A DNA stretch of 64,000 nt from Blastomussa wellsi (Eukaryota > Cnidaria > Anthozoa > Scleractinia > Plerogyridae). The position numbers and the translations under genes were made by a program. The stretch is from contig OX393566.1 in the NCBI GenBank assembly GCA_947652115.1, forward strand, positions 21,255,818 to 21,319,817, given 5' to 3'. Within the stretch, counting starts at the first letter, position 1, and every line of letters begins with the position of its first letter. Under the pieces are notes generated by a model, which was given only the letters and a program-made list of their open reading frames with translations, was not told the origin of the DNA and did not search any database. This document shows positions 1 through 64,000 of this stretch, in pieces.

Positions 1-335
1 CATGCAAATATGGTGCATGAGGCTACAGAACAGCACATTATGACAGGTCTGCAAGTAATATTTTCACCTGAAAGGGCATGTGTCTGAACAAAACTACAGT
101 GAGGTCAGATTCCATAAATACTAATAATGAAAATAATAATAATGATTAATAATAATAATAATTTAACTACTTTACATGAATATAGCACCCTTTAACATAA
201 ACATGATCAGTACAACTGCATGTCAATGCAAAACATCGGCAAATTTTAGTTGGCCATTATTTTTTCCAACATCAGACTGCTATTTGCAGCCCTGTTATGA
301 AAAATAATTACCAGGCCTGGGATGATTCCTAGCCA
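1..335. other. Non-coding, AAT-rich stretch
   Basis: I see no exon or gene here. An imperfect AAT/AATAAT microsatellite lies at about 120-170. The rest is unremarkable AT-rich sequence, probably intron or intergenic. Confidence 0.4.
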
Positions 336-625
336 CAAATACAGTAAGTAGTGCAGGACTCTGGATCCGACGGTCCAGGTTTGAACCCTGGCCGGCGCAC
401 TGCGTTGTGTTCTTAGGCAAGACACTTAACTCCATAGTGCCTCTCTCCACCCAGTTGTATAAATGGGTACCGGTGAATTTACTGCTGTGGGATAACCATG
501 TGATGGACTAGAATCCCATCCAGGGGGGAGTAGAAATACTCTCTGTCGCTTCATGCTAAGGAAACCAGGATAAGCTGAAGCCTGATGGGTCACTTAATTG
601 GCTCGTATACCTGCAGACTTTACCA
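336..625 (+). repeat. tRNA-derived SINE, copy 1
   Basis: The sequence carries a B-box-like GGTTTGAACCC, followed by the block 'gcaagacactt...ataaatgggtaccggtgaattt' and a tail 'gataagctgaagcctgatggg'. The same order of blocks recurs at 59469-59580, 60638-61310 and 63640-63955, and a fragment at 2340-2440. The tRNA-like head, the A/B-box remnants and the dispersed copies identify a SINE family. The A-box end is degraded in this copy. Confidence 0.75.
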
Positions 626-1138
626 AGTACTGTGCAATAGTAAAGCAATAAAATAATTTCAAAGCAGTTTTGCTTGAAGCATTATTTTCACCACATTTCT
701 CCATATTTCACCCCATTTTATGCAACGTCTACTGCGCGGATCTGCTCAAACTTTTGAGGTATAGTAATTTGGTGCAAACACTGGCAAAACGTCATTCATT
801 TCCTACTGAAAGTTGGTGTATAACCATTACCTGGGGAGATAATGGTTCAGAGAGCGAATTATTGTTGAGGTTACGAAATTCTTTGAAATATTGCCCTTTG
901 TTCAAACAAATTATTGTTCTAAATGCCACAAATTTTCACTTGAAAATCCTTGCAAACTTTCAACGAAAGCTTGAGAGAACAAAGAACAAAATTTGTACAT
1001 TTCACTTGTATTACTTTCACACAATATTTCATTTTGGGGTGACAATTTTAATTTATAAAATTCTGTATACATATTTATTTATTATTAACACTTAGTCTAC
1101 ATGTAGTGAATGCTAATAAGATAAATTTAGTCACTTAC
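626..1138. other. No gene recognised
   Basis: AT-rich sequence. A 141-codon open frame begins at a TTG and shows no family resemblance, so I do not call it. It probably lies downstream of, or in an intron of, the minus-strand exons described at 1139, 2503 and 3104. Confidence 0.3.
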
Positions 1139-1166
1139 AGGTAACAGACTCTTTGCTTTACAAGGG
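1139..1166 (-). CDS. Candidate 28-nt minus-strand exon
   Basis: On the minus strand a 28-base segment is bounded by a TTTTCACAG acceptor and a GTAAGT donor. When joined to the exon at 2503-2630, which leaves two bases of a codon, it continues the frame as SPCKAKSLLP and ends on a codon boundary. The product is unknown. Micro-exons are easily mimicked by chance, so the call rests on the matching phase and the good splice sites. Confidence 0.4.
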
Positions 1167-1384
1167 CTGTGAAAATCTAAAAGAAATATGAAAACATGAC
1201 ATTTTAAAACCAAGAGAAATTTGTGTGGCATAAGTGCACCTTTCACCTTCTGCATGACACAAACGTTAATGAAACTGCATCTTTTCTAAAATGATCAACT
1301 TAAAACTACCATCTATACACAAATCACTGTTAGTACAATAATTATGTTTAACAAATCAACCACATTTTTCCACCCTTTTACAGC

Positions 1385-1505
1385 CTTTTATATAATAACC
1401 AAATCAATGCGCGCGCTCTGATTGGTCAATCAGCTATGGTTTATTGTGCCAGTAAACTCATGGAAAAATCGCGCGTCTTCTGAATTATTATATAAAAGCA
1501 ATAGA
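1385..1505. repeat. Dispersed repeat, copy 1 (second copy at 10365-10480)
   Basis: The segment beginning 'gcgcgcgctctgattggtca' and ending 'cttctgaattattatata' is repeated almost unchanged at 10365-10480. It is a short dispersed, probably non-autonomous element. I see no coding capacity. Confidence 0.7.
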
Positions 1506-2334
1506 CCATAGAAATAGGCAGGTACAAAAATCAGACCGGATCAGACCCAGTCAACTCGGATTGTTGATTTGAATAGGAATAGCAGCTGTTGTTGTATGCT
1601 TCGCCCTGGACATTTTGTGTTCAAAACTCATTTGTAATAGTGGAACTATGAGCTGTCAGATGAGTGGTTTTACTGCAAAGTTTTGGGCATTGTTTGTTGT
1701 TAATTTCTGTGGTCTATAAGAGCATAACCAGTGGAAGAAAGTGAGAGAATGGGCATCAAATTGTGAACATGTAACATTTTATAAGATTGCATTTTTCAAC
1801 TTCAAGCTCACAAATGAGTGGGAAGTTTCCTCATAACTCTTCCAGCACCGGCAACATCATTTTTATGGCCTTTAATTACTCTCAATCATGGGCCATAGCT
1901 CATGACCAATGAGCGTATGCAAATTTTCTCAGTTATTGTTATATATAATTATTTCGTTTTGACTTTTTAGAGCTGCCATAACCAACCTGGGTGAAATAAT
2001 TATGGTAGGTATGCGAGCTGAAATTCCTCACTCCTTGATATCTGGAGCTGAAAGGTAAGGAGCCTTGTTACATTAACCAGATGTACAGTATATATATGTC
2101 AAATGTTAATGAATCGGGGCTCAGTAATTTTAAATAGTGCTAGGGAACAGATAAAAGGCTGGTTCCGCAAGGTAAAGGTTTAAGTAAAGGCCTTATACAG
2201 GATTATATATGTTCCTTTACACTTTTCAGTCTTTGGGAACAACCACTACCACCCCTCCCCCCCCCCACCCGAATAAGAACCTCTAGAACTAACAGTCTAT
2301 TTTTTACTGCCACTGTTTAAGCTCAAGAACTAGT
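1506..2334. other. No gene recognised
   Basis: Probably intronic. A short segment at about 1971-2054 is open on both strands and flanked by splice-like sites on both, so its strand cannot be decided and it is not called. A poly-C run lies at about 2258-2270. Confidence 0.3.
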
Positions 2335-2445
2335 TTAGTCATGCCATCCAGGGGGTCAGTGAGAAATACTTTAAGCTCTTCATGTGAAGGAAACTGGGAA
2401 AAGCTCCCACCTGATAGGCCACTGGATTCGAACGCAGATTTCACC
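2335..2445 (+). repeat. SINE tail fragment
   Basis: The segment 'catccagggggtcagtgaga' through 'ctgataggccactgg' matches the 3' half of the SINE family seen at 336-625, with a diverged sequence. Confidence 0.6.
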
Positions 2446-2502
2446 TTTTAACCATGTAAAGGACCTACATGCAGTCACATACTTCAATGGAATGTTCCTT
2501 AC

Positions 2503-2630
2503 CTGAATTGCTCCAAAGCCAGAGCTTCTGTTGACTGGTGCTGATGCGGCAATATGCCATTTGTTTGAGCAGCCCAGGGATTAGATGTCGTGTTCTGGTT
2601 TTCATCTGGTATCCATGAGATAGATGGAAG
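2503..2630 (-). CDS. Exon of an unidentified minus-strand gene
   Basis: The 128-base exon has a TTTTACACAG acceptor and a GTAAGG donor and reads as an open frame of 42 residues rich in Gln, Asn, Pro and Ser (it begins LPSISWIPDENQNTTSN). The exon at 3104-3170 ends in phase 0 and this one starts in phase 0, so the two join cleanly. The composition resembles a disordered linker of a regulatory protein. I do not recognise the gene. Confidence 0.55.
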
Positions 2631-3103
2631 CTGTGTAAAATAAGTAGTGTAAAAGAAATTGAAACCTGGCAAATTAAATGTATACATAATTATAAAAGTA
2701 GTTTTAGAAAGCTGGGGCTATAGATTTAACACACATAACAAGTAGGCCTACCTATCTCAGAGGTTTAATAACTACTTTTAAAAGAATGAGTTTTAATCAG
2801 GGTTGTCAGTAGGTTTTTGAGTAGCAAGTTCCATCCAAAAAGCAGGTGGCTATTTCCATTTTATTTCTCCAATATCACACTCAGAACAGACCCACTAACA
2901 TTTGGAGCAGCCAGTGCAGTACTCGGAATAGCAGGTGAAATGCGCCAGTTGCCGGCTTGTTTTGACAACCCTGTTTAATACATGTAATCCAGAGCAGTTT
3001 CTATTCTTTTCAAAAGTAACAGTGCAATAATGAAATGGAAAAAAATCTGAGCATTGTTAATTTTAAGTAAACAATTGTATACTTTAATTATAAATTCAAA
3101 TAC
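2631..3103. other. Putative intron of the minus-strand gene
   Basis: The stretch lies between the two phased minus-strand exons. Nothing else is recognisable in it. Confidence 0.4.
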
Positions 3104-3170
3104 CTGTTGTTTACTGGCCGGAGTGTTGAGTAAGTCTAACAGTCGCGATAAGTCTTTTTCCTCATTGTCC
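3104..3170 (-). CDS. Exon with an LxxLL motif, unidentified minus-strand gene
   Basis: The 67-base exon has a TTTCTCATAG acceptor and a GTATTT donor. It reads DNEEKDLSRLLDLLNTPASK and ends in phase 0, matching the next exon. LSRLL fits the LxxLL pattern used by transcription coactivators to bind nuclear receptors, but one such motif is weak evidence. A LINE relic abuts the acceptor side, so the intron was invaded right up to the exon. Confidence 0.5.
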
Positions 3171-3172
3171 CT

Positions 3173-3300
3173 ATGAGAAACAAACCAATAATTTCAAGAC
3201 TATTAAACCCATGGAACTCCCTCCCCAATACCACCAGGTCACTGCCAACAGTTGCAGCTTTCAAATCAACTATTCGTAATTTAGAATTTGACACTGACTG
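3173..3300 (+). pseudogene. LINE reverse-transcriptase C-terminal relic
   Basis: The plus-strand reading PWNSLPNTTRSLPTVAAFK matches the typical C-terminal tail of CR1/L2-like reverse-transcriptase ORFs (WNSLP...R...S...FK). The same tail is found at about 8935-9005. No catalytic domain remains. Confidence 0.6.
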
Positions 3301-3479
3301 CTGTCCCTTCTGTAGATCGTTGTATATAGTTTCATTACATATTGTGATTTTTTTATATACTTTTTTTATTATCCAAACCGATCTGTCCACCTTCATCAGA
3401 GTAAATAAAGCAAAAGTTTGTTGCTGTTTGTGCACAGTTTGTTGTTGCTCGCACTACCAGCTCATGTGTAGTTGTTGAC

Positions 3480-3720
3480 GTTCCTTATTTTTGAATTAAG
3501 GGAACATACGTGCAAGGGAACACTTTTCTGTCCAAAGTGGAGTGCCATGACTCTAGGAAAAGCCTTCTGCTATAACTGTTGACTCCCGCTCGAGGATCTG
3601 GGCGTCCCTCGGATGGATATTGTGATCCGTTGTCTCCGCAAGGTTCTTAATTGCTGATTCGTTGTTGTGTGTTTCACACAAAAGAACCTCTCATTAATAA
3701 CAATAAGGAAACCGTACTGA
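3480..3720 (-). pseudogene. Retroelement relic resembling a GIY-YIG endonuclease C-terminus
   Basis: On the minus strand one frame reads ETTDHNIHPRDAQILE and a second frame continues SRRLFLESWHSTLD. The combination 'H-N/I ... A-x-I-L-E ... R-R-x-x-x-E-x-W-H' resembles the C-terminal part of Penelope/DIRS-like GIY-YIG-associated ORFs. A frameshift separates the halves, so it is a dead copy. The family assignment is inference. Confidence 0.4.
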
Positions 3721-6380
3721 CGTCATAAAATCCAACATCGCAGTGGACAGGAATTTTAAAAGCAATAATCTTTTACGTTTTTTATCATTATGAAGTGTTA
3801 TATCTCCATCATCCGGTAAAATTTGTAATTTAGACACCATTTTAGACTACTTAGAGGAGGCAGGGTTCCCTTTAAAGGTTTATATTCATAATTGCTAAAA
3901 GTATTATCATCTACAGAAAAAAAATGTAAAATGAGGTGTAATGCTACATTTTTGCATTAAATCAAACAAAAATAATACACATGAAAAGGGACTATCTTTT
4001 GTGTTTCCTTGTGTGCTACCTGTCAGATTAATGTAAGATGCTGAATCACCCTCACCTCCTACCACCAGCATGAATTTAAGCCATGCACGAACCACGACAG
4101 AATAGCCACCAAGGCGGTGGTGATTCGCAGGTCTTTTCTTTTTCTTTTTTGATTGGCAGGTCTTACTTAAATCCCTGGCCATCCTTAAGAGTGCATCATC
4201 ATACAGTGTATATCTAGCTATTATTCCACGAGTGAGCGTTGGATATCAGTTAACTATAACCATCTCATATCCAACAAGCGCGAGTGCAATAATCGTTTTA
4301 TTAAAAATGCCCAAACATATTGTACAAACGTTGCGAAAAGGCATTATTTTACACATACACCTACCATATCTGTAGGTCAGTGGTATATGAGCTCATATAC
4401 CGTTGCCTCTAAACCAATCAAATCTCGGGAAATGCAATATACCATAGCTAGTTTTTAATAATTATGGTTAATTGTCTTGCACTGTCAGCATAATTGCAAG
4501 CTTTCCACTGCACCAATGCAGCAGTTTACACCTAATTAATTATTTTGCTCTTTGAATAAAATGGCAATGTAAAATTAAAAATTAAAATTAAAATTTACAA
4601 AAATAAACATCATTTGCAAGGTTGTGTGATACTGACAACAACAAAAGCCCTTGGGCTTCCTGATGTGCTAAAAATATTAATCAGAATCCAGCTGGGATTA
4701 GAACAATTATAAGGAAGTCTTAAAGTATCCTAAGTAGTTCGAAAGATTCTACAAACTTATGTGAAACAGAAAAGAGTATGTTATCTCAAAACTCCGCTTC
4801 AACCGAAAAGCGTGCAAATAAGAGAAATTTAAAAGTTGACAAAGTTTCCGAAGACCGCTTGTTCGATGCAGTTTTTTAAGAACAAAATTTATAATATCCT
4901 TTGTTTTCTCCTCTTAAAAGACAAACAGTGCATTTAATTAAGGAATTGTTGTAAAACAACACCGAGGAAAATGTGTATTTTAAAATTTTCGTGACGAGAA
5001 ATAACAATAAATTTATCTATAAAATCTCGCGAACGAGTGTGCGAAACGTTAAATATTGAACAATGTCTAAATCCGCTACAAACAGTAACAGACCGGTTTA
5101 AGGACAGAAATAATTACAATTAGAATATATATCCAAAAGTCTTTTATACACAGCGCTTTCATATACATAGTAAATATTTTTTTAATTCAGAAATTGCAGA
5201 ATGCCAAAAGATATTTTCTCGCAAATCTTATCTCCGAATTAAAATTTTTCTTGATTCAGAATTCAGCCGCAGAGATTAAAAAATTATGTTCCGATGGGAA
5301 AAGACAATTTATATTGGATAGTCTGATCGATATCATTAGCAACCACTTTGTTACGTTTATAGAAAACTTTAGCTTAATCGATAACCAACTTATCAGTTAT
5401 CACTGCTGATACACAATATAAACGGTTTAGCTTCAAAATCAATATGCATAAATTGCGGGGTAGGTTTTATAGCTTTAGTTACAAACGAAAAGTGTATTAA
5501 TGCATAGCAAAACTTTAAAATAATCTCAAACTGAGGCTTATAATAAACACAGTGAATAAAATTCCACTAGTAAACCCACACGAAATAAACACTCCAGACT
5601 GCACATTCGTGAGTTGACTGAACAGAGGTCAACCCTAGGGTGAAATAAGTTGTGTACATAAGGACATTGTCTCATACACGATATTCAGTCCCTTGAAGAT
5701 TTCAACACAAGATCCTTTATTCCCTAAAAATAAAAATACTAACGTCAAACTAAACGATTTACGTCGACAAGGTCCAATTAATTTGCAAGAAACCCGCAGT
5801 TTGTGGGAAGGCTTATCTCGATCCAGCTCAATCGAAACGACTGAGAGAACGCGTAGTCCGCGAAATCGAAATAATTCTCACAATGGTGAATGCTGGCCAT
5901 ATACTTCAGATTTCCTACCTGTATACCGCAGATGTTTGTCCTTTATCTCGTTTGTCCTCTACAGGCATTCTGGATTTAGTGGAAATTTAAGTTTGTCCTT
6001 TCCATGGCCGCGGAACCGTAGACTTGTACCTGTTGGCGATAAAAATCATACGCAAAGTATGACTGGCGGAGCATGGTTTCTTGTCGACAGAATATTTCAA
6101 GTGCCCGGCAACATAAACATTTACGGAACTAGTCTTTTAGGAATTTACATTTATCAATTTCCAGTGCTGATTTAGCTTTACAATTTGTAAGATTGGGTAA
6201 CGAGTAAAATTTTAGAAATCGATCGCTGGTTTTCTAATATTTTCAACTCAGGTAAACAAACTCGAACGGAAGAAGACACGTCGACATGTCATGTACCCCG
6301 TATCTATCCTGGCGAGATCGTATTTCCTCTAAGAACGCTAAGAATTTGATGAAGTTTATAACGTTTTTAGACAAACTTAC
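3721..6380. other. Long non-coding stretch, probably intron
   Basis: Several open frames occur (5194-5409 and 5693-6175 on plus, 3907-4182 on minus), but none has an ATG-supported start, family resemblance or convincing splice context. I see no gene here. AT-rich simple sequence is common at 4560-4600. Confidence 0.3.
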
Positions 6381-6483
6381 CGTCTACGTGAGTTGGATAC
6401 AGCTGTGATAATTCGCTGTCGTAAAGTTCTGCTTCATGAACAAGGTGCACGATCTTCACAACCGAAAGGAAATACGTCAAAAC
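6381..6483 (-). CDS. Exon of an unidentified minus-strand gene
   Basis: The 103-base exon lies between the acceptor TTCCTGTGTAG and a perfect GTAAGT donor. It reads VLTYFLSVVKIVHLVHEAEL followed by YDSELSQLYPTHVD and ends in phase 1. An in-frame stop sits exactly at the acceptor, as expected at an intron boundary. The phase does not match the exon at 3104-3170, so either an exon between them is missing from my reading or they belong to different genes. Product unknown. Confidence 0.5.
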
Positions 6484-7351
6484 CTACACAGGAAATGACC
6501 TAGAATCTCGTTTGGTCTTTTACGTTCTCTTGTTTTGTGATTGCAAATGATTCAACCAAAATACACGTATTTAGTGACCTTTCTAAGTGGAGCTGTAGCA
6601 GTGTAAAAATCGTTGTTTATAATTATAATCCTAGCTACCCTCTATGCTTGACATTTTCGTGTAATTGTTGTGGTTTTCATAAACTTACGTGAAGGCCCGA
6701 TCATCGGGAGACCGGTTCAAACTCGTGTGCTGTTGAAAATGGAATTACAAAAGTTCTCTTCGCAGGCACCATTTAAATAAGTCTAGCTAAATGCATGGGA
6801 ATATCATTCTAGTAGCCAAAGAAGACTGCTAGAATCAAAAGGATTAAAACACCTCCAGCGCGAATATCAGTTTCTGAAGCGAGCGGAATAAACATGGTCA
6901 CCCGCAAAACTTTCCACAAATGATCTCCAAATTAGCCTGTTATGGTTAACACAAAAACGTATACAAACACCTACAACTTACCACAAATTTATCGACGACA
7001 TCTACCCACTGTCTTCGCGATCTGCCAGCCTCAAAATGAGCTAAACAAGAAGTTTTTCGACCAGCATTTTCGCAATTAGCGCCTCAAGTTTGCTCAAGAA
7101 ATTTGCAAAGCAACGTCAATTTCTCAATAGAAAATATTGTTGTTTCCGGACCAATCAAAATGCCGCGTGTGACAATGGCGCGTAATCTTAACCAATCAAA
7201 ATTATGCTTGCTGAGTTGATAATTAAACACAGTCGCACTTTGTTGGGATATATTAAAATTTCACCTGTACAAAATAGACCAAAAATATAATTTTTTTCCC
7301 AATGCATGAAAAAGTACATCTCTTCCATAGGCCCTCCAAAAAACGTAAAAC
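6484..7351. other. No gene recognised
   Basis: The stretch is upstream of the minus-strand exon and could hold its promoter or an intron. I found no supported exon or repeat. Confidence 0.3.
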
Positions 7352-7438
7352 TCAGTTGTTTGTCTTACCTGGCCGCTTATGGCATCTCTTCTTCCATCCT
7401 GGTTCTTTTAGACGATTACCTTCGTGGCAGAACTCAGC

Positions 7439-7762
7439 GTGGCCAAAGGGTACTATCAGAGTTTGTATGAGAGTTTGTATGGATTTATAATTTAGCTGAA
7501 AAAAATATATATATATCTTTTTTTCTCTTTGAAAAGCTGCAATAAAGTTCAAAACCTTACCTGGAGTCTTTCTAGAACCTTTGAGAAGAGACCGTTGAAA
7601 TGAAAATCGCGCATATGACTTTCAAAGGTTCTAGAAAGGCTCATGAAAATGGATTCCAGGTAAGGTTTTAAACGTTGTTACAGGGGGAAAAGATATATTT
7701 CAGCTAAATCATAAATCCATACAAACTCTCATACAAACTGTTATTGTACGCTTTGGTCACAT
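7439..7762. mobile_element. Foldback MITE inside the LINE
   Basis: Outer arms of about 60 bases are inverted copies ('gagtttgtatgagagtttg' and 'caaactctcatacaaactg'). Inner arms ('cttacctgga', 'tttctagaacctttga') also pair with 'tcaaaggttctagaaa' and 'tccaggtaag'. The whole unit can fold into one long hairpin and interrupts the LINE reading between RTQR and SDVLP. Confidence 0.8.
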
Positions 7763-7909
7763 GTGGTTAAGACTTCACTTCGGATGTGCTTCCTATCTCC
7801 AAAGGCATGCCTCAGGGATCAGCAATAGGTCCACTGTTTTTCAATATTTTTCTCAATAACCTTTTTTATGTGATCAAGAGAGCGAAATTGTCAAACTATG
7901 CTGATAATA

Positions 7910-8312
7910 CCGTAATTATTCGAATAAACGCCGCGGCGTTTATTGAATTTTGGGCACTTAAGATGCGGCGTTTATTCGAGGGAGGCGTTTATTGCAAACC
8001 TTGTAACAACAACTGTAAACGTCAATTTAACCAATACAATCAACCCCCAATGTCTTCAATTTATACGATTATATGTGAAAATTGAACTGTCCACTGTCTT
8101 TTATATATTGGCTAGATTAGTAAGTGTTAGACTTTCAGATTGCGGCGTTTATTTGAGGGCGGCGTTTATTCGAGGGCGGCGTTTAATGATATTCTTGCTT
8201 GTCCCGGCGGCGTTTATTCGAGGGCGGCGTTTATTGGAGGCTGGGAGGCGTTTATTCGAGGGAGGCGTTTATTCGACGGAGGTGTTTATTAGAAGATATT
8301 CGTTTATTCGAA
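7910..8312. mobile_element. TA-target MITE with internal TIR-like repeats, truncated copy
   Basis: The element starts CCGTAATTATTCG after a TA and matches, in reverse orientation, the full copy at 60715-61107 over nearly all its length. The motif GGCGTTTATTCGAGG, which resembles the terminus itself, recurs many times. The 3' terminus is missing here, together with part of the LINE it entered. Confidence 0.75.
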
Positions 8313-9187
8313 GAGCTCGCTTGTTTGGTGACAATAAGGTTGAACTCAATCCTACTAAATGTCAAGTCCTATCGAACAATCGCATCCTTAACACGAACTT
8401 CACCATTAATGATGTACAAATTCCATGTGTTGATCACCTTGAACTTTTGGGTGTCGTTATTGATAACTCTCTACACTTTGACGAACATATAACTAAGATC
8501 ACCGAGAAAGTAGGAAAGCAACTAAATGTTTTAATTATTCGATTTTATGTAGGTTTAAAAAGATGCTCTCTTCTTCGATAAAATTGTGCTTGTATAATTC
8601 ATTCATTATGTCCTAATTGTCGGAGGTCTGATAGTCAAAAGCTCGATAAACTAAATGAGAGAGCTCTAAGGTACATTTATAGTGACCGATCGCCTATAAA
8701 TGTTGGGGAATTAACTGAACGAATACTGGCCACACTCTCACTGATAGACGTATACAAGATATAGTTAATAATCTTAACTTTTAATGCTGTTAATAACCTT
8801 CTTCCTACATATTTAAGAGACTTGTTTAGCATTCGTGAGAACATTAAGAATCTAAAAGGTACTAACAAGCTTGTCATCCCTAATTTTAACACCACCCGTC
8901 ATGGCACCAAGTCCATGGCCGACTGACTGCTTCAAAAGCTTGGAATTCACTTCCGGATACACTGCGTTCTGTGAAGTCACTTGATAATTTTAAGTCTACG
9001 GCTTGATCCGTATTGTAAATTTACAAATGTAAACTAAACTTAGTTAATATATACTATTACATATTTTGTAATGTTTTAATTTTATTTTCTTATGGTTCAA
9101 TATTATTTTCTCGGTAAATTAGCATAATTTTGCTAGAGGCCTAATCGGCCTCATCAACCCGAGTTGAAATAAAGTTATCCATCCACC

Positions 9188-9391
9188 TCTTAGAAATTAA
9201 TCTCAGTGGGACCCATTTATAGGTTTTGTATACGTTGACTAGGAAAATAAATTTTAAACTTCAAAATTGTAAATGTTCTTGACTTTTATAAATTTGAAGC
9301 CGCAGTGACGGTGTGTAAAGAGTAATTTTTTCCATCTCTCTGGATTAACAAATATGACAGCTTCGATCATTTAAAATTTTATCCTGAGTCT
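9188..9391. other. No gene recognised
   Basis: Short non-coding spacer between the LINE end and the next MITE. Confidence 0.3.
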
Positions 9392-9580
9392 AAGGGTGCG
9401 TTCCTTTGGGATGATCCGGATCAGGATCAGTGATCCGAGATCACTCAGATCATGGTGCATCAAAGGAACCGGCGAATCTTTGCTCAGAGTGGATTCGCCG
9501 TCGCCTTTGATGCACCATGATCCGAGAGATCTCGGATCACTGATCGTGATCTAGATTATCCCAAAGAAAGGAACCCTTAC
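9392..9580. mobile_element. Foldback MITE with GATCC-rich arms
   Basis: The ends AAGGGTGCGTTCCTTTGGGA and its inverted match 'tcccaaagaaaggaaccctt' frame about 190 bases that are almost entirely palindromic, with repeated GATCCGAGATCAC words. A related half copy lies at 16680-16815. Confidence 0.8.
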
Positions 9581-10364
9581 GTACAGTCTCCCACTCACGG
9601 TGATGCAATACAATATGTTCATACCAAGTCCTGGCCTAGTTCTCAGAATAAAAATGTTCTAAACTTATGAACAGAACAGAAGATTTTATTTCCAGAAGCT
9701 CTCACAAGTGGCAATTGAGGGACGCCATGAGGCCAATAAGCTTCTGAACTCCTCAAGCCTGCTCCAGGCGTTCGGATAGTAGATGCGAAAGAAAAACAGC
9801 GGTTTTTCGCTCATATGGTCCACCCTTCATGTCTGTACTCATTTTCCATAGTGCCTCTAACGTGATCTTTGGTCGTCAAACTTTCCTTTTTCTTTCAGTC
9901 TGCATCGCCACGACGAGGGGTTTTAGGTATGCATGTGAAGCGCTAAGGTATTACCAGCTGCACAAGAGTGGCCTCGAGAGCGAGGCGAAAAACGAGCCTA
10001 ACCAACCCCTTTGCTCAGGTATCCTTTTGCTCTTTCTGCAATCTCCAGAGGCACCCAACGAGTCTGTTGCTCACTTTATCTGTAACCCTGCGCAAATGTT
10101 GCTGGCTGGCAAAGTAGTTCAGTATATGTTTTGTCATGAGAGTTGTCACTGTTTTGTCATGAGAGTTGCCACTGAAAAAATACTTCTTCAATTGCGCCGG
10201 CTGATTGAGACTCGGAAGGGCGACTGAAAAACTGCTCGACGAAGGCTTGAATCTCGTTGAGAAGAGTGGATTTCAACGGTTTTCAGTGCCATTTCCGCGC
10301 TCTTGTTGTTTGTTTGGCGCGGTTTTACCTGAAAAATGCCCTTTTTCATCAACTGTAACATCTC
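9581..10364. other. No gene recognised
   Basis: A 132-codon open frame at 9829-10227 (TTG start) shows no family resemblance. I treat it as chance. Confidence 0.25.
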
Positions 10365-10480
10365 TAGTTTTGATGCGCGCGCTCTGATTGGTCAATCAGC
10401 CATGGTTTATTGTGCCAGTAAACTCACGGGAAAATCGCGCGTCTTCTGAATTATTATATAACAGCAACAGACCACAAATT
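10365..10480. repeat. Dispersed repeat, copy 2
   Basis: Near-identical to 1385-1505. See that entry. Confidence 0.7.
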
Positions 10481-10721
10481 TCTATGGATTATAGGCTGAT
10501 AAACCACTTGGGATGTTGGAAAAACACTCGAAGAATTCGTAAATCACTCGTGATTTACACATTCTTCTCGTGTTCTGCCAACATCCCGCGTAGTATATCA
10601 CTGGAAAGCTCTCGGCCTGGAGATTATGAATATACATACTTTTATGCACTAACAGTTTTTTAATTTTGATACCAGGCCTTTAAAATACCACATACTGGTA
10701 AAGAGAGTATTTCTACCTTAT

Positions 10722-11165
10722 TGGTACTTATAAGTTTCGCGGGTTTTTAATTTCGCGTTTTTCGCGATTGTAAATAAATCGCGAAATTAAAGACCCGTGA
10801 GTAAAAGTACTCGCGAAATTTAAACACCCATATAGAAAATTCAAATCACAGAAAAAAAGATTAACACATACAGGATATGAATCAAATACACATGTTATAA
10901 CTGGTTTTACTGGTAAGTTCCATTTTGTATCTTCTGTTGTGAAATAACTATAATTTGCAAGGCTTTCACATGTGGAGTAGAATCTTGTTCCAGTTTATCT
11001 AGAAATTTTGAAAAGTTTAGACTTTTTGAAAAAATAAAGTGAAATTGGGAACGCTTGAATCGCGAAATAGAATGCCCGTTTTACATTTGTGTCTGTTGAA
11101 ACCGCGATAATAAAACCCTGCGAAAAACCCTATGTCTCGATAAAGTCGCGAAATTAAGTACAAAA
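10722..11165. mobile_element. TIR element with TCGCGAAATTAA ends
   Basis: The left end 'aagtttcgcgggttttta' and right end 'gtcgcgaaattaagtac' are inverted relatives. Internal copies of 'tcgcgaaatt' occur near 10785, 10812 and 11050. It is non-coding. The boundaries are approximate. Confidence 0.45.
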
Positions 11166-14063
11166 ACTTTGAGATATTTTGTCACGGTGGTCCTTGCAAA
11201 TTTACTTTTATCTTGATCATGAACACAACCAACAGCGACAGAAAGTTCAGGAACCAATGTGAAATTATAATGATGGGTTTGAAATGCTAGGGAGCTGGTG
11301 GGATGATGTGTACTCAAGAATCAGTAAATTTTTAATGCCGAGCAAGGTGCAAGTCGCAATTTGAATGAAAAGGCAGAAGCGGCTTCCAGATAAGGCTGTT
11401 GAAGAAACGAAAAAGTGAATAAAGAGCCGCGCGAGACAATGAAGTCTGTATCTGGCGTAATGGGATGTTTCTAGATCTGGTTAGCCAGAAAAGTAAATAA
11501 GTAAGACGGGGTGTTTATATTATTAAAAAAAATAGTAAATTTATTTTCATTATATGCAAAAAAATTTTAACCATTAATAAAAAAATTGTCTCATTTTATA
11601 AACAAAATTTCTTAAAAAAAATTCGCAATTGTCTAAACTTCGAGTAAGAAGTATAGTGGGCTAAACGGCTAGCGAGGAATTATAAACGTTAACGGACTCA
11701 AATCGCCGTTAGAATTGGGGACTTAAAAATTGGGATAACAGTGATAGCTGTGTGTAGTGGAACTTTTGACACAGCAAAGGTACTAGTCATGTGAAGAATG
11801 TCAGGAAGACGGGAACAACGATGAGTGCTCGTCTCCCACCAATGCGGCCCGGGTCGATTACGGCCCGGTGCCATATATATATGGGGGTGAGTTTGCTGTA
11901 GGTTGTCATCCCGGTCCGAGGGGTTTTTCAAGATTTTCCGGTTTTCCACCCTCCTCAAAAACCAACAGCTTTAAATTCCAATTCGACCTACACAGAGGAC
12001 CCGCATGGAAACCAGCCTGATGTGGCTTCCTCTTTAATATCGCTATTAATTTAATTTAGTATAATTTAGACACAAAAAGTTGTCGATTTATGCTGAATAT
12101 TTTTATTTCACCACTCCCTAAAGCTTTCATATTAAGCAACCTTCGGAATTGCCTTCCCCGGTAAATTCATTTAACCAATTACAGTTCCCATTCAGTCAGT
12201 AATGGCTTTGTGTTGTCCTGTGGCAACAAATGCAATTGGTACAAGAAAACCCTTACAACCTACAAATGGTCAAAAACGAAAATGAAAAATGGTCAAAATG
12301 AAGATTGAAAAGGATTACAATGAACTTGGTCAACATGAATGAAATCATCTTTGGTGGTATATTAAATTACCTTCAAATTAAAAAGAAACTTTGAATAAGA
12401 GTTTAACCCTGAGGTAAAAGAACGCCAGAGAAGTACCAATAAACCGAGAAGAGACAAGGATGGCTTTGAATGAGGAAGATTGTATAACTGAAAAGGATTG
12501 TAATTGACAAACATGAAAATTTTAGGCTAAACATTTCAGGAGGTGCCATACAAGTCACCAGGAAGCCTTTAGCTTCCTAGCATTTCTGCTAGTCGGCCTC
12601 AGCCCTGGAAAAGAGCAGAAAGAGATAAAAATAATGGCGAACATAACATGAAAAGCCTTAAAAGAAAGCGACGAATTTATGGGCTACTTCCCAAACAATT
12701 TTAGAATATATTTGTCGTAATTAAAGTTATCAGGGTTATTGGGGAATGATGGAACCATTTCTTGGTTGTCGTTTTACTGTATAAATGTTCCATCTTCTTG
12801 GAAGACAGTTTTGAAACGCCCCTTCTGTCACGACTCAAAAGAGAAAATCACGTTTTGTCAGGGTCATTTCCTGTGATTCAATATCCACGACGAAAAGGCT
12901 ACAAAAAAGAACAAAGGTCCTGCGCGATGGAAATCATTTCAAGGAGCCATAGACAATTTGTAATTCAGAAATGTTGGTTTTTGAAGAGAGAGGGGAACCG
13001 TAGAACCCGTAGAAAAACCCTCCCAGCGAGAAAAGAACCAACAACAAACTCAACCAACATATGGCACCGGACCGAAGTCTAACCCGGGTCAAATTGGTTA
13101 TACCCGGGTTAATTTGGGGTAAATCGAGTCGTTATTTCAGTCTTTTCGATCAGACTACAGCAATCAATTTTCCAAGTCACATCGAATACAAGACTCTCTT
13201 CAGTCTGTTATCGCAAGTTAAAACGAGTGTTGTCCAAGTGTTTTGCCCGTTGAATGAAAAACTGTCAACCATTTTGCCGGACCTGTCAGCAGATGTGTAC
13301 TGTACTGACACGCTCCGTTCTTAAAATTCTTAGCAATCAACTGTGATAAGAAAAGGAAGTGACGTCACGACCATCAACAAAAAAGATTGTGTACAAACGG
13401 GAGAGCTAAATGATAAAGCCGCGTCCAAGATACTTTCGGGGTAGCTGATTAAACCCGAGATTAAATACAACGCATAGTGTTAATTCGTTAACGCTACAAT
13501 GATATTCTGATGGAATTGAACGATTGAGAATTAAGCGGCGAAAGCAGCTGGGGTAAGTGAGATCAAGTTTTTCTGTTTTACTTGTGTAGAAGACTTTATT
13601 TATATTGAACTTTGATGAACTGTTGACTGGCCGTTGCTCACTTCATTGCGTTCAGTATTTGTAAAACTCGCAACAAAAACAACCAAAGGCAGCGATAGAG
13701 GGATCATCACAGCATAAGCTTGTAGAACTCTTCCGTCATCTTGTCGACTTTTCACACAATGCTTTTAACCAGCTTTCCCCGGCTAAATAGGACCTAAATG
13801 ACACGCGCTATTCCAAAAATGTTGATATTCCAAAAATGAATGCGTCTGTTGAATTTCTTTCAAACAAACTGGAATGAGGTCTCGTTGGGTTGTAATTTTT
13901 TTCAGTGTTGCATACAGAGGATAAGTTTCACTGAGCTCAGTCAAGTAAGTTTTTATTATCATACATTCCCGGGGGGAAGCACTCGACCCTTATTGGGTAT
14001 ATGGGTGTTGCTGGGGGGTTTGAAACCCTGACTTTGTTTAGGACAGAAGTAACGTTAAACATC
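11166..14063. other. Long stretch without recognisable genes
   Basis: Open frames at 11081, 11698, 12762 and 13061 lack ATG-anchored family resemblance or splice support. A short palindromic 'acccgggt' repeat occurs near 13082-13112. Nothing else can be supported. Confidence 0.3.
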
Positions 14064-14680
14064 CTGGGGCGGATCTACGGGGGGTTCGGGGGGGCTCAAT
14101 CGAACTCCCTAAATTAAAACAGCTAACGTCAAAAAATTGTAAAAATATTAAACAAATACAGTCAATCTTAAATGCAAGTTAATGAGGTTAAGCCTCTGAT
14201 GCTCAATAAAGCTAAAACGTTTTCTCCATAAAAAAGACAATTAAATTTTTGGTTCACTGTGAATGTAGCTCTTTAGTTGTCTCTTTTTTCATTCTTCTGC
14301 AAAGCATCGCGCCAAATGACATTTTGTCTGGCTACAATTGTCAGTTATTGCCAGTCCAGTCACGGAAATTCAGTCCTTAACAACTAGCGGTGAACGCAGT
14401 AAGTAACAGCGGCGAATTAGAAAGCATCGATTCATTTTTTGACGAACCCTGGAGTTTTCAGTTCCTTTGAGATGTCCAAAAGATAATTGCCAAGAATGTC
14501 ATTTCAACTTTAAAAAAATGAGATATTAAAACACGTTGACTTTGCCTCCGAATGGCGGAAATCGCGTATTCGAGGACTTGAAATTTCAACGTTTTACTGG
14601 GGAGGATGCCCTCGGACCCCCGGCCTACTGGGGCGCCGCCTTTCATCGAACCCCCTCTCCTAAAAACCTGGATCCGCACA
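14064..14680. mobile_element. Non-autonomous TIR element, GGGGCGGATC family
   Basis: It starts 'tggggcggatctacgggggg' and ends 'aaaacctggatccgcac', and has 'tcgaactccct' and 'tcgaaccccct' just inside the ends. Related termini are at 23163-23215 (one end only) and 52749-52895 (both ends). It is non-coding. Confidence 0.5.
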
Positions 14681-15151
14681 CTGTTTAGGACAAAGAAAAA
14701 CGATTTTCACATTATAGCGAGAAAATTGTCTAATTATTCACTGATAACCAGCTAAATAAATACTGACGACTCCTGAACCTGATTGGACATATACTCCCTT
14801 GGACATATACTCCTGCTCGGGACGCAGAGGTCAATAACAATACCCTATACAGCGACACGTCTCTAAATAGCCCATATAGGGGAGAACGCCCCCACCCCAA
14901 GCACATTCCTGTTTTGATGCGTCCGACTGATGGGGTAGCCACGGTGTTTTGAACTAATACAAGAAGAAGCTTAATTAGAAAAGCGTTGTTTTAATTCGTC
15001 CATCTTCTTTCTACTATTCAGTGATCCAGCCGTAGTGATTCAGTGAGCTGAGCACCAGCATTGTCTAGCCTTCTCGTTTCCCACAAATACTGCCGCTTTC
15101 TGCCTGTTTCAATAGGAATTCATGTCATCATTTGGCTTGACTCAGATTTTC

Positions 15152-15302
15152 CGTGTTTACATAGCCTCATCGATCATCTAAACACGAGGGGTTTTGGGAG
15201 AATTCGAGTCAGTTATCCAAACCCTCCACTACATCTCTGGTTTGCACAACTTTCGAGAATTCTCCCAAACCCCCGATTGTTTAGATGAGGCTATGTAAAC
15301 AC
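15152..15302. mobile_element. Foldback MITE
   Basis: The arms 'gtgtttacatagcctcat...' and '...atgaggctatgtaaacac' pair over about 55 bases, including 'tttgggagaattc' and 'gaattctcccaaa'. Confidence 0.75.
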
Positions 15303-15578
15303 CGGTAAACGTCCTCTATTGCCTTTATAAAATCTTTCTTAAAAATACGCACGTAACTAAAACCTCACAACCATGTTTACATACTCTCATCTAAACACAC
15401 CTACCAACCAATGAGAGCGCACATAGTATCTCAGTTAAATATGTATGAGCTCTATTGAAGGCGAATACCTAAATGAGTTAAATAATCAGACGAAGAGTAT
15501 TCATTTTTGAAAACTTTATAGAACTCTAACTAGTTGAGTGTTCAATGTTGTGTTGCCAGAAAGATATATTCTTGTTTC

Positions 15579-16640
15579 TCATATTAGTTTTTCAATTTGC
15601 CTTATTATATCATTGCTTAAATTTTCAGGGTTTAGATCAGATGAATGGTATTTTTCTAACATGCTCATATAGTTGGAATAGTTGGAGTTATTAATGGCAT
15701 GTAAATGTTTTGTCATCAAAAAAGATTGCTTGACTGTAGAGTCATTCTCCTTATTGCTAAGGTAAACAAAATATTTCATAATTTTTTGGTTAATTATCTA
15801 GCTACACCAAAATCCATTATTGTAAACAGATGCATTTTTTATTAATTTTTACCAACTGTCGAAATTTAAAATAAATTGGACAGTTTTTGCTCAAACTGTC
15901 CAATTTAAGAAAAATCTGGATACCTTCCATAAAACAATCAATTGTCAAGAAAAACTGGTTTGGAGGGCGAACCATTTGCTATGTTCATATATTTTTGGAT
16001 GCTATATAATTAACACGTAACAGGACTACACGCTAGTCCAATTTGGAAATAATTGGATTAAAAAAATTCCTCCAACTGCCAAATTGGACGAGGCCTACGG
16101 CCTCGTCCAATTTCGCAGTCCTCGGAATTTTTCTCATCCAATTATTTTTTATTTGGATAGCATGTAGTCCTATTACATATAATAATTGTAATAAGTATTG
16201 GATATCGCCCTAACTCAGCCCTACATGCCACGTTTAATAGAAGCTTTATTGTTTTACCTCTTAGTAGCGTTTGCAAAACTTTAGATATATTTTTTCTATT
16301 GGGGAATTATCGCATGTTTTAAAATCCTGCTTAGTGTACATGCCCCATATCTCACTCAGGTTATAGCTTAGGATCGACAATATCATTGTGTCGAAGATCT
16401 GAGATGCGGTGTTTGTAAGTCTTCTAATGAGTGTGTGTTTTTGGATGTTAGAGAGAGCGTGCATGGCTTTTTCGTTTTAGTGATCCAGTGCAAGAGTAAA
16501 AAAGTGCCTAAATAGGTGTATTCCTGAACAATTTCAACAGGTTCGGTGTCTACTTTAAAATTAATGTCAACTGATTTCTTTGAGCGTTTTAGAAAGATCA
16601 TTACTTTCGTCTGCTTAGGACTGATTTTTAGCATCCATGA
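15579..16640 (-). pseudogene. LINE reverse-transcriptase relic, minus strand
   Basis: Minus-strand readings YTYLGTF (about 16516), ALSNIQKHTLIRRL, IFDTMILSILSYN, EIWGMYTKQDFK and IYLKFCKRY, then YLSNKENDSTVKQSFL at 15700-15779, follow the order of CR1/RTE-like reverse-transcriptase C-terminal regions. A frameshift occurs near 16464, and unrelated sequence including a MITE separates the last two parts. It is dead. Confidence 0.7.
16022..16171. mobile_element. Palindromic MITE inside the minus-strand LINE relic
   Basis: The ends 'aggactacacgctagtcc' and 'ggatagcatgtagtcct' are inverted relatives. The centre is a near-perfect hairpin 'attggacgaggcc-tac-ggcctcgtccaat'. Confidence 0.75.
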
Positions 16641-16679
16641 TTTGTAGGAACCGAAGAATCCACTCTAGCTCTGGGCAAG

Positions 16680-16815
16680 GATTTTTTGGTTCTTTTGATG
16701 CACCATGATCTGAGTGATCCGTTGGATTAATCTGTTTAATAAAGAAACGCATAATCCGTTTTCGGATTTATGTATCCAATCTTGGATATTTTTTTTAAAG
16801 AAACGCACCCTTAGT
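16680..16815. mobile_element. Half copy of the GGGTGCGTTTCTTT MITE
   Basis: The segment 'gatgcaccatgatct' through 'aaagaaacgcacccttag' is related to the element at 9392-9580. Confidence 0.45.
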
Positions 16816-16851
16816 CAACTTGGGGCTCCGTAAAATTTTTGGGCGACCCAA

Positions 16852-17105
16852 AGTTTGCACCAACGAAAACGGCGGACTGGTTTACTTCCAGACCAGATGG
16901 TACGGCAAATTCACAGCTTGAAAAACTGTTAGCCTTATTAAGTTTGCACCAACGAAAACGGTGGACTGGTTTACTTCCAGACCAGATGGTACGGCAAATA
17001 AACTGTTAGCCTTATTAAGTTTGCACCAACGAAAACGGTGGACTGGTTTATTTCCACACCAGATGGTACGGCAAATTCACAGCTTGAAAAACTGTTAGCC
17101 TTATT
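16852..17105. repeat. Three-copy tandem repeat, unit about 89 bp
   Basis: The unit starts 'agtttgcaccaacgaaaac' at 16852, 16941 and 17018. The first and third units are about 88-89 bases. The second has an internal deletion of about 12 bases after 'acggcaaat'. The units are almost identical, which indicates recent expansion. No open frame spans them. Confidence 0.9.
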
Positions 17106-17799
17106 CTCAGTCTTACCATTTATATCCGGCTCCAGTTTACTACAGGCATCCCTTTCGAGTTAATCATAATTGAGCTTAATCATAATAGAGGTATCCTTCG
17201 AACGAAGGCAAAAATTCAGTAGGAATTAGCCCCTCTAAACGCAACCGAAATTTTCTACATGGCGCTTACCCATTATGTCAAAAACTGATGTTGCCAATGT
17301 GTACTTGGCAAATTACCCAGTTAACAGCGGAAATAATAATAATAGTTATGTCCGGGCCTGACATGTAAAGCGGTTAAGTAACACACATACAAGAACAGAC
17401 TTCATAAACATGTCACAAACGCAACAACCGATGTCGACTTTCATCTGGATTACAATCTCATATTAAATAAGCCGTAATAACCTACGAAACATAACAAAAA
17501 TAATCTTGCGAAACGAGATTCGATACAAAACGATCTAACAGCTTACCGTATGATGAAATGACTCACAACTCTAGCGTACTGTACACAAGCGATTCATCAC
17601 GTGTGTTAGAAAAGTAAAAGGCTACCAAAGCATCATGGTCTTGCGCAATCGAAGCTGTGGATTGGATTTATTATCAACGACCATTGTTGAGCCTCAACAA
17701 ATAATAATGATAATGATAAGGGTAAGAATAACAATGAAGAATTTCTTTGAAAATACCAAATTAAAATGAACTTTGCAACCCCGAGGCATCTTAAGGATA
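17106..17799. other. No gene recognised
   Basis: Short AAT-type simple sequence occurs near 17330 and 17700. There is nothing coding that I can support. Confidence 0.3.
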
Positions 17800-18457
17800 A
17801 GGCTCAGATTATCAGGGGGATTATGGACTATCACAATACCACGGTGAATCTCTGCTTTTCACACTCACTCCAAATACTCAAATTAAATATATCTGGGGAA
17901 GCTAATGTCGTGCAAGGGACTACTGTCGTTTAATTTTGAGCAAAAAAGCATCAGTCTCCCCGTACTGGTCCTGAAAGGTGGAGAAAAGATCTCTCAATGC
18001 ACAAAGAAAATTGGACAGAGGATTTTAAAGCGCCCATTGACTCCAAAGTGTGCAAAAACATTAAGCTAAAGGAATTTCAATATAAATTAATTAATGGGAT
18101 TGAATTATTCTAATACGGGATTAAAACACAGACGATGTCTGCATCTATTGTGGTGAATACGATTCCATCGATCACACTTTCATAAACTTTATGTCAACAA
18201 GAACCTTTCTAGGTCAAATGATTGACTGGTTTGACGCATCTAATGTCACCTTTTTCAGTCCGAACACAAAAGAAATTCTTTTCGCAACTTTTAAAGCTAC
18301 GATTGACCAAAGGTTAATAGGGAAAAAATTAAATTACACCCTCCTTTTCACGAAATATTATTTGTACTCTAGTAACCTGAACAACAATAGACTTCTTATA
18401 TCGGAATTCATAAACAAAATTTCCATTAATTACAAAGTCGAACACATTATGAATTAA
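17800..18457 (+). pseudogene. L1-like LINE C-terminal relic with zinc-ribbon region
   Basis: The plus strand reads, with frameshifts, a region with the pattern C-x-Y-C...DSI-D-HTF typical of the zf-RVT region after the L1/Tx1 reverse transcriptase (about 18150-18190). An open frame STRTFLGQMIDWFD through ISINYKVEHIMN follows, to 18457. The first part (17780-18060) is duplicated at 18850-19120. Confidence 0.6.
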
Positions 18458-18614
18458 TAGCTGTCGAATATACTTTAAAGTGCTCCTCCAAACAAATAAT
18501 AAAAATTTCACAGGGATAGTTATTGCCAATGTAAAAATTGTAATTAGCCGAAGTATAGAAGTGTAGGTTATATGTAATGTTAGTTATGTTTTTTGTATTA
18601 AGTAAATAGTGACT

Positions 18615-18618
18615 ATTA

Positions 18619-18656
<38 letters not shown>

Positions 18657-18724
18657 TAATAATAAATATTGTAATAAGTTCCACATGGATGCATGTAAGA
18701 TTCGAGTTTTATTTCTCAATAATG

Positions 18725-18773
<49 letters not shown>

Positions 18774-18800
18774 TAATTATAATGATAATTAATTTCTTTC
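18615..18800. repeat. AAT microsatellites
   Basis: Two (AAT)n tracts, at about 18618-18665 and 18721-18790, are separated by about 55 bases of unique sequence. Confidence 0.95.
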
Positions 18801-18849
18801 AAAATACCGAATTAAAACCAACTTTCTCCAGTTCTTTCAAAATTTAAGT

Positions 18850-19130
18850 GCCGCCCCGAGGAAGCTAAAGGATAAGGCTCAAATTATGGATCAGAGCTCA
18901 TCACAATACCACGATGAATCTCTGCTATTCACGGTGTCAAGGGTCTACGATCGTTAAAATTTAAACAAAAAGCATTAGTCTCCCCACGCTGGTCCTGAAA
19001 GATGGAGTAAAGATCTCTCAATGCACAAAGATAATTGGACAGAGGTTTTCAAAGCGACCATTGACTCCAAAATGTGCAAAAACACAAAGCTAATGAAAGA
19101 TATCATATGAGAAGCGTTTAATTTTTTTAA
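18850..19130 (+). pseudogene. Second partial copy of the L1-like relic
   Basis: Segments such as 'gataaggctcaaattatg', 'caataccacgatgaatctc' and 'agatctctcaatgcacaaag' repeat 17790-18060 with substitutions. This indicates a duplication of about 1 kb offset that includes the microsatellite. Confidence 0.65.
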
Positions 19131-21013
19131 GGTGTAATGCGTGATATAGTAAAACAACTGCTTTCCAGACTGCTTCACAAAGGATATAAAGGTCAGACAG
19201 AAGATCCGTTGCCCATGATCTTAGCCACAAGATAGCATAACTCTGACTCGTAAAATGTAAATCAACACAGCTAAAGTGTTGAGATAGTCGTGCCTGATTT
19301 GATATGAATCAAAGTCGATTTTCGGTGAGGCATTTGGCCTAATACATATCAGATTACGCAGTTGATAAGACGCTGTTTGGGTTATGTAGATGTACTGCCT
19401 GAAGAGTCCATAAGACGCGAGCGATTGTTTTGCGATATTTTTCCGTCTTCAGTACCTTACAATTTCTCTTTGAAAAGGTGAATTATTTTAGCGTCGCTGT
19501 TGTGTTTTGAACGTTCGTAGATCGCTCACTTCTAAACTTGATTTTGACAGTTTCATCCCAGGAGTCCTGGAGCTGAAGAGCGGATTTGCTGTCAATAACT
19601 ACAGGCAAGTTGGCTAAGAACTACTTTTAACAGTTTAGCTAATTCCCAGACAGCTAAGCTGTGCTAAGTAGCTGAAGATCTGGCGAAATTCACTGAAGAT
19701 TTACTGAAAGAAACTCATGCTAACATCGTTTATTTCGGCGTCAGATCGCGTTTCAGAGGGCAGGGTGTTAACGTAACTGTTATGTAGCCATAGCAACATG
19801 GGTAACGTGTTTGTATTCATTTTCAATAATAAGTTGCTTGGTTGATTTCCTTTTAGGAAACAGCCCTTTTCCTTACTAATATGCGATTTATAATTTAAAT
19901 TTGGTAAAAGATGTCTTGAGAGATATCCTAAATACCTTGAATTGTTTCGAAGTACGTGGAACCATCAGTAAAAATCGTCCACTTTTGACCCCAAAACAAT
20001 TCGGTGGAAATGTTTTGATTTCTTGGACCAGGCCGCGGTGCGTCTTATTCTTGAGGGCGTTTAAAGGCCTGCTGTATAATAAGGACATTGATTCAATTAC
20101 GACAAGTGTTTTTAACTTCCGTACTGTTACAAATAATTAAAAGCTAAAATGGTGGTTTGGATTCCGCCCATCTAAATCATAGATACTCCGCCGTTCTTGG
20201 CAATTTCATGTTGTTTTTGTATGCAATAAGAATAAATATTATCCCAGACTTCAAGACAACATGTTTTGCTATCCCAACTGTCAATATTCCTACAAGCGAG
20301 GAGTTTTTGATCAAGTGAAACCACATCCCCCCCCCCCCCTACTTAACGGTGACAAAAGCTTTCTGACCTTGTTAAATTAAGGAATCAAATACTTCATGAT
20401 TTCCAATACAGGTATAAACAATCAAGGTTTCAAGATCAATTATGTCTTTAGAATTTTGCGCGTCGTTGTTTTAATTTATTGCACAGACTTTTTTCTAAAC
20501 TCGATGCGGCATTTTTTAATGCGGCGACTGTTGTAAGGTCTTGTAACATTGCAGATAAACTAATGGCGATCTTTTCGTGTATTCAATGCATCTAAACAAA
20601 TCATAGCACTTATTTCTATGACACTTAACACTGGCACCGTCGAACATTTGTTTATGTCTCCTTTTTAGTACATTAGTGCCTTAATTCCCGCCGTTCGCTG
20701 GCGAGCCGTACCAGTCGACACAATCCACGCAAAGGCCAAACGAATGATTTGCTTGAATCATGGAATAATGATGATACCGCTACAGAATGGTTCGTGTTGA
20801 TGCATGATCGCAGTCGAGAGGAACCATAGCAAATGTCAACTTCGATACATTGCTTGAAATCTTTGCGTGCGACCCCACGCGCGAACACAGAAATCGTCTT
20901 TTTTAACAATCCTTTTGTTCAAGATGTCTTTTTACTTACTCCGCTTTGCTTTCAGCGGTCTAACGACAAGACCTCACATAACGAATTCCTTTCCTCTCCC
21001 CCGGGGAGGAGGA
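19131..21013. other. No gene recognised
   Basis: Open frames are short and overlap on both strands. A poly-C tract occurs at about 20327-20339. Nothing can be supported as a gene. Confidence 0.3.
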
Positions 21014-21988
21014 CAACAAAAGAGTGTTCCTGTCGAGGAAATATCAGCTGATAGTTGCCCCGCGCAAATTTGATGTTCTTATAACAAATAAAGGGACAAA
21101 TAAAGTAGCCCGAAAAGTGAAGCTTCGAGGGCAAATATGCTGCATAGTTTTAAGAACATCAAATTTCCAGGGGGCAACTATCAGACCGATAGTTCCGAGA
21201 CAGAAACACTCCATTGTCTTTATTGTGCACCACTAAATTTTCTTTCGCACGCGCCCATTAAAAAGCGAGCCTTTTGAATTATTTTGTTTTATAACTTTTA
21301 GGACCAAAGACTTGAAGCAAACGAATTAAAACTTGATAAGAAACCAACTAAATCCAAACCAGACAGGAAATGCTTTAAACATAGCCGCTAGATTCCAACA
21401 GATTTCACGGACGGACAATGTCCATCCGGGTATTTTCTTTGGACGGACCCTGTTTAAACAATAGAGTATTTCTGTCGAGGAACTATCGGCTGACAGTTGC
21501 TCCGCGGAAATTTGATGTTCTTAAAAGGAATATTTTCCCGAGAATAGAAGCTTCGAGGACAAATATGCATCAAATTTCCAAGTTCTGAGACAGAAACACT
21601 CTATTGTCTTTATTGTTCACCAATAGTTTTCTTCCGCGCGCGCATTCACAAACTAGCTTTTTGCTGCAAGCCGAAATGTACAATGAAATGATCAATCAAA
21701 TAGCGTTCGAACGTTTTTTTTAAACGAAAGCCCGCTTGTTTACAAAAAAAAATCATTGACGGGCACTATCCATCCGGGTATTTTCCTAGCACTATGCGCT
21801 GAGTGCCCTCCGCGGATGAACACTATCTCGTCACGTGCTTAATTAAGACCAGTGGCAATCGGCCCTATCGGTTGACATCTGCCCCGCGGAAATTTGATGT
21901 TCTTAAAACAAATGTTAGTTTAAGAACATCAAGGGGTAACTATAGGACCGATAGTAGCGAGAAAAAAGCGCTCTATTGTATTTATTGT
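21014..21988. repeat. Cluster of three foldback repeat copies
   Basis: Each copy has a left arm ending 'gaaatttgatgttctta' and a right arm 'taagaacatcaaattt...' closing with 'cagaaacactc(t)attgtc': A 21014-21223, B 21457-21625, C 21848-21988. The sequence after each right arm ('accactaaattttcttc' then 'cgcgc') is also shared. Whole segments were therefore duplicated, not only the hairpin. It is non-coding. Confidence 0.75.
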
Positions 21989-22588
21989 TTACCACTAAAT
22001 TTCTTCCGCGCTCCACTGAAAAACCGGCATCTTGAATTCTATTTTTAACGTTTAAACATTAAAGACTTGATCCTTGACTTGATAAAAAGCCGACATTTAA
22101 AACAAGCAAACCAGAAAGACAGACAAGATCAATCGTACAATTATTCATGCGTACAGCCAGCTTGTCACAACTTTCAACATTGTGGGACAAATCAGAGTAT
22201 TTTTCCAGTTTTCCAAGTTTGCCAAGAAGCTCGTGGTCAAGCCGTTTATTTAAAATACGGACAAACTATAAAACGCTTGAACTTTGACAAGGAACAGACC
22301 TACAACAGGCCTCTTTTCAGCTATCTTTCAGGCAGATTATCGTTGGAAATTGAAAATGCCGCTTTGAAAAGTACAGTATGACAAGCTCTTGTGCATTGTG
22401 CTGCTCTGGCTCGATTAGCGCCGCCATTTGAGTGGTGTTTTGAACGACAATTGTCATACTGAACTCTTTGCAACTGGAGCTAGAGAACTGCAGTCTAAAC
22501 AAGACTTATAGGAGTGTCGTTTTCTAACTGCTTCGCTTTAAACAACTGCGCAACATCTTAAAGCTCGAGGGCTGCTGGTGTGAACTTT

Positions 22589-22930
22589 ATGGAGGACAAC
22601 GCTGTTGTTTACGCCCAAATTATAATGGCAGAATTTAATGGCTTTTTGGATGGAGCGAAAGCTTTGACAGGAAATGCTCTCTTGGTTTGGAGTTCAGTTG
22701 AGAGAAATACTTATAAGACCGATTTTACTAGCTTGAATCACGGAGCTTCGCGACTGGTGATGCCCATTATAAACTGTATTTGTTGCCTAAAAACGTTCTA
22801 CTTAGAATATCTGCAAGTCTTTATCAGAAAATTACTTGACTTTCAGAGGTTTTTTATGGAATTAGCTTATTTAGGTGGTTTACGTTTTCGTGTTGACGAA
22901 CTCAAATGTATTCTGAATCGTGCCTATTAG
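22589..22930 (+). CDS. Hypothetical ORF, doubtful
   Basis: From the first ATG the frame encodes about 113 residues (starts MEDNAVVYAQIIMAEFNGF) and ends at a TAG. I recognise no domain, Kozak context is ordinary and there is no splice or polyadenylation support. It may be chance. Confidence 0.15.
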   Translation: MEDNAVVYAQIIMAEFNGFLDGAKALTGNALLVWSSVERNTYKTDFTSLNHGASRLVMPIINCICCLKTFYLEYLQVFIRKLLDFQRFFMELAYLGGLRFRVDELKCILNRAY

Positions 22931-23104
22931 AGTAAGTACCGACGAGAGAGAATAATTTCCGACGATTGCTAATTAATTGCTAATTACTTTCTTTAATAGT
23001 TAGTCATATTTTAAATTATAGAAGATTAATCTGTATACGTAGTTTTTCATAATAAGTTGTAGCTTTTATATCAAGTTATTATTGCCTGGTGTATTTTACC
23101 GCCT

Positions 23105-23215
23105 TTAAATAATGATGATGATGATGATGTACATGTATACAATACAATACAATGCGGTCTATGTATTGAACCCCCCCTCCCCCACTCCCTATCAAACATT
23201 CCTGGATCCGCCCCT
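23105..23215. repeat. GAT microsatellite and a transposon end
   Basis: A (GAT)n tract at about 23112-23130 is followed by 'ccccccctccccc...cctggatccgccc', one terminus of the GGGGCGGATC family seen at 14064-14680 and 52749-52895. Confidence 0.6.
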
Positions 23216-23473
23216 GCCTATTGAAAGCCGGGATGCGTACGATGGGTTCCAACTATAGCCATTTGACAAAATAAAATCTTGGTATTTGGGATAGAGTAGT
23301 CGCTAACAGTGAGGTTTGACTGAAAAAGATGCCAAGATGCTTAAGATAAGTAGTTATGGGAGCCCTGACATGTGTTGAGCTATATTCGATCGCGATGGCA
23401 TCTCATTTTGGTTACCACCTGCTAACGTCGCTTATCTTTATATCTCTGCTCTGTAGACAATACTCCTCATAAG

Positions 23474-23880
23474 ATGACAAAAGTCGCAAGATTTTTCCTT
23501 CTTTTACTTTTATGTGGCTTTCAGTGTGTAGGTGAGTAGTATCTCTGAAATGTATCTCTGTAAATTCTCCATTTTACAAATACCGGTATCCATGGAACTA
23601 ATATATTTATTGTTTATTGTATATTTCTATATTTAATTTTTCCTTTCAGTATCCTAATATTTACTGAACCACCCACTTCTTGTCGGCAAAGGGAGCTTTA
23701 AAAATATTAAAAAAGAAAACCCTTTCTTTAACGCTCGAAACATAAGAGATAGTTTGCTCTTTTCGATTAAAAGTTTGCCACGTATTTTTAACAGGGTCTA
23801 CTGCGCCTGACTGCAGAATCTACAAGACATGCGCAGAATGTATCGTAGGCCACCCAGAATGCAGCTGGTGTGAGGACAGT
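23474..23880 (+). CDS. Integrin beta, first two exons (signal peptide and PSI domain)
   Basis: Exon 1 (23474-23531) encodes a signal peptide beginning MTKVARFFLLLLLCGF and ends at a GTGAGT donor in phase 1. Exon 2 (23795-23880) follows a TTTTTAACAG acceptor and encodes DCRIYKTCAECIVGHPEC then SWCED, ending at GTAAGC in phase 0. The Cys spacing and the Trp match the PSI domain at the N-terminus of integrin beta chains. The gene's C-terminal exons are found at 34028-41110 on the same strand. An upstream CTCTGTAG at 23449-23456 could be a 5'-UTR acceptor. The exons for the rest of the PSI, hybrid, I-like and EGF1-3 domains are not visible before the gap at 24873. Confidence 0.85.
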
Positions 23881-24552
23881 GTAAGCCTTTGTTTATGTAA
23901 AGTTTGTTCGTCTAGTATTAATCCAGCTTGCAGCAGCGACATACAGTAGCTACATTTTTATTAAAGAAAGTATCCCTTAAGACGAATGTATGTGACTTTA
24001 CCCTGGATCCAGAAGGAATTTTTGCTCTTGATTTTGTGTCGGGAACTCGAGTCAAGTTTGTCTCACAACTGATTGCAAATCGCAGCTCTGTCTTCTGCTG
24101 GCTATTTATATCGCACACTGCTTTGTTAAAATAGTTTTTTCCTCGTTAAATGATTTTCTCAGTAGTTTCATTATAAAACTCTCGCACCACTTTTTCAACC
24201 AATCATAAGTGAAACCAAAACCAGTCGTGACTCGCGCGAGTACGTTTTCCCGCGCTTTGTGTCAGCTACATGTAATTACTTAGAGTCAATTGCTAAAGTA
24301 ATTACTTTAGTTTTGGGTTTACAATACTCAACTGAAACTGAACTCTAATCCCTTAAGAATAAGAATTAAGAATTAACCTAAAGCATGTAAAAAACCATGA
24401 AATAATGGAATTTAGTATATTCTCAGCTCCGACTATTGCATTTCTAGCTTTTTGATTGGCTAAAAAACTCCGACTATGAGCCAATAGTCGGAGTTTTACG
24501 TCATATGGAAAATAGTGCGCCAAAGTTTTTATTTTACGCTTCAGCGTTTAAA

Positions 24553-24872
24553 ATTTAAAAAAAAGTTAAAAAGACCGAACGGTTTCGGCATTAGGCCGTC
24601 TTCAGGGTAATTTGGCCGTCCACATGATTGTGTATTTATGTCTATTAGGTAATTCCCGATGAGAAAAGTTTCTCTTCATAGCAATGAATTTGTTTGTTTA
24701 AATTGGGTTTGAATTATTGAATCATTAGGCCTTCAAAAATTCTACGTTTGTGAAAGGAAACTGCCTAATAGATGGGAATTACCTAATAGACATAAATACG
24801 CAATCATGTGGACGGCCAAATTACCCTGAAGACGGCTTAATGCCGAAAACGTTCGGTCTTTTTAACTTTTTT
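24553..24872. repeat. Long inverted repeat running into the assembly gap
   Basis: The left arm (24553-24655) and right arm (24771-24872) are inverted copies of about 100 bases, with a 115-base loop. Each arm contains the hairpin-like block 'ctgaagacggc-taat-gccgaaa' (left arm in reverse orientation). The right arm is cut off by the Ns. Confidence 0.85.
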
Positions 24873-25072
24873 NNNNNNNNNNNNNNNNNNNNNNNNNNNN
24901 NNNNNNNNNNNNNNNNNNNNNNNNNNNNNNNNNNNNNNNNNNNNNNNNNNNNNNNNNNNNNNNNNNNNNNNNNNNNNNNNNNNNNNNNNNNNNNNNNNNN
25001 NNNNNNNNNNNNNNNNNNNNNNNNNNNNNNNNNNNNNNNNNNNNNNNNNNNNNNNNNNNNNNNNNNNNNNNN
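24873..25072. other. Assembly gap (200 N)
   Basis: Exactly 200 Ns. The round number suggests a placeholder and not a measured length. It lies at the edge of an inverted repeat and at the start of the Helentron, inside the integrin beta gene. Confidence 0.98.
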
Positions 25073-28000
25073 GATAGAAATATTCCAGTAAACCATGAAA
25101 AGTGTGTTGAGGTTAGTAATCTGATACGAGCTTGTCGTCGGTCAAATGTCCGTGTGAGGTGCAGGAATAGGGATAGGGAACCATCTAGAGTGGCACTTAA
25201 ACGGGTGATCAAATCACTTAAATCGAGAAAATCGAGACTGAAAACCAAGCGTTCTATTAGAAAATCTATACCTGTTTCATCTGTTTTGTACAACATAGCT
25301 TCTAACTATAAACAATGGAGTCTCACCTTTGATAAGAAACAAAACAGCTTCTTTAGTAATTATTTTGAGAGAGGTCTCATTCAAACAATGGAATATAATG
25401 CATCAAAAAGAAATATATTGCTCAGTGGAGATGTTGAGTTGAATCCTGGTCCAACAACTCCACAAATAATTTGTACAGAAAGTCGCAATTCTGTGTTTAA
25501 CTGCAGATTACGTAGACATGGACTAAGAGCACTAGAGGTTGGAGGAATGGGTAATTGCTTGTTTAGAGCCATAGCACATCAATTATATCATGATGCAAAT
25601 CGACATTTAGAAATCAGAAGGGCTGGTATTCAGTATTTGCAAAACAATCCTGAGCGATTTATAGAAAGTGCAGTTCTAGATAACACATCTTGGTCGCAAT
25701 ATTTATGTAATATGTCTATGGAAGGAACTTGGGGTGATCACATTATTATGCAGGCAATAGCAGAAGCTATGAACTTGAGAATTCATGTTATAGAGTCAAG
25801 TGAAAACTTTGCTGAGTTAACACTGGTTCAAGCGCTAGATTTGTCAGAGACAACAAGGTCTATATATATAGGACACATTGGAGAGATGCACTATGTCTCA
25901 ACAATAGAACTGTTAACTGAAAGTAACTTGCCTGAAAAAGTAAAAAGAAATTTGTTTGAAAATTCTTCTGAAACTGCCTATGCTCGTAAAAGAAAACACA
26001 CTTCTACTGTGACAGAAAACCAAATCAACTCAAGTTCTAAAGATGAAAGGAATTCTGCTTTAAATACAGTGTCAAATGAAGACACAAATGCCAGCAATAA
26101 GAATAAAAAAACAAAAAGTGCATATTTAAAGAGGAAATACAGAGAAGCCAATGCATCCCCAGAGCAGAAATCAAAACGTAATCAGTACCAAAAAGCTTAT
26201 AGAGGAAAAATATCATCACCTGAACAAAAGGCAAAACATAATCAACGTCAAAAAAACTATAGGTCTAGAATGACATCTGAACAAAAGGCAAAATGCAATG
26301 AAAAACATAGGGAATATAAATCAAAAAAGAAACTTGTTTCTATTGAGTCAGCTATCTCAAAGTTCCAGGACATGGCTGCAGAAGGTCCTGTTTATACTTG
26401 TTTTTGTTGTGACCAGCTTTGGTATAGGCAGAGTGTTCTAAAAGCAGAAAACCTGAAAGATATAAATCCTGTTATTCATGAATATTTTGACCAAAGGAGA
26501 AACTCAGGTAATGCTGAATGGGTTTGCAAAACATGTCAAAGCCATTTAGTGAAAAGTAAAATTCCACCCTGTTCTGTCGTTAATGGTTTGGCATTTCCAG
26601 AAAAACCAAACTTTTTTGATTTGAATGAATTAGAATGTAGAATACTAGCCCCAAGAATTGCTTTTCAAAAGTTGATGCAAGCACCTAGAGGAAAACAACT
26701 AAAAATACATGGAAATATTGTGAATGTTCCTGCTGATGTAGCAAGTACAGTCACTATGTTGCCACGGTTACTAAGTGAGACTGCTACAATAAAAGTAAAT
26801 TTAAAAAGAAAGCTTCAATATAAGAGTTCTGCATTGTCATTAAATGTAAGACCTCATAAAGTAATGCAAGCAGCAGATTGGCTGATCAGAAATAGCAGTC
26901 TTTATAAAGATGAAGGCATTGTTTTGAATCCGCAATGGACCAATCAGTATGACAAAGAAATTGAACAACAACATAATATGAATGGCCTTTATAGTGAACA
27001 ATCTGCAGAAAGTGCCGAGAACAGTAATAGTCACTCTGAAATAAACACAATAGATGATAGAGATAATGAAAGCGAAAATGAAGATGATGTACCTGCAGGT
27101 GTTACTGATACTATGTTAACAGGCACTGACTTTTTAGAAGATAATGAGCGCCAGCATATATTCAACATTGCACCAGCAGAAGGCAATATACCCTTAAGTA
27201 TATTCAGGGATAAATATTCAGAGGAGTTAGCATATCCTGGAATATTCCTTGGGCAACCCCGGTCTCTATGCAAGCACATTCACTATAGTGATATATGTAA
27301 ATCTGAACTAAGAAGGTCAGACAGAAGAGCAGCTATGTGTGTAGAGAATATTTTCTTTAAAGCAAAAAAGTTGCAAATGAAAATACTTCTTAGTAAATCA
27401 ACCATTGCACTTAGAAAATGCAAGGGAAACAACAGAAATCTTAATGCACGCCAATTAAAACAGATGGGTGCACTAGATCGATTAATTCGCTTTGATGAAG
27501 GATTTAAGTTTCTTACAGCATTGCGTGGTTCACCTCCATACTTTGAGAAAGCAAAAAAAGATCTGTTTGCCATGATAAGACAACTTGGACCTGCAACACT
27601 ATTTTGCAGTTTCTCATCAGCAGAAACACAGTGGACTCACCTTCTTAAAATTCTTGGCAATCTTGTGGATCACAAAGATTATTCTGATAATGAAATTAGC
27701 AATCTTAACTGGGAGGAGAGATGTAGATTGATTCAAAGTGATCCTGTTACCTGTGCCAGACATTTTGATTACCAAGTCAATAAATTCTTAAGTAGTTTTC
27801 TTTTGAGTTCTGCAGAGCCACTAGGGAAAATATCAGATTGGTTTTACAGGGTAGAATATCAGCAACGTGGTTCACCACATATACATATGCTAATCTGGGT
27901 GGAGAGTGCACCAAAATTCCAGGAGCAAAGTGACAAAGAAGTGATTGAATTTATTGATAAGATAGTAACCTGCTGCAAACCTACTGACAATCCTGAACTA

Positions 28001-31000
28001 CTTCACTTAGTCAACAGACAGGTTCACCGTCATTCACATACTTGTCGTAAGAATACTAAAAGTGATTGCAGATTCAATTATCCACAGCCTCCCATGAGAC
28101 AAACAAGGATTCTTTATCCTTTAGATAAAGACATGCAACAAAGTGAAATCAAAAGGCATAAAGATACATGGAAAACAATCAAATTTCATCTAGATGAAAT
28201 GAAAGAAGGCGAAGAAATTACTTTTGACAAGTTACTCTTGGACCTCAATGTCACAGAGGAAAACTATTTACTAGCTGTGCGTTCCTCAATCAATGCTGCT
28301 ACTGTTTTCTTAAAACGAACTCCAAATGAATTAAGAGTTAACAACTACAACCCTGCTTGCCTTCAGGCATGGAGGGCTAACATGGATATTCAGTATGTGC
28401 TAGATGTGTATGCTTGTGCAGTATATATTGTTGATTATATCTCAAAAGCTCAAAAAGGCATGAGTGAGCTATTGCGAGAAGCTTGCACTGAAGCAAGAAA
28501 GGGAAATTCTACTATTAAACAGCAAGTTCGAGATATTGGCAGTAAATTTGTAAACAATGTTGAAATAAGTGCTCAAGAAGCTGTGTATATTGTACTGCAA
28601 TTGCCCATGAGAAAGTCCTCTCGGCAGGTTGTATTTATTAACACTGCACCTCCTGATGAACGTGTAGAGCTCTTGAAGCCATTAAATGATATCAAAGAAA
28701 TGGATGATGACTGTGAAGAAATCTACACGAGTGGATTGCTAAAGAGATATAGTAAACGTCCAACTCAACTAGAGGATGTAACTCTTGCAGACTGGGTTGC
28801 ATGGTATGATGTAACTGGCAAACCTTATGTAAAGCCATCTAATGATTTAGACACTGATGGCTTGCCATTAGAGAAATGCATCGAACATTATGAGAATGAT
28901 GATGATGATCTCAATGATGAAAAGGCTACTAATATCAGTGGCCGTGGTAAAATGAAAAAGAGAAATAAAGCTAGAATAATAAGAAGTGTTTGGTTCAATA
29001 AAGAAGCTGATCCTGAGAAGCACTATCGTGAACTTTTAATGCTCTATACTGCATGGAGAAATGAAGAAACTGACTTACTTGGTGGATTCTTCTGTTATCA
29101 AGACCGTTATAAGGCACTGTCTAAACTTATCAAGGAACAAATGAAACAATATGTTACATGTAATGAAGACTTAAATGAGATACAACAAGAGAGAAATAGA
29201 CTAGAAGAAAGTTATGATTGTATTGCACCTTTGACTGAAAGTATAGAACAACAAGACTGCAATGAAGGCCAGCAGGACTTACACCCTGACTTCAATGAGA
29301 ATTACAACCTATCAGATGACATAGGGATACCATCTGTTGATTCCAGATCTGAACCATTAATACTTAATGAATTACCAGACAATGAATATAGATGTATGGT
29401 ACAATCATTGAATAAAGAACAAAAGGAATTCTTTTATCATGTGCTACACCTGATCAAAACATCTGATGAGCCCTTTTATTCATTTTTGTCTGGAGGGGCA
29501 GGAGTAGGCAAATCACATGTGACTAAAGCCTTGTATCAAGCAGCACTCAAATTCTATAATAGTAGAGCTGGTGATAATTTTGCAGAAATCAGAGTTTTAA
29601 TGTTAGCACCTACAGGAAAAGCTGCATATATCATCAAAGGCAATACCATTCACAGTGCATTAGCAATACCAGCCTGCCAGTCACTAAAGACTTATAAACG
29701 TCTAGACTCTAATAGACTCAATTCCCTAAGAACGCAGTTAGGTGGTATTAAACTCGTATTTATTGATGAAATATCAATGGTCGGTAACACAATGTTTAAT
29801 GTACAAATTGACAACAGACTTAAAGACATCAAAGGAAGCCCTTTGCCCTTTGGGGGTGTTAGCATTATAGCTATAGGTGATTTATTTCAGCTACAACCAG
29901 TTATGGATGATTATATATTCAATGATTTGAAGACAGAATATGGCGTTCTTGCTCCAAATCTGTGGCAGGAACTTTTTAATATGTTTGAGCTAAAAGAAAT
30001 TATGAGGCAAAGAGAAAGCAAACAATTTGCTGAATTGCTTAACAGGTTGAGAGAAGGAAAACAGACAAATGAAGACATAAGAGTATTGAGACAACGAATG
30101 TTGCAATCCAATACCTCCAGTTATCCAATGAATGCTCCTCATCTATTTATACAAAATGCAAAAGTCAATGAATTCAATGACCGAGTACATCATGCTATAC
30201 AAAACGTAAAATACAGTATCAAGGCTCACGACAGTGTGATTGGAGCAACTTCTCAAGATGTCAGAGATAAAATTTTAAAGCAAATACCTCAAGATCCTAG
30301 GAAAACCAAGCAATTACATGGTTCATTAAACATAGCAGTTGGTGAAAGAACTGAAATTTCATTGAACACCAGAATTGATGATGGCATGACAAATGGTGCT
30401 GGTAATGTGATAAAGTTGATACAAATTAATCAAACCAACTATCCGTCTGGAATAATTTGGGTTCAGTTTGACCATGATGATATTGGTGCAAAAACAAGGC
30501 AGGAAAACAGACGTTTATATGTCTCTGGTATTCAGCCTACGTGGACTCCTATAAAACCAGTCACCACACAATTTGCTGTTGGTAGAAACAGAACTGTTCA
30601 AGTTGTAAGAAAACAATTTCCTCTGAGGCCAGCTGCAGCAAAAACAATTCACAGATCACAAGGTGATACAGAAACCAAAATTGTTGTTAATTTTGAAACC
30701 AAAAGAGCTATTCCTCACATACACTATGTCGGACTAAGCCGTGTAACAGTAATAGAAGGTCTTTACATCACTGACCTTTGTGAAGATAAGATAACTGTAA
30801 GTCCTGCTGTTGAGAATGAAATGGAACATCTTAGAAATGAAGGCAAACTGAAGCTTTCCATTTCTCCTATCTATGCTGCTCCAGAATCATCTATAAAGCT
30901 TTGTTTTTTGAATGCACGTTCTTTGCATAAGCACATTAATGATGTACGTGCTGACATGAATTACTTGAGTACTGATATTAGTGTTTTTTCAGAAACACGA

Positions 31001-31537
31001 TTCCAAATGTCTGAAAGTGACACCATGTATGAACTTGGAGAATACACCCTCTTTAGAAATGACGCTATTTCACAACACAATGAAAGACCATATGGTGGAA
31101 CTGCAGTGTATACTCGCATTGATTATTATCCGGCGTATCCATACTGCTACAATCAAAATGGCATAGAGATAACAGTTTTGAGGTTTATGGTAATTCCTCA
31201 TATCATAGTAATAGCTATTTATCGCTCTCCATCAATTCCTATTAGACAACTTTGTGCAGCTATAAGAGAACTGTTGGCATTGTCAACAGCAACTTTAAAA
31301 GTTTTTATTGGAGATTTTAATGTTAACTGGTTAAATATAACAGAAAGGTCAACATTATATAATCTCTTTATTACAGAGAATCACTATAGGCAACTAATGT
31401 CCTCCTACACAACAGATAATAAAACCTGTATTGACCATATCTATACTAATATCGATGAAGATAAAGTAAAGAGCAATATTTGGGAGACATATTTTTCTGA
31501 CCATAAAGCAATTTATGCACTGATTAACGCATTTTAG
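25073..31537 (+). CDS. Helentron polyprotein: 2A-like, OTU, Rep, helicase, endonuclease
   Basis: The frame is open from the gap edge, so the N-terminus is unknown; numbering is from codon 25154. Domains in order: a basic region; a 2A-like GDVELNPGP (92-100); an OTU fold (about 125-252) with Cys135 and His246, but GMGNC where an Asp-containing motif is usual; basic repeats; a CxxC zinc-type region (YTCFCCDQ...WVCKTC); a Rep domain with HUH GSPHIHMLIW (His909, His911) and tyrosines YIVDY (1091, 1095); a PIF1-type helicase with GGAGVGKS (1447-1454), FIDEISMVG and HRSQGDT; and an APE-like endonuclease (about 1913-2127) with SETR, GDFNVNW and SDHKAIYA. This set is known for Helentrons. No stop interrupts 2,127 codons, so the copy is young and possibly active. 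Confidence 0.92.
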   Translation, partial: DRNIPVNHEKCVEVSNLIRACRRSNVRVRCRNRDREPSRVALKRVIKSLKSRKSRLKTKRSIRKSIPVSSVLYNIASNYKQWSLTFDKKQNSFFSNYFERGLIQTMEYNASKRNILLSGDVELNPGPTTPQIICTESRNSVFNCRLRRHGLRALEVGGMGNCLFRAIAHQLYHDANRHLEIRRAGIQYLQNNPERFIESAVLDNTSWSQYLCNMSMEGTWGDHIIMQAIAEAMNLRIHVIESSENFAELTLVQALDLSETTRSIYIGHIGEMHYVSTIELLTESNLPEKVKRNLFENSSETAYARKRKHTSTVTENQINSSSKDERNSALNTVSNEDTNASNKNKKTKSAYLKRKYREANASPEQKSKRNQYQKAYRGKISSPEQKAKHNQRQKNYRSRMTSEQKAKCNEKHREYKSKKKLVSIESAISKFQDMAAEGPVYTCFCCDQLWYRQSVLKAENLKDINPVIHEYFDQRRNSGNAEWVCKTCQSHLVKSKIPPCSVVNGLAFPEKPNFFDLNELECRILAPRIAFQKLMQAPRGKQLKIHGNIVNVPADVASTVTMLPRLLSETATIKVNLKRKLQYKSSALSLNVRPHKVMQAADWLIRNSSLYKDEGIVLNPQWTNQYDKEIEQQHNMNGLYSEQSAESAENSNSHSEINTIDDRDNESENEDDVPAGVTDTMLTGTDFLEDNERQHIFNIAPAEGNIPLSIFRDKYSEELAYPGIFLGQPRSLCKHIHYSDICKSELRRSDRRAAMCVENIFFKAKKLQMKILLSKSTIALRKCKGNNRNLNARQLKQMGALDRLIRFDEGFKFLTALRGSPPYFEKAKKDLFAMIRQLGPATLFCSFSSAETQWTHLLKILGNLVDHKDYSDNEISNLNWEERCRLIQSDPVTCARHFDYQVNKFLSSFLLSSAEPLGKISDWFYRVEYQQRGSPHIHMLIWVESAPKFQEQSDKEVIEFIDKIVTCCKPTDNPELLHLVNRQVHRHSHTCRKNTKSDCRFNYPQPPMRQTRILYPLDKDMQQSEIKRHKDTWKTIKFHLDEMKEGEEITFDKLLLDLNVTEENYLLAVRSSINAATVFLKRTPNELRVNNYNPACLQAWRANMDIQYVLDVYACAVYIVDYISKAQKGMSELLREACTEARKGNSTIKQQVRDIGSKFVNNVEISAQEAVYIVLQLPMRKSSRQVVFINTAPPDERVELLKPLNDIKEMDDDCEEIYTSGLLKRYSKRPTQLEDVTLADWVAWYDVTGKPYVKPSNDLDTDGLPLEKCIEHYENDDDDLNDEKATNISGRGKMKKRNKARIIRSVWFNKEADPEKHYRELLMLYTAWRNEETDLLGGFFCYQDRYKALSKLIKEQMKQYVTCNEDLNEIQQERNRLEESYDCIAPLTESIEQQDCNEGQQDLHPDFNENYNLSDDIGIPSVDSRSEPLILNELPDNEYRCMVQSLNKEQKEFFYHVLHLIKTSDEPFYSFLSGGAGVGKSHVTKALYQAALKFYNSRAGDNFAEIRVLMLAPTGKAAYIIKGNTIHSALAIPACQSLKTYKRLDSNRLNSLRTQLGGIKLVFIDEISMVGNTMFNVQIDNRLKDIKGSPLPFGGVSIIAIGDLFQLQPVMDDYIFNDLKTEYGVLAPNLWQELFNMFELKEIMRQRESKQFAELLNRLREGKQTNEDIRVLRQRMLQSNTSSYPMNAPHLFIQNAKVNEFNDRVHHAIQNVKYSIKAHDSVIGATSQDVRDKILKQIPQDPRKTKQLHGSLNIAVGERTEISLNTRIDDGMTNGAGNVIKLIQINQTNYPSGIIWVQFDHDDIGAKTRQENRRLYVSGIQPTWTPIKPVTTQFAVGRNRTVQVVRKQFPLRPAAAKTIHRSQGDTETKIVVNFETKRAIPHIHYVGLSRVTVIEGLYITDLCEDKITVSPAVENEMEHLRNEGKLKLSISPIYAAPESSIKLCFLNARSLHKHINDVRADMNYLSTDISVFSETRFQMSESDTMYELGEYTLFRNDAISQHNERPYGGTAVYTRIDYYPAYPYCYNQNGIEITVLRFMVIPHIIVIAIYRSPSIPIRQLCAAIRELLALSTATLKVFIGDFNVNWLNITERSTLYNLFITENHYRQLMSSYTTDNKTCIDHIYTNIDEDKVKSNIWETYFSDHKAIYALINAF
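25427..25453 (+). other. 2A-like ribosome-skipping motif
   Basis: The codons read LLSG-DVELNPGP, matching the DxExNPGP consensus at which ribosomes skip a peptide bond between Gly and Pro. It lies about 100 codons after the first visible residues and 30 codons before the OTU domain. It would release a short basic N-terminal product from the main polyprotein. Similar motifs are known in non-LTR retrotransposons of marine invertebrates. Confidence 0.85.
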
Positions 31538-31636
31538 TTGCATTGCAGTATTATTTACTAGGTCAAACAGAATATCTTTCTCTGATTTTATAGCTTACAA
31601 GAGACTCCACATTTCCTTTGATTGGCACTTCAGGCA

Positions 31637-33045
31637 TGGACACTGCAACAAATTCAAGGTAAGCTCATTATGTTTGAATTCCCTCTCTCTTTATTTCTCT
31701 TTATTTCTTTTTTAAATTTCTCTTTAAAAAATACTTTTTTATTTTTTATTCAGTAGTAGTAACCAAAGAAAGAATGAAGAACCAACAGGTGTAACATCAA
31801 AATCTGCATCGGCAAACCCAGGTGAAGGTGAGAGTGACTTCACTGTTTTTGTTTTTTTTTACTTCTTGTTATAACATTCTTATTTAACTCTTAATAACTC
31901 TTAATTTAATTAACACACTGCTGTACATAGGGCTGTGATTCAGCATACACTTTTAAACAAGCAACACTGATATAAAAACTGGGCCAACAATGTGATGCAT
32001 GACATTGAATTCCTTTCCCTCTGCAGATAGCTTAACTGGATATGTCCATCAGCTATCAAAAGTGAAAGACGCAAGAAATGAGAAAAAAACAACCTTCTTC
32101 AACTTCCTGGTACAAACATCAGAAACATCATCCCAGTCTGTGGTTTGCTATTCACCGGACAAGAGGAAAGATTTTTTAAACTACCAACAGCAGCATCAGC
32201 CAGTTTCCATCCTTGGAGGGCAGTTAAGTCCAAACAAGCGGAGCTCATCTAAGATGGATTTCACAGTAAAAAAGAAATCAAAGCTTCAGTCTGTTAAAGT
32301 AAACTTCCAATACAATCCAAGTTTCGAACACAACCTTACAACAGTCGATAACATATCAAGTCTACTTCCCTTCGACACAGTGGATGTCAAGGTGAAAATC
32401 ATAAGCAAGACAGAAGAGAAACAGAAAGTTATAGTTCATGGAGATCCATGTTTCAAGGTTGATTGTGTTGTGACTGATAAAACTGGAACAATTAGACTAG
32501 AAGCTTGGGAAGCAGCAATTGATGAGCTTCAAAGAGGGAAGTCATATCATATTAAAAATCTCAAGGTAAAAATGTTCAATGACAAAAAGTACATCAACAC
32601 TAACGAGGAATCAATCATTGAACAAATTGATGATATAGTAACAAACACAGATGTGACCACTGGAACGGACTTCCAAGATTCTGTCATCACTGGTAAAGTC
32701 ATCGCATTGGATCTGATTCGCAACCCCTCGTGTCCATTGTGTAATGCCACGAATAATACAGCAAGTGAAGACCAAGAAATCATCAATTGCAAGGGATGCA
32801 AATCGACCATGCTTTCAGAAAGTCTAGTACCAAAGCTTGTCTGCAAACTATCTATCCTGGTTGACAAGAAGATAACCTCCTATTCTGCATTTAATGATGC
32901 ATTACAGAGCTTCTTCATATTAAAGGGCATTGATGCACAGCTTGGCAAGATGTCAGATGGCGAAATTAAAGTTGCTCTTCTAAAAGCTGGAGACCAAACG
33001 ATGCTGGTTGATAAATGTGCCAAGATAGTCACACAGTTCCTCTAA
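31637..33045 (+). CDS. Helentron RPA-like single-strand DNA-binding protein, three exons
   Basis: Exon 1 is 31637-31659 (ATG...AAG, donor GTAAGC), exon 2 is 31754-31827 (acceptor after a T-rich tract, donor GTGAGA) and exon 3 is 32027-33045 (acceptor CCCTCTGCAG). Phases match and give 371 residues starting MDTATNSSSSNQ. The middle carries an OB fold (about 150-235: FKVDCVVTDKTGTIRLEAWE), followed by a CPLC...CKGC zinc ribbon (Cys268, 271, 287, 290). This resembles the C-terminal DNA-binding half of RPA70. RPA-like genes are known cargo of animal Helitrons. It starts 99 bases after the polyprotein stop. An in-frame ATG at 31999 lies in the intron and is not the start. Confidence 0.88.
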
Positions 33046-33126
33046 TGGGAGAAATCAAGATAGTTGCGATATTGACTTAAGTCATTGTTTTGTTAGTGCG
33101 AGTCATCTAATGAAGTACAAGACATT

Positions 33127-33470
33127 TTGTTTATAGAAACATGTACTTTAATGATGGAACTCACAATGTTATCCCACTGTCTGATGCTTAATGATAAAAA
33201 TAGCCATTTGAAGATCAAAAGAATTATGATTGATTGTAACACCTGCAAATCAACAATGCCTACAATAAGTCTAATATCAGAGTTTGTATCTCTTCTGGTT
33301 GACAGCAATATTTTATTCAACATCATTTACACTTATTCAGCTTTGTTTCGTTCCATTCTTGCAAGTTATACTGTATATCTTCTAGAAAAAAAATCATTGC
33401 ACAATTTGTCTGTTCTATTTATATTGATCAGCTCTAAAAATATTTTGAGAATAAGGAAATAAATTAGAAA
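33127..33470 (+). pseudogene. Decayed second RPA-like zinc-ribbon segment
   Basis: The frame reads IDCNTCKSTMPTISLI then SLLVDSNILFNII, which aligns with the INCKGCKSTM and LSILVDKKITSYS part of the RPA-like gene just upstream. The first CxxC pair of the zinc ribbon is not present and the rest is degraded. It may be the tail of an older Helentron copy or a partial tandem duplication. Confidence 0.65.
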
Positions 33471-34027
33471 TCCAGTGCTTTTCTTCCAAGCGGTAGTGAA
33501 AGGAAAATTACCTATCCGGACAATACAGTTAAGCATGATAAAAGATGCATAAACAACGAACACTGAAACATCTATTTACAGTAGCTACATGCACGCATTG
33601 CGTGCCTATTTTTTGTAAACTGTTGTACTTATGGTGTTACCATCGCGTTCAAACAGACAGTCTAGAAAAGAGAGTTTGTCATTTTCTTCAATCTCTCTGG
33701 TAAACCGCCTAACTTTTTCATAAAGACGGTTTCCACTGAGCATTCGAGTAATACAGGCAAAGATAAAATTAGTGACCAAAAAATCTTATAGCATGGTAAC
33801 ATTTTGAATACACCTGTAGTTATTAAAAAGAAGAACTTATCGAGAAGCCAGAGAAAATTTAATTTGAAGTTATCCATATTTCATTTCAAAACGCACGATT
33901 TACGTTGAAATCGTAAATGCTTGAGAAATTGATCGCGGTTCCCTTAGAGGAGTGGCTAAAGTGAGATGCTTCAAATATTTAGGAATTGCTAATCGGTATG
34001 CAAATTTTCGTTATAGGTTCTTTGCAG
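33471..34027. other. Integrin intron, no feature recognised
   Basis: AT-rich sequence. The true 3' end of the Helentron probably lies here, but I could not identify a terminal hairpin with confidence. Confidence 0.35.
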
Positions 34028-34115
34028 CGGCAGAGGGACCTGCAGATGTGGGGCTTGCGCATGCAACGATTCCTTGCCCTATAGCTACAGGGGGCCATTC
34101 TGCGATGAATGTGTG
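34028..34115 (+). CDS. Integrin beta exon, cysteine-rich EGF-like repeat
   Basis: The 88-base exon follows TTCTTTGCAG and ends at GTAAGG in phase 0. It reads GRGTCRCGACACNDSLPY then SYRGPFCDECV, the Cys pattern of the last integrin EGF repeat (CxCGxCxC...FCxxC). It directly precedes the beta-tail exon in frame. The preceding phase requires an upstream exon ending with two bases of a codon, which is not seen. Confidence 0.85.
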
Positions 34116-34684
34116 GTAAGGGTTATTAAGGAGCTACGTTAAGACTTTTTGGGTCTTTTTGCACCGCACCAAATTACCCTTAAAACGAAGGAAACCTAAT
34201 AATAACAGTTTACTATGGAAGAAAACCAACAAAGAGGTGATACTAAAGGAACAAGGATGGTTAAGAATGGAGAAGTTTGAAACGGATTACATCTGACAAA
34301 TTTGAAAAACTTCGAGTAAATGTTTCAAAACGCCCAATCCAGGACACAGTTCATTTCATCTTTTCAGTGCTATTATCACAAGAAAACGCCACTCTTTCTA
34401 TTTACGCGGCACGAAAAGTTGGCTTTGCCTCACCAACAAGTTGGGTGACTATCTTTGACACAGATGTCAATGGTGAAGACGTCCTTTGATAGATATTTGA
34501 CGCGCGTCAAGGTTATAAACAATTTGACGCGATTCAAAGGCATCTATGACCCTAGTCCAATTGACTTTTCACTGTAGCTTTTTCAATAAATGATAAATGT
34601 AAAAAGGCCTATGAACTATCTTTGACGCAAATCAAAGACCGCTTTTGGGTTACAGTTGTCAGTCAAAATAAACTTGTCGGTTAC
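34116..34684. other. Integrin intron, no feature recognised
   Basis: A short ORF at 34277-34489 has no support. Repeated 'tttgacgc' words occur at 34495-34640. Confidence 0.35.
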
Positions 34685-34687
34685 TAA

Positions 34688-35184
34688 GGGCCTGTTTACA
34701 AGGAGAGAGGTTTACCCTATCAAGCGGGTTACCCTAGCAAGTGGGTTACCCTATCAAGCGGGTTACCCTATCAAGCGGGTTACCCTATCAAGCGGGTTAC
34801 CCTAGGAGGCGGGTTACCCTATCAAGCGGGTTACCCTAGCAAGCGGGTTGCCCTAGCACTGACATATTTCCTCTTTTTTCTTCGTCGTGTTTATACAAGG
34901 CAGCTAGGGTTACCCGGGTAGGCGGATTACCCTATCTGCGTGCTGGGGTTACCCTGGCAGGCGGTTTAACTTTTTCCCTTGTTAACACTCCAGGTAGGGC
35001 CCACCTACCCAGGTTAACTTTCTAATTGTTTCCAGGCCCTTTGAGTGTAACCGCGCATTAAGTTGTCCCGGGTTGTAGGGTAACCCTACCTGTGAAATTT
35101 TGCTTGTAAACCCGGGCTATCTTTAACCCTCTTGCTAGGGTAACCCTGGCACTAGGGTTACCCTACCTCCTTGTAAACAGGCCC
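34688..35184. mobile_element. TAA-target MITE with telomere-like GGGTTACCCTA array
   Basis: The ends GGGCCTGTTTACAAGGAG and its inverted match are flanked by TAA on both sides (34685-34687 and 35185-35187), a target duplication typical of PIF/Harbinger. The left part holds about eight tandem units of GGGTTACCCTATCAAGC. The right part has inverted relatives such as 'agggtaaccctacct'. It is non-coding. Confidence 0.8.
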
Positions 35185-35187
35185 TAA

Positions 35188-35813
35188 TACTAGAAATTAC
35201 AATGCAATACAAAGCAATACCTCGGGGGGCGCAATTTTTGGGCGGTTGTATACCTGTTCAATGCTAACACATTCGGAAATTGTGTATTTTTTTCGGCAGA
35301 GAGAGTACAGCCCCTCCAGGTCCGAAGGTGCCCGTACCCCTATGGGGATTAGCCTTTTTCGGAGTGTAGTGAATTTTAAGAGGTCGACACATAACTCACT
35401 ATCCCTAGTGTAAAGCGACAAGGTCCATTTCTATTTTCGCTTATTTATATGATTAAGGTAGCGTGTTGGACATGCCCAAATAAATAACGTTATGCAACAT
35501 TGGCGAGTGATTTACTTAAGGTTATTGAAATGGACTGCGAAGACCCTATTGTTAAAATTGGTGTGACTACCGCAAGCGGTGAAGATCATAGTGTATGTAA
35601 ACACACCTAGTTCGTACAGGAAAACATGTTATATATCGTCATTACGGAGATTTGACAGTTTTCGCATAGTCCCTAGCTTATTCACGGTATTTAAAAGTGC
35701 TCCACCACTAATGGCAAAATTTTAATTTAATTAGTATAGTGCAACTAACCTGATGGCGCATACTGTATCGCTATGTACGAATTGCGGACCTTATGTCTAG
35801 CTTTGCATTTCAG
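35188..35813. other. Integrin intron, no feature recognised
   Basis: Nothing coding or repetitive that I can support, apart from the acceptor for the next exon at 35804-35813. Confidence 0.35.
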
Positions 35814-36127
35814 AGCTGCAAAGGAACTTGTGAAGCTAGCAGGGCATGCGTACAATGCCGTATGTTTGGTACCGGAGAACTTGCAGGAGAGGAATGTTCA
35901 AGGAAATGCAAGGATTTGAAAATCACTGCTGTAGACAAGTTAACACCTGGTAAATATCGACACACAAATTAGCTTTCGTAGCAATTACTTACAGTCAGCT
36001 GCATTTGGTTGCTTTTTAGCCATGGGTAAACAGTGTCGCTTTCAAGACGAAGACGACTGTTACTTTGGATTTGCCTATATAGTAAGGCCAGATGGACAGC
36101 TAGAGATTTCAACACAGAAGGTCAAAG
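35814..36127 (+). CDS. Integrin beta, beta-tail domain exons
   Basis: Exon 35814-35949 (acceptor TTTGCATTTCAG, donor GTAAAT, ends phase 1) reads SCKGTCEASRACVQCRMF then GTGELAGEECSRKC and DLKITAVDKL, closely following the animal integrin pattern CVQCRAF...C...C...FNIT. Exon 36020-36127 (acceptor GCTTTTTAG) reads MGKQCRFQDEDDCYFGFAYI through EISTQK, equivalent to the C-x-E-x-D-x-D-D-C-W/Y-F-x-F segment. The best-phased donor for the second exon is the weak GTTGGC at 36128. Together they form the membrane-proximal beta-tail domain. Confidence 0.88.
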
Positions 36128-36877
36128 GTTGGCAACTCAACTTAATGTTGGGAATTTTAACGCTATTTTTCATCCATCCCATGGCCGGGTCTAGCTACAG
36201 TATTCAATTTTTACCTCCGAGCCATGTGCAAAGTTGAAATATGTATATAAAAATATCTATAAACAATGTATTAATATAAATATAAAATATTCTTCCGGAT
36301 TGCAATATATTTCCTGTAAGGTTTCAGTAGTTGATCAAAACATTTTTGTCTTGTTGCAGGACCAAGGCAGTTAGATTTTGAGTGGGAGAATAAACGCGAA
36401 CACGTAACCTTTGTCTACAATCTTGGACCTAAATTGGAATGAAAATTTTCGACCAACCCTCCCGCCATTTCAATATTTTCGCCATTTCAATAGTGGGAAA
36501 AATGACTGGTTTTGGTTTTAGCGCGAATTCATCATTGACTCGGAAGGAGAGGGGTTCCATTTATCTTTTCGATGAGATGAATCATTGAGCTCATCAGTAA
36601 AACAATTCAACATAGTGGGTTTGTCTCGATACTAGGGTTATAACGACGTAAGTAGATCGAGAATCACAACGATGGGATCACGAACTAGAGCCAAACTACA
36701 GATCTCAACGTGATAATACCTGGGAGTACTAACAAATCGGAGATCATGAATTACCGAATTGTGAGATCAGAAAATCCCAAAGGTTGCACGAAAAACGAAA
36801 TGATATTGAAGAAATCATGGAAGAACTTGTAACGACGACTCGCTTAGCTATTTTCCTTTTTAATTTCCTTCTTGCAG
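36128..36877. other. Integrin intron, no feature recognised
   Basis: Runs of 'cgccatttcaata' at about 36465-36490 and GATCACGA-type words at 36650-36770 suggest decayed inverted repeats. No exon is visible. Confidence 0.35.
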
Positions 36878-36987
36878 ACTGTCCATCCGAAATACAGGCA
36901 TTATTAGTGATTCTCAGTGTCATAGGAGCCGTGTTAGCTATTGCTTTAGCTCTGTTGTTAATATGGAGAGTTTTAGCGACAATCCAG
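36878..36987 (+). CDS. Integrin beta transmembrane exon
   Basis: The exon follows CCTTCTTGCAG and ends at GTAAGT in phase 0. It starts DCPSEIQALLVILSVIG and continues AVLAIALALLLIWRVLATIQ. The invariant CP before the helix and the LLLIW-[RK] at its inner end are the integrin beta transmembrane signature. Confidence 0.93.
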
Positions 36988-38177
36988 GTAAGTAGACATA
37001 TCATTGGCAGTGTAGCAGGTGATCAGTCTCTCTGGCGAGGGTGGGACAAGAAAGACCTCACCCACCTCTTTCCAACCCAACCCCCCAATATCCGGAGCCT
37101 GGTCAGGCTATTGGCCGTCCAGAATTGGGCGCCGGTCAAAAAGTATTTTGCCGTCGCACGTAGTTCACAGTCGCCTATGGTATTTTTAATAGAGCTTGTC
37201 CTTAAAGAAGCCACATAAACTCAGATGAATGTAGTCATTGATCCTTTCACGACTGAATCGTCCACAGCGAAATTAACTCCGAAATAACGAATCCTTTCAG
37301 TGATAACGATAACAAACGTTATATTCTTCAGCCTGGTCGCTGTTACTGACTTTAAGATGCAGTTAAACTGAAACACTCTAAAAATGTACCGCAGCCGACG
37401 CGCTAGTCCGCAGGATCAAGCTCTGTGAAGTGACTAGGGACTCACGATCTCAACACAACTCAGAATTTAGTCATTTCATGTTGTTGTTTTGCAGAGGACA
37501 ACTAAGAAATGAACAAAGATGGATAACGCACGTGCAGGACTATTGTTCTGCTCGTTAAATCGTCGCCGTCCTGGTTTCGTAAAGTCCCTAATAAACAAAG
37601 GAAGAGGCAGGAGATGCGTCTCATCTTTCGACTTGGGACATGCCAGCCACGCGGCCTCAATTCTGATTTCCACTTCATTTGAGACTATTTTCAAACCTGA
37701 GATCGTGGCGCAACTCTTAACGGCGAACATTCCACTGATGAAGGGCCAATGCCCGAAATGTCTGGAAATTTAACACAAGCATTGACGCTTTTAACAACAT
37801 CGAACTCCTTTATTCACGAAATGAAATCGCCGATTGTTCAAATAGTACTTCATATAAGCGACGGGAAATATATCCCTTACAACAACAGCCTTGGTTCACT
37901 AGAATTTCTTTACCGGTTTGAAAAGTTCTTTTACCTGCTGTGCTGAAAACTATCGAGAGTCCTGCCCGATAAAAGGAATACATTTTTCAACCCCTTTTAG
38001 CGCCTTAGTTTGGATTAGATAGCTCAGATTTAACGGTTTTCAGTCGAGTTATGAAATTGTCATTTGCATTGGACCAACAATTTCAGCATTTGGGATTGTT
38101 GTAACGTCGCTGTCTGTAAGTTTCATTTTTATGGAGGTTTTTATGACATGTTTTTATGCTTTGTTATTTATCTTCAG
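36988..38177. other. Integrin intron with a hairpin motif
   Basis: No exon is visible. A block 'ctgatgaagggccaatgccc' followed by 'gaaatgtc' at 37735-37762 belongs to the hairpin motif class also seen in the inverted repeats at 24.6-24.9 kb and 59.0-59.3 kb. Open frames at 36784 and 37519 are not supported. Confidence 0.4.
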
Positions 38178-38234
38178 GACAGACGAGCGTTTGCTAAATA
38201 TGAAAAGGAACAACAGAATGCAAAATGTGTTATG
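38178..38234 (+). CDS. Integrin beta cytoplasmic exon 1
   Basis: The exon follows TTATCTTCAG and ends at GTATGT in phase 0. It reads DRRAFAKYEKEQQNAK then CVM, matching the membrane-proximal integrin tail (DRREFAKFEKE...NAKW) that binds alpha-chain tails and talin. The usual Trp after NAK is replaced by Cys. Confidence 0.92.
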
Positions 38235-38299
38235 GTATGTTTTTCAAAAATGCTATATTTTACATGATCAGCTTTACTTGACAATATCTAAGAGGTTCT

Positions 38300-38690
38300 A
38301 GAGCTAACGCCAAACAGCTTAAGACGGAATCCGTTAGGACTTCGAGCATTCATTGGACAAAATTATGTACCAAAATCATTTACACCTTATTGCAAGCTTT
38401 TGTGCTACTACTTCAAATATATTATCAAGAGAAATCTTTTCTAACACCACCAAACATCGAAAACAAATTTCGAAGTTTCACTGAATTCCACTGAATCGCA
38501 TAAAAGATATGAGATTTTTCCTTTAGCTTGCGAGCTTTGAAATTCGTTTTCGGCTCAGTCTCTGATAAGAAATTGTTGTACCAAAATTATTTACACCTTA
38601 TTGCAAACTTTTTAGTTACTGCTTCAAATATCTTATCAAATGAAATCTTTTCTAACAACACCAAACATCGAAAACAAATTTCGAAGAGGG
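38300..38690. repeat. Direct duplication of about 130 bp
   Basis: The block from 'caaaatcatttacacctta' to 'cgaaaacaaatttcgaag' at about 38353-38475 recurs at about 38580-38696 with about 10% differences. The second copy was later entered by a TIR element at TTCGAAG. Confidence 0.8.
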
Positions 38691-38695
38691 GCGTA

Positions 38696-39599
38696 CAGGG
38701 GCATTCTCGTGATCCGTGATTAGCTGATTTTGTTCTCCGTGAAACGTGAATGTAATAAATTATTCGTCGTGATCCGTGACCCAAAGGTTTTTCGTGACCC
38801 GTGAAGAGCTTGAATTAATAACCGATATTCGAGATTACACCACTGTAGTCCACGTGATTTTGAGTCGCGAGTCCTCTGGAACGGTTCGGCTCTGAAATTC
38901 TTAAATCGATGTACTTTAGCTCGTGCGTTTTATGTACCAATCGACTTTGTTCAGTTTCTCAATGGAATTTGTAATCTTTCTTCAGATGGAATTAGAATAA
39001 AATCTTCAAAAAATACCGGTGCTCCGGCGGCCCGAAAGGCCGCAGAGTTGAGCCCCATGCCCATAGAAATAGGATAATCAAGCACGCATACAAAGCACAA
39101 ACAGGAGAACCATGCCTTTCATTTTTGATGGTCAAATTTGTTTTCGCGGCTTCTGGTAGGCTTTTGTAATTTTCATGGTCATCCTCAGCGGAATTTCTCC
39201 AATTTGAGTTGACGTTTTTAGTTATTCTCATTTATTTCGGCTATGGAATCTTTCTTGAGTACAGTTGCACACGCTAGTACTTTTAATGAACGCAATTTCA
39301 CAAATTATTAAGAACCAGCCAAAAATACGGAGCTCCGCTTTTAGGCTTGGCTAAATCTATATATTCATACAATTGGCGTGGCGCAGTTAGATTGTGTGTT
39401 TTTCCCTGAACCAATTATCAATGTGCATTTCTCGATTTTATTAAACACTTCTTCTTTGCCACTTTTCGTTATGTAAGAGCAGAATAAACGAGTACGCTAC
39501 TCTCTTATTTTCGTGATTCAGGAAAATGAAATTTTAATATCCGTGATCCGTGATTCGTTATTCGTGAACCGTGCTGGAGACACCCCCTGTACGACCCTC
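38696..39599. mobile_element. TIR element of about 0.9 kb, CGTGATCCGTGA-rich
   Basis: The ends GAGGGGCGTACAGGGG and its inverted match 'cccctgtacgaccctc' are flanked by TTCGAAG on both sides. The undisrupted duplicate at about 38460 shows the empty-site sequence. Subterminal repeats of CGTGATCCGTGA occur in both halves. I see no transposase. Confidence 0.75.
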
Positions 39600-39964
39600 T
39601 TCGAAGTTCCACTCCACTGAAGACGATTTTACAAAATGGCTACACGTTAGATTTTGCCTGCAGTTTGTGATCTTTAAAATTCATTTTCTCGGGCTCTGAT
39701 AAGAAATTATTGTCGGTGTTATCGCGGAAAATTACTTACATCTTTACCTTTTATGAAGGGTAAAAAATAACGCAATATGATCTAAATTATTCTGGAACTC
39801 GATTTTTGTCCAACTCAAATAAATATTACTAAACTTCCTGATGGATTCCGTCTTAAATTGATTATGGTTACGTTTGTAACAAACTACCAATTCCACACAG
39901 AACAGGCAAACAAAAAACACTTGTTTACTAGGTTAAAATCAATACGTCATGACTCATTTATTTG

Positions 39965-40163
39965 TGGCGCGACGCGCCTTAGTGTGACCACCTAACAAAC
40001 TTTTTTTCAAGTTAGCCAATCACATAGCGCGAATTTGTTTGAGTTGTCCCTCCTCACGACAAGTTTCGTGACAACAGCTTCGAACAAATTCGCGCTCTCT
40101 GATTGGCTAATTATAACTTGCCAAAAAAGTTTGTTGGTGGGCCACACTAAGGCGCGTCGCGCT
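39965..40163. mobile_element. MITE, GCGCGACGCGCC family, copy 1
   Basis: Its ends 'gcgcgacgcgccttagtgtg' and 'cacactaaggcgcgtcgcgc' are perfect inverted relatives. The interior 'caaattcgcgctctctgatt' is also paired. A second copy is at 41743-41975. Confidence 0.85.
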
Positions 40164-40313
40164 GTAATTAATTATCAGACAAGCGAGCTCAAAAGCTAAG
40201 TAGCTAGTGTGGAGGTTCAATCGTGAACTTGATTCAAACCAAGCGCGCTGACGTAGCTGGAAAGAAAATTACGTTCTAAAATGACACTCTTTGAAATCCA
40301 CGTACGGTATCCA

Positions 40314-40656
40314 GTTCTTTAAAGGCCATTTCCAGTCCGTAGTGCGCAATCTCTCTGACACGATGAAATGTAAACAAACCAAAATGAAAATTACGGGTAA
40401 AAACTTACCTTTTTCTTCGTTATTAAAATCCGATATCCTTGCAAAACAATAATAAAGAGTAGACGAACCTCGACGATATTCCAAACCGACGTTTCAGCTC
40501 ATTGCGAATCTCCTAAAAACAAAAGGACCCGTAATGGCGGACTCAAAATCTTCATGTACGCAGTTACCGAAGTGTAACGTATCAGCGAATTCAAAACAGA
40601 AATGTAAACAAATCCCGAGACTGCGCAGTACGGACTGGAAATGGCCTTTAAACGAA
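40314..40656. repeat. Inverted repeat with 40-bp arms
   Basis: The arms 'ctttaaaggccatttccagt' (40317) and 'actggaaatggcctttaaa' (40636) are inverted copies. The loop of about 260 bases holds a possible ATG (40534) and a minus-strand donor, but no supported exon. Confidence 0.6.
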
Positions 40657-41041
40657 AGTTGGGATGCCTACGTGATATCCCTTTCCCAGTCCCTTTCAGT
40701 ATTAGGCGTATGCTAATAACTCTGTAATGTTGTAGTACAAAGATCACCACGGGTGATGGTTGATAATTACCATAGTGAACACGTCCCGTTTGGGCTGGTC
40801 TTCTTCAGCGGGATTGGGGTATCGGCTTTCAGATCGTTCTCCGTTTGCTTCGAGCTAGTCATCATTTACCCACCCACTCCACCCTTAGCGGTTTTGTTTC
40901 TTGACCTCTCACCCTAGCATCTCGTTCTGCTAGTCAATAAACTGTTTTGCCCAAACATTGTAGTCTGTGTTTGACATTGCAAGTAATTATACAGAAATGG
41001 ATTCGTCGCTTTGCTAACAATACTTTCAATTTGAAACGCAG

Positions 41042-41110
41042 GCTGAAAACCCCATCTTCCAGCCAACAACCACGACCTTCCAGAATCCAATGTACGGAGT
41101 CAAAACATGA
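41042..41110 (+). CDS. Integrin beta last coding exon, NPIF and NPMY motifs
   Basis: The exon follows 'ttgaaacgcag' and joins the previous exon in phase 0. It encodes AENPIFQPTTTTFQNPMYG then VKT and a TGA at 41108-41110. The membrane-proximal NPxF and distal NPxY, separated by a Thr-rich stretch, are the talin- and kindlin-binding motifs of integrin beta tails. The joined tail NAKCVM-AENPIF aligns residue for residue with the usual NAKWDTGENPIY. Confidence 0.92.
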   Translation, partial: AENPIFQPTTTTFQNPMYGVKT

Positions 41111-41161
41111 AAGCAAAAATCCTAGATAATAGAAGAGACATCTTCAATGGGATAGTACTGC

Positions 41162-41634
41162 CTTTAAAGGAGGGGGTGAATAGGTTCGCGGATCGACGGA
41201 TTCAGCCTTAAAAAGCACACGGATTGCGGATTTCAGCGAAAAATTAAGCGGTTTCGCGGTTTTCGAAAATGCAGTGGATCTCGGATTAGCTGATAATTTT
41301 AGCTGGGATTCCGGGCTCTACATGCTATGAAGTTCGGATCGTGGCCTTGGCGTATCTTCAGTCTTGGTCTCAGTGTTATCGACACTGTTTGGATGAGACC
41401 AAACCACCGCTTTACATTGGAAATGCCACAAAAAGAAGCAATGAAAGGAAACCTCTTGAATAATTGCCATCGAAAACAACCTTTACCGCCCTTTCAGTGA
41501 AACTATTACACAGAAAGTTTTCAAGGAACGTGGATGCGGATTTGAACAAAATTAGTGGCAGACTGACGGATTTGGCCGAAAAATAGCACTGATTAGCGGA
41601 TTCGCGTACCCCTATTCGCCCCCTCTTAAAGGGA
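41162..41634. mobile_element. TIR element with degenerate cggatt-rich interior
   Basis: The ends 'ctttaaaggagggggtgaat' and 'attcgccccctcttaaag' are inverted relatives, and 'ttcgcggatcgacggatt' recurs inverted near the right end. It is non-coding. Confidence 0.65.
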
Positions 41635-41742
41635 CGCTTCGCGTACGCTTACATCGAGTCTGATGTCCAAACCACACAGAGAAATCTTTAGCCTCCATTA
41701 TTAAGGGAAAACCTCCCCTAAGGGGAAAAGTTAGACACCCAT

Positions 41743-41975
41743 TACAGCGCGACGCGCCTAACTGTGGCCACCCAACAAAATTTTTGACAAGTTATAATTA
41801 GCCAATCAGAGAGCACGAATTTGTTTGAGCTGTCCCGCCTCCTAGGAATTTTCAAAGCTGTTCTCACGAAACCTATGACAGGAGGCGGGACAACTCAAAC
41901 AAATTCGCGCTCTCTGATTGGCTAACTTTTCAAAAAAGTTTGTTGGGTGGCCACAGTTGGGCGCGTCGCGCTGTA
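41743..41975. mobile_element. MITE, GCGCGACGCGCC family, copy 2
   Basis: Termini TACAGCGCGACGCGCC and its inverted match, with the same interior as 39965-40163. Confidence 0.85.
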
Positions 41976-42487
41976 AGGCTTTTTAGTGCTGACTTCTCTT
42001 ACTGGATATCAGACTTACACATCCTTACATCACACGCGAGTATGCATAGTTATATTATTTAGATGGATGATGTAGTAATTTCAAATCCAAATAAACTTAA
42101 AACCATGAATTTAATATTGTTACTTATTACACGACTAAGGTGGTCAGAGGGCCAATAACTAAAATCAGCCAATTAGATTGCTCCAATGCCGGCCAATATT
42201 TTCCTCGTATTGTACCGGGTATTGTCCCGAATGATCCCGTGCTATTGCTGAATTGTAGTGGCTTGCAAAGTAAAGAAAAATAATAAACTTAACTTGCATG
42301 AAAAACCCTCTCGTACTTTTCGTTGGTTTGTAAAATAACATAAAGGCATTTTTTTTCTGACCAAGTTGGTGCTTGGTCCCAACCCCGTTATTTATCGATA
42401 ATTTCCGTTGTCCTTTTCTATTATGTAAAAATATTTTTCAGTCGTGTAACAAATCTTTTATAAACCAAGCTTGCTCGAAACTGTGCC

Positions 42488-43769
42488 TAGCCTCCTACGC
42501 AGGCGTTATTAGGCGATTGCGTTACACTTGTCACCACTAACGCCTGCTTAACCGCGACCAACATTCCTTTCCCATTGTCTCTCGCCAGACAAACTAACCA
42601 ATCAGCATTGTCTGGAGGCATTCAAAACGATCTCCCGCGAATCCGTTCTTCGGGATGCCGGCGCTGTGTGGATACAATACTCTGGTGTATTTAATTTCGA
42701 TGGTTGAAACACCAAATAAAATATTATTTATTGTGAATACAAGAGGTAAGAGTGCGAGTCTGATTCGGTCATAAGTTGGAAGGGTTAATATTTTGGGAAA
42801 GATGATCTCTCTCCCATGAACACAACAGTGGATCAGGAATATTAATTTCAACGCTATAAAATGCTACAAAAGACTTCGCCAACTCGAAAACGCAAAGCGG
42901 AATTAATTTAGAAATCCTCAAAGAGGTCCACATCCGTGGTATTTACGAGCGAACAAATCGAAGGGTAAAATTGGAAAGAGGCAGTCAAGGCGAATACAAC
43001 TTCACCGCGCTGAATCATTCATTCGACAAACTTGCCACAGAACGATTTAAAACGTCCAGTGCTGCTGGGTTAAAAGGCTGGCTTGAAAATATGTTCAACT
43101 TCTCCTTTCGATAGTTCATTTGTCCTTTGATTTGAGGCCTCCATTTGCTTAAAATTGGCTTTGAACAACCGACGATTAACGGACGGCGCACACACTTGAA
43201 ATAATATTTTTCCGAACACCAAAATCGCTACGCAGTCGTTTAGAGTCTGAAACGTGGAAACTTTGACCCATAGGCTAGCTTTTCATTTGGCTGAACTTCA
43301 GTAATTCGTTGCTGGATTGTATGTCTTTTTGCGGAGCTGTGGGGAAAAATATGAAAACTGAAAATCAATGAGCCGGACTGTCAAACACACTGAAGACAAA
43401 ACTTGATAACAAACGACTTACCGTAGCCAGTTGATAAATTAAGGAGTAAATAAGTTTCCCTTCGCAAATTCAGAACTTGCTTTACTCTAAAATGAATTTA
43501 CCAGAGAAATCTCTGACTTGGAGTAAAATCAATCGTCCCTGGCAGGTTTCATCTCATCGCATGTCTCGCGGCGGGAGAGGCGTCGTGGGGATTTTAGTTG
43601 ATAGAATCTGATTGGCTAAGCGGCGGCCAAGGTTAAGGTCGGCTTTCCGGATTTTAGCAGGTAAAATCTGATTGACGAAGCGGCGGAAAGGAATGTTGGC
43701 CTCGGTTAAGCAGACGTTAGTGGGGAGAAGTGTAACGCAATCCCCTAATAACGTCTGCGTGGGAGACTA
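42488..43769. mobile_element. 1.3-kb non-autonomous TIR element, TAGTCTCCCACGCAGACG family
   Basis: Arms of about 90 bases ('tagcctcctacgcaggcgtt' and 'aacgtctgcgtgggagacta') are inverted copies; sequence further in ('ttgcgttacacttgtcacc', 'ggaaaggaatgttgg') also pairs. A minus-strand 85-codon frame inside has no family resemblance. A lone terminus of the same family lies at 58132-58150, so the family flanks the GTPase cluster on both sides. Confidence 0.85.
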
Positions 43770-44321
43770 AACTGTACCGAGAGAATACCTAAATACTGCC
43801 TTCTGATTGGTTACGCGGCTAACCATAGGCCCTTACTACTGCTGATGCATGAATACGCGCCTGGATACATTAAATGACTGATGTGTTTCTGCTTTCGCTT
43901 GGGATTTCATCGGATTTTTTGCAACTGCGATATTCTTAGTTTCTTATACAAAACCAGTATTTTTAACACGACAACACACTGGAAATTTTGCCCTGATTTT
44001 AAAAAAAGTCTTCAGTTGAATTGAAATTCTTATTTTTCTCGGAACAGAAAATTTCATCTATATTTACTCCTACTGCTATTGCGACATTAATTTAAGTGAT
44101 TTTTAAAGAAAAAATATTTAGATGTCCTGTTAAAATCTTTAATTTCTGAAACTAAACCAAATTGTTTTGACTCGCGCATTTTCATGGTAAAATGAGCCTT
44201 AAATGGTCGTAAGTTCTACGCAATCATTTTTTTTTTCTAAAACGCAAAGCAGTTATAAAAGGATGCATACAGACTAGCTAATAAGAACTAATAAAGTTTT
44301 GATAAATGCAGTTTGTTTCAT
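43770..44321. other. 3' flank of the first GTPase gene
   Basis: AT-rich sequence downstream of the minus-strand gene. Nothing else is recognised. Confidence 0.4.
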
Positions 44322-46001
44322 TTAGTGTCTCTTTTCCACGACAAGCTGTTTCAAGGCTGCATAGTTCACCCTCTTGTACCCATCGTCGCCCGTCACTACC
44401 GCCCACGGGTACAAATTCTCCACCTCCTGAGCGATAACACCGTGCTCAATTCCCCTCTTTCCCAGTTCTTCGAAGGCCTTTTTGGACCACACCCAGCTGT
44501 ATCCTTGGAGACCAATCTCCTCGAACTCGGAATGCGGCATGGCTGTGATGTTTTCTTTCAGGCGCGAATCGCTGAAAACTGCAAACAGGGCCGCACCGCC
44601 AAGAACGGTCCTAACTATGTCTCTTCTCTCCCTTCTTCTTGATCGTTCAGCAGCTGCCGCGGCTTCTAAACTCATTCGCTCTTGCTCAGCTCTTTTAACG
44701 TTTTCTTCTTCAATTCTCCTTTGTTCTTCTGCCCTCTCTTTTGCCCGCCGTTCTTTTTCCAGCCTTTGTTGTCGCTCGAGGGCTTCCCGGCGCCGTTCTT
44801 CTTTCCGCTGTTCTTCTTTTCTCTCCTTTTCTGCTTTGAGTCTGCGCTCTTCCTTCAGACGTCTTTGCTTTTCTCTAACTTCTTCTTTCTGGGCAATAGC
44901 TTGAGATATCTTTCCACGAGTTTTCGTTCTTTCCGTCACCAGAGCGCACTTCTCCGCAAACCTATCCATAATTCCATTTTTAGAGTACTTGATCTCATCC
45001 AAGTCCTTTCTCAGAAACGGCTCGACGATTTCTTGGAAACTTCGGGCACACAAACTAGTTTCGAAGTTGGTATACTCGTCTGAAAACCCACTCCAAGAAT
45101 TCTGATTTATCGCGTCTTGAAGCTTCCTGGCGAGATCAGCAGTCATTCTTCCATCCATGTATGCTCCACCAACAGTCTTTTTAGCAGGGAAACGTTTAAA
45201 ATCCGCCGCAAGAGAAGATGCCACATTTGCATAATCATCCTGTGGAAAGTTTTCTAGATTGCTTAATCGTTTCGAATCTCCCACGAAAGGAATGTTTCTC
45301 ACCTCGATGCGATCGCGAGGAAAATGTCTCGAAATGGTTTGACCATAGTTGCCTGCGAGAATAAAATCTTGAACTTGTCCCTGTAGAGTTTTTTCCTGCG
45401 AAGGAGAAAGCGCGTCTCGTAGAACCACGATCAATTCCGGGAATGACCTCGTGCTATCAGCGCCCTGCTTCCAGATTTGTTCGCTTAAACGCGACACGCG
45501 GTACAAAAATTGGACGTTGTGATTCTGTACCCCTTCCGTGGCAAATAAGGCCAAGCCCGAAGATAAGAGGACCGTAAAGATGCTGAGTAAATCTGTTTTG
45601 TCGTTGTCACCCAGGTTCGTTCCTTCCGTGTCGATTAAAATTGTACTTCCGGCGCCGTTTGAGTCACGCAACACAGAGATCCACACACCAGAGGTACATG
45701 GCTCCACGGTGTCGCTCGTCTTAAACACTTTCTGGACTCTGGCATTTCTATTTCCATCGAGAAAGTATCTGACAAAGTTCAAGTTTGTGGACTTACCAAC
45801 GCGCGCGTCTCCAATCGCACCGATTATCCTCACTGGTGCTGCTAACGTTTCGATCTCGCGTACAGCCTCATCGCCGAGGATAAATTTCTTGCTTTGTTCG
45901 TCGTACTTCAAAAGTGGCTTGGCTGCTGGGTTATTGCTATAAGCTGTGCTCCAAAGAGTCGCGAATATCAGCTGAAGAACGGCAGCAAACTTCAATTTCA
46001 T
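44322..46001 (-). CDS. GB1-type large GTPase with S74 domain (canonical, pair A)
   Basis: Single exon, 559 residues. The frame opens further upstream, but the ATG at 46001 gives a typical signal peptide (MKLKFAAVLQLIFATLWS). GTPase motifs: P-loop GDARVGKST (64-72), switch Thr in EPCTSGVW (Thr103), DTEG (124-127) and the GBP-type RD (195-196) in place of TKxD. A Lys/Arg/Glu coiled coil spans about 355-460. After a short hydrophobic stretch, residues 477-559 form an S74 intramolecular-chaperone domain starting SDSRLKENIT, with Ser477/Lys482 at the spacing of the S74 Ser-Lys dyad and the downstream GVIAQEVENLYPW and VNYAAL blocks. In phage tail proteins and animal MYRF this domain trimerises and cuts itself before the Ser. 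Best relative here is 56413-58104. Confidence 0.9.
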   Translation of the reverse strand: MKLKFAAVLQLIFATLWSTAYSNNPAAKPLLKYDEQSKKFILGDEAVREIETLAAPVRIIGAIGDARVGKSTNLNFVRYFLDGNRNARVQKVFKTSDTVEPCTSGVWISVLRDSNGAGSTILIDTEGTNLGDNDKTDLLSIFTVLLSSGLALFATEGVQNHNVQFLYRVSRLSEQIWKQGADSTRSFPELIVVLRDALSPSQEKTLQGQVQDFILAGNYGQTISRHFPRDRIEVRNIPFVGDSKRLSNLENFPQDDYANVASSLAADFKRFPAKKTVGGAYMDGRMTADLARKLQDAINQNSWSGFSDEYTNFETSLCARSFQEIVEPFLRKDLDEIKYSKNGIMDRFAEKCALVTERTKTRGKISQAIAQKEEVREKQRRLKEERRLKAEKERKEEQRKEERRREALERQQRLEKERRAKERAEEQRRIEEENVKRAEQERMSLEAAAAAERSRRRERRDIVRTVLGGAALFAVFSDSRLKENITAMPHSEFEEIGLQGYSWVWSKKAFEELGKRGIEHGVIAQEVENLYPWAVVTGDDGYKRVNYAALKQLVVEKRH

Positions 46002-46797
46002 TCTGACAAAAACGCTAGGTCTCACAAGGTACAACCGGCCTGACTAACCGAGTCATATGTTTCGTCGGCTTTTATATCGTGTGCCCCAATCAGAACCCTT
46101 ATATGTATTTTGCCTTCGTGTCATGTTTTGCTTTCAATTTATCATGATTATAATTGTCTACTTCTGGGAAAACCCCACTTGTTGCCTTTCGCTTTTACTG
46201 CAGAAAGCCACAAATCGCAGAATCCTGGAAGTGAATCATTTCAAGGAAAAACTCCCGTCACAACACGAAGATGTGCGACTAATTAACCATGAGAAAAAGA
46301 AGAAAGATAACTGACTTTGTAAAAAGGTTAGTTACAGAATAATTTTTATTGAAAGACAAGCACGGAACATGCGGTAAAAATGGCTTCCTTTTGGTATCTA
46401 TTCTGGGCTGAACGAGTAAAGGGGTTTTCCCTTTCCCGGAAACCGCACTTCCGGTTTTTCGGTTGAAATTTGCTTTTCATGCCCTGTTTTTGGATCAGAA
46501 TAAAGAAAATACGTTTAACAAAAGAATTTGAACGAAAAATAATCAGTTCTTTTGACGTTAACAGTGCAAAATCAGCTACACAGCGATAATTTAATCAACA
46601 GAAAACAATTTAAATTTCCCTCTCACGTTCAACATGTTATAAATGTCATTCCGGGAAAAAAGCGAACTTATTTACCCCGACTATAAAACGAGCGGGAAAG
46701 TCCCTACTCGGTGACGTGGCAAAATTCAAAAACTATTTTCACACTACACGGGTTCTTATTTAAAGACCCTTTAGTTAGTTTCAAGATATACTGCAAA
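46002..46797. promoter_or_regulatory. Shared divergent promoter A with TATA boxes, ISRE-like and kappaB-like sites
   Basis: Minus-strand TATAAAAG at 46069-46076, about 70 bases before the first gene's ATG. Plus-strand TATAAAA at 46682-46688, 110 bases before the second gene's ATG. An IRF/ISRE core TTTCCCTTTC lies at 46426-46435 and overlaps GGGGTTTTCC (46421-46430), a match to the kappaB consensus GGGRNWYYCC. Further kappaB matches are GGAAAACCCC at 46167-46176 and GGAAAGTCCC at 46695-46704 (reverse GGGACTTTCC), the last just after the plus TATA box. CCAAT occurs at 46086-46090. Binding is inferred from consensus only. Confidence 0.6.
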
Positions 46798-48507
46798 ATG
46801 AACTGGCTGATCTATCACCTCCTTATAACAATCTTTTCCGTGATTTACTTTGCGTCGGATGCTCAAGGAAAGCCAGCCCGACTTCTCATCAAATACAACA
46901 GCACGCGAAAAACCTTCGAGTTGAATCGAGTTGCCCTGGAAGAGCTGTCGAAACTACAGCGACCGATAAGAGTTATATCTGTTGTTGGAGATTCCCGAAT
47001 CGGAAAATCAACCACACTGAACGTGATCAGTCACATCTGGGCAGGAGCGAATCAAACCTTCATGGAAGAAATTTTCAAGACAGGCGACACCATCGAACCT
47101 GTCACGCGTGACGTATGGTGTCACATCATTCAAGACGAGAAGGGAAGAAGCATTGTGTTACTTGATGTGGAAGGTAAGAGTTTAGGCGACGACGCTCTCA
47201 CCACTCATCTGAGTATGTTCACCGCGCTGGTTTCGTCCGGCTTAAACGTTTTTGTTCGCCAAGTGTTTCAGAATAGCAACTTGCACTTTCTGTATCACAT
47301 GTCACGCTTAAGTGATCTTGTCTTTCCAAACATAAGTTTGGAAAACTTTCCCAGCCTGCAAGTCGTTATCCGTGGCGCACTCGGAGATCCTGGAGGAAGG
47401 ACGATCGAGGATTTCACCAGAGATTCCATAGTGGAACCTTCCTTCCAGGAGTTCATGCAAGAGGAAAGAAAAACAATCGCCAAACACTTCTCAAGAAATC
47501 AAATCACAGTAAGTCAGATACCGCTAGTGAGTCGCGAACTGTTCAAAGATTTTTCCGAACTAAGCAACAGTCACTACTGGACTGAAATGAAGAAACTTGT
47601 TGGCAAATTCAAAGAATTTCCAATAAAAAAGACGTTGCATGGAAGTCCTATAGATGGCCAAGGGTTAGTTGAATTGGCAGTTAGGCTTGCGGAGACCATG
47701 AATGCAAACTCTTGGCCGGACTTTGCAAATGCTTACGACGCGTTGGAACGAAATATTTGCAAGAGAAGCTATGTGAAACTAATTGAACCGCTTTTTGAGT
47801 CATTGGAGATAGACGAGATTGAATCAAAGATGGAAAAAGCCCTGGGGGAGTTTAAGGTGGAGTGTGAGTTGGAGAGTGAGGTAGCAGCTGCTCGGGAAGA
47901 TCTGCGGCGCGTCATTAAAGAGAGGAGGAAAGCGGAGGAGCTGGAACAGAAGGCATTAGAGGCGGAGCGCGAGAGAAGAGCAGCCGAGAAGAAAAGCGAG
48001 GAGCAGGAAACTAAATTTAAACGTGAATTGTCGGTTAAAGATGCTCAAATCACAAAGGCAAAAAGAGAAAAGGAAGAAGCTGAGATGAAAGAGAAGAATT
48101 TTAGAAAACTTCACTTGGAACAACTGAAAACCATTGCTTTGCTACGACAAAAACTAAGTAGGAAAAGCAGTGGTTTCTTTGATTTTTTCGTCCCTGTTGT
48201 AGCTGGAGTTGGGGCAGCAATGCTGAGCGACAGAGACTTAAAGCAAAACATCACCACGCTGTCCCACTCTCCTTACAATGTAATTGGACTCGGCGGAGTG
48301 TGCTGGGAATGGAACGAGATCGCTGAGAAAACCTTTGGACTGACTGGGGAGGACTGTGGCGTGATTGCACAGGAAGTAAAGAAATTATACGCTTGCGCAG
48401 TTACCATGGAAACACACGGCTTCTTGATGGTGCGATATGACGTGTTACATAATGAGATAATTAACAATTGCAATTTATGCGGGAAGAACTGTGGCCTTGT
48501 GAAATGA
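46798..48507 (+). CDS. GB1-type GTPase with S74 domain (degenerate G4, pair A)
   Basis: Single exon, 569 residues from the ATG at 46798, which gives a clean signal sequence (MNWLIYHLLITIFSVIYF); the upstream in-frame codons precede the likely start of transcription. P-loop GDSRIGKST (64-72) and DVEG (123-126) are intact, but the G4 Arg-Asp is IRG (192-193), so guanine recognition may be weak. A coiled coil covers about 375-465, followed by a hydrophobic stretch and an S74 domain from Ser477 (SDRDLKQNIT; Lys482) to about 555, with GVIAQEVKKLYA and a Cys-rich end NCNLCGKNCG. Closest here to 54251-55852. It probably partners the product of the adjacent minus-strand gene. Confidence 0.88.
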   Translation: MNWLIYHLLITIFSVIYFASDAQGKPARLLIKYNSTRKTFELNRVALEELSKLQRPIRVISVVGDSRIGKSTTLNVISHIWAGANQTFMEEIFKTGDTIEPVTRDVWCHIIQDEKGRSIVLLDVEGKSLGDDALTTHLSMFTALVSSGLNVFVRQVFQNSNLHFLYHMSRLSDLVFPNISLENFPSLQVVIRGALGDPGGRTIEDFTRDSIVEPSFQEFMQEERKTIAKHFSRNQITVSQIPLVSRELFKDFSELSNSHYWTEMKKLVGKFKEFPIKKTLHGSPIDGQGLVELAVRLAETMNANSWPDFANAYDALERNICKRSYVKLIEPLFESLEIDEIESKMEKALGEFKVECELESEVAAAREDLRRVIKERRKAEELEQKALEAERERRAAEKKSEEQETKFKRELSVKDAQITKAKREKEEAEMKEKNFRKLHLEQLKTIALLRQKLSRKSSGFFDFFVPVVAGVGAAMLSDRDLKQNITTLSHSPYNVIGLGGVCWEWNEIAEKTFGLTGEDCGVIAQEVKKLYACAVTMETHGFLMVRYDVLHNEIINNCNLCGKNCGLVK

Positions 48508-49961
48508 AACTGTTTATTTTTCTTACTAGAACTTCAAAAGAGAGATTCTGAATTGACAACAAGAAATGCCTGAAGAAGTCGGGCCGTGCCCGACGAAATA
48601 TTTGACATATATATATTAGTTAATTCCAACTGTACTGTCAGCCTTTCTGTATTCAGACTATTCAGTTCTTGTAATAAGTTATATTTGCTGATCAGATCCA
48701 ACCAGCGGATCCGGTGCCTTTGTATCTTCATTTTAAGCTAAAACAACATAAACGGGAATTTGGAAGAATAAGCAAATTCCGGGCCTTGACAAGGCGCGTT
48801 TCAAGGACGTGTCCGGACATTAGATTTTCTATGCTGAGGAAAAAGTCCAAACCGGGAAAAATATGGTTCCTGACACGTGTTCGTCACGTCGTGTGTAACA
48901 AGAACGACACCTTCGGATTTGTCCATATTCTCAAAGAATTGATAAGAGACGACTGGGGACGAGTCAGGGTCTGTACCGTGTGATTTCCGGACCACGACAC
49001 GCACTTTTTTACGCAGTGACGTACCCTATACTGTCTATTGGTGGTTTTCACTGTCACACTATCAAAAACTAAATTCGAAACAATTCAACTACAGAAGCTT
49101 AGAATTTCAGCGAGAGTAGATGATAAATTAATAAAGCATTTCTCCATGTCTCAGGCATGTACGGTGTCCCGTTCGCGTGTTATTTGCCGAAATGTTCCAC
49201 GCAAATTTCATTTCAATTCAAAGGCGACAGACCACAATTTCAATGTTGGCTCCTGCAAAAAATATCTAATTGCCATAACCATTCATCAGTAGGATGCCTA
49301 AAATGCTTGTAAAGCTTGGCATGGAGACGCCATATTTGTGTCCTTCCAAGGGACACAAATATCCCTGGCCGCCGTGATGCTCGCAAAACCATCTGGAATT
49401 CAGTTGTGCAATAATAGCTAATACTTTTGGCTCATGAGCAATTATACTTACACATAAACACTACTTATTATATCTGAAATGTTTAAACATCTAAAAATCG
49501 AAAGGATAGGCTTTTTTTCTAAACAAAAAAGTTTTGTCATGGTTCTCACTGGCAGCTTGATGTCACATACGGCCGAGAACTCAAATATTCAAGATGCTCT
49601 GTTTTCGAAAAGAAGGGCTGAAAAATTGCGAAAGATATAATTTTTTAGTTAGCCTTACACCTAGTGGCAACGAAAATTTAGCAGGCCTAACGAATTTTAA
49701 TTTCAGAATTTTATGACGTCACATGAAATGATGAGGCGAAATCCGTATACAGTATCTGATCTAAACACGAGACAGTTCATATGCAAATTAAACCCGAGAC
49801 GCACTCGAGGGTTTGTATAACTTTCGAGAATACGCAAGAATCTAAAATGTCACCGTGTTTACAAACTCACCAACGAGTGACACGCGCAGTATTTCAATGA
49901 AAGATAAATGGAGTGCGATCATTTCATTTACGATTTCCAAGCTTTTTATGTCGTTCATGGC
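48508..49961. other. Intergenic, no gene recognised
   Basis: A small perfect hairpin 'atttgtgtcc-ttccaag-ggacacaaat' lies at about 49333-49360. Open frames at 48714 and 49038 have no support. Confidence 0.35.
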
Positions 49962-50319
49962 TAAGGGACTGGTCATAAAGTACAGGAGGGGGTGGGCCGG
50001 AAAAAAAGGGGGGGTGGGCCATCATTTTTGTGCACGTAAAAAGGGGTGGGTCAAGAAACATCATGCAATACATTGGGGGTGGGTTATGAACAATTATGCT
50101 TCAATTTTATTAGCTGCAAATATGTACAAATACACAATTTAACACTTAAATGGCAATAATATAGCGTGATAAATGACTTGGAATAAAACTGCTCATTATT
50201 ACACCTACTGGCTAAAGTGACAGCTAGCTGTTTTTACAAAGATTATGTCAACAAGGAATATTCATGTGAAAAAATAAACAAAATGAAAGCAACAACCTAT
50301 AAAACATTCCATGCAAGGT

Positions 50320-50841
50320 TTAGTCTGCATCACTGACATCATCTTCAGTGAAGTCATCCTCAGTATCTGTGTCACTGTCTGTTTCTAAATTAGGGTTTAA
50401 ACTGTTACAAACTTGAATAGCTTCTTTTGTGAACATCTTTTTTGCAAATAGTAATTTCAACCATTTGACATCCCTTTTCCCCATTTTTGATATGGCATCT
50501 TTATTTAGGAGATGAGATTCAACTATTTTATCTCCATATGAACATGAACTTGCAACAGCTAGAGAAAAAACTCTTTGACAACTTTTCTCTTTACGCTCAA
50601 TTCGGCGCTTTTTTGATTTGGATCTATTTTCTTTTTGCCTTCTTTTTTTGGATGCAGATCCTCCTTTGGCCACTGGGTACATCCTCTTGTTTTTCTCTTC
50701 AAGGGTTTGCATTTTTTTTAAGCTTTCCAGTATTTTTGTTTTGAGGCTTGTGAGAACCCCAAAACATTTCTCATTAAATTTATGGGAACATTCTTGGCCA
50801 GTTTTAAGTTTGCCAGCTTTTGTAAACGCACTTGCATCATC
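50320..50841 (-). CDS. Transposon-borne basic/acidic protein, terminal exon
   Basis: The minus frame has no ATG near its start, but CACTTGCAG at 50842-50850 is a good acceptor, so this is probably a last exon. It encodes about 173 residues (DDASAFTKAGKLK...) with a Lys/Arg-rich nuclear-type segment (KKRRQKENRSKSKKRRIERK) and an acidic end (DSDTDTEDDFTEDDVSDAD). No DDE catalytic domain or known fold is recognisable. A bZIP-like heptad stretch (LKTKILESLKKMQTLEEKNK) precedes the basic part. Confidence 0.55.
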   Translation of the reverse strand, partial: DDASAFTKAGKLKTGQECSHKFNEKCFGVLTSLKTKILESLKKMQTLEEKNKRMYPVAKGGSASKKRRQKENRSKSKKRRIERKEKSCQRVFSLAVASSCSYGDKIVESHLLNKDAISKMGKRDVKWLKLLFAKKMFTKEAIQVCNSLNPNLETDSDTDTEDDFTEDDVSDAD

Positions 50842-50850
50842 CTGCAAGTG

Positions 50851-52364
50851 AATCAATAATAGACCATTTGGAGCAAGATTTTACCGACATCACAGTCACC
50901 GGAGAACAGTTATGGGAAGTATACGGTGCTCTCCAAAGAAAGGTGGACCAGGTCCTAGAATGCATCAGCGAGTTGAAGTTGCCACCAGTCAAGACTGACA
51001 TCCTTAAGAATACAGATGCAGGGCCTGGTGTGGGAAGCAGTAATGTAGAAGTGAGATACAGAGATGTCGAGATGGCTAGAATCCTGAATTCTGATCGTGT
51101 GAATAGAATTCACAGAGCTAGAGATGACAGTGGCCAGAATGAGGCAGAGAGATCAAATGCATGTATTGGTGAAGCACTGGTTGATGATGGGGCCATGCAA
51201 TGGAAGTTCCATGACGCACTTGATGGACTGACTCAAGATGAAATTGCAGCACTCTCACTTGATGATATCAAGAAACGCGAGGAGCTGGCAATAGAACAAA
51301 ATGCGTGGACCGTTGCCCGGAATGTGGCTGAAAGAATCAATCACGAGCCAGGTCCAGCTGGAGATTACATGCAATCATTTCTGACCCCACACAAGAATGC
51401 ACAGTTTTTCTTCAACACAGAACAACTACGCCAGTTTTTTTCGGCACCAGATTCAAAGAAGAAAGACATACCAGGATCTGCATACTTTAAGAAAATAAAT
51501 ACGTTTATGGAAGAACATGTACAGGTGGGAGAGCTCTACTTGGCATATCTAAAAGGTGACTGCCAGAACACAAACAAAACCCTATGTGAGTTTTGTGCTA
51601 AATTTCCCTGTTCAGCCCCAGGCTTGGAAAGAGTTCCAAGGCCAATGCCAGATCAGAGAGCTCTACCAGAATTGTGTTACTTGCCCTTTGACAAGACCCC
51701 TACTGTTACTTCAAGTGGTTCTCAAAGGGATATAGATGATTATCAGCCAAGAGCGCAAATTAAAAAGAAATTTGAAGATGGGACACTTGCATTGGATGAC
51801 GCAGAGTCTATTGGAATTTTTTCAAAAAGATTTGCTGTGGAGGAAAGTCTAACAAGAAAGTACCTGGAACATCTTGAATACATACGATTGAAAAAAGAAA
51901 AGAGGTCTGAAGAAAGAAAGCGAAAAACACAAGAGGAAGTCATGAGAACCTATGATGACTTTGACTGGGTAGAGATGTTCCACAAGGGAACACTAGCAAA
52001 ACAAACTGTTCCTGCTCTTAATTTGTTCCTTGATAGGCATCATCTGGCCCATGGCAAGATGAAAAAAGCGGAAAAAGTAAATACAATCAATGCATGGTTA
52101 GCAAATTCAGAATACCACAAGATACAACAAAGTGGAATTCACGATGAAGATAACGAAGCTAAAGATGATGGTGATCCTGCTGAATCAATGGACAGTGATG
52201 TTTCTGATGATGAGGATGATGTAATTTTAGTTGAGGTTGGTGAGCCCAGTGACGACGATGGAAGTGACTCAGATAATGACGAGATATTACAGCCTCGTAA
52301 CTCCAGAACTGGAAGACCATGTACCACATATATGACCCGTCATTTCTATGGAGACTCCAATTGA
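50851..52364 (+). CDS. Transposon-borne protein of unknown function, about 500 residues
   Basis: A long open frame without an ATG until 51072 (EMARILNSD), so it is either a terminal exon or starts there (about 430 residues). It contains a Cys cluster LCEFCAKFPCSAPG (about 51586-51620), a coiled coil (YLEHLEYIRLKKEKRSEERK), a SAP-like helical segment (TVPALNLFLDRHHLAHGKMK, KAEKVNTINAWL) and an acidic tail. I recognise no transposase. The element may encode accessory proteins only, or an undescribed transposition protein. Confidence 0.6.
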
Positions 52365-52748
52365 TGCCACAAAAATCAAGGTTAATGGTATTTTATCTGG
52401 AAAGAGGGGGGTGGGTCAGTTATTTTTATGTCAGGATTAAAAGGGTGGGCTACATTTTTTGTGTTAACTAGGAAGGGTGGGTCACTAAAACTTTGTCTAC
52501 TAGAAAATCAATTTTTCCGGCCCACCCCCTCCTGTACTTTATGACCAGTCCCTAATCATGAACCATTTGCTAAATTGTAACTCACTACTATTTACATAGT
52601 TAAACAACAGGATTATCGTTACAGGGACACGTATAATCTAGACATAAACAATCTGAACTAAAAAATCTTAACTATTTGACTAGCTATTTACAATAATATT
52701 AAAAGATTGAAAATTAGTAAGAGTTAAACTAGTTATAACAATCTGCGC

Positions 52749-52895
52749 AGGGGCGGATCCAGGATTTTTCTTAGGAGGGGTTGCACCACTAAGAATTGGT
52801 GACGTCAGCAGAATACCAGTTATGTTAGAAAGTCGCAGGTGATCTCATGGGGGGTGCACATCCCCTGCACCCCTCCTCCCTAGATTCGCCCCTAC
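52749..52895. mobile_element. Short MITE, GGGGCGGATCCAGG family
   Basis: Left end 'aggggcggatccaggattt', right end 'ctagattcgcccct', with interior 'gggttgcacc' and 'ggggtgcacatcccc' pairing. Same family as 14064-14680. Confidence 0.6.
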
Positions 52896-53342
52896 TACGA
52901 TACTTAATTGTTTGGATTAAAAATAGAGATTTAGATAATCAAAACAAACCCTGGTTTGATTGAATTAGTGCGACTGACAGCGCGCAGGGACAAAGTTCCT
53001 TTGAGTTTCATTATTGCAGCAACTTGGCACTTTATAACATCGACCTAGCGGAGGTTTTCTTGTGCGAGACTGCTTAAATTTTCATACATGAGGTATGAAT
53101 CACAGTTATCTTTTGTTTTATAAGGTAAAAACTCTGACCCAACGAAGTCTCAATACCGGGACCAGATGCCAACATTCCAATTTTTTTTTGTTACAAAACC
53201 CTAACCCTAATATAAAGGTTAACCGCAAGCAACCTAAAGCTGATTTAGTCTAACCATAGTGCTATGTAGGCTAATCGAAGTGCTTAGTAGGCTAACTGGA
53301 GCGCTATTTAGCCAGAGTGCTACTCAGGCTAACCGAGCACTA
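52896..53342. other. No gene recognised
   Basis: Short imperfect repeats 'gtgctatgtaggctaa', 'gtgcttagtaggctaac' and 'gcgctatttagcc' occur at about 53255-53330. Confidence 0.4.
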
Positions 53343-54142
53343 ACAATTAGCCATTTTCTAAATGAGCAGGGGACTGGGTACAAATATTTAAACTTGATTG
53401 AAACGAAAAATTGAACCTGGCATGTAGAAAAAACAAATTGGCTGAAACGCAAATGTATAGTACACTTTTGAAAATTTGAAATTTAAGAAAGCTTTGTATG
53501 ATTTGGAGGGACAGGACATACAAAGCTCTCTTAAATTAAATACCGTATTTATTCGATTAAGCGCCCTGGGCGCTTATTTAATTTTTGGACCTTCAGGGTG
53601 GGCGCTTATTCGAGGTGGGCGCTTATTCGAGGCTGGGCGCTTATTAAGTTTTCACCATTTCAGTTGAAACTCTGAGAAAAATTCCAAAATTCTCATAGAT
53701 TTTTCAGACAATGAAATTATAGATTGTGAGCCATTAAAGAAATACCGTAATAATCAATACCCGGTTTTCCTTTTGTACACTTTATTTACCGTACTTATGT
53801 TTTGGGAGATGGGAGGGGGGGGGGCGCTTATCCGAGGTTGGGCGCTCAAAATTATTTTTTTGGGGGGTGGGGTGGGCGCTTATTCGAGGCTGGGCGCTTA
53901 TTAACTTTTCCTACCTAAAGGGTGGGTGCTTATTCGAGGCGGGTGCTTAATCGAATAAATACGGTATTTCAACTTTTCAAATGTGCACTGCATACCTGCT
54001 TTTTAGCCAACACTGCTGAAATTTAGTAAACTTGCATTATTTTGGATGACCTTTCACGTGCCAGGCTCAAGTTTTCGTTTCAATCGATTTTAAATATTTG
54101 TACCCAGTCCCCCGCTTGTTTGCAAAATGGCTAATTATTGTT
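53343..54142. mobile_element. Outer TIR element split by a nested MITE
   Basis: The arms 'ggggactgggtacaaatatt' and 'aatatttgtacccagtcccc' and their flanks ('ttagccatttt', 'aaaatggctaa') are inverted copies over about 100 bases. At 53543-53964 a second element is inserted. Confidence 0.8.
53543..53964. mobile_element. Nested TA-target MITE with GGGCGCTTATTCGAGG repeats
   Basis: The ends CCGTATTTATTCGATTAAGC and its inverted match are flanked by TA on both sides (53541-53542 and 53965-53966). GGGCGCTTATTCGAGG-type words recur at least six times inside, resembling the terminus. It is a relative of the elements at 7910 and 60715. Confidence 0.8.
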
Positions 54143-54250
54143 ATACTATGTGGTATAATTAATCACCAGGTGTCCACTTCCGGTAGCTCCATGCTATATT
54201 GTTGTAACCGTGTCGCAGCCTCTTGCCTTGGCGCCGAGTGGGTCTCAGTC

Positions 54251-55852
54251 TTAACGGCGTAGTGCTCTTATTTGAATCACCAATCCCATGACACTGCTGA
54301 AAAGGCCCACTACTTTCAACAGTGCCTCTGACAATTCCTGAATAGAATATTTCTTCTTTAGAGCATCGATAATCTGCTTTTGATCTTCCTTGAGCTTTTT
54401 GATTTCGTCAAAGATTTTGTCGTTGCAATGCGAATCTTTTATTTTTGTTTCTCTCTGGCTGTAAAGCAACTCTGCCCCGACAGGGATGTCTGCCTCCGGA
54501 GCTGATCCTCTCTCGATTTCTGCTTTTAAAAGTGACTCGCAAGTGTTTAACTTTCCCTTAAGATCCTGAGCTTTTTGTTCGGCTTCGTGGCGAGCTTTTG
54601 TTTCTTCCGCGATCTCTTTGCCTTTTTCTGCAAGTATTTGCTGAATTTCCTCTTCACTTTTACCTCTTTTCTCGACCATCTCCATTTCCTTGCCGTCATA
54701 TTCCGCAAGAATAATCTCCAAGTCTTCCAATGTCTTTTTCGCGCGAAAGATCTGCTGAAGCTTTTCTCTGGCAGCTTTTAATCCGTTCTCTAAACGACAC
54801 TCTTTTGCAAAGGCATCAAGACGGTCATTCTTCTCGTACTCGATCTGCTGTGATTTCAGTTTGAAAACCGGTCCAACAAACTTTGCTTCGCTTCTCTTAC
54901 AAATATTACTTTCAATGGTGTCATAAGTACTTGCAAAGTCTTGCAACCCATCTGCACTCATGGTTTCTATGAGTTGCTTAATGAGTTCCGCAAGTGCGAT
55001 ACCATCCACAGGACTTCCCCCGAGGGTTCTTTTTATTGGAGATTTCTTTAGCTCTGCTGCTAAAGTGTCCGCTGCTCTCATGTAGTCAAAGTCCTTAAAA
55101 ATGTCACGATCAGAAACGTGTGGAATTTGGCTCACAGCAATTTCATTGCTTGGGAAGTACTTTGCGATGATCTTTCTCTCCTCCACCATGCCTTTTTGTG
55201 AATAGTGTCCCGCAATGAAATCTCGAGTGTAGTCTTCAACAGATCGGCCACTTTGATCGCTTACTCCACTTCTTACGATAAATCGGAGTTTAGCAAAGTT
55301 GTCACGGCTAGAGTGCGGGAAAGCTAGTTCATTCAAACGCGTGAAGTGGAACAGAGATTGCAAGTTACTGTTTTGAATGTGCTCGCGAATCAAAATATTT
55401 GAACTAGACGAAATCATTGCCGTAAACATGTTAAGATAAGACACAGGGGTGTCATCACGTAGATCAGCAGCTTCCACGTCTAGAAAGATAATACTTCCTT
55501 CTGTATCTTGCGTGATGTACGCCCACACTCCACGCGTGACCAGCGCGAGATTGTCACCCGTCTGAAAAATTTCCTCCACGAACGAGGGATTCGTTCCATT
55601 CCAAACGTGAATGACCGCATTTAAAATAGTCGATTTGCCAATTCTTGGATCTCCGTGCATAGCTATTACTCGAATTGGCAACGGGAGTTTTGCTATGTCT
55701 TCCAGCAAGCTTCGATTCAAATCGTAAGGTTTGCCCGCTGCGTTAAATCTGAGGAGGGGTTGTGCTGGCTTTCCATGAGCAACATGACACAAAAACATGA
55801 CCCAAAGTATTCCATAAAGACCGATCAGAGTGACAATTAAGAACTTACTCAT
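54251..55852 (-). CDS. GB1-type pseudo-GTPase without S74, C-terminal hydrophobic helix (pair B)
   Basis: Single exon, 533 residues, with a signal sequence (MSKFLIVTLIGLYGILWVMF). The P-loop GDPRIGKST (67-75) is kept, but G3 is DVEA (125-128; Gly lost) and G4 is VRS (193-195; Asp lost), so GTP hydrolysis is doubtful. Alignment by eye puts it closest to 46798-48507 (shared HGKPA/QGKPA, DLNR/ELNR and RVIA/RVIS blocks). A coiled coil covers about 350-450. Instead of an S74 domain the end is LKEDQKQIIDALKKK and then a hydrophobic helix LLKVVGLFSSVMGLVIQI, a possible membrane anchor. It could be a decoy or scaffold subunit. Confidence 0.88.
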   Translation of the reverse strand: MSKFLIVTLIGLYGILWVMFLCHVAHGKPAQPLLRFNAAGKPYDLNRSLLEDIAKLPLPIRVIAMHGDPRIGKSTILNAVIHVWNGTNPSFVEEIFQTGDNLALVTRGVWAYITQDTEGSIIFLDVEAADLRDDTPVSYLNMFTAMISSSSNILIREHIQNSNLQSLFHFTRLNELAFPHSSRDNFAKLRFIVRSGVSDQSGRSVEDYTRDFIAGHYSQKGMVEERKIIAKYFPSNEIAVSQIPHVSDRDIFKDFDYMRAADTLAAELKKSPIKRTLGGSPVDGIALAELIKQLIETMSADGLQDFASTYDTIESNICKRSEAKFVGPVFKLKSQQIEYEKNDRLDAFAKECRLENGLKAAREKLQQIFRAKKTLEDLEIILAEYDGKEMEMVEKRGKSEEEIQQILAEKGKEIAEETKARHEAEQKAQDLKGKLNTCESLLKAEIERGSAPEADIPVGAELLYSQRETKIKDSHCNDKIFDEIKKLKEDQKQIIDALKKKYSIQELSEALLKVVGLFSSVMGLVIQIRALRR

Positions 55853-56412
55853 TCTTCTTGCCAGCCTCCTGCAAGACAGCTAACTCTAGCAAAGCTTATC
55901 AAGAAGGGATATGAAAGTGAAACTTGATTATCACTCATTGGGGTTTATCCCTTGGACCACTAGGGTCTGGACAGACAGGAAAAACCGGTTTTTTTTTTCA
56001 CACATGGCATAATAACAGCTTTCCAAGAAGATACACCAATCAGTCAAGCACTTAAGGAGCCAATAAGATTACAAGAGCGTATGTGTATATTTCTGAGCTC
56101 ATTCGAATTCCATTCTGTTCAACCCCCCTTCAACCTAAAATTAAAAGCACCAAACTTTCATAACTCGCCCCAGTTCCCAGCGCAATTCTGGAATGAGTCA
56201 TCCTTGAAATTTGAATGGGGGATCTTTGTTTACACCATAATTGGAAAGCGAAACCCGATAAGGGATTTTTCCCAAAAGTGTGTCGAGACCGAAAGTATTA
56301 AAATGCATTGCACGCATTGTAATCCGGAAATGGTGAATAACGAAAGTAAATCTTTAAACTACGTAGGTTCTGCTAAACAGAAAAGTTTGTCTTTCAAAAC
56401 TTCAAGCACAAC
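55853..56412. promoter_or_regulatory. Shared divergent promoter B with two ISRE-like sites
   Basis: AGTTTCACTTTCAT (minus strand, 55911-55924) matches the full vertebrate ISRE consensus AGTTTCNNTTTCNY and lies 60-70 bases before the minus gene's ATG. GAAAGCGAAA at 56244-56253 is a second GAAANNGAAA core, 160 bases before the plus gene's ATG. TATTAAAA at 56297-56304 is a possible TATA box for the plus gene. I found no kappaB consensus here. Function is inferred. Confidence 0.6.
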
Positions 56413-58104
56413 ATGTTGGTAGTCGGTTTTCTCGTTTTCAATCTTCTGAGAGTAGCTTGTCTTGAGCAACCGTCAGCTAAACCGCTTTTGGTGTACGATT
56501 ATCAAAGTGAGAAGTTCGTCCTCGAAGATAATGCTCTTCGCGAGCTCAAAGAAGTTCAAGGCCCACTGAGAATATTAAGCGCAATTGGGGACGCTCGCGT
56601 CGGCAAATCGACAAATTTGAACCTGATCAGGCATTTTCTGGATGAAAAGAGAGCTGGAATGGTTCAGAATGTGTTTAAAACGAGCGAAAACATCGAACCG
56701 TGTACTTCGGGTGTGTGGATGTACGTTTTGCGTGACACCACCGGCGCTGGTAACACTATTTTAATAGACACAGAGGGAACAAATATGGGAGACAACGAGA
56801 TCACCGATTTGTTGAGCATCTTCACCATTCTTATGTCCTCAGGTGTAGCGCTGTTTGCCAGGGAAAGAATCAGTAATCATGACATACAGTTTTTATATCG
56901 AGTGTCGCGTTTAAGCGAACACGTCTGGGAAAAAGATATGCCGAGCGTCGTCCCGTATCCGGAACTAATGGTAGTCATACGAGATGCGCTGTCGCCGTCG
57001 CCAGGGAAAACGCTACAAAGTGAAATTCGAGATATGATTCTGAATGACAACATCAGACTAGGAGAAACGATTAGGAGACATTTTCCTCGCGATCGAATCA
57101 TAGTCAGAAACATTCCGTTCGTTAGGGATTCAAAACGCTTGACTGATTTACACAACAAGTATGCAAATATTGCCTCCTCTCTCGCAGCGGATTTCAAAAG
57201 GTTTCCGTACAAGAAGACTGTTAGTGGAGGGCTGGTCCATGGCAAAATGATCGCCGATCTCGCCGTAAAACTCCAAGCGGCGATTAATCGGAACTCGTGG
57301 AGGGAATTTTCAAGTGCTTACGTCGCTCTCGAAACGAACTTATGCGACCGTCGATTCAAAGAAATCGTCGAACCGTTACTGGAAAAAGACGTGGAAGAAA
57401 TCAAGCTCTCCATTGATCACGCAATGACACGGTTCACTGACAATTGCGCTCTAAAAGAAGAAATTAACTTTTCTCGTAATCGAGTAGCTAATGTTATCGC
57501 TTTAAAAGATGAAATAAGAGGAAAACAAAAGCGCTTGGAGGAAGAAAAACAGAGACGGCGGATGGAAGAGATGAAAGAGAAGAAAAGGGAAGAGGAAATT
57601 CAAAAGCAAGTGATCAGACTGCAGGAAGAGCGAAGAGCTAAAGAGAAAGCAGAAGAGCAAAGAAGAATTCTTGAAGAACAAGTAAGACGGGTCCAAGAAG
57701 AGCGAAGGAGATTAGAAGCCGAAGCATTTGCTACAAGGGAAAGAAAAAAGGGAAGAAGAGACATGGTTAAGGCAGTACTTGGCGGTGCAACCCTGTTTGC
57801 GGTTTTCAGCGATTCGCGCCTGAAAGAGAACATAACAGCTCTGCCCCATTCCGAGTTTGAACAAATTGGTCTCCAGGGCTACAGTTGGGTATGGTCCAGG
57901 AAAGCCGCGGAAGAACTGGGCAAGAGCGGAAAAGACTGCGGAGTTATTGCCCAGGAGGTGGAGAATATCTACCCGTGGACGGTGATGACGGGCGAGGATG
58001 GGTACAAGAGAGTGAACTATACAGCCCTTGAAGAACTTGCGTTGTCAAAGAAAAAAGACTCGGACTTTAGAGGGAGATCAGAACTACTTAACTCCAGAAC
58101 TTAG
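56413..58104 (+). CDS. GB1-type large GTPase with S74 domain (canonical, pair B)
   Basis: Single exon, 563 residues, signal sequence MLVVGFLVFNLLRVACL. P-loop GDARVGKST (59-67), switch Thr in EPCTSGVW, DTEG (119-122) and RD (190-191) are all intact. A long charged coiled coil (about 345-445) with repeated EEKQRR/EERRAKE runs leads to a short hydrophobic stretch and an S74 domain from Ser466 (SDSRLKENIT; Lys471), with GVIAQEVENIYPW and RVNYTALEEL. Very similar throughout to 44322-46001, including the residues around the cleavage site. It has a longer tail after the domain (KKKDSDFRGR). Confidence 0.9.
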   Translation: MLVVGFLVFNLLRVACLEQPSAKPLLVYDYQSEKFVLEDNALRELKEVQGPLRILSAIGDARVGKSTNLNLIRHFLDEKRAGMVQNVFKTSENIEPCTSGVWMYVLRDTTGAGNTILIDTEGTNMGDNEITDLLSIFTILMSSGVALFARERISNHDIQFLYRVSRLSEHVWEKDMPSVVPYPELMVVIRDALSPSPGKTLQSEIRDMILNDNIRLGETIRRHFPRDRIIVRNIPFVRDSKRLTDLHNKYANIASSLAADFKRFPYKKTVSGGLVHGKMIADLAVKLQAAINRNSWREFSSAYVALETNLCDRRFKEIVEPLLEKDVEEIKLSIDHAMTRFTDNCALKEEINFSRNRVANVIALKDEIRGKQKRLEEEKQRRRMEEMKEKKREEEIQKQVIRLQEERRAKEKAEEQRRILEEQVRRVQEERRRLEAEAFATRERKKGRRDMVKAVLGGATLFAVFSDSRLKENITALPHSEFEQIGLQGYSWVWSRKAAEELGKSGKDCGVIAQEVENIYPWTVMTGEDGYKRVNYTALEELALSKKKDSDFRGRSELLNSRT

Positions 58105-58131
58105 CAAAAGATATCAGGAGATATATATATT

Positions 58132-58150
58132 TAGCCTCCCACGCAGACGT
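58132..58150. mobile_element. Lone terminus of the TAG(T/C)CTCCCACGCAGACG family
   Basis: TAGCCTCCCACGCAGACGT matches the terminus of the element at 42488-43769. No second end is visible nearby. It lies 28 bases after the last GTPase gene. Confidence 0.65.
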
Positions 58151-58850
58151 CTTTTGGGCTTTGTTTACAAGGATTTCCAGCATTGAGAAAAACCGTAAAT
58201 TAAACACGCGCAAAATAATGATATTTTCCCTGTGATATATTTGACTTTATTTTTGATATAATGTTTGGCTTTTCACTGTATTCACTGCGCGAAAAGCCAA
58301 ATATTCGGGCACACGCCTCGTATACTGAAATTTTCCGACGTATTCTTGTACGTTTGATTCGAAATACACCTGGGATATCCTTTTAGGAGTCGGCCTGTTT
58401 TTCCATATTCAAATTGAACACTCTGGGTTTGCATCACGTATTCAATATTGAATACTCGTGAATGCACCAGGAGCACTTCACGTATTCAAATCGAATACTC
58501 TTGAATACTCCAGGTGTACTTCGCGTATAGCGTACGCCTTGAATACTCCAGAATACTCTGGGATTCTATGGCATCACACTGACATATTCGAGGCTAGAAT
58601 ACTCTAGAATATTTTTCATTTGGCGCAGTGATTTAAATTTGCTGGTACACAGTCGAAACATCTTCGGATCTTCGTCAAAAGTCTTCGGCAAACTTTAAAA
58701 TCTTGGAAAGTTTTCGGAAATGTTTGGAAGCGTTCGTATGGCTTTCGAACGTTTTAAAATCTTCGGGAAAATTTCGAAAATCTTCGGAAAGTCGTCAAAA
58801 ACTTCGTTATTAGGATGTTTGTAAAATAAACCGCATAATACATAGAAAAT
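58151..58850. repeat. Degenerate GAATACTC and TCTTCGGAAA repeat fields
   Basis: At 58430-58620 the words 'gaatactc' and 'cacgtattca' recur in both orientations about every 25-30 bases. At 58640-58810 'tcttcgga', 'tttcggaaa' and relatives recur about every 20 bases. Both look like old minisatellites. Nothing coding. Confidence 0.6.
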
Positions 58851-58948
58851 TTTTCCGGCTTCTCGTTTTCAACTCGCTAATATTTCCTCCTACTCATGAA
58901 TTATTCTATAATTAGAAAATGCTGTTTGTCTTATCTAGTGGAAAGAGA

Positions 58949-58990
<42 letters not shown>

Positions 58991-58996
58991 GTATAA

Positions 58997-59298
58997 CAAT
59001 ATAATTTGGTTTTATCAACTGGGTTGATAATGTCAATTGGCCACCGTTAAGAGATTCAATTGCTGACGTTTCGAGCGTTAGCCCTTGGTCGGAGCGAATC
59101 GATTAGCTCCGACGAAGGGCTAACGCTCGAAACGTCAGCAATTGAATCTCTTTACGGTGGCCAATTGACATTATCAACCCAGTTGATAAAACTCGATTAG
59201 CTCCGACGAAGGGCTAACGCTCGAAACGTCAGCAATTGAATCTCTTTACGGTGGCCAATTGACATTATCAACCCAGTTGATAAAACCAAATTATATTA
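58997..59298. repeat. Inverted repeat with one arm duplicated in tandem
   Basis: The left arm (about 58999-59093) pairs with 59104-59189, and the latter is repeated almost exactly at 59191-59285. Each arm carries 'cgaagggctaacgctcgaaa' (or its complement) and 'gacattatcaacccagttg'. The motif resembles the hairpin at 24.6-24.9 kb and 37735. Confidence 0.85.
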
Positions 59299-59468
59299 TC
59301 TAGTGGAAGGCCAGTTTGTATATTGTTTGGTACGTTTATTTTGCTTTACAGCTGCACCCGACATGTTTCACCCCAAGGTTCCTTTGTTTTGGAAGATCGT
59401 CTGATACGATCAAACGAAATCCCGTAAGATTGAACAGGGTTATTGTTTTTATCATTCAAGAAATTGTA

Positions 59469-59580
59469 GAGGCCCTGTGGCCCAATGGTTAGTGCGCTGG
59501 ACTCCGCATATCGCACGGTCTGAATTCAAGCCTCGGCCGGGTCACAGCGTTGTGTTTTTAGCCAAGACACTTCGTTCATT
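59469..59580 (+). repeat. SINE head, copy 2
   Basis: The tRNA-like head is well kept: A-box-like TGGCCCAATGGTTAG and B-box-like GAATTCAAGCC, then 'cacagcgttgtgtttttagc' and 'aagacactt'. The 3' half is absent. Confidence 0.75.
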
Positions 59581-60637
59581 TCCATTGGCCCAGAGCCAAC
59601 CACGTCACAACTGCCTTCGAATGATTTTCTGCTCATGCGCATAACCGTCCAACAGCGATTTTGCCGAGAATAATCTGTTCATGCGTAGTTGTATCCACTT
59701 CCGAAAATATCTGAAAGGAGGAGAATAAGATTAAGACCAGCTCACATTATCCAATACGAAGTTATAGTTTCGTCTGTATTACTGTATAAAGAAAGCCACT
59801 CTGTTGAAAGTTCCCCAAGGTAATTTTGCGAAACAAATTCAGTGATCGAATGATAAAATAATCATTGAACTCGGTTTTTCAAAAAATATCGTGATTTGTC
59901 AGTGTCTCACAGATAAAATATTTGCCGCCGAAGGCAGGTTAATTGACCTCCTCGCCACTGACAAATCACGATATTTCGCTCAACCTCGTCCAATGATTGT
60001 TAAATATTCGGGGGGGAGGGGGATAGCAATGGGAGGTTGGTCAATAGCGGCATTGTCGTTATGCCGAGTTTCACACATGTCAAAAGACAAGTAAGTACCC
60101 GCTCTTACATTTTAAAAATGACGAGATACTTCATAATACTTCGTTTCGGGGGGGGGGGGGGGGGGCGCTATTGTGCGAGACAGCGGATATGAAACAATTT
60201 GGTGAGTTATTGCTTTGCGAAACTTTCGAACATGTGTGCTTAATTGAACAAGTTCTCAAGGCTTGAAACAATTCTCGAATTTCCACCAGTGTAACCAACG
60301 GTGACATTTGTTTTCTATCGTTGTTTCTCGTTCCGAGTGCCGTACTGGACACAGGGGCCTCAGGCTCCGGCTCAGGCTCCGGCTAAGGCTCACGGTCAAA
60401 ATGGCGACGAAAAATTTGTGTGAAATTATAGATAACTATAATCGATTTCGAAAGAAAATGTAACAAACAGCCAGTTAAGTTCAAATTCCACATCACACGT
60501 TGAGCACAGAATGTTTCTCGAATCTTATGAAGCGTTCAAACTTTGTTATAACCTATTTCTGGTAAATTTCAGTTTGCTTACTCTTGCCTAAAATTTCAGT
60601 TGCCAAGCTCGATACACTCGACTGCTAGACGAAAAAA
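59581..60637. other. No gene recognised
   Basis: A palindrome 'atatcgtgatttgtcagtg' / 'cactgacaaatcacgatat' at 59886-59978 suggests a MITE core. A poly-G tract is at about 60148-60164, and 'ggctcaggctccggct' repeats at 60361-60390. Confidence 0.4.
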
Positions 60638-61310
60638 AGGTAGTCTGCATACGAGCCTAGTGTCCCATCAGGCCGGAGCTTATCCCGGTTTCCTTAGCAT
60701 GAAGCGACAGAGTACCGTAATTATTCGAATAAACGCCTCCCAGCCTCCAATAAACGCCGCCCTCGAATAAACGCCGCAGGGGCAAGCAAAAATATCATTA
60801 CACGCCGCCCTCGAATAAACGCCGTCCTCAAATAAACGCCGCAATCTGAAAGTCTTACTTGTCTAGCCATTATATAAAAGACAGTGGACAGTTCAATTTT
60901 CATATATAATCGTATAAATTGAAGACATATAACTTTTATTCTTATTTTTTGGGGGTTGATTGTATTGGTTAAATTGACGTTTAAATGACACAAGAAATTC
61001 ACAGTTGTTGTTACAAGGTTTGCAATAAACGCCTCCCTCGAATAAACGCCGCATCTTAAGTGCCCAAAATATAATAAACGCCGCGGCGTTCATTCCAATA
61101 ATTACGGTATTTCTACTCCCCCTAGTCCATCCGTGCAGGGGTACCCCCAGCAGCAAATTCACCGGTTCCCATTTATACACCTAGGTGAAGAGAGGAACTG
61201 TGAGTAAAGTGTCTTGCCCAAGAACACAACACAGTGCCCCGGCCAGAGCTCAAACTCGGACCGTCAGATCAAGAGTCCAGCGCACTAACCATCAGGCCAC
61301 CACGACTCCC
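60638..61310 (-). repeat. SINE copy 3, split by a nested MITE
   Basis: Minus-strand SINE parts lie at 61108-61310 (head and body) and 60638-60714 (tail). The reading resumes exactly across the insertion, 'gagta|tttctac', with TA duplicated. The head has 'gatggttagtgcgctggact' and 'ccgagtttgagc'. Confidence 0.85.
60715..61107. mobile_element. Complete TA-target MITE with internal GGCGTTTATTCGAGG repeats
   Basis: Starts CCGTAATTATTCGAATAAAC and ends 'attccaataattacgg', with TA duplicated on both sides. It is the complete counterpart, in reverse orientation, of the truncated copy at 7910-8312. The central non-repeat part ('ttaaattgacgtttaaa', 'tggacagttcaatttt') is shared. Confidence 0.85.
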
Positions 61311-61656
61311 ACACTGCTCGACGAAAGGAAGCCGAAAATTGGCTTCAATCCAACCACTCGCTCCAAAACTTTTCATGCGAGTAGATCGAAGGACAAACTT
61401 TCAAAATAGCGAAACATGTTACCTTCTGCGTTTTAGGACTACTGAAAATACAACCATGAATGGATAATTCTCACCTTTCTCCAGCACATGGGCTTATTTG
61501 TTAATTCATTCTCCCTTTGGGGAGGGTCACGAAGACTGTCGTTGCATGTGGACTCGCTAGAGAACCCAGTGCAAAACTCGATCATTACAAAACACCAGAG
61601 ACCAATAAACTAGTACAATACTTGTACAGTTTATTTCCTTTCACAAATATTTCCAT

Positions 61657-61843
61657 TCAAAAGAACTTGTCGGTGATTTTTTTGTTAGCAAATACGCGAA
61701 GGCAAGCGAGAGATAAAGGGCCTTGATTCTGACTGTTAATCATACACTGCCAAGCATGATTAACAAGTATTTTCTCCTTGGAAATCAATACATTGATGAA
61801 CACCCAGATAAGGAGAACAACGAAGATAATCGCCAAGAGTTCC
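61657..61843 (-). CDS. Possible terminal exon encoding a membrane segment
   Basis: Minus frame bounded by an acceptor TTTCATCACAG and a TGA at 61657, followed 22 bases later by AATAAA (61630-61635, minus). It reads ELLAIIFVVLLIWVFINVLI, a convincing transmembrane helix, then SKEKILVNHAWQC and about 25 more residues. No upstream exon was found and I do not recognise the protein. It lies downstream of the SENP gene on the same strand. Confidence 0.35.
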
Positions 61844-62285
61844 CTGTGATGAAACGGCAAATTCTCGTAACTGAAATTAAAAGGAGGTTTGATGATAAAT
61901 AATGAGAATTCTTATTCCAATGTATGAACTATACAATCTCTCTTCATCGGTGCATTGTCTCTAAAGTCGAATCCGAATTGAACCTTTTTTCCTCTAGTAG
62001 CAAACTTTATTTTCCACCCCAATAAAATGTGGTTCTTGATTGAAAACAGTCCCTACTTCTGTATAGTCCAGCATGTTCCTTGGAAATCCTTCGCTTTTTT
62101 AAAAAGCTTACTATACAATGTTCAAGGTGTCATCATAGAATATACAAACAAATATTGAGAAATTCAACCAATCACGCGGCATCTGGGGTGATTGGTGAGC
62201 TGCCATATCAGGTTTGTTTCCTGCCCTGTCGATTTACGAATGTAGCAGCGTCAAGCAGTTCACGGTAACTTCCGGTGCTCGCCTA

Positions 62286-63566
62286 TCATAGAAGCTTTTT
62301 GCTCAGAATCTCGTACACCATTCGGCGCCTGAAGTAAGGCATGTGTCTCTGTTACACAAAAAAACATAACAGATTATTAAGTATTTGGGCTTTCTAAGCG
62401 TTAATTTGTTAATCCTAAGAGAGCAGTGAAATTACATGCTTCGTACCTGGTCAAAATCAAAGGGTGCCCTTCTTGATAAATACTCAGCGTACTGAAAAAG
62501 AGAAAAGACGTTTAATTATCAACTGCTAATAACGTAATATTAAGGTGGCTCAAAACAGTTTCCAGCACTTTCATGCAAAGACTTAGAATTTGATGGGTCA
62601 TTATAACCACTCTTTATCAGTTGATGCTACAATCATGGTATCAAAAAACTGCCCAATCATTGGTGAACACGTTGTTATCATTTTTGTGACATAATAGGTT
62701 ACCATAGAAACCATATGACCTGCTAAAAACACCCTTAAATTTAGCTTTAACTGCTAATAACTCAAAAACGAGTGCGGTGACCCCCATTTTTTATTATCTA
62801 ATTTTGAAAAGCATCATAAGATGCAACTGTTTGCAAAGCTTAAAAAAATTCTGTAAAGGGGGTTCAGAACCACCTGAAATTTTCGAAACTATTTGGTGAG
62901 AAGCGCGGGAAATTACATAGTGACAAGAACAGGAAAACTATCCAGTGGAAAGAGCGGGAAAACTATTCGCTGGTAAGAGCGGGAAACCCTAATTATATGG
63001 CGAGAAGTGCGGGAAAAACTATCTGGTGAGAAGCACGGGAAATTATCTGGTGACAAGCACAGGAAAACTAACCAGTGGAAAAGACGGGACATTATCCGCT
63101 GGCAAACGCGGGAAACTCTAATTGCATCACAAATGCCAAAAGCGACTGGTTTGCAACAACACTTAACGCTACATGCTAATGGGAAACGTCCTTGGAAAGC
63201 TGCTCCGAAATAATATAAACGTTTTTACCTTTTTTTCTTTTTTCTTTCAGGGAAAAGGTAGCCGGGACTCTGGGAAGGTTGTCTGTGGGCAAAGCATGAA
63301 CTCTAGCTTATTCAACTCAAATCGTACCTTGCAAGCGAAAACTCCGCAATCGCACCCATTCAGCTGCTCAGGTATATCCTATAAAACATGAAAAAGAAGA
63401 AGGAAGAAAAAGAGGAAAGAGTTACCAGCCATAGCATTAAGGGCTAAACACAAAGGCAAAACTAAAGAAAATATGACTGCGTAGTACCTTTGGAGACGCT
63501 GTCTTCCAGCCCGACATGTCAAACGGCACTTTCTTCTTGTCCAACGACTCGCTGTTAAGATAATCT
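62286..63566 (-). CDS. SENP1/2-like SUMO protease, last four exons
   Basis: Four minus-strand exons with consistent phases: 63488-63566 (DYLNSESLDKKK...FDMSGWKTASPK), 63328-63378 (DIPEQLNGCDCGVFACK), 63447-region partner at 62447-62491 (YAEYLSRRAPFDFDQ) and 62286-62348 (RHMPYFRRRMVYEILSKKLL, stop TGA). Donors are GTACTA, GTACGA and GTACGA; acceptors CTTACAG, TTTTATAG, CTTTTTCAG and GTAACAG. The order matches the catalytic C-terminus of Ulp1/SENP cysteine proteases, with the nucleophile Cys in DCGVF and the closing HMPYFRxRMVxEIL. These enzymes mature SUMO and remove it from targets in the nucleus. The catalytic His and Asp exons lie beyond the right edge. NGCDCG replaces the common NGSDCG. 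Confidence 0.92.
62888..63125. repeat. Degenerate minisatellite in a SENP intron, unit about 25 bp
   Basis: The unit resembles 'ctatctggtgagaagcgcgggaaa' and recurs about nine times. A block of about 120 bases is itself repeated, with the order gagaag / gacaag-acagg / agtggaaa / cgctgg conserved, which gives a higher-order structure. Confidence 0.8.
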
Positions 63567-63639
63567 CTGTAAGAAACACAAATTTCTTGGCTTAGAACAA
63601 TGTTCACCACACAATGTCCACAATAAATGAGGTAAAAAA

Positions 63640-63955
63640 AAAGTCTGCATTCGAGCCAAGTGGCCTGAGCATGACGCGGCTAGGAGTATTTCTGCTCCCC
63701 TGGATGGGGTGCAGACAGAGAGACAGACATGTTTTATTTGGAGTCTTATACAATAAATAGTATATCGAATATGATTGGGGTGCTAATCCATCGAAAGGAT
63801 TATCCCCCACCCCCTCTTTCTCTCTCTCTCTCTAGCATTCACTTTGCTGGTACCCATTTATACAGCTGGGTGAATAGAGACACTGTGAGAGTAAAGTGTT
63901 TCGTCCAAGAACACCACGCAGTCACCCAGGTCAGGGCTCGAACTCAGACATTTGG
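63640..63955 (-). repeat. SINE copy 4 with an internal (TC)n insert
   Basis: Minus-strand SINE blocks 'ctgggtgaatagagacact', 'aagaacaccacgcag' and 'gggctcgaactcagac' match the other copies. A (TC)n tract lies at 63818-63834, and unrelated sequence separates the two halves. Confidence 0.65.
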
Positions 63956-64000
63956 CAACAACACCTCTAAAAATAAAAGAGCAATAACTTGAAATACCAC

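Follow-up and report, generated by a model that had tools for sequence, protein, structure and literature searches.

GBP-type GTPases of Blastomussa wellsi with signal-like N-termini, three of which end in an S74 domain behind a hydrophobic stretch

To our knowledge, the S74 self-cutter is known in cellular eukaryotes mainly from MYRF and its kin, and we know of no GBP with a signal peptide; a CaaX prenylation end is a feature of some vertebrate GBPs. Here, S74 is joined to a GBP-type dynamin-superfamily GTPase with a signal-like N-terminus, within a five-member family (A to E) of single-frame GBP/atlastin-type GTPases. The family differs from GBP1, GBP2, GBP5 and the atlastins in the signal-like N-terminus, the missing CaaX end, an S74 domain in three of five members and degraded GTPase motifs in three of five. 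From MYRF, proteins A, B and D differ in having no MYRF DNA-binding domain (in Pfam, only GBP and S74 score above cut-off) and in carrying S74 at the extreme C-terminus behind a hydrophobic stretch, with a short C-terminal helix. They resemble Polinton-like viruses, in which PF13884 likewise sits at protein C-termini within eukaryotic genomes, and are set apart by the description in the available part of that source, where viral S74 is fused to fibre and adhesion domains (PMC12220804).

The window is a 64,000-nt stretch of Blastomussa wellsi assembly GCA_947652115.1 (contig OX393566.1, 21,255,818-21,319,817, forward strand), and all coordinates refer to it. Four single-frame GBP-like ORFs, A to D, lie within 44322-58104, spanning 44322-46034(-), 46711-48507(+), 54251-55852(-) and 56413-58104(+), with likely ATGs at 46001, 46798, 55852 and 56413, respectively. 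The fifth member, E, lies in the same genome outside this locus.

44322..46001, minus strand: gene A (559 aa, counted from its likely ATG), with a signal-like stretch followed by the GBP GTPase, a charged helix, a hydrophobic stretch and S74
46798..48507, plus strand: gene B, 569 aa; layout as in A, GTPase motifs degraded (DVEG, RG)
54251..55852, minus strand: gene C (533 aa), with a signal-like stretch and a GBP GTPase of degraded motifs (DVEA, RS) but without S74
56413..58104, plus strand: gene D (563 aa), with a signal-like stretch followed by a GBP GTPase with intact motifs, a helix, a hydrophobic stretch and S74

A sequence-only reading of this DNA had proposed that three of the four ORFs join a GBP GTPase to an S74 domain, and the profiles PF02263 and PF13884, the catalytic dyad and the fold all bear this out. 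Both profiles gave significant matches above their Pfam cut-offs. PF02263 (GBP, cut-off 21.1 bits) scored 42, 39.8, 27.3 and 37 bits for A to D and 32.4 bits for E, and PF13884 (Peptidase_S74, cut-off 22 bits) was exceeded by A, B and D, with no match above cut-off in C. C and E lack S74, and no S74 remnant was found behind either. Across the 368-Mb host genome there are four S74 matches, namely D (E-value 1.2e-8), A (1.9e-7), B (3.1e-7) and one MYRF exon, so labelled on the basis of 51 bits to 7dc3.

44325..44573, minus strand: S74 of A, 83 residues from Ser477, PF13884 36 bits
48226..48504, plus strand: S74 of B, 93 residues from Ser477, PF13884 34.8 bits
57808..58101, plus strand: S74 of D, 98 residues from Ser466, PF13884 43.1 bits, with a fold match

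The Ser-Lys dyad is present in all three domains (S477/K482 in A and B, S466/K471 in D, numbered from the likely ATG), with the five-residue spacing that had been read from the letters. The opening motif likewise holds, as SDSRLKENIT in A and D and SDRDLKQNIT in B, and so does GVIAQEV in all three. The proposed final block fits A (VNYAAL) and D (VNYTAL) and is loose in B, because B reads VRYDVL. A predicted C-terminal fragment of 9-10 kDa calculates to 9.5 kDa in A, 10.3 in B and 11.1 in D, at or slightly above that range. The model of the D domain matches the ICA fold of the MYRF and endosialidase chaperones. The dyad motif is also invariant in a 49-row alignment, an invariance that is partly built in because the search pattern that retrieved most loci contains that motif. 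Since the dyad is intact, autoproteolysis of A, B and D is plausible.

On the GTPase side, the P-loop, DTEG and RD are what we take to be the names of the GBP motifs. A reads GDARVGKST, DTEG and RD; the P-loop is kept in all five members, DTEG and RD occur solely in A and D, and the degraded forms are DVEG/RG in B and E and DVEA/RS in C. No CaaX end is present in any of the five, which terminate in VVEKRH, NCGLVK, IRALRR, LLNSRT and SADLEE. We found no homologues of the GBP part in phages (searched with a 429-aa piece of D), plasmids (B), genome_contigs (D) or viral_contigs (alignment A1), collections that are prokaryotic or viral and therefore uninformative on other animals. RecA matches were rejected as repeat artefacts, the best single stretch among the alignments listed having an i-Evalue of 53.

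The cut predicted for each S74 protein (A, B, D) lies immediately after a hydrophobic stretch, between Phe and Ser in A and D and between Leu and Ser in B. The end of C is hydrophobic as well; that of E is milder, rich in Gly, Ala and Phe, with no 15-residue window of at least 1.4 nearby.

44574..44618, minus strand: hydrophobic stretch of A, IVRTVLGGAALFAVF, Kyte-Doolittle mean 1.98 over 15 residues, adjoining Ser
48181..48225, plus strand: hydrophobic stretch of B (ending VAGVGAAML), mean 1.84, before Ser
57763..57807, plus strand: hydrophobic stretch of D, MVKAVLGGATLFAVF, mean 1.85, before Ser
54254..54337, minus strand: C-terminal hydrophobic stretch of C, ELSEALLKVVGLFSSVMGLVIQIRALRR, residues 506-533, best 15-residue mean 2.15

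S74 stands directly behind a greasy tail, a placement that would keep this tail covered up to the moment of the self-cut. We consider it about evenly probable that S74 acts as a cap that removes itself and thereby lays bare a membrane-seeking tail on a GBP-type GTPase of the secretory pathway. The precursor of A, B or D would oligomerise, the dyad would cut at the predicted bond, and a C-terminal piece of 9.5-11 kDa would be lost, leaving a GTPase with a free hydrophobic tail able to bind or enter a membrane. C would encode the tail-ended form directly, and E less clearly so. If true, this would be a new arming mode for a membrane-acting GTPase.

Several points count against such a cap. The stretch before Ser is short (about 15 residues), with K or R within it in A and D. 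As far as alignment can tell, the tail of C has no homologous match to the other tails, and that of E is mild. All five proteins begin with signal-peptide-like stretches and probably enter the secretory pathway by them; these calls draw solely on hydropathy and the -3,-1 rule, and it is doubtful that the secretory lumen supplies GTP, both of which weigh against the cap. Human GBP1 is reported as secreted in the available part of PMC5571548.

Alternatively, S74 might cut while the hydrophobic stretch merely threads the cut site through the protease and has no membrane role, which we consider rather doubtful. In MYRF, the available part of PMC8326128 describes the cut site as threaded through an opening with a lining of aromatic and hydrophobic residues; it also places Pro before Ser. 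We surveyed pre-Ser hydropathy in phage S74s (164 loci, giving 148 motif rows and 120 distinct rows; two false motifs, rows with fewer than 25 residues before Ser and rows open at the locus end were left out). A value of at least 1.0 was found in 37 of 63 compact phage S74s but in none of 57 tail-fibre-type S74s, in a sample fetched by motif and by queries with upstream residues, so that hydrophobic loci may be favoured. Because no tail-fibre-type domain reaches this value and MYRF has Pro, threading would have no general need of a hydrophobic stretch. C, moreover, has no S74 and yet ends in one.

The sequence-only reading had instead expected coiled-coil trimers, the classical use of S74, in which three copies of the long helix would wind into a coiled coil under the chaperoning of S74, which would afterwards cut itself off, and the hydrophobic segment would be no more than packed stalk. 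Phage and MYRF S74 domains do act on trimers, driven in MYRF by a C-terminal triple coiled coil, N670-K705 (available part of PMC8326128). The helix of D is consistent with this, with a moderate heptad signal (0.38 in a/d versus 0.15) and a long confident stretch at 348-438 in the full-length model, whose pLDDT of 49 makes it usable for helices only. The long helix of A, however, is 62% E/K/R and 12% ILVMFYW and shows hardly any heptad periodicity, and the C-terminal helix is short in A and D, where 12 and 27 residues, respectively, follow the VNY motif and leave little room for a C-terminal coiled coil. GBPs and atlastins form dimers or larger GTP-driven assemblies, which also argues against a trimer. 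The support for trimers is thus weak, and we regard this reading as unlikely.

A third alternative is that S74 is retained without cutting, as a permanent C-terminal module that oligomerises the GBP or helps it fold. By analogy with MYRF, where cleavage needs helix-driven trimers, the short helix would favour this and count against a cap, as would the N-I-T glycosylation sequon that adjoins the dyad in all three S74 proteins and could block cleavage if glycosylated in the ER. Against it, Ser and Lys are kept in all three proteins even though B shares just 34-37% identity with A and D, and compact phage S74s, which may or may not cut themselves, also lack a long C-terminal helix; we judge it quite unlikely. 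Pseudogenes and chance were rejected as explanations, since the frames are long and intact, the matches are significant genome-wide, and A and D are under purifying selection (dN/dS 0.18 overall and 0.20 in S74, only rough values because overall dS is 1.49).

The genes stand in two head-to-head pairs, A-B and C-D, each of one intact and one degraded GTPase; apparently one pair was copied in inverted orientation. Their promoters contain NF-kB-like and IRF-like sites, which are sequence patterns picked post hoc from seven.

46002..46797, no strand: A-B intergenic region, three GGGRNTTTCC sites and one GAAANNGAAA site
55853..56412, no strand: C-D intergenic region, two GAAANNGAAA sites

Cnidarian GBPs as a group, of which the A-E subfamily may or may not be typical, respond to dsRNA mimics in the available parts of PMC8476169 and PMC13319465. 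If the self-removing cap is real, an animal would have put a viral assembly domain to use, and these sites and responses make a role in immunity conceivable. An improbable extension is that the precursor is a secreted or lumenal immune GTPase gated by its own activity: GTP-driven oligomers, rather than a coiled coil, would unite the S74 domains, self-cutting would follow, and the freed tails would attack or fuse membranes, with the degraded head-to-head partner (B, C) as regulatory subunit. Among the matches listed in open-access literature we found no description of a GBP-S74 fusion, which does not imply absence from print, and the architecture may well be listed in domain databases. New beyond the earlier reading are the signal-like N-termini, the pre-Ser hydrophobic stretch, the tail-ended paralogues C and E and the paired arrangement.

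As to the origin of S74, derivation from MYRF is not supported, as blast to the partial MYRF exon gave 25-30 bits, below the 46-56 bits of the best phage rows. Like the compact S74 proteins of phage DNA-ejection cassettes, A, B and D have hydrophobic residues adjoining Ser and a short C-terminal end; unlike A, B and D, those proteins carry no GTPase. Membership of the core in that ejection class was rejected. Its class-score difference is -3.8 to +3.9 bits, against 28.8 bits or more for genuine members of each class that had been held out, which places it, by profile score, equally far from the tail-fibre and compact ejection-protein classes. A first, smaller profile test was ambiguous, and a first tree (9 compact, 54 long and 3 GBP rows) separated the three groups but is silent on which class is nearer because it has no root. 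An S74 alignment scan of genome_contigs returned 21 loci. With 15 upstream residues included, A and D lean to the compact class (+12.9 and +7.7 bits), B does not (+0.2 bits), and the best PHROGs matches are phrog_6121 (virion structural protein) for A and D and phrog_4287 (DNA ejection protein) for B.

Four long, single-frame ORFs (A to D) lie within 44322-58104 in two head-to-head pairs, A/B and C/D, and all four exceed the Pfam cut-off for the GBP GTPase family (PF02263).

Single-frame GBP-like genes of the window (A-D) and elsewhere in the genome (E)
A: minus strand, likely ATG 46001, 559 residues, GBP with S74
B: plus strand, likely ATG 46798, 569 residues, GBP with S74
C: minus strand, likely ATG 55852, 533 residues, GBP
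D: plus strand, likely ATG 56413, 563 residues, GBP with S74
E: contig C23, locus L212, 1874-3388, 504 aa, fifth single-frame GBP with a signal-like start, without S74

The phage-type self-cutting chaperone domain Peptidase_S74 (PF13884) scores above the Pfam cut-off at the C-termini of A, B and D, and no such match was found in C. These matches confirm the sequence-only reading, which had placed a GBP N-terminal family and S74 together in three of four ORFs, and the Ser and Lys that it had put five residues apart, as in the S74 dyad, have this spacing in all three. Its motif set stands overall, with the last motif only loosely fitted by B. The GBP-S74 fusion is real, evolves under purifying selection and varies two known families in an unusual way. 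Profile searches of the 367.8-Mb genome (124 contigs), in which the window occupies 21255818-21319817 of contig C9, returned four PF13884 matches, namely D, A, B and one on another contig, C10, whose S74 exon matches MYRF (7dc3; 51 bits, E 6.7e-13). This MYRF match makes an animal host most likely. PF02263 gave at least 22 matches, five of which sit in open frames of 542-606 aa (A-D and E) and 17 in shorter frames (66-306 aa) fitting split exons.

A hydrophobic stretch opens all five proteins, followed by an acceptable -3,-1 site in A-D, the four checked; the one classical GBP first exon read, on contig C1, starts without a signal-like stretch. A second hydrophobic stretch abuts the Ser in A, B and D (ending in F, L and F), with 15-residue hydropathy means of 1.98, 1.84 and 1.85, respectively. 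The likeliest mechanism, to which we give an even chance, is self-cleavage that would leave a secreted-type GTPase with its hydrophobic tail exposed. The C-terminal end of C is LLKVVGLFSSVMGLVIQIRALRR (best hydropathy window 2.15), and that of E is FERFLGTVFGTALGTYFFGNAQPLLGAGLQCSADLEE, milder than C with no window reaching 1.4. Mainly because these S74-less paralogues carry such ends, the S74 is suggestive of a removable cap. A search downstream of C and E found no S74 remnant, and the tail of C shows no homologous alignment with other members.

To see how usual such hydrophobicity is, phage S74s were sampled and classed by length after the Ser. Compact ones (at most 84 residues; 63 distinct) are hydrophobic before the Ser (mean 0.96; at least 1.0 in 37/63), whereas long, tail-fibre-like ones (n=57) are not (mean 0.02; 0/57; Mann-Whitney P 9e-15). 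The compact class, behind hydrophobic stretches, often lies in phage DNA-ejection cassettes (L001-L004, L017, L028, L056 and others). All six compact proteins scanned against PHROGs matched a DNA-ejection family, and the four named phages opened carry a head-closure or packaged-DNA stabilisation gene upstream (4/4) and, in 3/4, a downstream gene annotated for DNA transfer or injection. Should the compact phage S74s cut, the ejection protein would keep a hydrophobic end, which is a separate question.

Against PHROGs, A and D score best with phrog_6121 (virion structural protein), whereas the top family for B is phrog_4287 (DNA ejection protein); these matches start 10-15 residues before the Ser, and tail-fibre families score nearly as high. 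Membership of the A, B and D cores in either class was rejected, their compact-long profile score differences (-3.8 to +3.9 bits) being far below the yardstick of at least 28.8 bits for held-out true members. The GBP S74s have a layout in common with ejection-type S74s, but we place them as a separate lineage belonging to neither phage class.

Regarding the coiled-coil trimers proposed earlier, PMC8326128 describes MYRF trimerisation as driven by a C-terminal triple coiled coil and trimers as required for cleavage. The segment that follows the V-x-Y motif is 12 residues long in A and 27 in D, and the medians are 7 in compact phage S74s (63 rows) and 26 in long ones (the 40/57 rows with the motif found). 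The long helix of A is 62% E/K/R and 12% ILVMFYW, and that of D has some heptad signal.

In ten pairwise comparisons A is nearest D (62%) and B nearest C (42%), and at the DNA level A and D are inverted repeats of each other (70-78%); a single divergent pair therefore probably gave rise to both through an inverted duplication. Each pair combines one intact and one degraded GTPase, a pairing that suggests partners. Synonymous divergence between A and D is 0.69 in the S74 ends (44325-44573, 57808-58101) versus 1.75 in the GTPase part, which may reflect gene conversion.

Both upstream site patterns were picked after looking. Three GGGRNTTTCC sites in 64 kb are not unusual (reached by 6/100 shuffles), but all three fall in the 796-bp A-B gap, a clustering of 1.9e-6 under random placement. 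GAAANNGAAA occurs five times in 2168 bp (A-B, C-D and E upstream regions), where the rate across the window predicts 0.48 (P 1.5e-4) and that across six other loci of the same genome 0.67 (P 7e-4). Upstream of E are two IRF-like sites, one being GAAACTGAAACT. In Nematostella, poly(I:C)-responsive genes include GBPs as a general group, according to PMC8476169 and PMC13319465.

Two Cys, at positions 311 and 345 in D, are invariant throughout the five-member family and could form a disulphide should the proteins be secreted. Between both GBP pairs, 49964-52553 is an unclassified DNA transposon, with two perfect 42-bp inverted ends around ORFs 50320-50856 (minus) and 50832-52364 (plus), for which a Pfam search gave nothing above cut-off. 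Elsewhere, 24866-31537, immediately preceded by about 200 N, is a Helitron-type element whose long ORF carries OTU, DUF6570, Helitron_like_N and PIF1 domains and, in its first part, GDVELNPGP, which resembles a 2A peptide. A dispersed minisatellite of 17-bp period has related units at 8142-8290, 53597-53960 and 60744-60842. At 58998-59297 a 94-bp unit stands twice in tandem, both copies identical, next to a near-perfect inverted copy; this is either a repeat or an assembly feature.
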